Positions 1-40,825 of a stretch of DNA of 40,825 nucleotides are shown here, piece after piece. The translations under genes were made by a program, and so were the position numbers. The DNA comes from Pseudoflavonifractor sp. An44 (GTDB taxonomy: Bacteria; Bacillota; Clostridia; Oscillospirales; Oscillospiraceae): the NCBI RefSeq assembly GCF_002161675.1, contig NZ_NFIH01000024.1, positions 1-40,825 of the forward strand, in the 5' to 3' direction. How positions within the stretch are numbered: position 1 is the first letter of the stretch; each line of letters opens with the position of its first letter. The notes under the pieces are model-generated. The model searched no databases and was not told the origin of the DNA. It worked only from the letters and a program-made list of their open reading frames with translations.

Positions 1-480
1 CCAGTTGCCGGGGGCCGGGCGCAAAAAGCCCCTGAACATTGCCGAATTTCTTGCGTTGTTGGGTGTAGGGGAGGGGCTTGCCCCTCCCGAATCCCCCAGG
101 GCAATACAAGGGAACCAACAGGCCGGGCAAGCCACGGCCCTTACCGCAGCGCAACAGGATGGTGCAGCAAAACCCCCGGCGGCGGGAACGCCGCTACACC
201 AAGGTAGGCCCGGAGGTGGAAACCACCCGGTTATAGGGCCAGCTGCCCAGGGTGGCCTGGTGTGGTGGCACAAACAGGGGCCACAGCAAGGGTGACGGGC
301 CGAATATGGACTTGACGCATGGACAGCCTGGCACCCTAGGGGGGTCCTTAGGGGGGAACGCCCTAAGCGGGTTTTGGTGCCTTTTGTCCGCTCAAAAGGC
401 ACCCCCAGCGGGGAGCGTCCCCACCAGGCTGGCAAGCCTGAGCCTTGGGCGGTTAGACGGACAACCCCTTACACAGGGGA
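1..480 (+). repeat. Long dispersed repeat LR1, copy 1 (left end cut off by the window edge)
   Basis: Matches copy 2 from about 8093 onward almost base for base. It includes the nested small repeat SR3 (65-157), a hairpin CTTAGGG/CCCTAAG (347-353 with 361-367), an 11-bp hairpin GGTGCCTTTTG/CAAAAGGCACC (376-386 with 393-403) and the right terminal inverted repeat (about 404-480). Open frames across it do not keep the same frame in the other copies, so I read it as non-coding. Confidence 0.85.
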
Positions 481-543
481 GCCTTTAGGAGGTCTTCCAG
501 CGGAGCGTCCCTGGCAGGGGCGCTAATTTGCTTCTGAGAAATG

Positions 544-575
544 GAGGAAGGCCAAGCCTTCTTCCTCAAATTTTT
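544..575 (+). terminator. Terminator-like hairpin downstream of LR1 copy 1
   Basis: GAGGAAG at 544-550 pairs with CTTCCTC at 561-567, followed by AAATTTTT. It could end a transcript entering from LR1 and would insulate the speA promoter that starts 23 bp later. No coding gene precedes it inside the window. The stretch 490-543 shows only a partial repeat of the LR1 terminal motif (GGAGCGTCCCTGGCAGGG). Confidence 0.5.
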
Positions 576-597
576 ACCTGAATTTCTCCAAAAAATA

Positions 598-626
598 TTG
601 ACACCACCCCCACCCCATGCTATACT
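598..626 (+). promoter_or_regulatory. Sigma-A-type promoter of the polyamine cluster
   Basis: TTGACA (598-603), a 17-bp spacer, then TATACT (621-626). This is close to the vegetative consensus. Transcription would start near 633, giving a leader of about 400 nt before speA. Confidence 0.8.
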
Positions 627-632
627 CAGCTA

Positions 633-1024
633 GAATTTGACTGGAGTTTATCTGGCCAAGCATACTAGGACCACTCCTCCGGGAGTTAAGGCCATACGGA
701 CAGCCGGGTCCACTGCCGATTGGCGGTTTTACCGCCTTATTGATTGAGTTAAAAGCTCAAATTTTATAAGTTGGTTACTTTATAACCGAAATGCGCATTT
801 GCGCAGACTTGTGAAACGGTCAATAACAGAGTAGTAAAAGTATCTTGTTGCTATATAGACTCTATGTACCAAGCCCCCTCCACCCCCCTTTTTTGTCGTC
901 CCGATTTGCGGGGCGGCGCACCCGCTCCCCTGCCTGCGCCGGGGATGGGTCTGTCGGAACACGGGCTTTTGATATTGACCTTGTTTGACACAAGCTGTAC
1001 AGATGCAGCTTGTGTCTTTTTTTG
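633..1024 (+). promoter_or_regulatory. Long structured leader of speA ending in an intrinsic terminator (putative attenuator)
   Basis: The leader holds several inverted repeats: GGCGGTTTTACCGCC (722-736), TTGAG/CTCAA followed by TTTTAT (744-766), and GGTTA/TAACC (773-787). A strong intrinsic terminator follows: GACACAAGCTG (987-997) pairs with CAGCTTGTGTC (1006-1016), then eight T (1017-1024). The T-tract ends only 16 nt before the speA ATG, so read-through or antitermination must decide speA expression. I do not recognise a known riboswitch class. The first part (633-766) could instead be an independent small RNA. Confidence 0.55.
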
Positions 1025-1040
1025 TATCGAGGTGTGGCAT

Positions 1041-2510
1041 ATGAAGAGAAAACACGTCCTTGACCAGAGTCAAGCCCCCATTTACCAAGCCCTCCAGACC
1101 TTCCGCCAGATGCGGGTGGTGCCCTTTGACGTGCCCGGCCACAAGCGGGGCCGGGGCAACCCGGAGCTCACCGAGTTTCTGGGCCAGCAGTGCGTGAGCA
1201 TCGACGTCAACAGCATGAAGCCTTTGGACAACCTGTGCCATCCCATCTCGGTGATTCGCCAGGCCGAGGAGCTGGCCGCCGACGCCTTTGGCGCCGCCCA
1301 CGCCTTTTTGATGGTGGGGGGCACCACCAGTTCCGTGCAGTCCATGGTGCTGTCCACCTGCAAGCGGGGGGACAAGATCATCATGCCCCGCAACGTCCAC
1401 CGCAGCGTCATCAACGCCCTGGTGCTGTGCGGCGCCATCCCCGTCTACGTCAACCCCGAGGTGGACCACCAGCTGGGCATCTCCCTGGGCATGAAGCGGG
1501 AGCAGGTGGCCAAGGCCATCCGGGAGAACCCGGACGCCGTGGCGGTACTGGTGAACAACCCCACCTACTACGGCATTTGCAGCGACTTGAAGGCCATTGT
1601 GAAAATGGCCCACGACGCTGGCATGTACTGCCTGGCCGACGAGGCCCACGGCACCCACTTCTACTTCGGGGAAAACATGCCCATCTCCGCCATGGAGGCG
1701 GGGGCGGACATGGCCGCCGTGTCCATGCACAAAAGCGGCGGCAGCCTCACCCAGTCCTCCCTGCTGCTCATCGGCCCCAACATCCACGAGGGCCACGTGC
1801 GCAAGATCATCAACCTCACCCAGACCACCTCGGGCAGCTATCTGTTGATGTCCAGCCTGGACATCAGCCGCCGCAACCTGGCCTTGCGTGGCCCTGAGGT
1901 GTTCCGCCAGGTTACCGCCATGGCGGAGTACGCCCGGGAGGAGATCAACGCCGTGGGCGGCTACTACGCCTTCGGCGGCGAGCTGGTGAATGGCGACTCC
2001 ATCTTCGCCTTTGACCCCACCAAGCTCAGCGTCCACACCCGGGACATCGGCCTGGCGGGCATTGAGGTGTACGACCTGCTCCGGGATGAGTACGACATTC
2101 AGATTGAGTTCGGCGACATTGGCAACATTCTGGCCTACCTCTCCATCGGCGACCGGCCCCAGGAGCTGGAGCGACTGGTCAGCGCCCTGGCGGAAATCCG
2201 GCGGCGGTACCAGACCGACGCCAGCGGGCTGATGAACCAGGAGTACATCGACCCCGAGGTGGTCACCAGCCCCCAAGAGGCCTTTTACGCCGACAAAAAG
2301 AGCGTGCGGCTGGAGGACAGCGCCGGGGAAGTGTGCAGCGAGTTTGTCATGTGCTATCCCCCCGGAATCCCCATCCTGGCCCCCGGCGAGCGGATTACCC
2401 CCGAGATTTTGGACTACATCCGCTACGCCAAGGCCAAGGGCTGCTCCATGACCGGACCTGAGGACCCGGACATTGAACACATCAACATTCTCACCCAGGA
2501 GGCGCTGTGA
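1041..2510 (+). CDS. speA: PLP-dependent arginine/lysine/ornithine decarboxylase, probably arginine decarboxylase
   Basis: This 489-residue protein belongs to the fold-type I Orn/Lys/Arg decarboxylase family, in the short Bacillus/Clostridium SpeA-like form. The PLP-binding lysine is K231 in the motif SMHKSGG, and the family motif DVPGHKRG lies near residue 30. Most likely it decarboxylates arginine to agmatine in the cytoplasm, because an agmatinase-type gene follows two genes later; lysine or ornithine as substrate cannot be excluded from sequence. ATG at 1041 was chosen because it follows the terminator and has GAGGTG at 1029-1034; the longer frame upstream would run through the terminator. 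It overlaps speE by one base, which suggests translational coupling. Confidence 0.9.
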   Translation: MKRKHVLDQSQAPIYQALQTFRQMRVVPFDVPGHKRGRGNPELTEFLGQQCVSIDVNSMKPLDNLCHPISVIRQAEELAADAFGAAHAFLMVGGTTSSVQSMVLSTCKRGDKIIMPRNVHRSVINALVLCGAIPVYVNPEVDHQLGISLGMKREQVAKAIRENPDAVAVLVNNPTYYGICSDLKAIVKMAHDAGMYCLADEAHGTHFYFGENMPISAMEAGADMAAVSMHKSGGSLTQSSLLLIGPNIHEGHVRKIINLTQTTSGSYLLMSSLDISRRNLALRGPEVFRQVTAMAEYAREEINAVGGYYAFGGELVNGDSIFAFDPTKLSVHTRDIGLAGIEVYDLLRDEYDIQIEFGDIGNILAYLSIGDRPQELERLVSALAEIRRRYQTDASGLMNQEYIDPEVVTSPQEAFYADKKSVRLEDSAGEVCSEFVMCYPPGIPILAPGERITPEILDYIRYAKAKGCSMTGPEDPDIEHINILTQEAL

Positions 2511-3361
2511 TGGAACTGTGGTTTAGCGAATTTCATACCCCGGACGTCAAGCACAGCATCCGGGTCCAGCGGCATCTGTACTCCCACAAGAGCGAGTTTC
2601 AGCAGATTGACATCTACGACACCCCCGAGTTCGGCAAGGTGCTCACCCTGGACGGCAACGTGATGCTCACCGAGCGGGACGAGTTCATCTACGACGAGAT
2701 GATCACCCACGTGCCCATGGCGGTGCACCCCAACGTCCAGGACGTGCTGGTCATCGGCGCGGGCGACGGCGGCGTGGTGCGGGAGCTGGCCCGGTACGAG
2801 TCCATCCGCCGCATCGACCTGGTGGAGATGGACGAGCAGGTGCTGGACGCCTGCCGCCGCTACCTGCCCGGCAACGCCTGCCGTCTGGACGACGACCGGG
2901 TGCACATCTACTTCGACAACGCCCTGCGGTTCATCCGCCGCAAGCATGCCCAGTATGATTTGATTATCGTGGACTCCACCGACCCCTTCGGCCCCTCCGA
3001 GGGCTACTTCACCCGGGAGTTCTACGGCATCTGCTACAACGCCCTCCGGGAGGACGGCATCATGGTCAACCAGCAGGGCAGCCCCTTCTACCACCAGGAC
3101 GCCGAGGCCATGCAGCGCAGCCACAAGCGCATCGTCAGCACCTTCCCCATCAGCCGGGTGTACCAGGCCCACATCCCCACCTACGCCGCCGGGTACTGGC
3201 TGTTTGGCTTTGCCAGCAAGAAATATCACCCCATCGACGACTTCGACCGGGATAAGTGGCTGGCCCTGCACCTGAAAACCAACTATTACACCGTCCGGCT
3301 CCACACCGGCGCATTCTGCCTCCCGGCCTTCCTGGAGAGAATGCTGGAGGAGGTAGAATGA
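2510..3361 (+). CDS. speE: Spermidine synthase-type aminopropyltransferase
   Basis: At 283 residues it has the usual size of the family. The nucleotide-cofactor motif GAGDGG sits near residue 83 and the substrate/catalytic motif DSTDP near residue 160. Family members move an aminopropyl group from decarboxylated SAM to putrescine, agmatine or another amine. ATG at 2510 overlaps the speA stop (TGATG) and has AGGAGG at 2497-2502; a GTG at 2507 is the weaker choice. No SAM decarboxylase (speD) gene is in the window, so the aminopropyl donor must come from elsewhere. A second, SAM-independent spermidine route lies just downstream, so this enzyme may make a different product, such as aminopropylagmatine or a longer polyamine (inference). 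Confidence 0.9.
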   Translation: MELWFSEFHTPDVKHSIRVQRHLYSHKSEFQQIDIYDTPEFGKVLTLDGNVMLTERDEFIYDEMITHVPMAVHPNVQDVLVIGAGDGGVVRELARYESIRRIDLVEMDEQVLDACRRYLPGNACRLDDDRVHIYFDNALRFIRRKHAQYDLIIVDSTDPFGPSEGYFTREFYGICYNALREDGIMVNQQGSPFYHQDAEAMQRSHKRIVSTFPISRVYQAHIPTYAAGYWLFGFASKKYHPIDDFDRDKWLALHLKTNYYTVRLHTGAFCLPAFLERMLEEVE

Positions 3362-3362
3362 T

Positions 3363-4226
3363 ATGAAACCCAACATTGAGACCTTTATCGCCTGCGATAC
3401 CCCCTTTGAAGAGGCCAAGATCGTCCTCTTTGGGGCCCCCTTTGACTCCACCACCAGCTTCCGCCCTGGAGCCCGGTTCGGCTCCGCGGCCATGCGCCAC
3501 GAGAGCTTCGGGCTGGAGACCTACAGCCCCTACCAGGACCGGGACCTCACCGACTGCAAGATTTTCGACTCCGGGGACCTGGAGCTGTGCTTTGGCAGCG
3601 TCCAGCAGGCCCTGGAGAACATCGAAGCCCGGGCCCAGGAGATTCTGGACCATGACAAGCTGCCCCTGCTCATTGGCGGCGAGCACTCCGTCACCCTAGG
3701 CGCGGTGCGGGCGGTGCATAAGAGATACCCGGACTTGCACATCGTCCACTTTGACGCCCACGCCGACCTGCGGCAGGACTACCTGGGCATGCCTCTCAGC
3801 CACGCCTGTGTCCTCCGCCGCTGCCACGACCTGGTGGGCGACAGACGCATCCACCAGTTCTGCATCCGCAGCGGCGAGCGGGAGGAGTTCGCCTTCGCCC
3901 GCTCCCACACCGATTTTCACCCCTTCACCTTTGACGGCCTGGCAGACCTCACCGCCCAGCTGGCCCAGAGCCAGGTCCCGGTGTACCTCACCATTGACCT
4001 GGACTGCCTGGACCCCTCCGTGTTCCCCGGCACCGGCACCCCCGAGGCGGGCGGCGTGACCTTCCTGGAGCTGCTGGAGGCCATTCGCCGCTTCGAGCAC
4101 GTCAACGTGGTGGGGGCGGACGTCAACGAGCTGGCCCCCATGCTGGATGCCAGCGGGGTGTCCACCGCCACCGCCTGCAAGGTGCTGCGGGAGCTGCTGC
4201 TCACCCTGAGCCACGGGGAGGGCTGA
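3363..4226 (+). CDS. speB: Agmatinase-family ureohydrolase
   Basis: This 287-residue protein of the arginase/agmatinase family carries the binuclear manganese signatures in order: GGEHSVT (about residue 105), HFDAHADLR (about 128) and DLDCLDPSVFPGTGTPEAGG (about 215). It would hydrolyse agmatine to putrescine and urea, completing the SpeA-SpeB path; hydrolysis of aminopropylagmatine made by the adjacent SpeE is an alternative. ATG 3363 lies one base after the speE stop, with GGAGGTAG just upstream, so it is in the same operon. Confidence 0.9.
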   Translation: MKPNIETFIACDTPFEEAKIVLFGAPFDSTTSFRPGARFGSAAMRHESFGLETYSPYQDRDLTDCKIFDSGDLELCFGSVQQALENIEARAQEILDHDKLPLLIGGEHSVTLGAVRAVHKRYPDLHIVHFDAHADLRQDYLGMPLSHACVLRRCHDLVGDRRIHQFCIRSGEREEFAFARSHTDFHPFTFDGLADLTAQLAQSQVPVYLTIDLDCLDPSVFPGTGTPEAGGVTFLELLEAIRRFEHVNVVGADVNELAPMLDASGVSTATACKVLRELLLTLSHGEG

Positions 4227-4229
4227 GCC

Positions 4230-4978
<749 letters not shown>

Positions 4979-4982
<4 letters not shown>

Positions 4983-5144
4983 GGGCTTTCTGAAAAGTCG
5001 AAATCATTGACTTTTCCAACAATCAACGCCAGCTACTGCGTTAAAAATGCTCGGAATCCACCCAGGATTCCTGTGCTTTTTGCCTGGTATCTGTCTGTTG
5101 CTTGTGAAAAATTCTGCGATTTCTTAGTTTTCAGATGCGCCTAA
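4979..5144. repeat. MITE-like palindromic element of 166 bp
   Basis: The first 27 bases (4979-5005) and the reverse complement of the last 27 (5118-5144) agree at most positions with one gap; both begin TTAGG and share CTGAAAA and GAAATC. Inside are hairpins GAAAAGTC/GACTTTTC (4992-5017) and GAATCC/GGATTC (5051-5067). There is no coding capacity. It fills most of the aspartokinase-to-dehydrogenase gap and provides the aspartokinase stop codon. Only one copy is in the window, so mobility is not shown. The remainder to 5213 is A+T-rich leader for the next gene. Confidence 0.5.
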
Positions 5145-5213
5145 GGTAAAAAAGTTTTCCACAAGATTCCCATAGATTGTTGAAATTTTAGTACATAGAA
5201 AGGAAGATGGAAC

Positions 5214-6473
5214 ATGAGTCGAGTATTGGTCATCGGCTGTGGAGGCGTGGCCTCCGTGGCCATCCGCAAGTGCTGTCAGGTCAGCGAGGTGTTCACCGAG
5301 CTGTGCATCGCCAGCCGCACCAAGTCCAAGTGTGACGCCCTGGCCGCCGAGCTGGAGGGCAAGACTGCCACCAAGATCACCACCGCCCAGGTGGACGCCG
5401 ACCACGTGGAGGAGGTCATTGCCCTCATCCAGAGCTACAAGCCCGACCTGGTGATGAACATCGCCCTGCCCTATCAGGACCTGACCATCATGGACGCCTG
5501 CCTGGCCTGCGGGGTCAACTACATGGACACCGCCAACTACGAGCCCGAGGACATCGAGGACCCCCAGTGGAAGGCCATCTACGAGAAGCGGTGTGAGGAG
5601 AAGGGCTTCTCCGCCTACTTCGACTACTCCTGGCAGTGGGCCTATCGGGAGAAGTTCGAGAAGGCCGGGCTCATCGCCCTGCTGGGCTGCGGCTTTGACC
5701 CCGGTGTCACCCAGGCCTACTGCGCCTACGCCAAGAAGCACGAGTTTGACACCATTGATACCATTGACATTCTGGACTGCAACGGCGGCGACCACGGCTA
5801 CCCCTTCGCCACCAACTTCAACCCCGAGGTGAACCTGCGGGAGGTGTCCGCCCCCGGCAGCTACTGGGAGGACGGCCACTGGGTGGAGATTCCCGCCATG
5901 AGCATCAAGCGGGAGTACGACTTCGACCAGGTGGGCATGAAGGACATGTACCTGCTCCACCACGAGGAGATCGAGTCCCTGGCCGAGAACATCCCCGAGG
6001 TGCAGCGCATCCGCTTCTTCATGACCTTCGGCCAGAGCTACCTGACCCACATGAAGTGTCTGGAGAACGTGGGCATGCTGTCCACCACCCCCGTGGAGTT
6101 TGAGGGCCACCAGATTGTGCCCATCAAGTTCCTCAAGGAGCTGCTGCCCGACCCCGCCAGCCTGGGCCCCCGCACCCACGGCAAGACCAACATCGGCTGC
6201 ATCTTCACCGGCAAGAAGGACGGCAAGGAGAAGACCTACTACATCTACAACGTCTGCGACCACCAGGAGTGCTACCAGGAGGTGGCCAGCCAGGCCATCA
6301 GCTACACCACCGGCGTGCCCGCCATGTGCGGCGCCCTCATGCTGCTGACGGGCAAGTGGAACAAGATCGGTGTGCACACCGTGGAGGAGTTCGATCCCGA
6401 TCCCTTCCTGGACGCCCTGGACCAGTACGGCCTGCCCCGCCGGGAGAACCACAACCCGGTGCTGGTGGACTAA
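5214..6473 (+). CDS. Carboxy(nor)spermidine dehydrogenase (saccharopine dehydrogenase-like)
   Basis: This 419-residue protein has an N-terminal Rossmann fold (VLVIGCGGVASVAIRKC) and the overall layout of the LYS1-like carboxynorspermidine synthases. In characterised relatives the enzyme reductively condenses aspartate semialdehyde with putrescine or diaminopropane, using NADPH, to give carboxyspermidine or carboxynorspermidine. The next gene encodes the matching decarboxylase with no gap, which supports this over a lysine-metabolism saccharopine dehydrogenase. SpeA/SpeB upstream would provide putrescine, making carboxyspermidine the likely product. The ATG has AGGAAG at about 5200. The gap to the aspartokinase may hold its own promoter, but I see no clear -35/-10 pair. 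Confidence 0.88.
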   Translation: MSRVLVIGCGGVASVAIRKCCQVSEVFTELCIASRTKSKCDALAAELEGKTATKITTAQVDADHVEEVIALIQSYKPDLVMNIALPYQDLTIMDACLACGVNYMDTANYEPEDIEDPQWKAIYEKRCEEKGFSAYFDYSWQWAYREKFEKAGLIALLGCGFDPGVTQAYCAYAKKHEFDTIDTIDILDCNGGDHGYPFATNFNPEVNLREVSAPGSYWEDGHWVEIPAMSIKREYDFDQVGMKDMYLLHHEEIESLAENIPEVQRIRFFMTFGQSYLTHMKCLENVGMLSTTPVEFEGHQIVPIKFLKELLPDPASLGPRTHGKTNIGCIFTGKKDGKEKTYYIYNVCDHQECYQEVASQAISYTTGVPAMCGALMLLTGKWNKIGVHTVEEFDPDPFLDALDQYGLPRRENHNPVLVD

Positions 6474-7682
6474 ATGGAGTATCTGAATCTGGGCCATCCC
6501 CCCTTCCAGGGGCTGGCCACCCACCAACTGGGCGAATTGTTTGGCAGCCTGCCCACCCCCGCCTATGTCATCGACCAGGCCCGGCTGGAGCAAAACGGCC
6601 AGGTGCTCTCCGCCCTGGCCCAGCGTACAGGCTGTCACATCCTGCTGGCCCAGAAGGCCTTTTCCAACTACGACTTCTACCCCCTCCTCTCCCAGTACCT
6701 GGCGGGCACCGAGGCCAGCGGCCTCTATGAGGCCCGGCTGGGCTTTGAGGAGATGGGAGGCAAGGAGGTCCACGTGTTCTGTGCCGGGTACCGGGAGGAC
6801 GAATTTGGCGAGCTGCTGCGCTACGCCGACCACATCGTGTTCAACTCCATCCACCAGCTGAAAACCCTGGGCCCCCGGGCCAAGGAGGCGGGGAAGAGTG
6901 TGGGGCTGCGCATCAATCCCCAGTGCTCCACCCAGGAGGGACACGCCATTTACGACCCCTGCGCCCCCGGCAGCCGCATGGGGGTGACCCGGGAAATCTG
7001 GAACGCCCAGATGGACGCCCACACCCTGGAGCTGCTGGACGGGCTGCACTTCCACACCCTGTGCGAGCAAAACGCCGACGACCTTGCCACCACCCTGGAG
7101 GCGGTGGAGGAGAAATTCGGGGACGTGCTGCCCGGCATGAAGTGGCTGAACATGGGGGGCGGGCACCACATCACCCGCCCGGACTACCAGATGGACACCC
7201 TGGAGGGGTGCATCCGCCACGCCCAGGAGGCCTGGGGAGTGGAGGTGTACCTGGAGCCGGGGGAGGCGGTGGCCCTCAACGCCGGGTATCTGGTGAGCCG
7301 GGTGGTGGATTTGGTGGAAAACGCCGGGGTGCACATCGCCATTCTGGACGCCAGCGCCGCCTGCCATATGCCCGACGTGCTGGAGATGCCCTACCAGCCC
7401 CCCATTCTCCAGGCTGTGGCCCAGTCCGGCGGGGCGCACACCTACCGCCTGGCAGGCCCCACCTGTCTGGCCGGGGACGTGGTAGGGGACTACTCCTTCG
7501 CCCAGCCCCTGCACCGGGGGGACCTGGTGGTGTTTGGGGACATGGCCATCTACACCACCTGCAAAAACAACACCTTCAACGGCATGCCCCTGCCCGACCT
7601 CTGGCGGCTGGACCCCCAGGGCGGGCTGGAGCAGCTGACCCAGTTCGGATATCACAACTTCAAGGCCCGGTTGGGCCGATAA
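6474..7682 (+). CDS. nspC: Carboxy(nor)spermidine decarboxylase
   Basis: This 402-residue fold-type III (alanine-racemase-like) PLP decarboxylase has its PLP lysine at K61 in LLAQKAF, a glycine-rich phosphate-binding stretch MGGGHH near residue 228, and a C-terminal active-site region with CLAGD. It decarboxylates carboxyspermidine or carboxynorspermidine to spermidine or norspermidine. The ATG directly abuts the stop of the dehydrogenase (TAAATG), so the two are translationally coupled. With the upstream genes this gives a SAM-independent route to spermidine. A strong terminator follows. Confidence 0.92.
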   Translation: MEYLNLGHPPFQGLATHQLGELFGSLPTPAYVIDQARLEQNGQVLSALAQRTGCHILLAQKAFSNYDFYPLLSQYLAGTEASGLYEARLGFEEMGGKEVHVFCAGYREDEFGELLRYADHIVFNSIHQLKTLGPRAKEAGKSVGLRINPQCSTQEGHAIYDPCAPGSRMGVTREIWNAQMDAHTLELLDGLHFHTLCEQNADDLATTLEAVEEKFGDVLPGMKWLNMGGGHHITRPDYQMDTLEGCIRHAQEAWGVEVYLEPGEAVALNAGYLVSRVVDLVENAGVHIAILDASAACHMPDVLEMPYQPPILQAVAQSGGAHTYRLAGPTCLAGDVVGDYSFAQPLHRGDLVVFGDMAIYTTCKNNTFNGMPLPDLWRLDPQGGLEQLTQFGYHNFKARLGR

Positions 7683-7692
7683 GGCAAGAAAA

Positions 7693-7737
7693 CACCCCTC
7701 TGGAGCGGAAAACCCGCTCCAGAGGGGTGCGTTGTTT
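7693..7737 (+). terminator. Intrinsic terminator of the polyamine cluster
   Basis: CACCCCTCTGGAGCGG (7693-7708) pairs with its complement at 7714-7729, followed by a T-rich GTTGTTTG. It lies 11 bp after the nspC stop. Confidence 0.8.
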
Positions 7738-7752
7738 GTGGGAGACCGGAAA

Positions 7753-7803
7753 ACCTCTCCGTCACCGCTGGCGCTGTGCCACCTCTCCCAAAGGGAGAGG
7801 TGA
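7753..7803 (+). repeat. Small palindromic repeat SR2, copy 1
   Basis: Begins CCTCTCCGTCA, has an inner hairpin around CTGGCG, and ends CACCTCTCCCAAAGGGAGAGG. Two more copies occur at 9625-9677 and 13925-13976. The inner stem differs among copies while the terminal CCTCTCC/GGGAGAGG is kept. Confidence 0.85.
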
Positions 7804-8549
7804 GGGGTTGTCCGTCTAACCGCCCCTGTTTCAGGCTTGCCAGCCTGGCAGGGACGCTCCGCTGGGGTAACTTTCTGACTGGGCAGAACGTTACCAAAGA
7901 CCCACCAAAGGCGGGGCCTTCCCCCGCCTTGTGGAATCCACCCCGCGGTACTGGGTGGAAGGTGCATCGTTCTCGGTTCGGCCCTTAGTCTGGTAGGGTC
8001 ACATAGATGGCGTTGCATTCTATGGGTTATATCTGCTCCTCGGTTGGTGCCAGCTTCTACCCCCAGGGCCTTACCCTGGCCAGCAACTGTTCCCAGTTGC
8101 CGGGGGCCGGGCGCAAAAAGCCCCTGAACATTGCCGAATTTCTTGCGTTGTTGGGTGTAGGGGAGGGGCTTGCCCCTCCCGAATCCCCCAGGGCAATACA
8201 AGGGAACCAACGGGCCGGGCAAGCCACGGCCCTTACCGCAGCGCAACAGGATGGTGCAGCAAAACCCCCGGCGGAGGGAACGCCGCTTGGCCAGGGTAGG
8301 CCCGGACGTGGAAACCGCCCATCTATAGGGCCAGCTGCCCAAGGTGGCCTGGTGTGGTGGCACAAACAGGGGCCACAGCAAGGGTGACGGGCCGACGATA
8401 GCCTTGACGCAGGTTCAGCCTCGTACCCCAGGGAGGTACCTAGGGGGGAACGCCCTAGGCGGGTTTTGGTGACTTTTGCCCGAACAAAAGTCACCCCCAG
8501 CGGGGAGCGTCCCAACCGGGCTGGCAAGCCGGAACCCTGGGTGGTTAGA
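7803..8549 (+). repeat. Long dispersed repeat LR1, copy 2 (complete, carries nested SR3)
   Basis: The left terminal repeat (about 7803-7865) and the right one (about 8496-8549) are near-complementary; both contain CAGGCTTGCCAGC-like and GGACGCTCC-like blocks. Subterminal hairpins are GGTAAC...GTTACC (7866-7895) and GGTGACTTTTG/CAAAAGTCACC (8468-8495). A central hairpin CCTAGGG/CCCTAGG lies at 8439-8459. Another stem, AAGGCGGGG/CCCCGCCTT, lies near 7908-7935. The block 8108-8270 contains SR3 and is absent from copies 3 and 4. Confidence 0.85.
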
Positions 8550-8551
8550 GC

Positions 8552-8668
8552 CCCGGTTCACGCCGGGCCACTCCCTGAGGGAGGCTTTGGGCCTGGAATA
8601 GCCCGGAACATTGCCGAATTTCTTGGGCCGCTGGGGTAGGGGCCGTGGCTTGCCCGGCCCGCTGTATC
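8552..8668 (+). repeat. Mixed palindromic debris: SR4 and half of SR3
   Basis: 8552-8605 has the palindrome CACGCCGGGCC...CTCCCTGAGGGAGGC, which recurs at 13816-13860. 8606-8668 repeats the motif GAACATTGCCGAATTTCTTG found in LR1 copies 1 and 2, and then GTAGGGGCCGTGGCTTGCCC, which is the inverted right end of SR3. Confidence 0.65.
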
Positions 8669-8681
8669 CTTACCCCAGCGC

Positions 8682-8891
8682 TCACAGGGGCGTCCGCCTG
8701 TCACTGACACATAATAGATAGTCAATGCTGGTGTGATAAAATTTCGCCAACTCAATGAGGACCCGGGTGGGAATGTCATTTTCCCCCGTCTCATATTTGG
8801 AGTACCCCGTCTGAGACATGCCCAGAAACTTTGCCACCTGGGTTTGGGTCAAATCGGCGTCTTCTCGTAAATCTCGCAATCGGTTCATCAT
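8682..8891 (-). CDS. Small XRE-family helix-turn-helix repressor
   Basis: This 69-residue protein is almost entirely one HTH_3/XRE domain: RLRDLREDADLTQTQVAKFL, then the recognition helix MSQTGYSKYETGEN, then a helix typical of Cro/CI-like repressors (LAKFYHTSIDYLL). It is probably a DNA-binding autoregulator. The first of two adjacent ATG codons (8891) lies four bases after GAGGTG; the second (8888) is equally possible. Just upstream is a perfect 17-bp palindrome, a likely operator. It sits among repeats and two RHH proteins, and no toxin or phage gene is visible beside it. Confidence 0.85.
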   Translation of the reverse strand: MMNRLRDLREDADLTQTQVAKFLGMSQTGYSKYETGENDIPTRVLIELAKFYHTSIDYLLCVSDRRTPL

Positions 8892-8916
8892 ACTTCACCT
8901 CTTGCAGAGTATGGCA

Positions 8917-8961
8917 TAACCTGAAACAGAGTATTGACTTCTAACCTGTTTCAGGTTAAAT
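8917..8961. promoter_or_regulatory. Operator and promoter region of the XRE regulator
   Basis: TAACCTGAAACAG (8917-8929) and its exact inverse CTGTTTCAGGTTA (8946-8958) form a 13-bp inverted repeat. The second half lies within a perfect palindrome TAACCTGTTTCAGGTTA (8942-8958). On the plus strand TTGACT (8934-8939) and TTAAAT (8956-8961) resemble a weak promoter overlapping the operator. On the minus strand a CATACT-like -10 lies near 8907-8912. Confidence 0.65.
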
Positions 8962-8981
8962 TGAAGGCGGAGGATGCATGA

Positions 8982-9018
8982 AAAAACGCCCCCTGGAGGG
9001 AATCCCTCGGGGGCGTGA
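8982..9018 (-). terminator. Terminator of the minus-strand RHH gene
   Basis: Read on the minus strand, ACGCCCCC and GGGGGCGT pair across a loop of about 14 nt and are followed by TTTTTTC. On the plus strand a 14-codon frame (8978-9022, preceded by GGAGG) overlaps it; I do not call that a gene. Confidence 0.7.
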
Positions 9019-9023
9019 ATAGA

Positions 9024-9215
9024 TTACAGATCGGTGGGCTGCTGGTTGGACGATGCCGCCTCTTTCTCCTTTTTCAACTGCTCAATGCCAATGCGAATGA
9101 GCTCCAACGTGGCGGCAGAACGGCTGGGATATCGATTTTCAAAGCGAAAATCGTCAATTTCCTTTAAAAGTTCCTCGTCCACAATGACGGTGTAGCGTGG
9201 TTTTTGCGTGGGCAC
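9024..9215 (-). CDS. Ribbon-helix-helix (CopG/Arc-like) DNA-binding protein
   Basis: This 63-residue protein has the RHH pattern: a basic beta-strand (PRYTVIVDEEL), helix 1 (LLKEIDDFRFENR), then SRSAATLELIRIGIEQLKKEKE. The tail is polar. It probably binds DNA as a dimer and represses its own promoter, as antitoxins and plasmid-copy regulators of this fold do. GTG at 9215 was chosen because AGGAGG lies eight bases upstream; the ATG at 9219 is out of frame. It is divergent from a second RHH gene with an inverted-repeat operator shared between the two promoters. Confidence 0.8.
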   Translation of the reverse strand: MPTQKPRYTVIVDEELLKEIDDFRFENRYPSRSAATLELIRIGIEQLKKEKEAASSNQQPTDL

Positions 9216-9239
9216 TCATACCACCTCCTCACAGTTCAT

Positions 9240-9323
9240 ATTATGCGCAGGTTCATAGGTTCTGTCAAGCGGAACCTTTTTGCCAAAAAGTGCTTGACGG
9301 GTTCTGAACCTATGAACTATAAT
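9240..9323. promoter_or_regulatory. Divergent promoters with mirror-image operators for two RHH genes
   Basis: Plus strand: TTGACG (9294-9299), 18 bp, TATAAT (9318-9323). Minus strand: TTGACA (9268-9263), 17 bp, CATAAT (9245-9240). In each promoter the spacer next to the -10 region carries GAACCTATGAAC (plus strand 9306-9317; minus strand 9262-9251), a perfect 12-bp inverted repeat. The layout predicts that one RHH protein represses both directions. Confidence 0.75.
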
Positions 9324-9373
9324 GCAGATAGGTTCAGACGTTCAGATGTTCTGACAGGAAGGAGGTATGTTGC

Positions 9374-9505
9374 ATGACCAGCGACTTCAAGCGAATCTCC
9401 TTTGCGGTAACGCCCGAGCTGGAAAAATCCCTGGACCACATGAAACAGGAATTTTTCTATAATGAAACCCATTCCCACATGATACGGGAGTTGCTGCCCT
9501 GCTGA
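9374..9505 (+). CDS. Short second RHH protein, probably frameshifted
   Basis: The frame gives 43 residues starting MTSDFKRISFAVTPEL, followed by HMKQEFFYNETHSHMIREL. This matches an RHH strand and the first part of the domain. It then ends LPC. In the next frame the sequence continues ALLILAQNKRKA to a stop at 9532-9534, which is what an RHH helix 2 and basic tail would look like, so loss of one base near 9491 seems likely. The ATG is preceded by GGAAGGAGG at 9358-9364. The promoter is strong, so the gene is probably still transcribed. A hairpin at 9548-9580 follows. Confidence 0.6.
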   Translation: MTSDFKRISFAVTPELEKSLDHMKQEFFYNETHSHMIRELLPC

Positions 9506-9547
9506 TTCTGGCCCAAAACAAGCGCAAAGCGTAACGAAAACCAGACC

Positions 9548-9580
9548 GCACCCCTGGAGCAAATCCTGCTCCAGGGGTGC
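9548..9580 (+). terminator. Hairpin after the second RHH gene
   Basis: GCACCCCTGGAGC pairs with GCTCCAGGGGTGC across a 7-nt loop. There is only a weak T-run afterwards (TGCTATTTG), so termination efficiency is uncertain. Confidence 0.5.
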
Positions 9581-9624
9581 TGCTATTTGCCCGGAAAGGC
9601 CTCAAACATCGCCACTCCTTGTAG

Positions 9625-9677
9625 CCCTCTCCGTCACAGCTGGCGCTGTGCCACCTCTCCCAAAGGGAGAGGCAAGG
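9625..9677 (+). repeat. Small palindromic repeat SR2, copy 2
   Basis: CCTCTCCGTCA, an inner stem CACAGC/GCTGTG, then CACCTCTCCC and AAGGGAGAGGCAAGG. It has the same layout as the copies at 7753 and 13925. Confidence 0.85.
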
Positions 9678-9735
9678 CGGGGTGCCGTACGCTGAAAAGG
9701 CTTTAAACAGTTCCACTTTCCCTGGTTTTTCGGCC

Positions 9736-9831
9736 GTAGGGGAGGGGCTTGCCCCTCCCGAATCCTCCAGAGCAATGCCAGGGAGCCAACGGGCCGGGCA
9801 AGCCACGGCCCCTACCACAGCACACCACAGG
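9736..9831 (+). repeat. Small repeat SR3, stand-alone copy
   Basis: Starts GTAGGGGAGGGGCTTGCCCC and ends GGGCAAGCCACGGCCCCTAC; the ends are imperfect inverted repeats. The same unit is nested in LR1 copies 1 (65-157) and 2 (8155-8247). Here it occurs without LR1, which shows that SR3 is a separate element. Confidence 0.8.
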
Positions 9832-9867
9832 AAGGGACGCAAAGCCGGGAGCAGGCCCCCCTCCCTC

Positions 9868-9897
9868 TTGCCTTTTCCAGGTGGAATCTGATATAAT
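9868..9897 (+). promoter_or_regulatory. Promoter of the shikimate kinase-helicase operon
   Basis: TTGCCT (9868-9873), an 18-bp spacer, then TATAAT (9892-9897) with an extended TGA just before it. A leader hairpin GCCCATC/GATGGGC lies at about 9926-9953. Confidence 0.65.
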
Positions 9898-9971
9898 AGT
9901 CTGTCTTATCATGGGCAAATATCGCCCATCCTCCCACGGGGAGATGGGCCTGCGTATGGGATGTGAGGCAG

Positions 9972-10475
9972 ATGGACAACATCATCTTAATCGGAATGCC
10001 CGGTTCGGGAAAGAGCAGCGTGGGCGTGGTCCTGGCCAAGACCCTGGGCTACGACTTTCTGGACGTGGATTTGCTCATCCAGCAGCAGCAGGGGGCACTG
10101 CTGCAAGAGCTGTTGGATGAAAAAGGTGTGGAGTGGTTTCTGGACGCGGAGGCGGACGCCATCGCCTCGGTGCACTGTACCCACACCGTCATCGCCCCCG
10201 GCGGCAGCTGCATCTGCCGGAAGCGGGCCATCGAACACATGCGCAGTTTGGGTACGGTAGTCTATTTGCAGCTGACGCTGGAGGAAGTGGAAGGGCGCAT
10301 CCACAACATGGCCACCCGGGGCATTGCCCTCCAGCCCGGCCAGACCCTTCGAGACGTCTACGCCTACCGTACCCCGCTCTATGAAGCTTGCGCCCATCTC
10401 ACCGTCCCCGTGCACAACCAGAGCCTGGCGGAGACGGTCGTATCCGTGCAACAGGCTTTGACGCAATACAAGTAA
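9972..10475 (+). CDS. aroK: Shikimate kinase
   Basis: This 167-residue P-loop kinase has the Walker A motif GMPGSGKSS (residues 8-16), the shikimate-binding region FLDVD (about 32-36) and a glycine-rich APGGSC stretch (about 76-81). It phosphorylates shikimate in the chorismate pathway. ATG 9972 fits the family N-terminus (MDNIILIGMPGSGKS); GTG 9963 adds three residues and cannot be excluded, because the GAGG box is only three bases from the ATG. The helicase gene follows after 12 bp, so the two are co-transcribed. Confidence 0.88.
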   Translation: MDNIILIGMPGSGKSSVGVVLAKTLGYDFLDVDLLIQQQQGALLQELLDEKGVEWFLDAEADAIASVHCTHTVIAPGGSCICRKRAIEHMRSLGTVVYLQLTLEEVEGRIHNMATRGIALQPGQTLRDVYAYRTPLYEACAHLTVPVHNQSLAETVVSVQQALTQYK

Positions 10476-10487
10476 AGGAACGATCAC

Positions 10488-12338
10488 ATGAATTTCAAAC
10501 AACTGGGTCTTTGTGACCCCATCTTGAAGGCCCTGGCAGAGCAGGAGTACACCGCCCCCACTCCCATCCAGCAAGGGGCCATTCCCCCCGCCCTGACCGG
10601 AAGGGACGTGCTGGGCTGCGCCCAGACGGGCACCGGCAAGACCTGCGCCTTTTCCGCCCCCATTTTGCAGCGTCTGTCCAAGAAGGTCCCCAACCCCCGG
10701 GTCATCCGGGCCCTGATCCTCACCCCCACCCGGGAGCTGGCCATCCAAATTCAGGACTCCCTGGTGGCCTACGGAAAGCACCTGCCCCTGAGAAGCGCCG
10801 TCATCTTCGGCGGCGTGGGCCAGCAGCCCCAGGTGGATCAAATCCGCAAGGGTCTGGACATCCTGGTGGCCACCCCCGGCCGCCTCTTAGACCTCCACGG
10901 CCAGGGCCTGCTGGATTTGAGCCACATTGAGATGTTCGTCCTGGACGAGGCGGACCGGATGCTGGACATGGGCTTTATCCACGACGTGCGCCGGGTGCTC
11001 AAGCTGCTGCCCAAGAAGAAGCAGACCCTCTTCTTCTCCGCCACCATGCCCCCCGAGGTCATGGAGCTGGTCAATGCCCTGCTCCACGACTACGCCCGGG
11101 TGGCGGTGGACCCGGTGTCCTCCCCGGTGGAGGTCATCGGCCAGAAGCTGTTCTACGTGGACAAGAACAACAAGACCAAGCTGCTGTGCCACTTAATTCA
11201 GAAGTGGGACATTCCCGCCGCTCTGGTGTTCTCCCGCACCAAGCACGGGGCCAACCGCATCGCCCGGGACCTCAACGCCCAGGGCATCACCGCCGCCGCC
11301 ATCCACGGCAACAAGAGCCAGACCGCCCGGGTCCAGGCCCTCAACGACTTCAAGGCGGGGCGGGTGCGGGTGCTGGTGGCCACCGACATCGCCGCCCGGG
11401 GCATTGACATCGACGAGCTGTCCTGGGTGTTCAACTACAACCTCCCCGATGTGCCCGAGACCTACGTCCACCGCATTGGCCGCACCGGCCGGGCCGGCCA
11501 CTCCGGCACCGCCATCTCCTTCTGCCAGTTTGACGAGAAGGCCGAGCTGAAGGCCATTGAGAAGCTGCTGGGCCGCTCCATCCCCGTGGTGGAGGACCAC
11601 CCCTTCCCCATGGTGAATCTGGAGGCCCCCAAGCGGGACAAGAATGGCCGCATCATCAACGCCGAGGACGCCGAGGCCCGTCAGGCCGCCCGAGACCGCC
11701 GCCGTCAGCGGCAGGAGGAGGCCCAGGCCCAGAAGGCAGAGAAGGCCGCCAAGGTCGACAAGCCCAAGCAGGAAAAGCCCCGGAAGGAGAAGCCTCGCCG
11801 GGAAAAGGCCCCTCAGCCTGCCCCCGCTCCCGCTCCCATCCCCGAGGAGCCCCACCACCACAAGCGTGGCGTGCGCCAGGGCAAGCTATCCGACACCCTG
11901 CCCCAGCAGCCCGCCATGCCCGAGACCGACTTCTACAAGCCCAATCCCCTGGATTCGGACGTGATTATGGACGCCACCGCCCGGCTGCTGGCCTCCCGCC
12001 GTCCCGTCCAGCCGCCCCGCAGCGAGAGGCCGCAGCGGGAGCGCAAGGGCCGGAAGGAGCAGCCTGCCAAGCAGGAGAAACCCCGGAAGGAACAGCCCAA
12101 GCAGGAAAAGCTCAAGAAGGAGCCCCAGCCTCCCAAGGCCCAGGAGGGCAAGGGCGGCAAGAAGAACAAGGGGGAGAAACCCTCCATCCTGCCCCCCTCC
12201 CTGTCCGGCAAGCGCCGCCGCTCCCGGGGCAACGATCGGCCCCGCCCCATCGAGTCTGCGCCCCGCTCCAACCGCCAGAAGGACTCCACCGAGCACCGCA
12301 GCCTGATGCGGCCCTACTACCTCCACGATGAAGATTAA
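10488..12338 (+). CDS. DEAD-box RNA helicase with a long charged C-terminal tail
   Basis: This 616-residue protein shows all core motifs: the Q motif (residues 3-30), AQTGTGKT (45-52), PTRELA, DEAD (153-156), SAT (about 185), TDIAARGID and HRIGRTGRAG. The core resembles the RhlE group. From about residue 395 to the end it is a low-complexity basic tail rich in K, E, P and Q with repeated blocks such as QEKPRKE; such tails bind RNA or ribosomal particles non-specifically. The last 11 bases overlap the next gene. A ribosome-assembly or mRNA-remodelling role is inferred from the family. Confidence 0.92.
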   Translation: MNFKQLGLCDPILKALAEQEYTAPTPIQQGAIPPALTGRDVLGCAQTGTGKTCAFSAPILQRLSKKVPNPRVIRALILTPTRELAIQIQDSLVAYGKHLPLRSAVIFGGVGQQPQVDQIRKGLDILVATPGRLLDLHGQGLLDLSHIEMFVLDEADRMLDMGFIHDVRRVLKLLPKKKQTLFFSATMPPEVMELVNALLHDYARVAVDPVSSPVEVIGQKLFYVDKNNKTKLLCHLIQKWDIPAALVFSRTKHGANRIARDLNAQGITAAAIHGNKSQTARVQALNDFKAGRVRVLVATDIAARGIDIDELSWVFNYNLPDVPETYVHRIGRTGRAGHSGTAISFCQFDEKAELKAIEKLLGRSIPVVEDHPFPMVNLEAPKRDKNGRIINAEDAEARQAARDRRRQRQEEAQAQKAEKAAKVDKPKQEKPRKEKPRREKAPQPAPAPAPIPEEPHHHKRGVRQGKLSDTLPQQPAMPETDFYKPNPLDSDVIMDATARLLASRRPVQPPRSERPQRERKGRKEQPAKQEKPRKEQPKQEKLKKEPQPPKAQEGKGGKKNKGEKPSILPPSLSGKRRRSRGNDRPRPIESAPRSNRQKDSTEHRSLMRPYYLHDED

Positions 12339-13182
12339 AAAACCACTGCGTGCCCTGGGCGCTGCCCTGGGGGTCACCGCCTGTATTTTAGGGGGCGCCG
12401 CCTTCCTCAACTGGCAGTTTTGGGGGCTGGAGGTGACCCACACCCAGGTGCCCGTCTCCGGCCTGCCCCAGGGCTTTGAGGGGATGCGGGTGGTGCACCT
12501 GTCCGACCTCCACGGCCACCAGTACGGGGAGGACCACCGGGACCTGCTGGAGCAGATTGCCGCCCAAAGCCCAGAGCTCATCGCCCTCACCGGGGACATC
12601 ATCGACCAGGCCAGCCAGCGGGGCACCCTCCCCGCCCTGGCCCGGGGCCTGTCCGCCATCGCCCCCACCTACTTCGTCACCGGAAACCACGAGTGGGCGG
12701 TGGGAGACATCCGTCAGACCAAGGAGCTGTTAGCCGAAAACGGGGTGACGGTGCTGTCCAACCAGTACGTGGTGCTGGAGCGCAACGGCGACCAGGTGGT
12801 GCTGGCCGGGGTGGACGACGCCAACGGCTACGCCGACCAGAAGACGCCCCAGGAGCTGTACGAGGAGATCCAGCAGGACCATCCGGGCCTGTGTACCCTG
12901 CTCCTGGCCCACCGCAACAACTACTTTGACCGATACGCCGCCTGTGGCTACGCCCTGGTGCTGTCCGGCCACGCCCACGGGGGGCTGGTGCGCCTGCCCT
13001 TCACCGACGGGGTGTTCGGCTCAGGGGGAGACCTCTTCCCCACCTGGACCGCCGGGGTGTACACCCTGGGAGAGAGCACCCTGTACGCCACCCGGGGGCT
13101 GGGCAATAACACCACCCCCATCCCGGGATTTCGGATGTTCAATCGGCCCGAGATTTCCGTGTTGGAACTAGTGCCCCAATAA
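12328..13182 (+). CDS. Membrane-anchored calcineurin-like metallophosphoesterase
   Basis: This 284-residue protein starts with a basic segment and one hydrophobic helix (about residues 8-28), so it is anchored with the catalytic domain probably outside. Metal-binding motifs appear in order: HLSDLHGH (58-65), GDIID (about 89), GNHEW (about 116), LLAHRN (about 194) and GHAHGG (about 214). It resembles the YkuE-like group that acts on phosphodiesters at the membrane; the substrate is unknown. ATG 12328 lies inside the end of the helicase gene, so translation is coupled. LR1 copy 3 starts about 60 bp after the stop. Confidence 0.88.
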   Translation: MKIKKPLRALGAALGVTACILGGAAFLNWQFWGLEVTHTQVPVSGLPQGFEGMRVVHLSDLHGHQYGEDHRDLLEQIAAQSPELIALTGDIIDQASQRGTLPALARGLSAIAPTYFVTGNHEWAVGDIRQTKELLAENGVTVLSNQYVVLERNGDQVVLAGVDDANGYADQKTPQELYEEIQQDHPGLCTLLLAHRNNYFDRYAACGYALVLSGHAHGGLVRLPFTDGVFGSGGDLFPTWTAGVYTLGESTLYATRGLGNNTTPIPGFRMFNRPEISVLELVPQ

Positions 13183-13244
13183 GCGCCCCACCCCCGGCTC
13201 TTCGGGAGAGGGCCTGACCTCCTGCCATATCTCAGGCGCATACC

Positions 13245-13806
13245 TGCGTCCCTGGCAGGGACGCTCCGCTGGGCCCGATTTCTCCCCGATGAGAAATCGG
13301 GGAAAGAATCGCCAAAGGCGGGGCCTTCCCCCGCCTTGTGGAATCCACCCCGCGGTACTGGGAGGCGTGTGCATTCTCCTATTTCCGGCCCTTGGCCCGG
13401 TGGGGTCACATAGATGGCTTGCCCTTCTACGGTTTGCACCTACTCCTCTGCTGGGGTATTCTTCTACTTCCAGGGCCTTACCCTGGTGTGCAACTGTTTC
13501 CAGTTGCCGACTGCCTGGCTCCCAGCGGCGGGAACGCCGCTTCTCTAGAGTAGGCCCGGATATGGAAACCGCCACGCCATAGGGCCAGCTGCCCAAGGGG
13601 GCCTGGTGTGGTGGCACAAATAGGAGCCACAGCAAGACAGACGGGCCGAACCCAGACTTGACGCACACCCAGCCTGGTACCCCAAGGGGGGTACCTAGGG
13701 GGGAACGCCCTAGGCGGGTTTTGGTTCCTTTTGCCCGATCAAAAGGAACCCCCAGCGGGAAGCGTCCCCACCAGGCTGGCAAGCCAGCGACTGTGCGGTT
13801 AGACGG
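13245..13806 (+). repeat. Long dispersed repeat LR1, copy 3
   Basis: Left hairpin CCCGATTTCTC/GAGAAATCGGG (13274-13301) and right hairpin GGTTCCTTTTG/CAAAAGGAACC (13723-13750) each have an 11-bp stem and the identical six-base loop CCCGAT. The central hairpin CCTAGGG/CCCTAGG is at 13694-13714. Conserved internal text includes GGGTCACATAGATGG and CCACAGCAAG. SR3 is not inserted here. The terminal inverted repeats are at about 13251-13272 and 13752-13790. Confidence 0.85.
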
Positions 13807-13815
13807 TCCATCCCT

Positions 13816-13900
13816 CCGCCCCGGCTCACGCCGGGCCACCTCCCTCCCTGAGGGAGGCTTTGGGCCGGGCAAGCCACGGCCCCTACCACAGCACCACAGG
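13816..13900 (+). repeat. SR4 palindrome plus right half of SR3
   Basis: CACGCCGGGCC and CTCCCTGAGGGAGGC form the same palindrome as at 8552-8605. It is followed by GGGCAAGCCACGGCCCCTAC, the right end of SR3. Confidence 0.65.
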
Positions 13901-13924
13901 GCGTGCGTCAAAGAACAGGCAGCA

Positions 13925-13976
13925 CCCTCTCCGTCAGCCCTGACGGGCTGCCACCTCTCCCAGAGGGAGAGGCAAG
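13925..13976 (+). repeat. Small palindromic repeat SR2, copy 3, in the mnmG leader
   Basis: CCTCTCCGTCA, an inner stem CAGCCC/GGGCTG, then CACCTCTCCC and GAGGGAGAGG. It ends 30 bp before the mnmG start codon, so it lies in the 5' untranslated region or promoter. Confidence 0.8.
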
Positions 13977-14005
13977 CAAATATAGACACAAAAGGACTTG
14001 TTTTC

Positions 14006-15889
14006 ATGGCCTATCAAGCAGGACAATTTGACATTGCCGTCATCGGGGCGGGCCACGCCGGGGTGGAAGCAGCGCTTGCCGCCGCCCGGCTGGGTCTGCG
14101 CACCCTGTGCTTCACCATCAACCTGGACGCCGTGGGCAACATGCCCTGTAACCCCGCCATCGGCGGCACGGGCAAGGGCCACCTGGTGCGGGAAATTGAC
14201 GCCCTGGGCGGCGAGATGGCCAAGGCCGCCGATGCCGCCTGCATCCAGTACCGGATGCTCAACCGGGGCAAAGGCCCCGCCGTGTGGTCCCTGCGGGCCC
14301 AGGCAGACCGCAGACGGTACCAGGAGGTGTGCAAACACACCCTGGAACTCCAGCCCAACCTGTGGGTGAAACAGGGGGAAATTGTGGACATTCTCACCGA
14401 CCAGGCGGGGGCGGTGTCCGCCGTGGTCACCGAGACCGGGGCCACCTACCAGGTGAAAGCCGCCATCATCGCCAGCGGCACCTACTTGAAGGGCCGCACC
14501 ATTGTGGGCCCTGTGGTGCGGGACTCCGGCCCCGACGGCATGGCCGCCGCCCAGTCTCTCTCCGCCTGCCTGGAGCGGCTGGGGCTGCGGCTGCGCCGCT
14601 TTAAGACGGGCACACCCCCCAGAGTCCACCGCCGCAGCGTGGACTTCTCCCCCATGGAGCTGCAAGAGGGGGACCAAGAGGTGGTGCCCTTCTCCTTCTC
14701 CACCCAGGAGCCACCCCAAAACCAGGCGGTGTGCTACCTCACCTACACCAACGAGCACACCCACGCCATCATTCGGGCCAACTGGGATCAATCCCCCCTG
14801 TACGACGGCACCATCGAGGGGGTGGGGCCCCGGTACTGCCCCTCCATTGAGACCAAGGTGGAGCGGTTCCCCGACAAGCCCCGCCACCAGCTGTTCATTG
14901 AGCCCATGGGGCTGAACACCGAGGAGCTGTACATCCAGGGCTTCTCCTCCTCCCTGCCCGAGGAGGTGCAGGTCCAAATGCTCCACACCATTCCGGGGCT
15001 GGAAGAGGCGGAGATGACCCGCCCCGCCTACGCCATCGAGTATGACTGCGTAGACCCTACTCAGCTGCTGCCCACCCTGGAGTTTAAGGGCGTGCCGGGT
15101 CTGTACGGGGCCGGGCAGTTCAACGGCTCCTCCGGCTACGAGGAGGCCGCCGCCCAGGGCTTGATTGCAGGCATCAACGCCGCTTTGAAGCTGAAAGGCG
15201 AGCCGCCCCTCATCCTCTCCCGGGGAGACGGGTACATCGGGGTCTTGATTGACGATCTGGTCACCAAGGGCACCGACGAGCCCTACCGCATGATGACCTC
15301 CCGCACCGAGTACCGCCTCATCCACCGCCAGGACAACGCCGACCAGCGGCTGTGCCACCTGGGATACCGGGTGGGGCTGGTGAGTGAGGAGCGGATGCGG
15401 GCGGTGGAGGAGAAATACGCCGCCGTAGAGCGGGAGGCCAAGCGGCTGGAGCACACCGGAGCCGCCCCCTCCCCCCAGCTGGACGAAATGCTGGCCGCCC
15501 GGGGCGAGCCCCCCTGCCCCCACGGGGCCCGGCTGGCGGACCTGCTGCGCCGTCCACGGGTGACGTACACCGATCTCACCCCCTTCGACCCGGACCGCCC
15601 GGAGATTTCCACAGAAGTGGCACAGCAAGTGGAAATCTCGGTGAAGTACCAGGGGTACATTGAGCGGCAAAAACGGCAGGTGGCCGAGATGGCCAAGCTG
15701 GAGAGCCGGGCCATTCCCCCCAATACCGACTACAACGCCATCCAGGGCCTGCGGCTGGAGGCCCGGCAGAAGCTGAGCGACATTCAGCCCTTGAACCTGG
15801 GCCAGGCAGGGCGCATCAGCGGGGTGAGCCCGGCGGACCTGGCCGCTCTGATGATCTGGCTGGACCGGGGCCATAACCCGTCAAACTGA
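14006..15889 (+). CDS. mnmG: tRNA uridine-5-carboxymethylaminomethyl(34) synthesis enzyme MnmG (GidA)
   Basis: This 627-residue protein is typical full length. It has the FAD dinucleotide-binding motif [12 protein letters not shown] (about residues 11-22), the family signature [20 protein letters not shown] (about 48-67), GTPPRVH and a second signature [16 protein letters not shown] (about 370). With MnmE it modifies the wobble uridine of tRNAs. ATG 14006 gives the canonical N-terminus and has AAAGGA at 13990; the reading frame stays open upstream only through repeat DNA. MurT follows 17 bp later. Confidence 0.95.
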
Positions 15890-15906
15890 GAAAAGAGGCT
15901 GGTACC

Positions 15907-17238
15907 ATGAGACGATTTTTAGCCATCATTCTGTGTAAATTCATGCGCCTGGTGGGCAAACTGCTGGGCCGGGGCTCCTCCCTGCCCGGACAGTTTGCCT
16001 TGAAGGTGTGCCCCGACGTGCTGAGCCGGGTGAAGCTGCCCCCCTACGTCATCGCCGTCACCGGCTCCAACGGCAAGACCTCCACCGTGGAGATGATCGC
16101 CGCCATTTTGAAGGCCGCCGGGAAAAACGTGGTGTACAACGCCGAGGGCTCCAATCAGATCGAGGGTGTCACCACCCTCATCCTGTCCCAGTGCGACCTG
16201 GGGGGCCGGGTGCGGGGGGACGTGCTCCTCTTGGAGAGCGACGAGCGGTACGCCCGCCACACCTTCCACTGGTTCCACCCCACCCACTTCGTCATCACCA
16301 ACCTCTACCGGGACCAGCTCACCCGCAACGGACACCCCCAGTGGGTGTATGACGCCATTCTCCCCGCCATTCACCCCTCCACCACCCTGGTGCTCAACGC
16401 CGACGATCCCCTGGTGGCCTGCTTCGCCCATCAGGGCAACCCGGTGAAGTGGTTCGGGCTGGAGGCATGGCCCGGGGCCACGAAAGAGCACCACGGCATG
16501 TACCACGACGGGGCCTTCTGCCCGCTGTGCGGCGCGCCCATGGAGTACGAGCTGTACCACTACAACCACATCGGGCACTATCACTGCACCCAGTGTGACC
16601 ACCATCGCCCCCACCCCGACTTTGCGGTGACCAGCCTGGACCTGGAGGCGGGACAGCTGGTGCTGGACGGGGACACCCCCATTCAGCTGGCCTTCCGCTC
16701 CATCTACAACGTGTACAACATCCTGGCCGCCTGGTCCGCCTGCCGCATGATCGGGGTGGACAAGGCCACCGCCGCCGGGGTCATCAACAACTACATTCTG
16801 AAAAACGGGCGCATGGTGCGCTTTACCCTGGGCCAGCACCACGGCACCCTGCTGACCAGCAAGCACGAGAATTCCGTGGCCTACGACACCAACCTGCGGT
16901 ACATCCGGGACACCAAGACCCCCTGCACGGTACTGGTGGTGGTGGACGCCATCTCCCGAAAATATTTCACCGGGGAGACCAGCTGGCTGTGGGACATTGA
17001 CTTCGACCTGCTGGCCGCCCCTCACGTGCAGCGGGTGGTGCTCTCCGGCCGCTATGTCAACGACCTGGCTCTGCGCTTTGCCTGCTCCGCCGTGCCCCAG
17101 GACAAGGTGGTGCTGGAAGCCAGCATCCCCCAGGCGGTGGAGTACCTGGAGGGCAGCGGCAGCGAAGATGTGTATGTGGTCACCTGCTTCTCCGACCGGG
17201 ACAAGGTGTTGGACCGGGTGGAGCTGGAAGACAAGTAA
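15907..17238 (+). CDS. MurT-like Mur ligase domain protein
   Basis: This 443-residue protein has the ATP-binding loop TGSNGKTS (52-59), the Mur ligase central domain, a four-cysteine zinc ribbon (CPLCG ... CTQC, about residues 200-230) and a C-terminal DUF1727-type domain. In MurT/GatD pairs this subunit activates lipid II D-glutamate for amidation. The C-terminal region departs from the usual form: where the family has an NPAG-like motif it reads TSKHENSVAYDTN, and the usual ND..ADGRD..SW segment reads VDAISRKYFTGETSW before LWDIDFD. The GatD-like gene follows, so a complex is likely, but the exact reaction is uncertain. Confidence 0.82.
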   Translation: MRRFLAIILCKFMRLVGKLLGRGSSLPGQFALKVCPDVLSRVKLPPYVIAVTGSNGKTSTVEMIAAILKAAGKNVVYNAEGSNQIEGVTTLILSQCDLGGRVRGDVLLLESDERYARHTFHWFHPTHFVITNLYRDQLTRNGHPQWVYDAILPAIHPSTTLVLNADDPLVACFAHQGNPVKWFGLEAWPGATKEHHGMYHDGAFCPLCGAPMEYELYHYNHIGHYHCTQCDHHRPHPDFAVTSLDLEAGQLVLDGDTPIQLAFRSIYNVYNILAAWSACRMIGVDKATAAGVINNYILKNGRMVRFTLGQHHGTLLTSKHENSVAYDTNLRYIRDTKTPCTVLVVVDAISRKYFTGETSWLWDIDFDLLAAPHVQRVVLSGRYVNDLALRFACSAVPQDKVVLEASIPQAVEYLEGSGSEDVYVVTCFSDRDKVLDRVELEDK

Positions 17239-17250
17239 GGGGTGAGAGAC

Positions 17251-17979
17251 ATGAAACTGCAATTTGTGCATCTGTGTCCCCAGCGCATGAGCCTGTATGG
17301 GGAGTACGCCAACCTGGTGGTGCTCCAGCGCATGGCGGAGGCTCTGGGCCACGAGGTGGAGGTGGTGGCCGGGGAGAACCCCGACCTCTCCAACGCCCAC
17401 CTCATCTATATGGGCTGCGGCACCGAGCAGGCCCAGAAGTTTGCTCTGGAAGGGCTGCGCCCCCAGGTGGAGGACCTGAAAGGGGCCCTGAACCGGGGGG
17501 CGGTGGTGCTGTTCACCGGAAACGCCATGGAAATCCTGGGCCAGTCCATCACGGACACCCAGGGCAAGGTGTGGCAGGGGTTGGGTCTGGCAGACTTCAC
17601 CACCATTGAGACCCGCCAGCGCACCCCCCACGATGTGATTGCCAACACCCCGCCGGGACATTCTCCGGTGGTGGGCTTTCTAAACAAGTGCTCTCTCACC
17701 GCCGGGGTGTCCACCCCCCTCTTTGAGAGCCTGGAGATGGGCTTCGGCAACGACTGCCAGCGGGGCCCCGAGGGGTACATCCGGGGCAATCTGATGGCCA
17801 CCCATCTCACCGGCCCGGTGCTGGTAAAGAATCCCGCCCTGGCCCACGAGGTGCTGCGGCGGGTGCTGACCTGTGCCGGGGCAGAAGTGCCCCAGACCCT
17901 GCCGGTGCTCCCCCACCAGCAGGAGGCCTATGACGTGACTTTGCGGGAACTACGCAGCAAAGGAGAGAACGCAGGATGA
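17251..17979 (+). CDS. GatD-like class I glutamine amidotransferase domain lacking catalytic residues
   Basis: This 242-residue protein has the CobB/CobQ-like (GATase_3) fold of GatD. In active GatD the nucleophilic cysteine sits in a CGGYQ-type motif and the catalytic histidine in an LHGP motif. Here the equivalent stretches read FTGNAMEILG (Thr89 in the cysteine position) and HLTGP (Thr187 in the histidine position). The oxyanion-side motif GGGQD reads GCGTEQ. Ammonia release from glutamine is therefore doubtful; it may be a structural or regulatory partner of the MurT-like protein. ATG 17251 is preceded by AGGGGTG; GTG 17242 adds three residues. It overlaps prmA by four bases. Confidence 0.78.
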   Translation: MKLQFVHLCPQRMSLYGEYANLVVLQRMAEALGHEVEVVAGENPDLSNAHLIYMGCGTEQAQKFALEGLRPQVEDLKGALNRGAVVLFTGNAMEILGQSITDTQGKVWQGLGLADFTTIETRQRTPHDVIANTPPGHSPVVGFLNKCSLTAGVSTPLFESLEMGFGNDCQRGPEGYIRGNLMATHLTGPVLVKNPALAHEVLRRVLTCAGAEVPQTLPVLPHQQEAYDVTLRELRSKGENAG

Positions 17980-18917
17980 GCGAGCGCTGGTTGGAAGTGA
18001 CCCTCCCCGTCCCCGCCCAAGACATGGACCGGGTGTGCGACACCCTCACCAATAACGGCATGACCGGGCTGGTGGTGGAGGAAGAGGGAGAATTCCTCAA
18101 GTTTTTGGAGCAAAACCGCCAATACTGGGACTATGTAGACGAGGATTTGGCCCGCCACATGAAGGGGGCCAGCCGGGTAAAGTTCTATGTCCCTGACAAT
18201 GAAGAGGGCGAGGCCCAGATGAGAGCCGCCCTCCGGGGCCTGGAGCAGTACGAGCCCCAGACCGTCTCCCTGCGGGAGGAGGACTGGGCCACCTCCTGGC
18301 AGAAGTACTATCAGCCCATCCCGGTGGGTGAGCGGGTGTACATCGTCCCCGAGTGGATGAAGGGCCAGCCCATCCCCGACGGCCGGGTGCCCCTGTACCT
18401 GAATCCCGGCCTCACCTTCGGAACCGGCTCCCACCCCACCACCCAGCTGTGCCTGGAACTGATGGAGCAGCACATCCACGGCGGTGAGAAGCTGCTGGAT
18501 TTGGGCTGCGGCTCCGGCATTCTGGCCATTGCTGCCCTGGGACTGGGGGCAGAGCACGCCGTGGGGGTGGACATTGACCCCAAGGCGGTGGATGTGGCCT
18601 ATGAAAACGCCGCCATGAACGGCATCGGCAAGGACCGCCTCACCGTGCTGGCGGGGAATGTCCTGGCCGACCAGAAGTTTGGCGACCAGCTGCGCCCGGG
18701 GCAAAACCAGGTGGTGCTGGCCAACATCGTGGCGGACGTCATCATCCCCCTGTCCGCCGTGGCACACCGCTTCCTCACCCCCGACGGGGTGTTCCTGTGC
18801 TCGGGCATCATTGACTCCCGGGCGGAGGAAGTGGCCCAGGCCCTGGAGCAAAACGGCTGGCGGATTACCCGCAAGCTGGAGCGCAAAGGCTGGTTTGCCT
18901 ACGAGGCCAGAAGATAA
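17976..18917 (+). CDS. prmA: Ribosomal protein L11 methyltransferase
   Basis: This 313-residue protein has the PrmA N-terminal substrate-recognition domain and a SAM-binding domain with NPGLTFGTGSHPTT (about residue 145) and LDLGCGSGILAIAA (about 175). A characteristic ANIVADVI stretch follows near 250. It trimethylates L11 in the family. The ATGA overlap with the previous stop and AAAGGAGAG upstream support the start. It is the last gene of the mnmG operon and is followed by a terminator. Confidence 0.93.
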   Translation: MSERWLEVTLPVPAQDMDRVCDTLTNNGMTGLVVEEEGEFLKFLEQNRQYWDYVDEDLARHMKGASRVKFYVPDNEEGEAQMRAALRGLEQYEPQTVSLREEDWATSWQKYYQPIPVGERVYIVPEWMKGQPIPDGRVPLYLNPGLTFGTGSHPTTQLCLELMEQHIHGGEKLLDLGCGSGILAIAALGLGAEHAVGVDIDPKAVDVAYENAAMNGIGKDRLTVLAGNVLADQKFGDQLRPGQNQVVLANIVADVIIPLSAVAHRFLTPDGVFLCSGIIDSRAEEVAQALEQNGWRITRKLERKGWFAYEARR

Positions 18918-18968
18918 GAAAAAAGCGGAGAACTTGCCGAAAGAGGTTGCAAGTGCTCCGCTTTTTCC
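18918..18968 (+). terminator. Intrinsic terminator after prmA
   Basis: AAAGCGGAG and CTCCGCTTT form the base and ACTTGC/GCAAGT extend the stem around a small loop, followed by TTTTTCC. The A-rich other side would allow it to work in both directions. Confidence 0.75.
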
Positions 18969-18971
18969 ACG

Positions 18972-19019
18972 TTTGTTGTGTGTGTTGTTGCCCTGTTTTT
19001 GGACAATAAAAAGAAGTAA
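18972..19019 (+). pseudogene. Remnant of a small type I (holin-like) toxin gene
   Basis: The frame ending at TAA 19017-19019 reads FVVCVVALFLDNKKK. A short hydrophobic helix followed by a lysine-rich end and an immediate hairpin is typical of Firmicute holin-like type I toxins. There is no start codon with a ribosome site upstream; the frame runs into the prmA terminator, so the 5' half appears deleted. The assignment rests on pattern memory and is tentative. Confidence 0.4.
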
Positions 19020-19098
19020 CCGCCTAGCTCCCCAGCCCGCGGTTACTTCCAAGTAAACCCAGAGGGGGACAGCCGTCACCGGTGGCACCCCTTTTCTA
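19006..19098 (-). ncRNA. Antitoxin-like small RNA antisense to the toxin remnant
   Basis: A transcript of about 93 nt is bounded by a strong minus-strand promoter and a terminator. The promoter has TTGACA (19133-19128), a 17-bp spacer and TATACT (19110-19105). The terminator is GAAGTAACCGC/GCGGTTACTTC (19013-19049 on the plus strand), followed on the minus strand by TTTTTAT. It runs against the toxin remnant's 3' end, as antitoxin RNAs of convergent type I systems do. I see no other function. Confidence 0.55.
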
Positions 19099-19104
19099 TC
19101 TTCG

Positions 19105-19133
19105 AGTATACCCCGGAAATGGTGTCCTGTCAA
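19105..19133 (-). promoter_or_regulatory. Promoter of the minus-strand small RNA
   Basis: TTGACA, 17 bp, TATACT on the minus strand; near-consensus vegetative promoter. Confidence 0.8.
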
Positions 19134-19237
19134 GGCGGAATGGAATCATTCTTGGAAATGAAATTTCCCCTCTAGAAAGTGGCCGTATTCCTGGTAGAGA
19201 CGCTGTGCAAACTTAAAATTTCTGGTCACAAAAACAG

Positions 19238-19266
19238 TTGACAAACCCCCGCCAACTGGATAAGAT
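19238..19266 (+). promoter_or_regulatory. ileS promoter
   Basis: TTGACA (19238-19243), 17 bp, TAAGAT (19261-19266). Transcription would start near 19273, just before the T-box. Confidence 0.75.
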
Positions 19267-19272
19267 ATAGAG

Positions 19273-19540
19273 GTTAAATGCGTGGAACAGGACGAGTACC
19301 CAACTGTCCCCCACCAGAGAGCCGCTCACTTGGGTGGAAGAGCGGCAGGGCGGGCCTTGGGGAATATCACCTGGGAGCTGCAAACCCAACGGGCAAGTTT
19401 TGCCCCAGTAGGCTTTGCCGGGTTGGTCTCCGTTATTGGGACCCGTCGAGGGGTCTGTGCGTGGCACAGGCAACGAGAGTGGTACCGCAGAGGTTATTCA
19501 CACCTTTGTCTCTCATTTCAGAGGGACAAAGGTGTTTTTT
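19273..19540 (+). promoter_or_regulatory. T-box riboswitch, isoleucine-specific
   Basis: Stem I contains AGAGAGCCGCT and the matching AGCGGC. The specifier region reads GAATATCACC, with the codon ATC at 19366-19368, which fits tRNA-Ile and the ileS gene downstream. The T-box sequence GAGAGTGGTACCGC is at 19475-19488. The terminator CACCTTTGTC/GACAAAGGTG followed by TTTTTT lies at 19501-19540. Uncharged tRNA-Ile should favour the antiterminator and raise IleS. Confidence 0.92.
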
Positions 19541-19544
19541 ATTC

Positions 19545-19731
19545 GTTGAAAAAGGCAAAAGCCTTTTCCAACGGTGATTTACACCCTGCTGCGCGCAAAG
19601 TTCGTCCGCAAACATCGCGGCCGAATTCACACTTGCAGGGCGAGAAGTATTTTCTCCCGTGCGCATGTCCCGGGAGAAAATGATTTCAATTTTTTGCGCC
19701 TGAGAGGCGCAAACTCTGCGAGGCTTTTGAC
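19545..19731 (+). ncRNA. Four-hairpin structured element SE5, copy in the ileS leader
   Basis: Hairpins in order: P0 GTTGAAAAAGGC/GCCTTTTCCAAC (19545-19572); P1 CCCTGC/GCAGGG (19584-19640) enclosing P2 TTCG..CCGC/GCGG..CGAA (19601-19625); P3 an 11-bp stem (19649-19659 with 19671-19681) capped by the loop TGCGCATGTCC; P4 TTTGCGCC/GGCGCAAA (19693-19713); then a conserved tail CTCTGCGAGGCTTTTGAC. A second copy with other stem sequences but the same loop and tail lies before obgE. The element ends 45 nt before the ileS ATG. Confidence 0.7.
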
Positions 19732-19776
19732 ATCGTTTAAAATGAAATTCTATTATGACACAGGAGGAATCCCACC

Positions 19777-22584
19777 ATGGATTACAACAAGACCGTACAC
19801 CTCCCCCAGACCGACTTCCCCATGCGGGCGGGCCTTCCCAAGCGGGAGCCTGAGCTGCTCAACGGCAAGTGGGAGGTGGAGACCTATCACAAGCTGATGA
19901 AGAAGAACGAGGGCAAGCCCAAGTTTGTCCTCCACGACGGCCCTCCCTACGCCAACGGCCACATCCACATCGGCACCGCCCTGAACAAGATCCTCAAGGA
20001 CATCATCATCCGCTACAAGAACATGACCGGCTTCCAGGCCCCCTATGTCCCCGGCTGGGACACCCACGGCCTGCCCATCGAGTCCGCCATTTTGAAGGAC
20101 AAGAAGATCAAGCGGGACGAGCTCACCGACTCCGAGTTCCGGGACAAGTGCCGGGACTTCGCCCTGAACTTCGTGGACATCCAGCGCAGCGAGTTCCAGC
20201 GTTTGGGCGTCATCGGCGACTGGGAGAACCCCTACCTCACCCTTAGCCCTGTGTTTGAGGCCAAGCAGGTGGAGATTTTCGGCAAGATGGCCGAGAAGGG
20301 CTACATCTACAAGGGCATGAAGCCCGTGTACTGGTGCCCCCACGACCAGACCGCTCTGGCTGAGGCCGAGATCGAGTACGCCGACGACCCCTGCACCACC
20401 ATCTTCGTGAAGTTCCCCGTGAAGGACGACCAGGGCAAGCTTTCTGGCGTCACCGACCTGTCCAAGACCTACTTCGTCATCTGGACCACCACCCCCTGGA
20501 CCATCCCCGGCAACTACGCCATTTCCGTCAACCCCGACTTCGACTATGTGCTGCTGAGTGCTCCCAACGGCGAGGTGTATATCCTGGCGGAAGGCCTGGT
20601 GGAGTCCGTGTGCAAGGCCGCTGGCCTGGATCAGGATTCCTGCACCGTGCTGGCCACCTTCAAGGGCAGCGACTTCGAGCTGATGCGTGCCAAGCACCCC
20701 CTGTTCGACCGGGAGAGCGTCATCCTCTGCGGCGACCACGTGACCCTGGACGCCGGTACCGGCTGCGTCCACACCGCCCCCGGCTTCGGTGCGGACGACT
20801 TTAACATCTGCAAGGCCTACGACGATGCGGGCAAGACCCACATCGGCACCCCCGTGCCTGTCAACGCCAAGGGCGTCATGACCGACGAGCGGTACAACGG
20901 CCAGTTCTACGCCAAGGGCAACGACCTGGTGGTGGCCGACCTGGAGGCCGAGGGCTTCCTGCTGGCCAAGGAGAACATCGTCCACTCCTACCCCCACTGC
21001 TGGCGCTGCAAGAACCCCATCATCTACCGTGCCACCGAGCAGTGGTTCTGCTCCGTGGACGCCATCAAGGATACCGCTGTGAAGAGCTGCGACAACATCT
21101 CCTGGCATCCCTCCTGGGGCAAGGACCGCATGACCTCCATGATCAGCGAGCGCAACGACTGGTGCATCTCCCGTCAGCGCAAGTGGGGCGTGCCCATCCC
21201 CATCTTCTACTGCGACCAGTGCGGGGCCGACCTTGTCACCCCCGAGACCATCCAGCGTGTCTCCCAGCTGTTCCGGGAGTACGGGTCGAATGTCTGGTTT
21301 GAGAAGACCGCCGACGAGCTGGTGGAGGGTCTGGGCCTGAAGTGCCCCCACTGCGGTGGCGTCCACTTCTCCAAGGAGTCCGACATCATGGACGTGTGGT
21401 TCGACTCCGGCTCCACCCACGCCGCCGTGCTGGACGAGCGTCCCGAGCTGACCTTCCCCGCCGACGTGTACCTGGAGGGCGGCGACCAGTACCGTGGTTG
21501 GTTCCAGTCCTCCATGCTCACCTCCATCGCCGCCAAGGGTGTGGCCCCCTACAAGCAGATCATCACCCACGGCTGGACCGTGGACGGCGAGGGCAAGGCC
21601 ATGCACAAGTCCCTGGGCAATGCCGTGTCCCCCGACGAGGTCATCAAGGACTACGGCGCCGACATGCTGCGTCTGTGGGTGGCCTCCGCCGACTACACCC
21701 AGGACATGCGCATCTCCCCCGAGATTTTGAAGCAGCTCAGCCAGGCCTACCTGAAGATCCGCAACACCGCCCGCTACATGCTGGGCAACCTGGCCGGCTT
21801 CGACCCCAACGCCCCTGTGGCCGTGGCCGACATGATGGAGCTGGACCGCTGGGCCGTGCACCAGTTCAACAACCTGGTGGCCGCCTGCCGCGGGGCCTAT
21901 GAGCGCTACGAGTTCCACGCCGCCTACCGCGCCATCTACAACTTCTGCGTGGTGGAGATGTCCAACTTCTACCTGGATATCATCAAGGACCGCCTGTACT
22001 GTGGCGATGAGGCGGGCCGCCGCTCCGCTCAGACCGCCCTGTATATCATCGTGGACGGTATGACCCGGCTGCTGGCCCCCATCCTGGCCTTCACCAGCCA
22101 GGAGATTTGGGCTGCCATGCCCCACGCCTCTACCGACGACACCGAGTGCGTGCTCTTTAACGACATCCCCGCCGTCAATCCCGCCTACGCCATGACCGAG
22201 GCCGAGGACGAGAAGTGGAACCGCATCATTGCCCTGCGGGACGACGTGAACAAGGCTCTGGAGATCGCGAGAAGCGAGCAGGGCATCAAGAAGAGCACCG
22301 ACGCCGCTCTGTCCCTCACCTTCACCGCTGCCGCCTTCGAGCAGTTCCAGGCCATGAACCTCTCCGAGGCCGATCTGGCCACCCTGTGCATCGTCTCCCA
22401 GGTCACTGTGGCCCAGGGCGAAGGCCAGGGCTACCAGGGCGAGGAGTTCGAGGGCCTCACTGTGGCTGTCTCTCTGGCCGCTGGCGAGAAGTGCCCCCGC
22501 TGCTGGAACCACGACACCAGCATCGGCACCGATCACGGCCATGCCGAGCTGTGCGCTCGCTGCGCCGCTGTGCTGGGCGAGTAA
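19777..22584 (+). CDS. ileS: Isoleucyl-tRNA synthetase
   Basis: This 935-residue class I aminoacyl-tRNA synthetase has the HIGH-type motif HIHIG in PYANGHIHIGTALNKIL (about residues 58-74), HGLPIE, the CP1 editing domain, and a KMSKS-type loop reading AMHKSLGN (about residue 609). The M-x-K-S lysine is kept and histidine replaces the first serine. The C-terminus carries a zinc module (CPRCWNH ... CARC), as in bacterial type 1 IleS. ATG 19777 has ACAGGAGGAA upstream. It is controlled by the T-box in the leader and followed by its own terminator, so it is monocistronic. Confidence 0.96.
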   Translation: MDYNKTVHLPQTDFPMRAGLPKREPELLNGKWEVETYHKLMKKNEGKPKFVLHDGPPYANGHIHIGTALNKILKDIIIRYKNMTGFQAPYVPGWDTHGLPIESAILKDKKIKRDELTDSEFRDKCRDFALNFVDIQRSEFQRLGVIGDWENPYLTLSPVFEAKQVEIFGKMAEKGYIYKGMKPVYWCPHDQTALAEAEIEYADDPCTTIFVKFPVKDDQGKLSGVTDLSKTYFVIWTTTPWTIPGNYAISVNPDFDYVLLSAPNGEVYILAEGLVESVCKAAGLDQDSCTVLATFKGSDFELMRAKHPLFDRESVILCGDHVTLDAGTGCVHTAPGFGADDFNICKAYDDAGKTHIGTPVPVNAKGVMTDERYNGQFYAKGNDLVVADLEAEGFLLAKENIVHSYPHCWRCKNPIIYRATEQWFCSVDAIKDTAVKSCDNISWHPSWGKDRMTSMISERNDWCISRQRKWGVPIPIFYCDQCGADLVTPETIQRVSQLFREYGSNVWFEKTADELVEGLGLKCPHCGGVHFSKESDIMDVWFDSGSTHAAVLDERPELTFPADVYLEGGDQYRGWFQSSMLTSIAAKGVAPYKQIITHGWTVDGEGKAMHKSLGNAVSPDEVIKDYGADMLRLWVASADYTQDMRISPEILKQLSQAYLKIRNTARYMLGNLAGFDPNAPVAVADMMELDRWAVHQFNNLVAACRGAYERYEFHAAYRAIYNFCVVEMSNFYLDIIKDRLYCGDEAGRRSAQTALYIIVDGMTRLLAPILAFTSQEIWAAMPHASTDDTECVLFNDIPAVNPAYAMTEAEDEKWNRIIALRDDVNKALEIARSEQGIKKSTDAALSLTFTAAAFEQFQAMNLSEADLATLCIVSQVTVAQGEGQGYQGEEFEGLTVAVSLAAGEKCPRCWNHDTSIGTDHGHAELCARCAAVLGE

Positions 22585-22598
22585 TCCATCGCAATACC

Positions 22599-22638
22599 AA
22601 ACCCTCCGGGAAATTGTACAATTTCCCGGAGGGTTTTT
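22599..22638 (+). terminator. ileS terminator
   Basis: A long perfect palindrome with arms AACCCTCCGGGAAATTGT and its complement, ending in TTTTTC. It can act in both directions. Confidence 0.85.
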
Positions 22639-22747
22639 CTCTCTCGTCCACCCTTGGCCCTAAGGGGTTCATTATGGTATGCTGAACATACAAGAGAAAG
22701 CCTGTAAACTGCGCTCAAACGGCTGCACCAATAAGGAGGGATATCTC

Positions 22748-23725
22748 ATGAAAAAGGCAAGCATACGCAAATCTGCCCTTAAAATTGTGGCGGTGTTGGT
22801 GGTCCTGGTGGCGGTGGCCACCGCTGCGTTCTTCCGCTCCAAACCCATGCTGGACCCCGCCGATTCCCCCCGGATTTCCCTCATTACGGCCGACTACGAG
22901 AACGGCGGGGAGAGCTACCGCTCTACCATGGAGCAGACGGACATTTCCCAGAACTTGAACAACCAGCTGATTACCCTCTTTCAAGGAACCCAGATGCGAA
23001 ATGTCCGTTTCCTGCGCCCCCAGTCCTTCCGCATGGAGCCGGGCTCTGTGTATCTCAACGTCTGGGTGGAGACGGACCGTACCTCCATGCTGGTGAATCT
23101 CTCCACCAATTCCGACTACAATTCTGCCCAGTTTGGGGACACCCATTATGCCATTGTGAATGGCCCCGACCTGTACCAAAAGGTGTATGATCGGCTGTCC
23201 CCCCTCCTGGTGGCCCACGGCTCCCCTTGGGGCTCCACAGAGCCGCCCACCCCCACGCCAGCTCCCACGCCCACCATGACCCCGCAACCAGAGGAGCCAG
23301 AGGGCCCGCCCTCCCAACTGCCGGAGCGGGTATGGTCCTTCACCGACCCGGACCAGGTCAGCCAGGAGCGGTTTTCCTACTCCCAGGCGGAGCAGGACGC
23401 CGCTGTGGCTGCGGTGAGAAATGAGCTGGAACAAGAGGCGGAGCAGGAATATACCATCTCCCTCACCATCGGGGAAATCACTCCATCTCCCTCTGAGACG
23501 GCGTGGCAGTGGAAACACTATTTCTGCCCGGAGTCGGAACTGTTTGCCGACTGGACGCAAGAGGATATGCTCACCCGATTTATGGTGGTATCTGCCCAGT
23601 ATGATGTGGAGTATGACAACACCAAGACATTCATGAATTCGGGAAAGGTAACACAGAACTTTTTCCTCACCAAAGAGGACGGAGTCTGGAGCGTGTGGGA
23701 TCGGCAATCCCCCGATGTAACCTAA
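22748..23725 (+). CDS. Membrane-anchored protein of unknown function, tandem paralogue A
   Basis: This 325-residue protein starts with a basic N-terminus and one transmembrane helix (about residues 12-28). An extracellular domain follows (about 35-160) that is shared with the next gene, including AQFGDTHY and DLYQKVYDRLSPLLVAHGSP. Next come a Pro/Thr linker (PTPTPAPTPT, about 165-190) and a C-terminal region (about 190-325) with an EQEAEQEYTI stretch. No known family is recognised. ATG 22748 has AAGGAGGG upstream; an open frame further upstream lacks a ribosome site. It is probably surface-exposed. Confidence 0.8.
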   Translation: MKKASIRKSALKIVAVLVVLVAVATAAFFRSKPMLDPADSPRISLITADYENGGESYRSTMEQTDISQNLNNQLITLFQGTQMRNVRFLRPQSFRMEPGSVYLNVWVETDRTSMLVNLSTNSDYNSAQFGDTHYAIVNGPDLYQKVYDRLSPLLVAHGSPWGSTEPPTPTPAPTPTMTPQPEEPEGPPSQLPERVWSFTDPDQVSQERFSYSQAEQDAAVAAVRNELEQEAEQEYTISLTIGEITPSPSETAWQWKHYFCPESELFADWTQEDMLTRFMVVSAQYDVEYDNTKTFMNSGKVTQNFFLTKEDGVWSVWDRQSPDVT

Positions 23726-23819
23726 CGCCCATACAAGTGCATCAAGAAAAACATGTTGCCCCCAGAGAATCGTTCGAATCCAAATGCCTGTGAGCTGCAC
23801 AAGTAAGGAGGGGTATGAA

Positions 23820-25181
23820 ATGAAGCACACAGCAAACACGTGGAAAAAGCCACTGGGAATTGTGACGGTGTTGGTGGTCCTGGTAGCCGTGGCCGCCGCC
23901 GCGTTCTTCCGCTCCAAGCCCATGGTGGACCCCGCCGACACCCTCCAGGTGCGCTCCATCAGCGCCGACTATTGGAACGGCGGGGAGACCTATCACTGTG
24001 ACATCTCCCAGGAGAATATTCCCCAGAAATTGAGCCGTGATCTGGTGTCTCTCTTTCAGGGGTTCACCATCCGAAACACCCTCTTTCCCCGCCAAAACAC
24101 CTACACCGTGGAGCCGGACTCGGTGTACATCAGCATCCAGGTGGGGCTGGCTGAGGGGTCCATGCGGGTAAACCTGAGCACCAATTCCGCCTACACATCC
24201 GCCCAATTTGGGGACACCCATTACTCCATTGTGGACGGTCAGGACTTGTACCAGAAGGTATATGATCGGCTGTCCCCCCTCCTGGTGGCCCATGGCTCCC
24301 CTGGAGCCCCAGAGGGAGAGCCCAGTCCCACCCCAAGCCAGCTGCCCCAGACGGTGCCCTGGGAGGTACCTGAGCAGCCGTCGATGTCCTACGAGGAGTA
24401 TTTTGAGCAGGAGCGGGAGTATGACTTTGAGGACCTGGATTCTGCGTGGTTTTACGACCAGTGCGACTTTGAGTATCGGGACGGCGCTCTGTATCTGGTG
24501 GACAGCCAAAAAACCGGGGAGGCGCTGTGGAAGGTCTGGGACACGGACAACTTGGAGGTCAAGGCGGTGGATCCGGCGTGGATCTACGGCATCGTAGACG
24601 GCAAAACCCTCATCCGTATGGACTACAAAGGGAACCACCAGGAGACCCTCTTTGTGGATGACAGCGGCCTCATTTCCACCATGAACCGGGGCATTTCCAA
24701 CCCTCTGACTGTGGCGTATACCTATCGCTATGATGGAACGCCTGCGCCTGCCTGCATCCAGAACCCCCTGCCTCTGGCCGACCGCTCGGTGCTGTACTTC
24801 TGGGCTGGAGCGGAAGATGGGGACGGGGCGGCCCTGTACCGCCTGTATGTGCACGACGGACACACCGACGTGGTGTACCAGTATACCCAGAAGGAGCTGG
24901 AACAGTATCGCTTCCCCGACTGCCCGGAGCTGGAGGGCACCGGGCCCTACTACCGTATTTCTGTGCCGAACCCAGTGTCCAATGTGGAGGTGGGCTGGAC
25001 TGTGGGGAACCCGGAGTTTTTCCACCGCTTTGACGCAGAGATGCAAAATGAGTATACAAAGGTGACCGATACAGAACTTTTATATGAGAAACCCATGGAA
25101 TACGGCCTTCCCATGTTGTTTTCCTGCACGAAAAACATGTTGACGGGAGAATTCCAGCAAGTGGAACCCCGGTCCTACTAA
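23820..25181 (+). CDS. Membrane-anchored protein of unknown function, tandem paralogue B
   Basis: This 453-residue protein has the same N-terminal plan as its upstream neighbour: a membrane helix (about residues 12-27), FFRSKPM(V)DPAD, and the shared domain ending YDRLSPLLVAHGSP. Then comes a short Pro-rich linker (about 163-190). The C-terminal half (about 200-453) is unrelated to the neighbour and reads like a beta-rich sensor or propeller-type domain (repeated strand-turn patterns such as LYLVDSQ, TLIRMDYKG, LYRLYVHDG), but I cannot name it. ATG 23820 has AAGGAGGGG at 23804-23812. The leader also resembles that of paralogue A, so the duplication included the 5' region. Confidence 0.8.
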   Translation: MKHTANTWKKPLGIVTVLVVLVAVAAAAFFRSKPMVDPADTLQVRSISADYWNGGETYHCDISQENIPQKLSRDLVSLFQGFTIRNTLFPRQNTYTVEPDSVYISIQVGLAEGSMRVNLSTNSAYTSAQFGDTHYSIVDGQDLYQKVYDRLSPLLVAHGSPGAPEGEPSPTPSQLPQTVPWEVPEQPSMSYEEYFEQEREYDFEDLDSAWFYDQCDFEYRDGALYLVDSQKTGEALWKVWDTDNLEVKAVDPAWIYGIVDGKTLIRMDYKGNHQETLFVDDSGLISTMNRGISNPLTVAYTYRYDGTPAPACIQNPLPLADRSVLYFWAGAEDGDGAALYRLYVHDGHTDVVYQYTQKELEQYRFPDCPELEGTGPYYRISVPNPVSNVEVGWTVGNPEFFHRFDAEMQNEYTKVTDTELLYEKPMEYGLPMLFSCTKNMLTGEFQQVEPRSY

Positions 25182-25190
25182 AACCCATGA

Positions 25191-25234
25191 ACCCCCAGGA
25201 GCTCGCCATTTGGCGGGCTCCTGGGGGTCTTTTT
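25191..25234. terminator. Convergent terminator between paralogue B and the TetR gene
   Basis: ACCCCCAGGAGC pairs with GCTCCTGGGGGT around GGCG/CGCC, followed on the plus strand by CTTTTTTA. The T-run serves the plus-strand gene; the hairpin touches the end of the minus-strand TetR gene. Confidence 0.75.
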
Positions 25235-25785
25235 TATCGGTGGGTCACCCCGGCGATGAGGTCGTCGGTGCGCCGGGCCATGTCCTGGGGGGACTCGGGG
25301 CAGCCCCGGGACAGCCAGTCCTTGATGAGGCCCATACCCCCCGCCACGCAGAAGGTGTAGCGATAGGCCACATCCGGCTGGGTGCGCTGCAAGGGGGTGA
25401 GAATGTACTGGGAGAGCATCTCCTCAATGTGGTGGAGAAAGCCAATGTCCCCCCGGGGGCCCAGCAGGGCGGCGCAGATGTCCCGGTTGGCAAAGAGAAT
25501 GGAGAACACATCCTCCAAAAAGGCCAGGGTGTCCCCCTCAAACCGCCCGGTCAGCGTCTGCTCCATGGCGTGGCGAATCTGCTCATACAGCTCCTGCTCC
25601 ACACACTCCAGCATGTGGGGAATGTCCCGGTAGTGGAGATAGAAGGTGGAGCGGTTGATGTCCACCAAATCCACCAGTTCGGTGACCGTCACCTCGTTGA
25701 CGCTCTTCTCCCCCATCAGCTGGGCCAACCCCTGGCGCAGCTGGGCCCGGGTGCGCCGCACCCGTCGGTCTGGTTTCCGCTCCAT
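25234..25785 (-). CDS. TetR/AcrR-family transcriptional regulator
   Basis: This 183-residue protein has an N-terminal TetR helix-turn-helix: RRTRAQLRQGLAQLMGEK, then VTVTELVDLVDINRSTFYLHYRD. The C-terminal part resembles the TetR_C_7/YhgE-associated regulators (dhaS-like). It is transcribed away from a YhgE/Pip-type membrane protein and probably represses it. ATG 25785 was chosen for AGGAGGGG seven bases upstream; the longer frame to 25893 runs into the divergent promoter region. Confidence 0.85.
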   Translation of the reverse strand: MERKPDRRVRRTRAQLRQGLAQLMGEKSVNEVTVTELVDLVDINRSTFYLHYRDIPHMLECVEQELYEQIRHAMEQTLTGRFEGDTLAFLEDVFSILFANRDICAALLGPRGDIGFLHHIEEMLSQYILTPLQRTQPDVAYRYTFCVAGGMGLIKDWLSRGCPESPQDMARRTDDLIAGVTHR

Positions 25786-25864
25786 CCCAAGCCCCTCCTG
25801 TCTTGTAAATCTTTTTTGAACAATGGACATTCTGTCGTCACTCTGTCTATTAATCCACAGAACG

Positions 25865-25960
25865 CCGACCAATTGTCGGTTGTGTTGTCTCATCCCCTCC
25901 AGTATAATGCCTCTTGTAAAAAATCACAATACCGAGATGTATAGTAGACACTATGTCTAC
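25865..25960. promoter_or_regulatory. Divergent control region with TetR-type palindromes
   Basis: GTAGACACTATGTCTAC (25944-25960) is a perfect palindrome with 7-bp arms, overlapping a TATAGT -10 box (25940-25945) of the membrane-protein gene; TTGTAA at 25914-25919 may be a poorly spaced -35. A second palindrome CCGACCAATTGTCGG lies at 25865-25879 towards the TetR side. The first fits a repressor site. Confidence 0.65.
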
Positions 25961-25985
25961 AAAACCTGGAAGGAAGGGTTTGACG

Positions 25986-28268
25986 TTGAAACGACAAGAA
26001 TGGAAGCGTTTGCTGCACAATCCGCTGCTGTTGGTGGTGATGGTGGCCATTATCGCCATTCCCACCATCTACACCACCCTGTTTTTGGGCTCCATGTGGG
26101 ACCCCTACGGGAATGTGGAGCATTTGCCGGTGGCGGTGGTAAATCTGGACCAGCCGGTGACGGTGGAGGGGGAGACCTATGACATTGGGCAGTCCCTGGT
26201 GGACAACCTGAAGGAGGACGCCTCCCTGGACTTCCACTTCATGGGCCAGGAGGAGGCCCAGGAGGGGCTGGTGGACGGCACCTACTACATGGTCATCACC
26301 ATCCCGGAGGACTTCTCCCAGCGGGCCGCCTCCATCACCGAGGCCCACCCCCAGACCATGGAGCTGAAGTACGAGACCAACCCCGGCACCAACTACATCG
26401 CCTCCAAGCTCAGTGAGAGCGCCATGAAGGAGATGGAGCTGGGGGTGCGGGAGGAAGTGACCCGTACCTACGCCACCACCATGCTGGAGCAGATTGGCGT
26501 GGTGGGAGACGGCATGACCCAGGCCGCTGACGGCAGCGGGGAGCTGAAAGACGGGGCAAACACCCTCACCCAGGGAGCCCAGTCCCTCACCGACTATCTG
26601 GCGCAGCTGGCAGGGAGCTCCCTCACCTTCGTGGACGGCTCCCAGCGGCTGAGCCAGGGCCTGGGCGAGTATCTGGCGGGGGTAACCCAGGTGGCAGAGG
26701 GCAGCGGAGCCCTCAACGACGGCGCCAAGCAGCTGGAGGACGGGCTGGGCCAGCTCCAGCAGGCCACCCAGCCCCTGACCCAAGGGGTGGAGCAGCTGCA
26801 AGCAGGAGCCCAGAATTTGGCCCAGGGAGCCGGTCAGGCAGCGTCCAGCAGCGGCACCCTATCCCAGGGCGCCGCCCAGGTGGATGAGAGCCTGGGGGCC
26901 CTCCTGGCGGGCCTCCAGACCCTGCAAAGCCAGACCGCCGCTCTGCCCCAGAACGCCCAGGCCCTGGCCCAAGGAGCCAAGCAGTTGGAGCAGGGCCTAC
27001 AAGGGCTGTCTCTGGCCATCCAGAGCGGCCAGGTGAGCACGCAGCAGCTGCAAGCCCTGGTGGGCCAGCTGCAACAGGGGGCGGACCAGCTGTCCCAGGG
27101 GCTGGGCCAGCTCAACCAGCAGGCCCCTGCCCTCACCCAGGGCATTGCTCAGGCCGCCCAGGGGGCCGGACAGCTGAAAAACCAGGGCACCGCTCCCCTG
27201 CGCTCCGGCGCTGCCCAGCTGCAACAGGGCCTCGACACTCTGGCCCAGGGCAGTGAGACGCTGTCCCAGGGCGTGACCCAGATGCAGGGCCAGCTTCCCG
27301 CCCTCACCCAGGGGGTGGACAAGCTGTATCAGGGCGCCGCCCAGCTCCACCAGGGCACCCAGAGTCTGGTGGACGGCGCTGGCCAGCTCATGGACAACAA
27401 GGCCCAGCTGACGGAGGGTATGGACGCCCTCACCCAGGGCTCGGTGCAGATTCAGGACGCCGCCGGGCAGCTGCACCAGGGGGCTCAGACCCTCACCGAC
27501 GGGGCAAAGGCCCTGGAGGACGGAGCGGCCACCCTCCAGGACAAGCTGGCCGAGGGCGCTCAGGAGATTGCCGACACCAACACGGGAGACGAGGTGGCGG
27601 ACATGATGGCCGCCCCGGTGGACACCCAGGAGAGCCAGCTCACCCAGGTGCCCAACAACGGCCACGGCATGGCCCCCTACATGATGTCGGTGGCCCTGTG
27701 GGTGGGCTGCATCGCCTTTAGCCTGATGTATCCCCTGACCCAGTACAGCGGCGAGCTGAAAAGCGGCTTTGCCTGGTGGCGGAGCAAGGCCTCGGTGCTG
27801 TACACCGTGGCCATTGCGGAGGCCCTGGTGATGCTGGGCAGCCTCCACCTGTTCAACGGGTTCCAGCCCGTGGACTGGGGCCGCACGGTGCTGGTGGCCC
27901 TGGTGGCCGCCCTCACCTTCATGTCGGTGATGTACTTCTTCACCTGCCTGATGGGCAAGGTGGGCAGCTTCTTAATGCTTATCTTCATGGTACTCCAGCT
28001 GGCGGGCTCGGTGGGCACCTATCCCCTGGAACTGTCCGGCTCCTTCGTCCCCGCCCTCAACGGCTGGGTGCCCTTCACCTACACCGTGCGGGCCTTCCGC
28101 AGCGCCATTGCCGGAGGCCAGGACATCACGGGATGCCTGGTGTATCTGGGGGTGTGGTTTGTGGTGTTCACCGCCCTGACGCTGGTGGTGTTCCACGTGC
28201 GCACCCGCCGCATCCGCCGGGGGCAGCCCACCCTCATGGTGTGGCTGGAAGAGCACAGTCTGGCATAA
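25986..28268 (+). CDS. YhgE/Pip-type membrane protein with heptad L..G repeats
   Basis: About 760 residues. It has one N-terminal membrane helix (LLLVVMVAIIAIPTIYTTLF) followed by SMWDPYG, the hallmark of YhgE/Pip proteins. A long extracellular part (about residues 160-540) carries many short repeats of the type QGA.QL..G, and the C-terminus has about five more helices of ABC-2-like type. Relatives include the lactococcal phage-infection protein and type VII secretion accessory proteins; the cellular role here is unknown. The ATG at 25953 falls inside the operator palindrome and has no ribosome site. GGAAGGAAGGG at 25968-25978 points to TTG 25986, or TTG 25980, as the true start. The TetR gene is divergent and presumably controls it. 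Confidence 0.8.
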   Translation: MKRQEWKRLLHNPLLLVVMVAIIAIPTIYTTLFLGSMWDPYGNVEHLPVAVVNLDQPVTVEGETYDIGQSLVDNLKEDASLDFHFMGQEEAQEGLVDGTYYMVITIPEDFSQRAASITEAHPQTMELKYETNPGTNYIASKLSESAMKEMELGVREEVTRTYATTMLEQIGVVGDGMTQAADGSGELKDGANTLTQGAQSLTDYLAQLAGSSLTFVDGSQRLSQGLGEYLAGVTQVAEGSGALNDGAKQLEDGLGQLQQATQPLTQGVEQLQAGAQNLAQGAGQAASSSGTLSQGAAQVDESLGALLAGLQTLQSQTAALPQNAQALAQGAKQLEQGLQGLSLAIQSGQVSTQQLQALVGQLQQGADQLSQGLGQLNQQAPALTQGIAQAAQGAGQLKNQGTAPLRSGAAQLQQGLDTLAQGSETLSQGVTQMQGQLPALTQGVDKLYQGAAQLHQGTQSLVDGAGQLMDNKAQLTEGMDALTQGSVQIQDAAGQLHQGAQTLTDGAKALEDGAATLQDKLAEGAQEIADTNTGDEVADMMAAPVDTQESQLTQVPNNGHGMAPYMMSVALWVGCIAFSLMYPLTQYSGELKSGFAWWRSKASVLYTVAIAEALVMLGSLHLFNGFQPVDWGRTVLVALVAALTFMSVMYFFTCLMGKVGSFLMLIFMVLQLAGSVGTYPLELSGSFVPALNGWVPFTYTVRAFRSAIAGGQDITGCLVYLGVWFVVFTALTLVVFHVRTRRIRRGQPTLMVWLEEHSLA

Positions 28269-28278
28269 TTGAACCGAT

Positions 28279-28311
28279 AAAAAGCCCCGGGATGGCAATC
28301 CCGGGGCTTTT
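28279..28311 (+). terminator. Terminator of the YhgE/Pip gene
   Basis: AAAAGCCCCGGGAT pairs with ATCCCGGGGCTTTT around a 4-nt loop; the T-run is part of the stem. Confidence 0.8.
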
Positions 28312-28348
28312 GGGCGTATTCTGACTTCCTAATCATCTGCGGTGTAGG

Positions 28349-28890
28349 CTTGGCAGCCTGGTTTTACGCTCCGCTGGGCCCGATTTCTCCCCGATGAGAA
28401 ATCGGGGAAAGAATCGCCAAAGGCGGGGCCTTCCCCCGCCTTGTGGAATCCACCCCGCGGTACGAATGCACCTGCGTCCTCCTGGTTTCGGCCCTGGTCC
28501 TGGATGGGTCACATAGATGGCGTAGAAATTCTACGGAAAATGCCTGCTTCTCTGTGTGGTCGGCCTTCTATTGCCTGGGCTTTACCCTGGTGTGCAACTG
28601 TTCCCAGTTGCCGGGGGCCTGGCTCCCGGCGGCGGGAATGCCGCTTCTCCAGGGTAGGCCCGGACATGGAAACCGCCCAGCTGTAGGGGCAGCTGCCCAA
28701 GGCAGCCTGGTGTGGTGGCACGGCTAGGCGCCACAGCAAGGGTGACGGGCCGAATTTAGACTTGACGCAGGCACCGCCTCGTACCCAAAGGGAGGTCCTT
28801 AGGGGGGAACGCCCTAAGCGGGTTTTGGTTTCTTTTGACCGGGCAAAAGAAACCCCCAGCGGGGAGCGTCCCCACCAGGCTGGCAAGCCG
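28349..28890 (+). repeat. Long dispersed repeat LR1, copy 4
   Basis: Left hairpin CCCGATTTCTC/GAGAAATCGGG (28379-28406), central hairpin CTTAGGG/CCCTAAG (28798-28818), and right hairpin GGTTTCTTTTG/CAAAAGAAACC (28827-28854). The terminal inverted repeats are at about 28349-28378 and 28855-28890. SR3 is not inserted. Confidence 0.85.
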
Positions 28891-28942
28891 GAACCAAGCC
28901 GGTGAGAAGGTCAATCTTCCCCCTTTTGGAACCAAAAAGCGC

Positions 28943-28975
28943 AAAAAAAGGGCTCTGCCGAAGCAGAGCCCTTTG
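28943..28975 (-). terminator. gap terminator
   Basis: On the minus strand AAGGGCTCTGC, loop TTCG, GCAGAGCCCTT, followed by TTTTT. It is a classic tetraloop terminator. Confidence 0.9.
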
Positions 28976-28986
28976 AAATGGTTTTC

Positions 28987-30009
<1,023 letters not shown>

Positions 30010-30043
30010 TTATAAAATTGGATGATCGCGTTTGCGCAAGGCT

Positions 30044-30049
30044 ATTATA
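30044..30049 (-). promoter_or_regulatory. -10 box of the gap promoter
   Basis: TATAAT on the minus strand, 46 bp before the gap start codon. No convincing -35 is seen at the right distance. The rest of 30050-30289 is A+T-rich intergenic sequence in which I recognise no further feature. Confidence 0.5.
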
Positions 30050-30289
30050 CATCACATTCCAGCCAAATGGAAGGGGGTTGTGAAAAATTTTTCAAAGTTT
30101 CTTTGCCCCAGGCAGCACAGGAACCCTCTGGCTGCAAAAAGCCGGAAAAATCCTCCATATGGCAGAAACTCGGGCCAAAAAAGAGCGGTTGAACCGGCAG
30201 CAACCGCGAAAATCCGGGGCAAAACCGCCAAATTCTCCAGACAAATCACGTCAAATAATCCAAAAAATTTGTAACATCCTGGGCCCTGC

Positions 30290-30318
30290 TTGAAAGATAT
30301 GCACACGCATGATATGAT
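30290..30318 (+). promoter_or_regulatory. Promoter of the lipoprotein gene
   Basis: TTGAAA (30290-30295), 17 bp, TATGAT (30313-30318). Confidence 0.7.
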
Positions 30319-30374
30319 GGAACCAAAAAGCGCAGCTATGCGCCCAAGAGAGACGAGGAAAGGAGTGATGAACC

Positions 30375-31010
30375 ATGAAACACAGATGGATGGCATTGCC
30401 TCTGGCCTTAGGACTGACTCTGACCCTGGCCCTGACTGCATGCAGCAGCAGCGACCCCAAGGAGAAATTGGTGGGCACCTGGTCTGGTCAGGTGGATGTG
30501 ATGGAGCAGGTTGTGGAAAGAATGCGTCTGACCGCTCCTGAAATTGCCGATGAACTGGGCATGGAGAACTTCTATATCCCCCTGGAGATGGAGTTCCGGG
30601 ACGACAACACCTATATCATGACGGTGGACCAGGAGAAGCTGGACGAGAGCATGGATGCGCTGATTCAGAAGTCGGTGGATACCATCATGGTATACATGGA
30701 GCAGATGCTCAAGGAGCAGGGCATCACCGACATGACGGTGGACGAGGTCCTGGCCCAGTCCGGCATGGACCGGGAGAGCTTCACCGACTTGATGGAACAG
30801 AGCATGGGCAATCTGAGCTCCTCCGTAGTCCAGCAGATTCAGACCGAGGGCCAGTACCGGCTGGAGGGGAATCGGATGTACACCTCCGATGACAAGGACA
30901 CGGAGCCGGGCAGCGATGGGGCCACCCCCTACACTTTGGACGGCGACAAGTTAAATATGGATTTCAGCAACGTCAGTCTGGGTGAAGTGACCTTCACCCG
31001 TGGCGGCTGA
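30375..31010 (+). CDS. Putative lipoprotein of unknown function
   Basis: This 211-residue protein has a signal peptide with lipobox LTAC (cysteine about residue 23), followed by SSSDPKEKLVGTWSG. The LVGTW start and the end pattern GQYRLEGNRMYTSDD ... LDGDKLNM resemble small lipocalin-like beta proteins common in Clostridia. The middle (about 80-150) is rich in acidic and methionine-containing helices. It should be anchored to the outer face of the membrane. AAAGGAGTG lies nine bases before the ATG. Confidence 0.8.
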   Translation: MKHRWMALPLALGLTLTLALTACSSSDPKEKLVGTWSGQVDVMEQVVERMRLTAPEIADELGMENFYIPLEMEFRDDNTYIMTVDQEKLDESMDALIQKSVDTIMVYMEQMLKEQGITDMTVDEVLAQSGMDRESFTDLMEQSMGNLSSSVVQQIQTEGQYRLEGNRMYTSDDKDTEPGSDGATPYTLDGDKLNMDFSNVSLGEVTFTRGG

Positions 31011-31023
31011 ACCCACATACCCC

Positions 31024-31054
31024 GGGCGGGGGGAGCGGTTTGCTCCCCCCGCCC
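31024..31054 (+). terminator. Hairpin between the lipoprotein and ClC genes
   Basis: GGGCGGGGGGAGC pairs with GCTCCCCCCGCCC around GGTTT. It is very stable but not followed by a T-run; the next promoter starts immediately after it. Confidence 0.6.
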
Positions 31055-31083
31055 TTGACAGTGTAGGGAGGGGGGAATATAAT
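31055..31083 (+). promoter_or_regulatory. Consensus promoter of the ClC gene
   Basis: TTGACA (31055-31060), exactly 17 bp, TATAAT (31078-31083): a perfect vegetative consensus, predicted to be strong. Confidence 0.85.
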
Positions 31084-31119
31084 CGAAATCACCAATGTAA
31101 CCGTAAAGGGCGGGAGGAT

Positions 31120-32385
31120 ATGAGCGAAAAAGCGAGGGATTTCTGGGGCCGGATCAGCCCCACGGCGGGGGCCTGGGTCCACTGGACCGTGTTGGCGGCC
31201 CTCACGGGTGTGGTATGCGGGGCGGCGGGGTCCGCCTTTTCTCATGCCATCACTCTGGTGACCGCATGGCGGGGGCAGCACCCCTGGCTGCTGTTGTGTA
31301 TGCCCCTGGCAGGCCTGGCCATTGTGTGGCTGTACCAGGTCTGTGGCATGGAAAATGACAGCGGCACCAACCAGATCATCGCCAGCGTACGCTCCGGCCA
31401 GCGGCCACCCTTGCGCCTGGCCCCCCTCATCTTTATCGGCTCGGTGCTCACCCACCTCACCGGCGGCAGTGCGGGCCGGGAGGGAGCGGCCCTGCAAATT
31501 GGTGGCAGTCTGGCCTGCCAGGTGGGCCAGCGGGTGCACCTGGGGGAACGCCAGATGAATGTGGAGGTCATGTGCGGCATGAGCGGCCTGTTTGCCGCCC
31601 TGTTTGGCACCCCACTCACCGCCACGGTGTTTGCCATGGAGGTGGTGAGCGTGGGCATCGTCCACTACTCCGCCTTTTTCCCCTGTCTGCTCACCGCCCT
31701 GGTGTCCACGGGGGTCACCGTCCTGCTGGGGGTGGAAGGGGAGCACTACACCCTGGACGCCATTCCCACCCTGGGCGCGGCGTCTCTGGCCCAGATTGGG
31801 GTGCTGGGCGTGGGGTGCGCCCTGCTGGCCATGACCTTCTGCGTGGTGGTGCACCAGACCGGGCACTGGTACGCCCACACCTTCCGCAATCCCTATCTGA
31901 GGGCCGTGGTGGGCGGCGTGCTGGTGGTGACCATCAGCCTCCTGGAGGGCAGCGGCGACTACAACGGGGCAGGGGGCCACATCATCGCCCTGGCGGTGGA
32001 TGAGGGCACCGTGCATGTGCCCTGGGCCTTTGCCTTGAAACTGCTGCTCACCGCCCTCACCCTGGGGGCGGGCTACCGGGGCGGCGAGATCGTACCCACC
32101 TTCTTTGTGGGGGCCACCTTCGGCTGTGCCGTGGCCCCGCTGCTGGGGGTAGACCCGGGCTTTGGGGCGGCGGTGTGTATGATCGCACTCTTTTGTGGCG
32201 TGGTGAACTGCCCCCTGGCCAGCATCTTTTTGAGTGTGGAGCTGTTCGGCAGTGAGGGGCTTCTGTTCTTCGCCCTGGCCTGTGCCCTCAGCTACCTGCT
32301 CAGCGGCAAGTTCTCGTTGTACTCCAGCCAGAAGATCGTCTATTCCAAGCTGGAACCCCGGTTTATTGACGAACATGCACACTAA
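31120..32385 (+). CDS. ClC-family chloride channel/transporter
   Basis: This 421-residue polytopic membrane protein carries the ClC selectivity motifs in variant form: NDSGTNQI near residue 78, GGSAGREGAALQIGG near 117-131 (GREGP in E. coli ClcA, keeping the gating glutamate) and GGEIVPTFFVGA near 320. It likely exchanges chloride, or another halide, for protons. It has no C-terminal CBS domains. ATG 31120 has GGGAGG at 31112-31117; the longer frame overlaps the promoter and is rejected. Confidence 0.88.
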   Translation: MSEKARDFWGRISPTAGAWVHWTVLAALTGVVCGAAGSAFSHAITLVTAWRGQHPWLLLCMPLAGLAIVWLYQVCGMENDSGTNQIIASVRSGQRPPLRLAPLIFIGSVLTHLTGGSAGREGAALQIGGSLACQVGQRVHLGERQMNVEVMCGMSGLFAALFGTPLTATVFAMEVVSVGIVHYSAFFPCLLTALVSTGVTVLLGVEGEHYTLDAIPTLGAASLAQIGVLGVGCALLAMTFCVVVHQTGHWYAHTFRNPYLRAVVGGVLVVTISLLEGSGDYNGAGGHIIALAVDEGTVHVPWAFALKLLLTALTLGAGYRGGEIVPTFFVGATFGCAVAPLLGVDPGFGAAVCMIALFCGVVNCPLASIFLSVELFGSEGLLFFALACALSYLLSGKFSLYSSQKIVYSKLEPRFIDEHAH

Positions 32386-32422
32386 AAAACACCCTGGAAG
32401 CCATCGCTTCCAGGGTGTTTTT
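32384..32422. terminator. Bidirectional terminator between ClC and obgE
   Basis: AAAAAACACCCTGGAAG pairs with CTTCCAGGGTGTTTTT. T-runs are present on both strands; it serves the two convergent genes. Confidence 0.88.
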
Positions 32423-32423
32423 C

Positions 32424-33707
32424 TCACTTCTGATACTCGAATTCCAGATTGTACAGGCACACCAGGTCGCCGTCGGTGACGCCCTTGGCCTCCATCTGGT
32501 CGAAGACGCCCGCTTCCCGCAGCCGCTTGTCGAACCAGTTGCGGCTCTCGTAGTCGGAGAAGTTGACGTTGGCCATAAGCTGGCGCAGCCAGGGCCCGTC
32601 CACCAGCCAGGTGCCGTCGTCGTCCCGGGTGATCTCCAGGGGGGCGGAGGTGTCCACCTCGGGGGGACGCTCCACAAAGGTGGGCTCGAACACCAGGATG
32701 GGGGGGAGGTGGGCCAGCTCGTCGGCGGCAGCGTACATCAGCTCTTTGGTGCCCTGGTGGGTGGCGGCGGACATCTCAAAGAGACGGCAGCCCTTGGCCT
32801 CCACGTGGGCCCGCAGCCGCTCCAGCAGCTCGGGGTCCTCCATCACGTCCACCTTGTTGGCAGCCACCAGCATTTTGCGGCTAGCCAGCTCGGGGGACCA
32901 CTGCTCCAGCTCGGTGCAGATGGTGTCGAAGTCCTCCACCGGGTCCCGGCCCTCGCTGCCAGACACGTCCACCACGTGGATGAGCAGGCGGCAGCGGTCA
33001 ATGTGGCGCAAAAAGTCGTGGCCCAGGCCAGCGCCCTCGGCGGCGCCCTCAATGATGCCAGGGATGTCGGCCAGCACGAAGGAGCGGCCCTCCTCCATGG
33101 GCACCACGCCCAGGTTGGGGAAGAGGGTGGTGAAGTGGTAGTTGGCGATCTTGGGCTGGGCTCGGGTGACCACGCTCAAGAGGGTGGACTTGCCCACGTT
33201 GGGGAAGCCCACCAAACCCACATCGGCCAGCAGCTTCAATTCCAAAATCACGTCCCGCTCCTGCCCGGGCAGGCCGGCCTTGGCAAACCGGGGCACCTGG
33301 CGGGTGGGGGTGGCAAAGTGCTGGTTGCCCCAGCCGCCCTTGCCGCCCTTGGCCAGCACAAAGGGCTTGTCATCGGACATGTCGCAGATGATTTCCTTGG
33401 TCTCGGCGTCCCGCACCACGGTGCCACGAGGCACCTTGATGACCAGGTCCGCCCCGTCCTTGCCGGTGCAGCGCTTGCCGCTGCCGTTCATGCCGGTTTC
33501 GGCCACATACTTGCGCTTATAGCGGAAGTCCATGAGGGTGGACATGTGGGGGTCCACGGTGAGGACGATGTTGCCGCCCCGTCCGCCGTCGCCGCCGTCG
33601 GGACCGCCAGCGGCCACGTATTTCTCCCGGTGGAAGGAGACGGCGCCGCCGCCGCCCGCCCCGGCCCGCACCAGGATTCGGGCGGTATCAATGAATTGAT
33701 TGGCCAT
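32424..33707 (-). CDS. obgE: Obg-family GTPase (ribosome assembly)
   Basis: This 427-residue protein has the glycine-rich Obg domain (ILVRAGAGGGGAVSFHREK onward), the GTPase domain with GFPNVGKST (about residue 165), the switch region TTLFPNLG, DIPGIIEGA and NKVD, and a C-terminal OCT domain as in Gram-positive CgtA (about residues 350-427). It acts in 50S subunit maturation and stress signalling. ATG 33707 is preceded by GGAGGTG. It lies downstream of rplU-prp-rpmA, but a terminator and the SE5 element intervene, so it probably has separate control. Confidence 0.95.
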   Translation of the reverse strand: MANQFIDTARILVRAGAGGGGAVSFHREKYVAAGGPDGGDGGRGGNIVLTVDPHMSTLMDFRYKRKYVAETGMNGSGKRCTGKDGADLVIKVPRGTVVRDAETKEIICDMSDDKPFVLAKGGKGGWGNQHFATPTRQVPRFAKAGLPGQERDVILELKLLADVGLVGFPNVGKSTLLSVVTRAQPKIANYHFTTLFPNLGVVPMEEGRSFVLADIPGIIEGAAEGAGLGHDFLRHIDRCRLLIHVVDVSGSEGRDPVEDFDTICTELEQWSPELASRKMLVAANKVDVMEDPELLERLRAHVEAKGCRLFEMSAATHQGTKELMYAAADELAHLPPILVFEPTFVERPPEVDTSAPLEITRDDDGTWLVDGPWLRQLMANVNFSDYESRNWFDKRLREAGVFDQMEAKGVTDGDLVCLYNLEFEYQK

Positions 33708-33802
33708 GGTAGGCACCTCCATTTCGAAAAAAGTGAATAACGAATAATGAATAATGAAGAAGTATGGTGTGCCTGCGGCACAGATTTCGATTGAGCGCCC
33801 AG

Positions 33803-33991
33803 GTCAAAAAGCCCTCGGCAGAGTTTCCCCGCCTCCAGGCGGGGAAATAAATTAAAATCACGTCTTTTCCCAGGACATGCGCATGGGAAAAGACACTTCT
33901 GGAGCCCGCCAGTGTGGAATTGGGTCGCCCTTTGACCCAATTATGCATGCAGCGGGCTGCAAGCTCCCACAAAATGCGTGCATTTTGTGGG
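33803..33991 (-). ncRNA. Four-hairpin structured element SE5, copy in the obgE leader
   Basis: Read in the obgE direction: P0 CCCACAAAATG/CATTTTGTGGG (33991-33966); P1 GCCCGC/GCGGGC (33957-33904) enclosing P2 AATTGGGT/ACCCAATT (33942-33918); P3 an 11-bp stem (33894-33884 with 33872-33862) with loop TGCGCATGTCC; P4 TTTCCCCGCC/GGCGGGGAAA (33847-33824); and tail CTCTGCCGAGGGCTTTTTGAC in conserved form. The order, spacing and total length match the ileS copy (189 versus 187 nt), although every stem has a different sequence. It ends 95 nt before the obgE ATG. Confidence 0.7.
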
Positions 33992-33996
33992 ATTAC

Positions 33997-34034
33997 AAAA
34001 ACGTCCCGGACAAGAGCTATGTCCGGGACGTTTT
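33997..34034 (-). terminator. Terminator of the rplU-prp-rpmA operon
   Basis: On the minus strand AAAACGTCCCGGAC pairs with GTCCGGGACGTTTT around a short loop, ending in TTTTTG. Confidence 0.88.
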
Positions 34035-34041
34035 AACAGCA

Positions 34042-34326
34042 TTACTGAGCGATCTCGTACACGGAGACCTTCTTGCGGTCCTTGCCCATGCGCTCGAACT
34101 TCACCTTGCCGTCCACCAGGGCGAACAGGGTGTCGTCGGAGCCCTTACCCACGTTGGTGCCGGGGTGGATGTGGCTGCCGCGCTGACGAACCAGAATGTT
34201 GCCGGCCAGAACGAACTGACCATCGGCACGCTTCACGCCCAGGCGCTTGGACTCGGAGTCACGGCCGTTCTTGGTGGAGCCGCCGCCCTTCTTGTGAGCG
34301 AAGAGCTGGATGTTGATCTTCAGCAT
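34042..34326 (-). CDS. rpmA: 50S ribosomal protein L27 with cleavable N-terminal extension
   Basis: This 94-residue protein starts [17 protein letters not shown]. In Firmicutes the segment before AHKKGGG is removed after the Phe by the protease Prp, so that the mature L27 tail can reach the peptidyl-transferase centre. The cleavage motif is intact here (F9/A10) and the prp gene lies directly upstream. It is the last gene of the operon. Confidence 0.97.
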
Positions 34327-34364
34327 AAGTCGTTACCGTCCTTTCTAAAGGCTGATTGAGGACC

Positions 34365-34709
34365 TCAGTCCTCGTCATCATCGTCCAGCAGAACGATGAG
34401 ATTGTCGGGGTATTCCTGGCTCAGAGCCTGGAGATAGACCATCAAGCCAACCATCAAATTCTGGCTGGTGTGCTCATTTCCCTGGCTCAGGCCAGTAGGA
34501 AGCCGCAGAGACAGGTGGGCTTCCTCCTCCTTGACCTTTACCGGCGCTCCCAGACCCAGCACCTCATTCAAAGTGCACTCCAGAAGGCCCACGGTAGAGG
34601 AGATGGCGGCACAGACGATGTCGGACCCGGCATCGGCGTAGCCGCTGTGTCCATCCACCACAACGCCGTCCATACGGCCATTGCTTGCGTGGAATGTGAC
34701 GGTGGTCAT
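34365..34709 (-). CDS. prp: Ribosomal-processing cysteine protease Prp
   Basis: This 114-residue protein has the catalytic pair H21 (GHSGYADAGSD) and C33 (DIVCAAISS) expected for the Prp family. It removes the N-terminal extension of L27. The C-terminus is acidic (LLDDDDED). It sits between rplU and rpmA, 15 bp from the former and 38 bp from the latter, which matches the conserved Firmicute order. Confidence 0.95.
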   Translation of the reverse strand: MTTVTFHASNGRMDGVVVDGHSGYADAGSDIVCAAISSTVGLLECTLNEVLGLGAPVKVKEEEAHLSLRLPTGLSQGNEHTSQNLMVGLMVYLQALSQEYPDNLIVLLDDDDED

Positions 34710-34724
34710 ATGGCGCCTCCTAAA

Positions 34725-35036
34725 TTAGGCGTTGACCTTGGTGATCTCCACCTTGGTGTAGGGCTGACGATGGCCCTGACGACGGCGGTAGTTCTTCTTG
34801 GGCTTGTACTTGAAGACCAGCACCTTCTTGCCCTTGCCGTTCTTCACCACGTTGGCGGTGACGGAGGCACCCTCCACAACGGGAGCGCCGAAGGTAGCGC
34901 TGTCGCCGTTCAGGACAGCCAGAACCTTGTCGAAGGTGATGGAGCTACCGGCCTCGGCATCCAGCTTCTCGATGTAGAGGACGTCGCCCTCGGTCACCTT
35001 GTACTGCTTGCCGCCGGTCTCGATGATTGCGTGCAT
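34725..35036 (-). CDS. rplU: 50S ribosomal protein L21
   Basis: This 103-residue protein starts [18 protein letters not shown] and ends with the basic [21 protein letters not shown] region that binds 23S rRNA. ATG 35036 matches the family start; a TTG three codons upstream is not needed. It is the first gene of the rplU-prp-rpmA operon, with a leader of about 80 nt that may carry L21 autoregulation, although I cannot match it to a known leader with confidence. Confidence 0.96.
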
Positions 35037-35125
35037 ACTTTGCACCTGCCTTTCCTTTATTACGGGCTCGCTGTCGGGGGAGGAAGCGTGTGCTTCACTT
35101 ATGTCCCATTCAAAGCGGCTTTGAC

Positions 35126-35154
35126 ATTATATCAACGCCTGGGGGCGTTGTCAA
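35126..35154 (-). promoter_or_regulatory. Consensus promoter of rplU with dyad spacer
   Basis: On the minus strand TTGACA (35154-35149), 17 bp, TATAAT (35131-35126). The spacer contains the inverted repeat AACGCC..GGCGTT, unusual for a constitutive ribosomal promoter. Confidence 0.85.
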
Positions 35155-35164
35155 TGGTTTTCTG

Positions 35165-35200
35165 AAAAAAATCGGGACGCAGCGGCTACTGCGTCCCGAT
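35165..35200 (-). terminator. Terminator of the LRR surface-protein gene
   Basis: On the minus strand ATCGGGACGCAG pairs with CTGCGTCCCGAT around TAGCCG, followed by TTTTTTTC. Confidence 0.88.
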
Positions 35201-35215
35201 GGGATGATCAGAAAA

Positions 35216-37162
35216 TTATCTGACATTTCGCTTCCAGGCGATCAGGGCAGGAAGCAGGACCGAACACATAGCCAGGGCCGAAATCCACAGCAGCACAGAG
35301 GAGGTATCTCCAGTCTGAGGGGGCTGACTGGGGGCAGGCGTGGCGGAGGGAGCAGGATTGGGGGTAGCAGAGGGAGCGGGAGAAGCGGTAGGCAGAGGCT
35401 CCGCAGCCAACTGATAGCCGCACACGGTGCACTTCTGGTACTTCTCTCCGGCCTGGGTATCCGTGACCCACTGGAACGTATGGGCAGCGGCATCTGCTTT
35501 TTCTCCACAGAGCTCACAGCTATGGAAATGACTGGTGTCATCCCACTGCCATGCCTGGCTGTAACTGTGGGACAGCTTGGCCACATCGGCCAGGGTCATA
35601 GTCTGGGTCACAGCCCAATCCTGGTCAAACGTAGCGGTATAGGTCGTCTCACCAGCCTGTGTGCACGTGGGCTCCTTGGTCTGCTGCTGGTCAATCACAG
35701 CGGTGGCCTGTTCCACATGGGCAGCATTGTCTTCGCACACCCGGGAGGCCGTGCAGGAACTGCCATCCTCCGCCCAGGTATAGGTGGTGGCAGACCAGGT
35801 GTGCTGATGATCGGCGTACACATTGATGAACAGCTTACACACCTTAAATTTCCCATTGGATGCGGGCAGCTGATAGTTCACATAGAAGCTCACATCTCCA
35901 CTCACATGTTCCAGGGTAATCTCGTTTGTCGCCTCGTCATAAGAAATGGTGTAACCAGAGTCATCCGGCTGTCCAAGCACATGGGCAGGCAAAGCCTCTG
36001 CGAAGGAAATGGGCTCACCATTGGGCTGCACATAGGGATTTTCAATGGTAAGGGTGCCATTGCTGAGTTCTATGCGGTCAGAGGGATCTCCCACTTGGAA
36101 TTGGGAGACAAAGGGGAAGCTTTCCGTTCCCTCTTCATGGCGGATGCTACCATTCCCCAACTGGGGCAACGCAGAAATAAAGCTGAAATCAGTGACATGG
36201 TTTCCACTAAAGCCCAACGTCTTCAGATCCTGAAACTTTTTCAGGCTGTCCATGTCGGTAATCTCGTTGCCGTAGAGACCAAGCGTGGTAAGGTTGGCGG
36301 ACATAGTATCCACAAAGTCCACACTGGTCAGATCATTGACGTTCAGGACAAGAGTTTTCAGCTGAGACAGGGGCGCAAACATTACCTCAGCATCGGCATC
36401 CGTCACTCCACAATAAGGCATATATAGGGACTTCAGCGCTGTTAGGCTGGCAACTGCGTTTCGATAGTCCTCACGGTTTTCCTCTGTAATTTTCACCTTC
36501 TCCAGGTTTAAATCGGTCAGAGCGGTATATCCACACAGTGCAGAAATGCTGGAAATTGCAGGGCTGTCACCCAAATCCAGTTTGGTCAGCCCAGGGAAGG
36601 CTACATGATCCAAAGCAGAAATATCCGCCAAATTGGAGTTCAGAGACAAATCGAGTACGGACAGGGAAGGACAGGTATTGGAAGTCAAGCCTTGGAGAGA
36701 GGTCATATTCGGGTTTTCTCCCACAGACAAGGAAGTCAGATTGTGCTTCTCTCCCAAAAAGGTCAAATCTTCCACATTTTCATTTTCCGTTACCGTCAGA
36801 GACGTCAAATTCTCCAGCGCAGCAATATCCTCCAAACCGGTTATATCCCCGGATACTGCCAGCCGTTTCAGATTCACTGCAGCAGAAATGCCTTTGATGC
36901 TGCTGATCGACTCTTCCGTCCACCGAGTATCGATGGAGGTGAAACTGGCCATTTCTTCTTGGGTAATAGGTGTGTCACTGGGTCTGCTTTCGTCCAGCTC
37001 ACTGTTCAGGTAGGCCAAAAAAGCAGGGTCAGAAATGTCCACTGTATCGTTGGCGGGAGCGGCTATGGCCTGGTTCCACGCTGTTACAGGAAACAGCGCA
37101 ATGAGCAGAACCAAAGCAATGGTCAGAGCAAGGTACCTCTTTGTTTTCATAATCTTTCCCAT
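35216..37162 (-). CDS. Secreted leucine-rich-repeat protein with sortase-like C-terminal anchor
   Basis: About 648 residues. A signal peptide (KTKRYLALTIALVLLIALF) is followed by a leucine-rich-repeat region (about residues 90-350) with units such as LTSLSVGENPNMTSL and LTTLGLYGNEITDM. Then come a beta-rich region (about 380-470), repeated modules with H and CxxC-type cysteines (SCELCGEK, KCTVCGYQ), a Pro/Ala/Ser linker, and a C-terminal PPQTGDTSS, hydrophobic helix and WKRNVR, which is a sortase-type sorting signal of variant form. It is likely displayed on the cell wall and may bind host or community ligands. The start is uncertain: ATG 37162 has AGGGG nearby, and ATG 37150 would start at MKTKRYL. 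Confidence 0.82.
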   Translation of the reverse strand: MGKIMKTKRYLALTIALVLLIALFPVTAWNQAIAAPANDTVDISDPAFLAYLNSELDESRPSDTPITQEEMASFTSIDTRWTEESISSIKGISAAVNLKRLAVSGDITGLEDIAALENLTSLTVTENENVEDLTFLGEKHNLTSLSVGENPNMTSLQGLTSNTCPSLSVLDLSLNSNLADISALDHVAFPGLTKLDLGDSPAISSISALCGYTALTDLNLEKVKITEENREDYRNAVASLTALKSLYMPYCGVTDADAEVMFAPLSQLKTLVLNVNDLTSVDFVDTMSANLTTLGLYGNEITDMDSLKKFQDLKTLGFSGNHVTDFSFISALPQLGNGSIRHEEGTESFPFVSQFQVGDPSDRIELSNGTLTIENPYVQPNGEPISFAEALPAHVLGQPDDSGYTISYDEATNEITLEHVSGDVSFYVNYQLPASNGKFKVCKLFINVYADHQHTWSATTYTWAEDGSSCTASRVCEDNAAHVEQATAVIDQQQTKEPTCTQAGETTYTATFDQDWAVTQTMTLADVAKLSHSYSQAWQWDDTSHFHSCELCGEKADAAAHTFQWVTDTQAGEKYQKCTVCGYQLAAEPLPTASPAPSATPNPAPSATPAPSQPPQTGDTSSVLLWISALAMCSVLLPALIAWKRNVR

Positions 37163-37231
37163 AAAGCCCCTAAAAAGGAGTCTTATGGTCTCTCCTTTCC
37201 TCAAAGTGATGCGGTAAGGTTGTTACCACAC

Positions 37232-37260
37232 ATTATACTTCTACAGGAAAATGATGTCAA
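37232..37260 (-). promoter_or_regulatory. Consensus promoter of the LRR surface-protein gene
   Basis: TTGACA (37260-37255), 17 bp, TATAAT (37237-37232) on the minus strand. It starts just after the hemZ stop codon. Confidence 0.85.
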
Positions 37261-37276
37261 GACATTACAGGTAACC

Positions 37277-38761
37277 TCAACCATTCAAATGATGTTGAAA
37301 CTCCGCCGCCTGGGCTTTATGCTGGCAAATCCGCTCCCAGCTTTCCAAATACTCCTTGGGGTACTTTGGGTTGGACAGGCGGTCAATTTTCCCCGTGGCG
37401 GGGTTGACCAGCTTGGTGATGCCCCCGGCCCCCAGGGAGAGCACCGACTGCAGCTCCTCCATCATGATGATGTTGTAGGCGCATACGGCACCAGGCTTGG
37501 CCCAGCCCACATTTTCAAAGGAGCCGGACATGTACTTTTGCCGATACAGGTAGTAGGGCACATATCCCGCTCCCCGCAGGGTGTTCTCGGCATAGGCCAG
37601 CATGTCCGCCACTTCCTGGGGCGTGCACAGCTTACCCTGCTCCTCCATGAGCTTGGCCCCCTTTTTCAGGGCCAGGGTGTGGACGGTGATGTTGGCGGGG
37701 TCCATGGCCACCACCTGCTCCAGGGTGCGGGCAAAGCCCTCCACCGTGTCCGTGGGCAGCCCTGCAATCAAATCCATATTCACCATGCCGCCGTAGGCCT
37801 CACGGGCCAAGTCCATGGCGTCCACGATCTGGGCGGCGGTGTGGGCCCGGCCCATCTCGATGAGCACCGAGTCCTCCATGGTCTGGGGGTTGATGGAGAT
37901 GCGGTGGATGTGGTGGGCCTTCAGCACCTCCAACTTTTCCCGGGTAATGGTGTCCGGGCGGCCCGCCTCCACCGTGAACTCCACGCACCCCTCCAGGGGC
38001 AGGTGCTGCTCCATGTGGGTGAGCACCCGGTCCATCTGCGCGGCGGACAGGGTAGTGGGGGTGCCGCCTCCCATGTAGGCGGTCTTGACGGTGACGCCGT
38101 GGGCTCTGAGCTGCGCCCCGGCCTCCTCAATCTCCCGGCACAGGGCGTCCACGTAGGGCTCCACCAGGGCCAGCGCCCCCTTCACATCGGCGGAGATGAA
38201 GGAGCAGTAGGCGCACCGGGTGGGACAGAAGGGAATACCCACATACAAAGACAGCTGTTTGGGCTCCAGGCTGCGGATAACAGACAGGGCGGCGTGGGCA
38301 CAGTCCATGGCCAGGTCCGCCCGGGAGGGGCTGACCCGGTAGAGTTCTGTCAGGGTGTCCCGGGCCTGCTGGGGGGTGTCGCCCGCCACCATCTGGCGGG
38401 TGGGCAGCTTCACCGGGCGCACCCCGGTAAGGGCCCCCCAGGGGGGCTCTTGGCCCAGGACAGCCACTCCGGCGTCGTAGAAGGCCAGGCGAATCACCCG
38501 CTGGCGCACCCGGTCGTCCTCCAGCCCGCCGGTGAGGTTGGTCTCCGGCTCACGGCGCTCAGCCTCATACACACCCCCGTCCCACCACAGCTTGGCATGG
38601 GCCACCACGGCATGCCCCCGGGTGAACAGTTCCACCTGGGCCATGGACTGGTCCCAGGTGGGTGGTGTGTCGGGATATTCGGGTTTTTGGCCGGGGAACA
38701 GGGTCATCATCATCTGCTCCACGGCGTACTGGTACTGGTGGCCCACCAAATACAGCTTCAT
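37277..38761 (-). CDS. hemZ: HemZ-type radical SAM protein (coproporphyrinogen dehydrogenase family)
   Basis: This 494-residue protein has an N-terminal extension of about 170 residues typical of HemZ, then the radical SAM cluster motif CPTRCAYC (C179, C183, C186), GGGTPTTL (about 223-230) and a HemN-like C-terminal region. Family members are annotated as oxygen-independent coproporphyrinogen III oxidases, but many lack that activity and some handle heme; no other heme biosynthesis gene is nearby, so the substrate is open. Its ATG overlaps the stop of the upstream hydrolase gene by four bases. Confidence 0.88.
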   Translation of the reverse strand: MKLYLVGHQYQYAVEQMMMTLFPGQKPEYPDTPPTWDQSMAQVELFTRGHAVVAHAKLWWDGGVYEAERREPETNLTGGLEDDRVRQRVIRLAFYDAGVAVLGQEPPWGALTGVRPVKLPTRQMVAGDTPQQARDTLTELYRVSPSRADLAMDCAHAALSVIRSLEPKQLSLYVGIPFCPTRCAYCSFISADVKGALALVEPYVDALCREIEEAGAQLRAHGVTVKTAYMGGGTPTTLSAAQMDRVLTHMEQHLPLEGCVEFTVEAGRPDTITREKLEVLKAHHIHRISINPQTMEDSVLIEMGRAHTAAQIVDAMDLAREAYGGMVNMDLIAGLPTDTVEGFARTLEQVVAMDPANITVHTLALKKGAKLMEEQGKLCTPQEVADMLAYAENTLRGAGYVPYYLYRQKYMSGSFENVGWAKPGAVCAYNIIMMEELQSVLSLGAGGITKLVNPATGKIDRLSNPKYPKEYLESWERICQHKAQAAEFQHHLNG

Positions 38762-39393
38762 CCCCGTCTCATGGCCTCCAGCATGCAGAAGTTGGTGGTG
38801 CGCTCCCGCTCCAGGGTCGAGGAGCCCTCATGGCCGGGGAACACCCGCCAGTCCCCGGGCAGCTGGGCCAGGCGCTTGAGAGAATGGAGCAGCTGAGTCT
38901 CGCTGCCACCCTCCAAATCGGTGCGGCCCATGGAGCCCTCAAAGAGGGTGTCTCCGGTGAACAGGGCGTCTTCCACCTGGAGCACCACGCCGCCGGGGGT
39001 GTGGCCGGGGGTATGGAGCACGTGGACGGTGAGGCCGCCTACGGGCACGGTGTCCCCCTCCTGGTAGGGCAGCACGTTCCCAAAGGAGCTGACGCTGGGG
39101 AAGGTGGTGCCGAACAGGGAAGTGGTGGTCTCGTTGGGGTTTACATCCGCCGGGTGGCAGTATACAGGCAGGTTGGGCCACTGAGAACGCAGGCCGGGAA
39201 TGCCCAGGATGTGGTCAAAGTGGCTGTGGGTGAGGAGGATGGCCACGGGATTCAGGCCACGGCCCTGGATGAAAGCGGCCACCTGCTCCCCGTCGTCGCC
39301 GGGGTCCACCACGGCGCAGTCCAGGGTGTTCTCGTCCCAGAAGATATAACAGTTGGTTTGAATCATGCCCAGTTGCATGCGTTTGATTTCCAT
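38758..39393 (-). CDS. Metallo-beta-lactamase-fold hydrolase (glyoxalase II-like)
   Basis: This 211-residue protein has the metal-binding motif THSHFDH (about residues 55-61), HTPGHTPGG (about 130-138), GDTLF (about 150) and a late histidine in FPGHEG (about 193). It is close to the YcbL/GloB-type cytosolic hydrolases that act on thioesters; the exact substrate cannot be read from sequence. It is co-transcribed with hemZ through a 4-bp overlap. Confidence 0.88.
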   Translation of the reverse strand: MEIKRMQLGMIQTNCYIFWDENTLDCAVVDPGDDGEQVAAFIQGRGLNPVAILLTHSHFDHILGIPGLRSQWPNLPVYCHPADVNPNETTTSLFGTTFPSVSSFGNVLPYQEGDTVPVGGLTVHVLHTPGHTPGGVVLQVEDALFTGDTLFEGSMGRTDLEGGSETQLLHSLKRLAQLPGDWRVFPGHEGSSTLERERTTNFCMLEAMRRG

Positions 39394-39453
39394 ATTGTCA
39401 CCTCGAACAGTTCCCCCGCCTGGGGCGGGAGAAGGTCATAAATTGTCGGTAAC

Positions 39454-39482
39454 ATCATACCTTGTTTGATACAAAATGTAAA
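39454..39482 (-). promoter_or_regulatory. Promoter of the hydrolase-hemZ operon
   Basis: TTTACA (39482-39477), 17 bp, TATGAT (39459-39454) on the minus strand. Confidence 0.7.
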
Positions 39483-39503
39483 GATGGAACCGTTCGACCC
39501 CCT

Positions 39504-40190
39504 TCAACGCACTTCGACGTTTGACACATAGGGGCGCATTTGGGCGGCAAAGCCCTCCATGGTCTCCCCATCCCAGGCGGAGAGCCCCGGGCGCAGCACC
39601 GTGTCCCGGTGGGTGAAGGTCTGGAGGTAATACCGCTTGGCCCCGGCAATCCAAGGCCCAATCTGGGCAAAGGACTGGGCATCGTGGAACTGGCGCACCA
39701 CGGTGGTGCGAAATTCGTAGTCCACCCGGCCCTCCAGCAGCCAGGAAACGCTCTCCCGGATGGGGGAGAGGTCCAGCCCCGGCACGCCCACGGTCTCTGC
39801 GTACCGGGCGGGGCTATTTTTGATGTCCATGGCCACGTAGTCCACCAGGCCAGATTTCCACAATTCCACAAGCCGCTGTGGAAAACTCCCGTTGGTGTCC
39901 ACCTTTACCAGATAGCCCAGGCCCTTGACCAGCTCCAGCAGCTGGGGCAGCTGGGGGTTCAACAGGGGCTCGCCGCCGCTGACGCACACCCCGTCCAGCA
40001 GCCCCTGCCGCCGGGTGAGGAAGTGGTGCAGCTCCTCCAGGGTCATGGCAGGGGAGGGGCGCTCCCCCTCCACCAGGGGGGCGTTGTGGCAGAAGGGGCA
40101 GCGGAAGTTGCAGCCTCCCAAAAACACCGTGCACCCCACCTTGTTGGGAAAGTCCAGGAGAGTGAGAGACTGAAAGCCGTCGATGGTCAT
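39504..40190 (-). CDS. Radical SAM activating protein for anaerobic ribonucleotide reductase (NrdG-like)
   Basis: This 228-residue protein has the cluster motif CNFRCPFC (C27, C31, C34), the SAM-binding GGEPLL and a size typical of the anaerobic NrdG2-type activases; DFPNKVGCTVF at the start is characteristic. It would generate the glycyl radical of a class III ribonucleotide reductase, though no nrdD is in the window. ATG 40190 is preceded by a G-rich AGGGGGGAA. The frame upstream of it is LR1 repeat DNA and is excluded. Confidence 0.88.
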   Translation of the reverse strand: MTIDGFQSLTLLDFPNKVGCTVFLGGCNFRCPFCHNAPLVEGERPSPAMTLEELHHFLTRRQGLLDGVCVSGGEPLLNPQLPQLLELVKGLGYLVKVDTNGSFPQRLVELWKSGLVDYVAMDIKNSPARYAETVGVPGLDLSPIRESVSWLLEGRVDYEFRTTVVRQFHDAQSFAQIGPWIAGAKRYYLQTFTHRDTVLRPGLSAWDGETMEGFAAQMRPYVSNVEVR

Positions 40191-40220
40191 GGCAATTCCC
40201 CCTTTTTTGTTCTTCCATTC

Positions 40221-40249
40221 ATGGTAGACGGGCGGGGCCGGGTTGTCAA
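40221..40249 (-). promoter_or_regulatory. Promoter of the NrdG-like gene at the edge of LR1 copy 5
   Basis: TTGACA (40249-40244), 17 bp, TACCAT (40226-40221) on the minus strand. The -35 box directly adjoins the terminal repeat of LR1. Confidence 0.65.
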
Positions 40250-40250
40250 G

Positions 40251-40741
40251 GGTGACGCTCCCCGCTGGGGGTTCCTTTTGTGCGGGCAAAAGGAACCAAA
40301 ACCCGCTTAGGGCGTTCCCCCCTAAGGACCTCCCTGGGGTACGAGGCTGTAAATATGTCAAGCCTATGTTCGGCCCGTTACCCTTGCTGTGGCTCCTGCC
40401 ACTGCCACCACACCAGGCCACTATGGCAGCTGGCCCTATGGCTGGGCGGTTTCCACCTCCGGGCCTTCCCTGGAGAAGCGGCGTTCCCGCCGCCGTCAGC
40501 CAGGCCACCGATCGCTGGGAACAGCGGCTCACCAGGGTGAGGCCCTGGAAGTAGAAGTAGCATTTTTCAGAGAAGCAGGTGCATTCTGTAGAAAGACAGT
40601 CTATCTATGTGACCCCACCGGACCAGGGCCGAGAAGAGAAAGACGCATCAGGCAGCCCCGTACCGGCGGGGTGGATTCCACAAGGCGGGGGAAGGCCCCG
40701 CCTTTGGCGATTCTTTCCCCCATTTCTCATCGGGCGCATTG
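40251..40741 (-). repeat. Long dispersed repeat LR1, copy 5 (inverted orientation)
   Basis: The reverse complement follows copies 3 and 4. The outer hairpin GGTTCCTTTTG/CAAAAGGAACC is at 40270-40297 and the central hairpin CTTAGGG/CCCTAAG at 40306-40326. The far end has lost part of the other subterminal hairpin. It has no SR3. The last 84 bases of the window (40742-40825) show nothing I recognise. Confidence 0.82.
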
Positions 40742-40825
40742 TCAAGTCAAGTGCAACACCTGGTGATAAAAGACTTCCGCAGGAGTTTTCCATCCCAGGC
40801 ATTTGCGAGGTCGAGTATTGAGCTT

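Follow-up and report, generated by a model that had tools for sequence, protein, structure and literature searches.

Two sequences with the same hairpin layout, here called SE5, precede ileS and obgE in the window (the whole stretch of 40,825 nucleotides analysed, from Pseudoflavonifractor sp. An44), which raises the question of whether they are regulatory leaders of these genes or copies of a mobile repeat. The initial annotation had considered both readings, a cis-acting RNA recognised through the loop of its stem P3 and a structured mobile repeat with a preference for leaders. The coordinates and the layout that it gave were reproduced from the sequence: in both copies the stems pair perfectly or nearly so, the P3 loop (TGCGCATGTCC) is identical, and an A/T-rich spacer and a conserved tail are found. 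The start codon of ileS lies 45 nt beyond copy 1, and that of obgE 95 nt beyond copy 2, provided that obgE starts at 33707. The features of the two loci are the following.

19274..19516, plus strand: T-box leader (RF00230) of ileS, upstream of copy 1; 105.7 bits against a gathering score of 93
19500..19540, plus strand: intrinsic terminator (hairpin 19500-19535 and T run) that closes the ileS T-box leader and immediately precedes copy 1
19545..19731, plus strand: SE5 copy 1, before ileS; model match 19580-19725, E 4.7e-26
19545-19572, plus strand: stem P0 of copy 1
19584-19589 with 19635-19640, plus strand: stem P1 of copy 1, enclosing P2
about 19598-19628, plus strand: stem P2 of copy 1
19649-19681, plus strand: stem P3 of copy 1, loop 19660-19670
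19693-19713, plus strand: stem P4 of copy 1
19714-19731, plus strand: tail of copy 1
19727..19756, plus strand: promoter-like TTGACA-18-TATTAT, a consensus match only (11 of 12 consensus bases)
19777..22584, plus strand: ileS (TIGR00392, 952 bits), downstream of copy 1
32424..33722, minus strand: obgE (NF008955, 551 bits), likely start 33707, downstream of copy 2
33803..33991, minus strand: SE5 copy 2, before obgE; model match 33812-33961, E 1.7e-43
33991-33966, minus strand: stem P0 of copy 2
33883-33873, minus strand: P3 loop of copy 2, whose tail reaches 33803
33997..34030, minus strand: intrinsic terminator (hairpin 34030-34002 and T run) that follows rpmA and immediately precedes copy 2; read from the sequence, as 34030-33997 is missing from the automatic scan, which covered loops of 3-8 only
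34042-34326: rpmA (TIGR00062)

Compared with 200 dinucleotide shuffles, the folding energies correspond to z scores of -5.55 (copy 1) and -5.31 (copy 2). Neither copy reached a gathering score in a scan of Rfam 15, where copy 1 gave sub-threshold matches only; the proposed check on novelty thus returned no known class.

The resemblance of the two copies is far beyond chance, since the genome contains the exact P3 loop 31 times and its reversed control not once. Of these loops 27 were judged real and 4, located in coding-like sequence, fortuitous; the latter (L005, L007, L009, L016) were removed ahead of the first alignment, and L024, which has lost P1, was removed from A2. The covariance-model search suggested by the initial annotation, run at E<=0.1, gave 49 matches in the window genome (G000), 48 at E<=1e-16 and one at E=2e-6; one copy (L154) overlaps a predicted gene. 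SE5 was also detected in 104 of 200 genomes sampled from the taxonomic family of the window, which comprises gut bacteria, distributed over 68 of 106 genera, with 30 matches in G103, and 27 matches were found on viral contigs. The loci L094 and L244 are one copy. SE5 is a high-copy structured mobile repeat, and open-licence PMC full texts yielded no described Oscillospiraceae repeat or IS1182 MITE.

Orientation was evaluated relative to both neighbouring genes. Of the 49 window-genome copies, 37 have an upstream gene directed into the element, as do 26 of 28 in G103, while G219 shows no such bias (3 '++' versus 7 '--'). The strand of the downstream gene is random in the window genome (25 versus 23). 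Divergent gene arrangements account for 4 of 48 own-genome copies, and for 6 of 157 when all genomes are taken together; among the gaps of the own genome that lack an element, 31 of 92 are divergent (31 of 96 in a first count, in which some overlapping loci were counted twice). The scatter of orientations that had been proposed as the mark of a plain repeat is therefore present relative to the downstream gene, but not relative to the 3' end of the upstream gene, at least in two genomes (not G219). A cis-regulatory leader would precede a single class of genes at a constant position and in a constant orientation; SE5 shows no such arrangement.

Comparison with close relatives revealed empty sites. 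In G006, G020, G001 and G018, which match the window genome at 97-100% over the first 424 nt of ileS, the same T-box terminator is kept without the element. Similarly, the insertion site of L145 is a single terminator hairpin in G006, and is also empty in G001, G020, G018 and G010; the covariance model found no SE5 copy at these empty-site loci in the fetched relatives. Within the genus of G103, where the loci compared are only about 70-80% identical, no clean site was obtained. An element has been deleted in G000 at one site (L271 versus L159), leaving half of P0. The obgE copy has orthologous copies in G006 (L270) and G010 (L277). Both window copies are ordinary SE5 members, and the one at ileS was inserted recently, downstream of the T-box terminator.

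A leader RNA controlling essential translation genes through the P3 loop would account for two window copies lying in sense orientation 45-95 nt before ileS and obgE, and for a loop kept across stem changes in 26 copies, although these were chosen by that loop. It is nevertheless very improbable, given the random strand of the downstream gene, the dozens of copies at other sites, the four relatives without the ileS copy and the pairing exceptions, described below, which in P1, P3, P4 and P0 point to the other strand. SE5 copies sit where genes end, and the two in the window do not form a switch dedicated to ileS and obgE. As for the other reading of the initial annotation, the mobile repeat stands, but its target is a terminator hairpin and not a leader.

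This target was defined by analyzing the borders of the element. Full-length copies end in short inverted repeats, CAG-NN-TGTC-RAA (left CAGCGTGTCGAA; right, in reverse complement, CAGTCTGTCAAA or CAGACTGTCAAA), which adjoin intrinsic terminators and are lost or decayed in many old copies. In G103 the right-end pattern was found at 9 places and the left-end one at 23, against 0 for the reversed controls. Interpretation of the ends as a closing stem of an RNA was set aside, as the two middle positions of the motif are unpaired and variants change sides from one subfamily to another. Recent insertions often carry the complete terminator hairpin on either side, which was the case for 36 of 59 copies tested in four genomes (24/30 in G103, 4/6 in G129, 5/7 in G163 and 3/16 in G219, where 13 of 16 lack the duplication), a count from which L247, cut by a contig end, had been removed. 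The duplicated hairpins, of 20-41 nt and 7-17 pairs each, differ in sequence at every site, and the swapped-flank controls (n=59) all scored <=12. The distance between them in the 36 copies, 198-264 bp, leaves no room for a transposase gene. In the own genome only 6 of 50 rows show a duplication (score >=16), two of which (L124, L153) are not hairpins, and neither window copy has one; of the six swapped controls used here for each copy most scored <=13, and the few reaching 20-50 are probably caused by a similar element end in the swapped flank.

SE5 has the attributes of a MITE, being short, multi-copy, dispersed and transposase-free, with inverted repeats, target duplication and empty sites. 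It would be a non-autonomous DNA transposon, about 200-265 bp long when complete, probably moved by IS1182-family transposases. In the mechanism that we propose, the transposase would recognise the intrinsic-terminator hairpin by its shape, the element ends would be joined to opposite strands, one at each foot of the palindrome, and one full hairpin would remain on each side after repair. The hairpin copy bearing the T run would end up behind the element, so that termination of the upstream gene would be kept, and SE5 would become part of its 3' untranslated region or spacer.

The assignment to IS1182 derives from three transposase genes of this family flanked by SE5-type ends, L336 (in G155) and L251 (in G000), with a hairpin on both sides, and L334, with a hairpin on one side. 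Their proteins are about 71-72% identical to each other and at most 50% to the other full-length ones. This clade thus has the end motif of SE5, and two of its three members also show the hairpin on both sides, so that an IS1182-type MITE is the preferred interpretation of SE5, with a probability of about 0.83. As in IS1182, the target is a palindrome selected by structure, with a duplication of variable length; a transposase within the element is found only in the putative helper. The end motif common to SE5 and the clade is short. It occurs on both sides in only 3 of the 21 IS1182 loci examined.

An IS1182 match at E<=1e-20 was found in only 38 of the 200 family genomes, so the helper is missing from many carriers; G163, G219 and G129 gave no IS1182 match and G103 only a 48-bit remnant. 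These gaps and the shortness of the common motif would also fit a different transposase, SE5 and IS1182 having only their target preference in common, and IS1182 was the sole transposase family searched. Such an origin is improbable in view of the L251/L334/L336 clade, with its identical end motif and its two cases of hairpin duplication.

Other mobile elements share single traits with the proposed IS1182-type MITE. REP/RAYT and IS200/IS605-derived elements are likewise intergenic palindromes moved by a separate transposase, but these single-strand systems are not known to have the terminal inverted repeats and target duplication of SE5. Group IIC introns also insert beside intrinsic terminators; in SE5, however, the terminator is duplicated, and the window copies fall below the Rfam intron gathering scores. 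On the basis of its anatomy, SE5 was not assigned to group II introns or other retroelements. For DDE transposons a target duplication of constant length is expected; in SE5, over dozens of insertions, the length is that of the hairpin hit.

The closest parallel is given by IS1272 and TnSha1 of staphylococci, reported to target palindromes of varying length, often terminator hairpins, chosen by structure and not by sequence (PMC4923244, PMC5678879). SE5 resembles them in its palindromic terminator target, variable length and short terminal inverted repeats (PMC5678879, PMC4923244). As these accounts describe them, they delete or replace the hairpin without duplication, while SE5 duplicates it whole, which corresponds to 'pathway b' (PMC5678879); the hairpin deletion of IS1272 is not the outcome seen in the 36 copies. 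Duplication of the whole stem-loop was modelled as a possible pathway by Wan et al. (PMC4923244, PMC5678879), and SE5 provides natural evidence for structure-directed insertion by this route, previously only drawn. Also unlike the staphylococcal elements as described there, SE5 contains no transposase and has a conserved multi-hairpin core. IS1182 is listed among the families over-represented between convergent genes (PMC9208149). BOX, RUP and SPRITE of pneumococcus and other bacterial MITEs are similarly short, multi-copy, mostly intergenic, structured and non-autonomous (PMC10969869); to judge by their description, SE5 differs in the duplication of a whole terminator, the occurrence in 68 of 106 genera and the maintenance of stems by paired changes.

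The MITE reading does not account for about 130 nt of internal stems conserved across many genera, and this conserved core is the most novel part of SE5. Its identity is 97.2% against 91.8% for the flanks, and is higher in 12 of 13 orthologous pairs, which share members (L142 four times) and were compared with gaps uncounted, leaving out L134/L266 (54-nt deletion), L138/L281, L284/L298 and inverted-copy sites. A purely selfish dead copy would not need a core conserved above its neighbouring sequence.

Covariation in the stems is almost entirely of the Watson-Crick type. On the sense strand, departures from it in P1, P3 and P4 amount to 61 A-C versus 7 G-T over 165 copies, with the A-C excess present in each gene arrangement having exceptions; since copies share ancestry, the 61 cells are not independent, and as distinct pair positions the values are 22 versus 10, the latter falling to 7 once spurious rows are removed. 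This main count does not include P2 or the outermost P3 pair, where the alignment is unsure, and the spurious matches L148:2903, L152:4880 and L147:2965, the first two of which had given three of ten G-T cells, were dropped. P0 shows 12 A-C versus 3 G-T; P2 alone is unbiased (27 G-T, 21 A-C), and all four helices together, over 166 copies, give 37 G-T and 82 A-C. The tRNA control gave 9 G-T versus 0 A-C of 105 pairs in 5 tRNAs. Read on the minus strand, the A-C pairs of SE5 become G-U, so that the exceptions in P1, P3, P4 and P0 point to the opposite strand, and the strand folded in the initial annotation is probably not the constrained one, P2 excepted.

SE5 might therefore be a mobile non-coding gene, whose minus strand is made into a structured RNA, or works as single-stranded DNA in folded form, and travels as transposon cargo. 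In addition to this excess, the left hairpin is followed on the minus strand by a T run that could end such an RNA. We consider this unlikely: P2 shows no bias, distinct positions reduce the excess as above, wobble makes up no more than about 1.4% of cells, even when read on the minus strand, Rfam gave no match for either window copy, no promoter-like site was found on either strand of the two full copies scanned (L201, L102), and in compact copies only about 13 nt separate the core from the right end.

SE5, whatever its origin, might be kept by domestication because it shapes or protects the 3' ends of upstream mRNAs, an effect that is also ascribed to REP-like repeats. The sense bias in G000 and G103, the higher identity of the core and concerted changes in both arms of P0 at two fixed sites, the obgE copy and L142, are in line with such a role; it is made doubtful by the unbiased G219, the element lost at the L271 site and the wobble in P1, P3, P4 and P0, which avoids the strand that such an mRNA would carry. 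The IS1182-type MITE may tentatively be combined with a function of the core: the terminator would be a landing pad, read by shape and duplicated whole, where insertion is nearly harmless, and by way of which a core with a minus-strand working form (a mobile non-coding RNA or folded single-stranded DNA) spreads through the whole bacterial family; this core would be kept by paired changes at fixed sites and might itself have a function where genes end.

SE5 explains a structured repeat present in about half of the family genomes sampled, lends itself to the study of how mobile DNA reaches safe sites, and is a warning that covarying, RNA-like leaders in this family can be transposon copies. An effect on a neighbouring gene is suggested at ileS, where the promoter-like sequence at 19727..19756 is formed by the right end of SE5 and the adjacent sequence, is placed after the T-box terminator, and is absent, by eye, from the empty-site relatives. 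Judging from this arrangement, the transposon may have handed a T-box gene an unregulated promoter.

SE5 had been described in the initial annotation from two copies of common layout, with stems P0-P1(P2)-P3-P4 and a tail:

19545-19731, plus strand: copy 1, before ileS (the ileS copy)
33803-33991, minus strand: copy 2, before obgE (the obgE copy)

Both copies are present with this layout, conserved spacer and tail and an identical P3 loop; both fold far better than shuffled sequence, and the adjacent genes are ileS and obgE respectively. Neither matches an Rfam family at the gathering score, copy 1 having been scanned also at a lax threshold. Window positions 668-719 match SpF59_sRNA, a Streptococcus sRNA in Rfam (71.5 bits).

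A search of the 2.75-Mb window genome (G000) for the exact P3 loop gave 31 occurrences (0 for the reversed control), 27 of them in element copies. In an alignment of 26 of these copies, both paired bases were altered in 90 cells; shuffling gave 19 on average. The covariance-model search proposed in the annotation, run with a model built from this alignment, detected 49 matches in the window genome, establishing SE5 as a high-copy family. Matches were found in 104 of the 200 Oscillospiraceae genomes sampled and in 68 of 106 genera, with at most 15 candidates scored per genome. In a cross-genus alignment fitted to the model, stems are largely rewritten but 96.6% of cells still pair, and double changes number 348 against a shuffled mean of 95. 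Carriers named among the matches listed by one public scan include Flavonifractor, Pseudoflavonifractor, Intestinimonas, Oscillibacter and Sporobacter termitidis; a few of the listed matches lie in unrelated phyla and look like chance. In IMG/VR, 27 stretches (L480-L506) fit the loop-tail pattern and may be prophage-borne copies or chance matches. Within one element (L420:4830-5033) a P3-P4 unit of about 71 bp is present three times in tandem.

Full-length copies from one genome, G103, end in terminal inverted repeats, CAGCGTGTCGAA on the left and GACAG[AT]CTG on the right. The same hairpin lies outside both ends, and its sequence differs at nearly every site. A hairpin duplicate scoring at least 16 was detected in 36 of 59 copies (24/30 in G103, 4/6 in G129, 5/7 in G163 and 3/16 in G219), while swapped-flank controls (n = 59) reached a maximum of 12. 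In these 36 copies the duplicated hairpins are 20-41 nt long, with 7-17 possible pairs, and are 198-264 bp apart; the left duplicate starts in an A-rich stretch in 25 and the right one ends in a T-rich stretch in 27. An additional 24 copies, one from each of 24 genomes, included 7 with a score of at least 16, one of them counted before. Just 6 of 50 rows from the window genome scored as high, two of them not hairpins, and many copies of this genome have lost their full ends or never had them. The same anatomy was recognized by eye in cultured named strains, such as S. termitidis (L389) and P. phocaeensis (L436). At loci L176, L251 and L402 the loop is inverted in one of the two duplicated hairpins, so that each reads as the reverse complement of its partner, as though the palindrome had flipped. 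Two copies in tandem (L147:6602-7007, G000:C29) have the same hairpin between them and at either outer end, apparently because a terminator duplicated by one insertion was hit again. The copy at L153 is flanked by a 26-nt direct duplication with no clear palindrome.

Related genomes preserve uninterrupted sites. Where locus L145 of the window genome has a hairpin on both sides of the element, G006 has one terminator hairpin only, between flanks 95 and 92% identical; the site is likewise empty in G001, G020, G018 and G010, and G024 carries an independent insertion in opposite orientation. Four relatives, G006, G020, G001 and G018, have an empty ileS site: there a short leader carrying the ribosome-binding site comes after the T-box terminator, and ileS is 97-100% identical over its first 424 nt. 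G019 lacks the copy too, and in G024 the site holds extra sequence of another kind. Since the site is empty in close relatives, and the SE5 model found no match in the loci fetched for these two sites (L326, the L145 site of G024, left out), the ileS copy inserted recently. The obgE copy, present also in G006 and G010, is the older one. Three intergenic sites hold copies in opposite orientation in two species (L288/L128, L293/L132, L283/L161), which suggests that one target was struck repeatedly. Comparison of L271 with L159 shows the left half of P0 remaining in the window genome before the gene's own terminator; the element has apparently been lost there by deletion.

Neighboring genes, called with a simple gene caller, bear on the proposal of a cis-acting leader RNA. 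The upstream gene lies on the same strand in 37 of 49 window-genome copies, while the strand of the downstream gene is random (25 vs 23). For 26 of the 28 determinable copies of G103 the upstream gene reads in sense; G219 showed no such bias. Only 4 of 48 window-genome copies lie between divergent genes, compared to 31 of 92 gaps without an element in the same genome (Fisher p 0.0009); over all genomes, orthologous copies included, the figure is 6 of 157 (p 3e-10). SE5 is thus associated with gene 3' ends rather than with leaders, and the leader-RNA proposal is not supported. The alternative suggestion of a structured mobile repeat is supported and sharpened by duplicated hairpins and empty sites, but without its supposed preference for leaders.

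A putative helper is encoded at L251 in the window genome, an IS1182-family transposase gene (385 bits) which shares the SE5 end motif and carries nearly the same 35-nt, hairpin-containing stretch on both sides. L336, from another genus, has matching ends that lie between identical hairpins of 31 nt; at L334 the ends match and the hairpin is found on one side. These were the only 3 of 21 IS1182 loci examined with the end motif on both sides; their proteins share about 71-72% identity among themselves and no more than 50% with the remaining full-length proteins examined. Judged from these sequences, their clade is the likely SE5 helper. Against this stand three carriers without an IS1182 match (G163, G219, G129), a mere remnant in G103, and matches at E<=1e-20 in just 38 of 200 family genomes. 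Published reports describe terminator hairpins as targeted but deleted by the IS1182-family elements IS1272 and TnSha1 (PMC4923244, PMC5678879), with duplication of the whole stem-loop drawn as an alternative pathway (PMC5678879), and IS1182 among the families over-represented between convergent genes in a genome survey (PMC9208149). Given the shared ends and hairpins of L251, L336 and L334 and this published targeting, SE5 fits an IS1182-type MITE, a non-autonomous transposon, using the duplicating outcome: the hairpin is duplicated by SE5, whereas IS1272 and TnSha1 remove it. No published description of SE5 was found in open-licence PMC texts; its target duplication is unusual and its conserved core unexplained.

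Single-base departures from Watson-Crick pairing in stems P1, P3 and P4 of 165 copies comprise 61 A-C and 7 G-T, irrespective of gene orientation (61 and 10 with the spurious rows included). The excess is smaller by distinct pair positions, 22 vs 10 (p 0.05; 22 vs 7 without spurious rows), so the raw counts are inflated by shared ancestry. P2 alone lacks the bias (27 G-T, 21 A-C), P0 has 12 A-C, 3 G-T and 17 other mismatches, and five control tRNAs gave 9 G-T and 0 A-C. As A-C here is G-T on the other strand, selection, if responsible, acts on the minus strand. Neither strand of two full copies scanned had a promoter-like site. Core identity exceeds that of flanks (97.2% vs 91.8%; higher in 12 of 13 orthologous pairs, which are not independent), which could partly stem from recent exchange between species. 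The two P0 arms change together at individual sites: between the obgE copies of G000 (L129, window 33991-33966) and G006 (L270), two species whose flanks there are 97-98% identical, and at the L142 site in G018 and G020. The core thus appears somewhat constrained where it stands; it may be needed for transposition, shape 3' ends or be a minus-strand product.

The obgE copy is preceded by a hairpin with a T run 3' of rpmA, absent from the list of the automatic terminator scan, and the ileS copy by a T-box leader and its terminator, immediately 5'. At its right end the ileS copy contributes TTGACA, which, with TATTAT from adjacent sequence at 18-nt spacing (window 19727-19756), forms a near-consensus promoter 3' of the T-box terminator. 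By its consensus match only, this site could allow ileS transcription free of T-box control; judged by eye, it is missing from the empty-site relatives.
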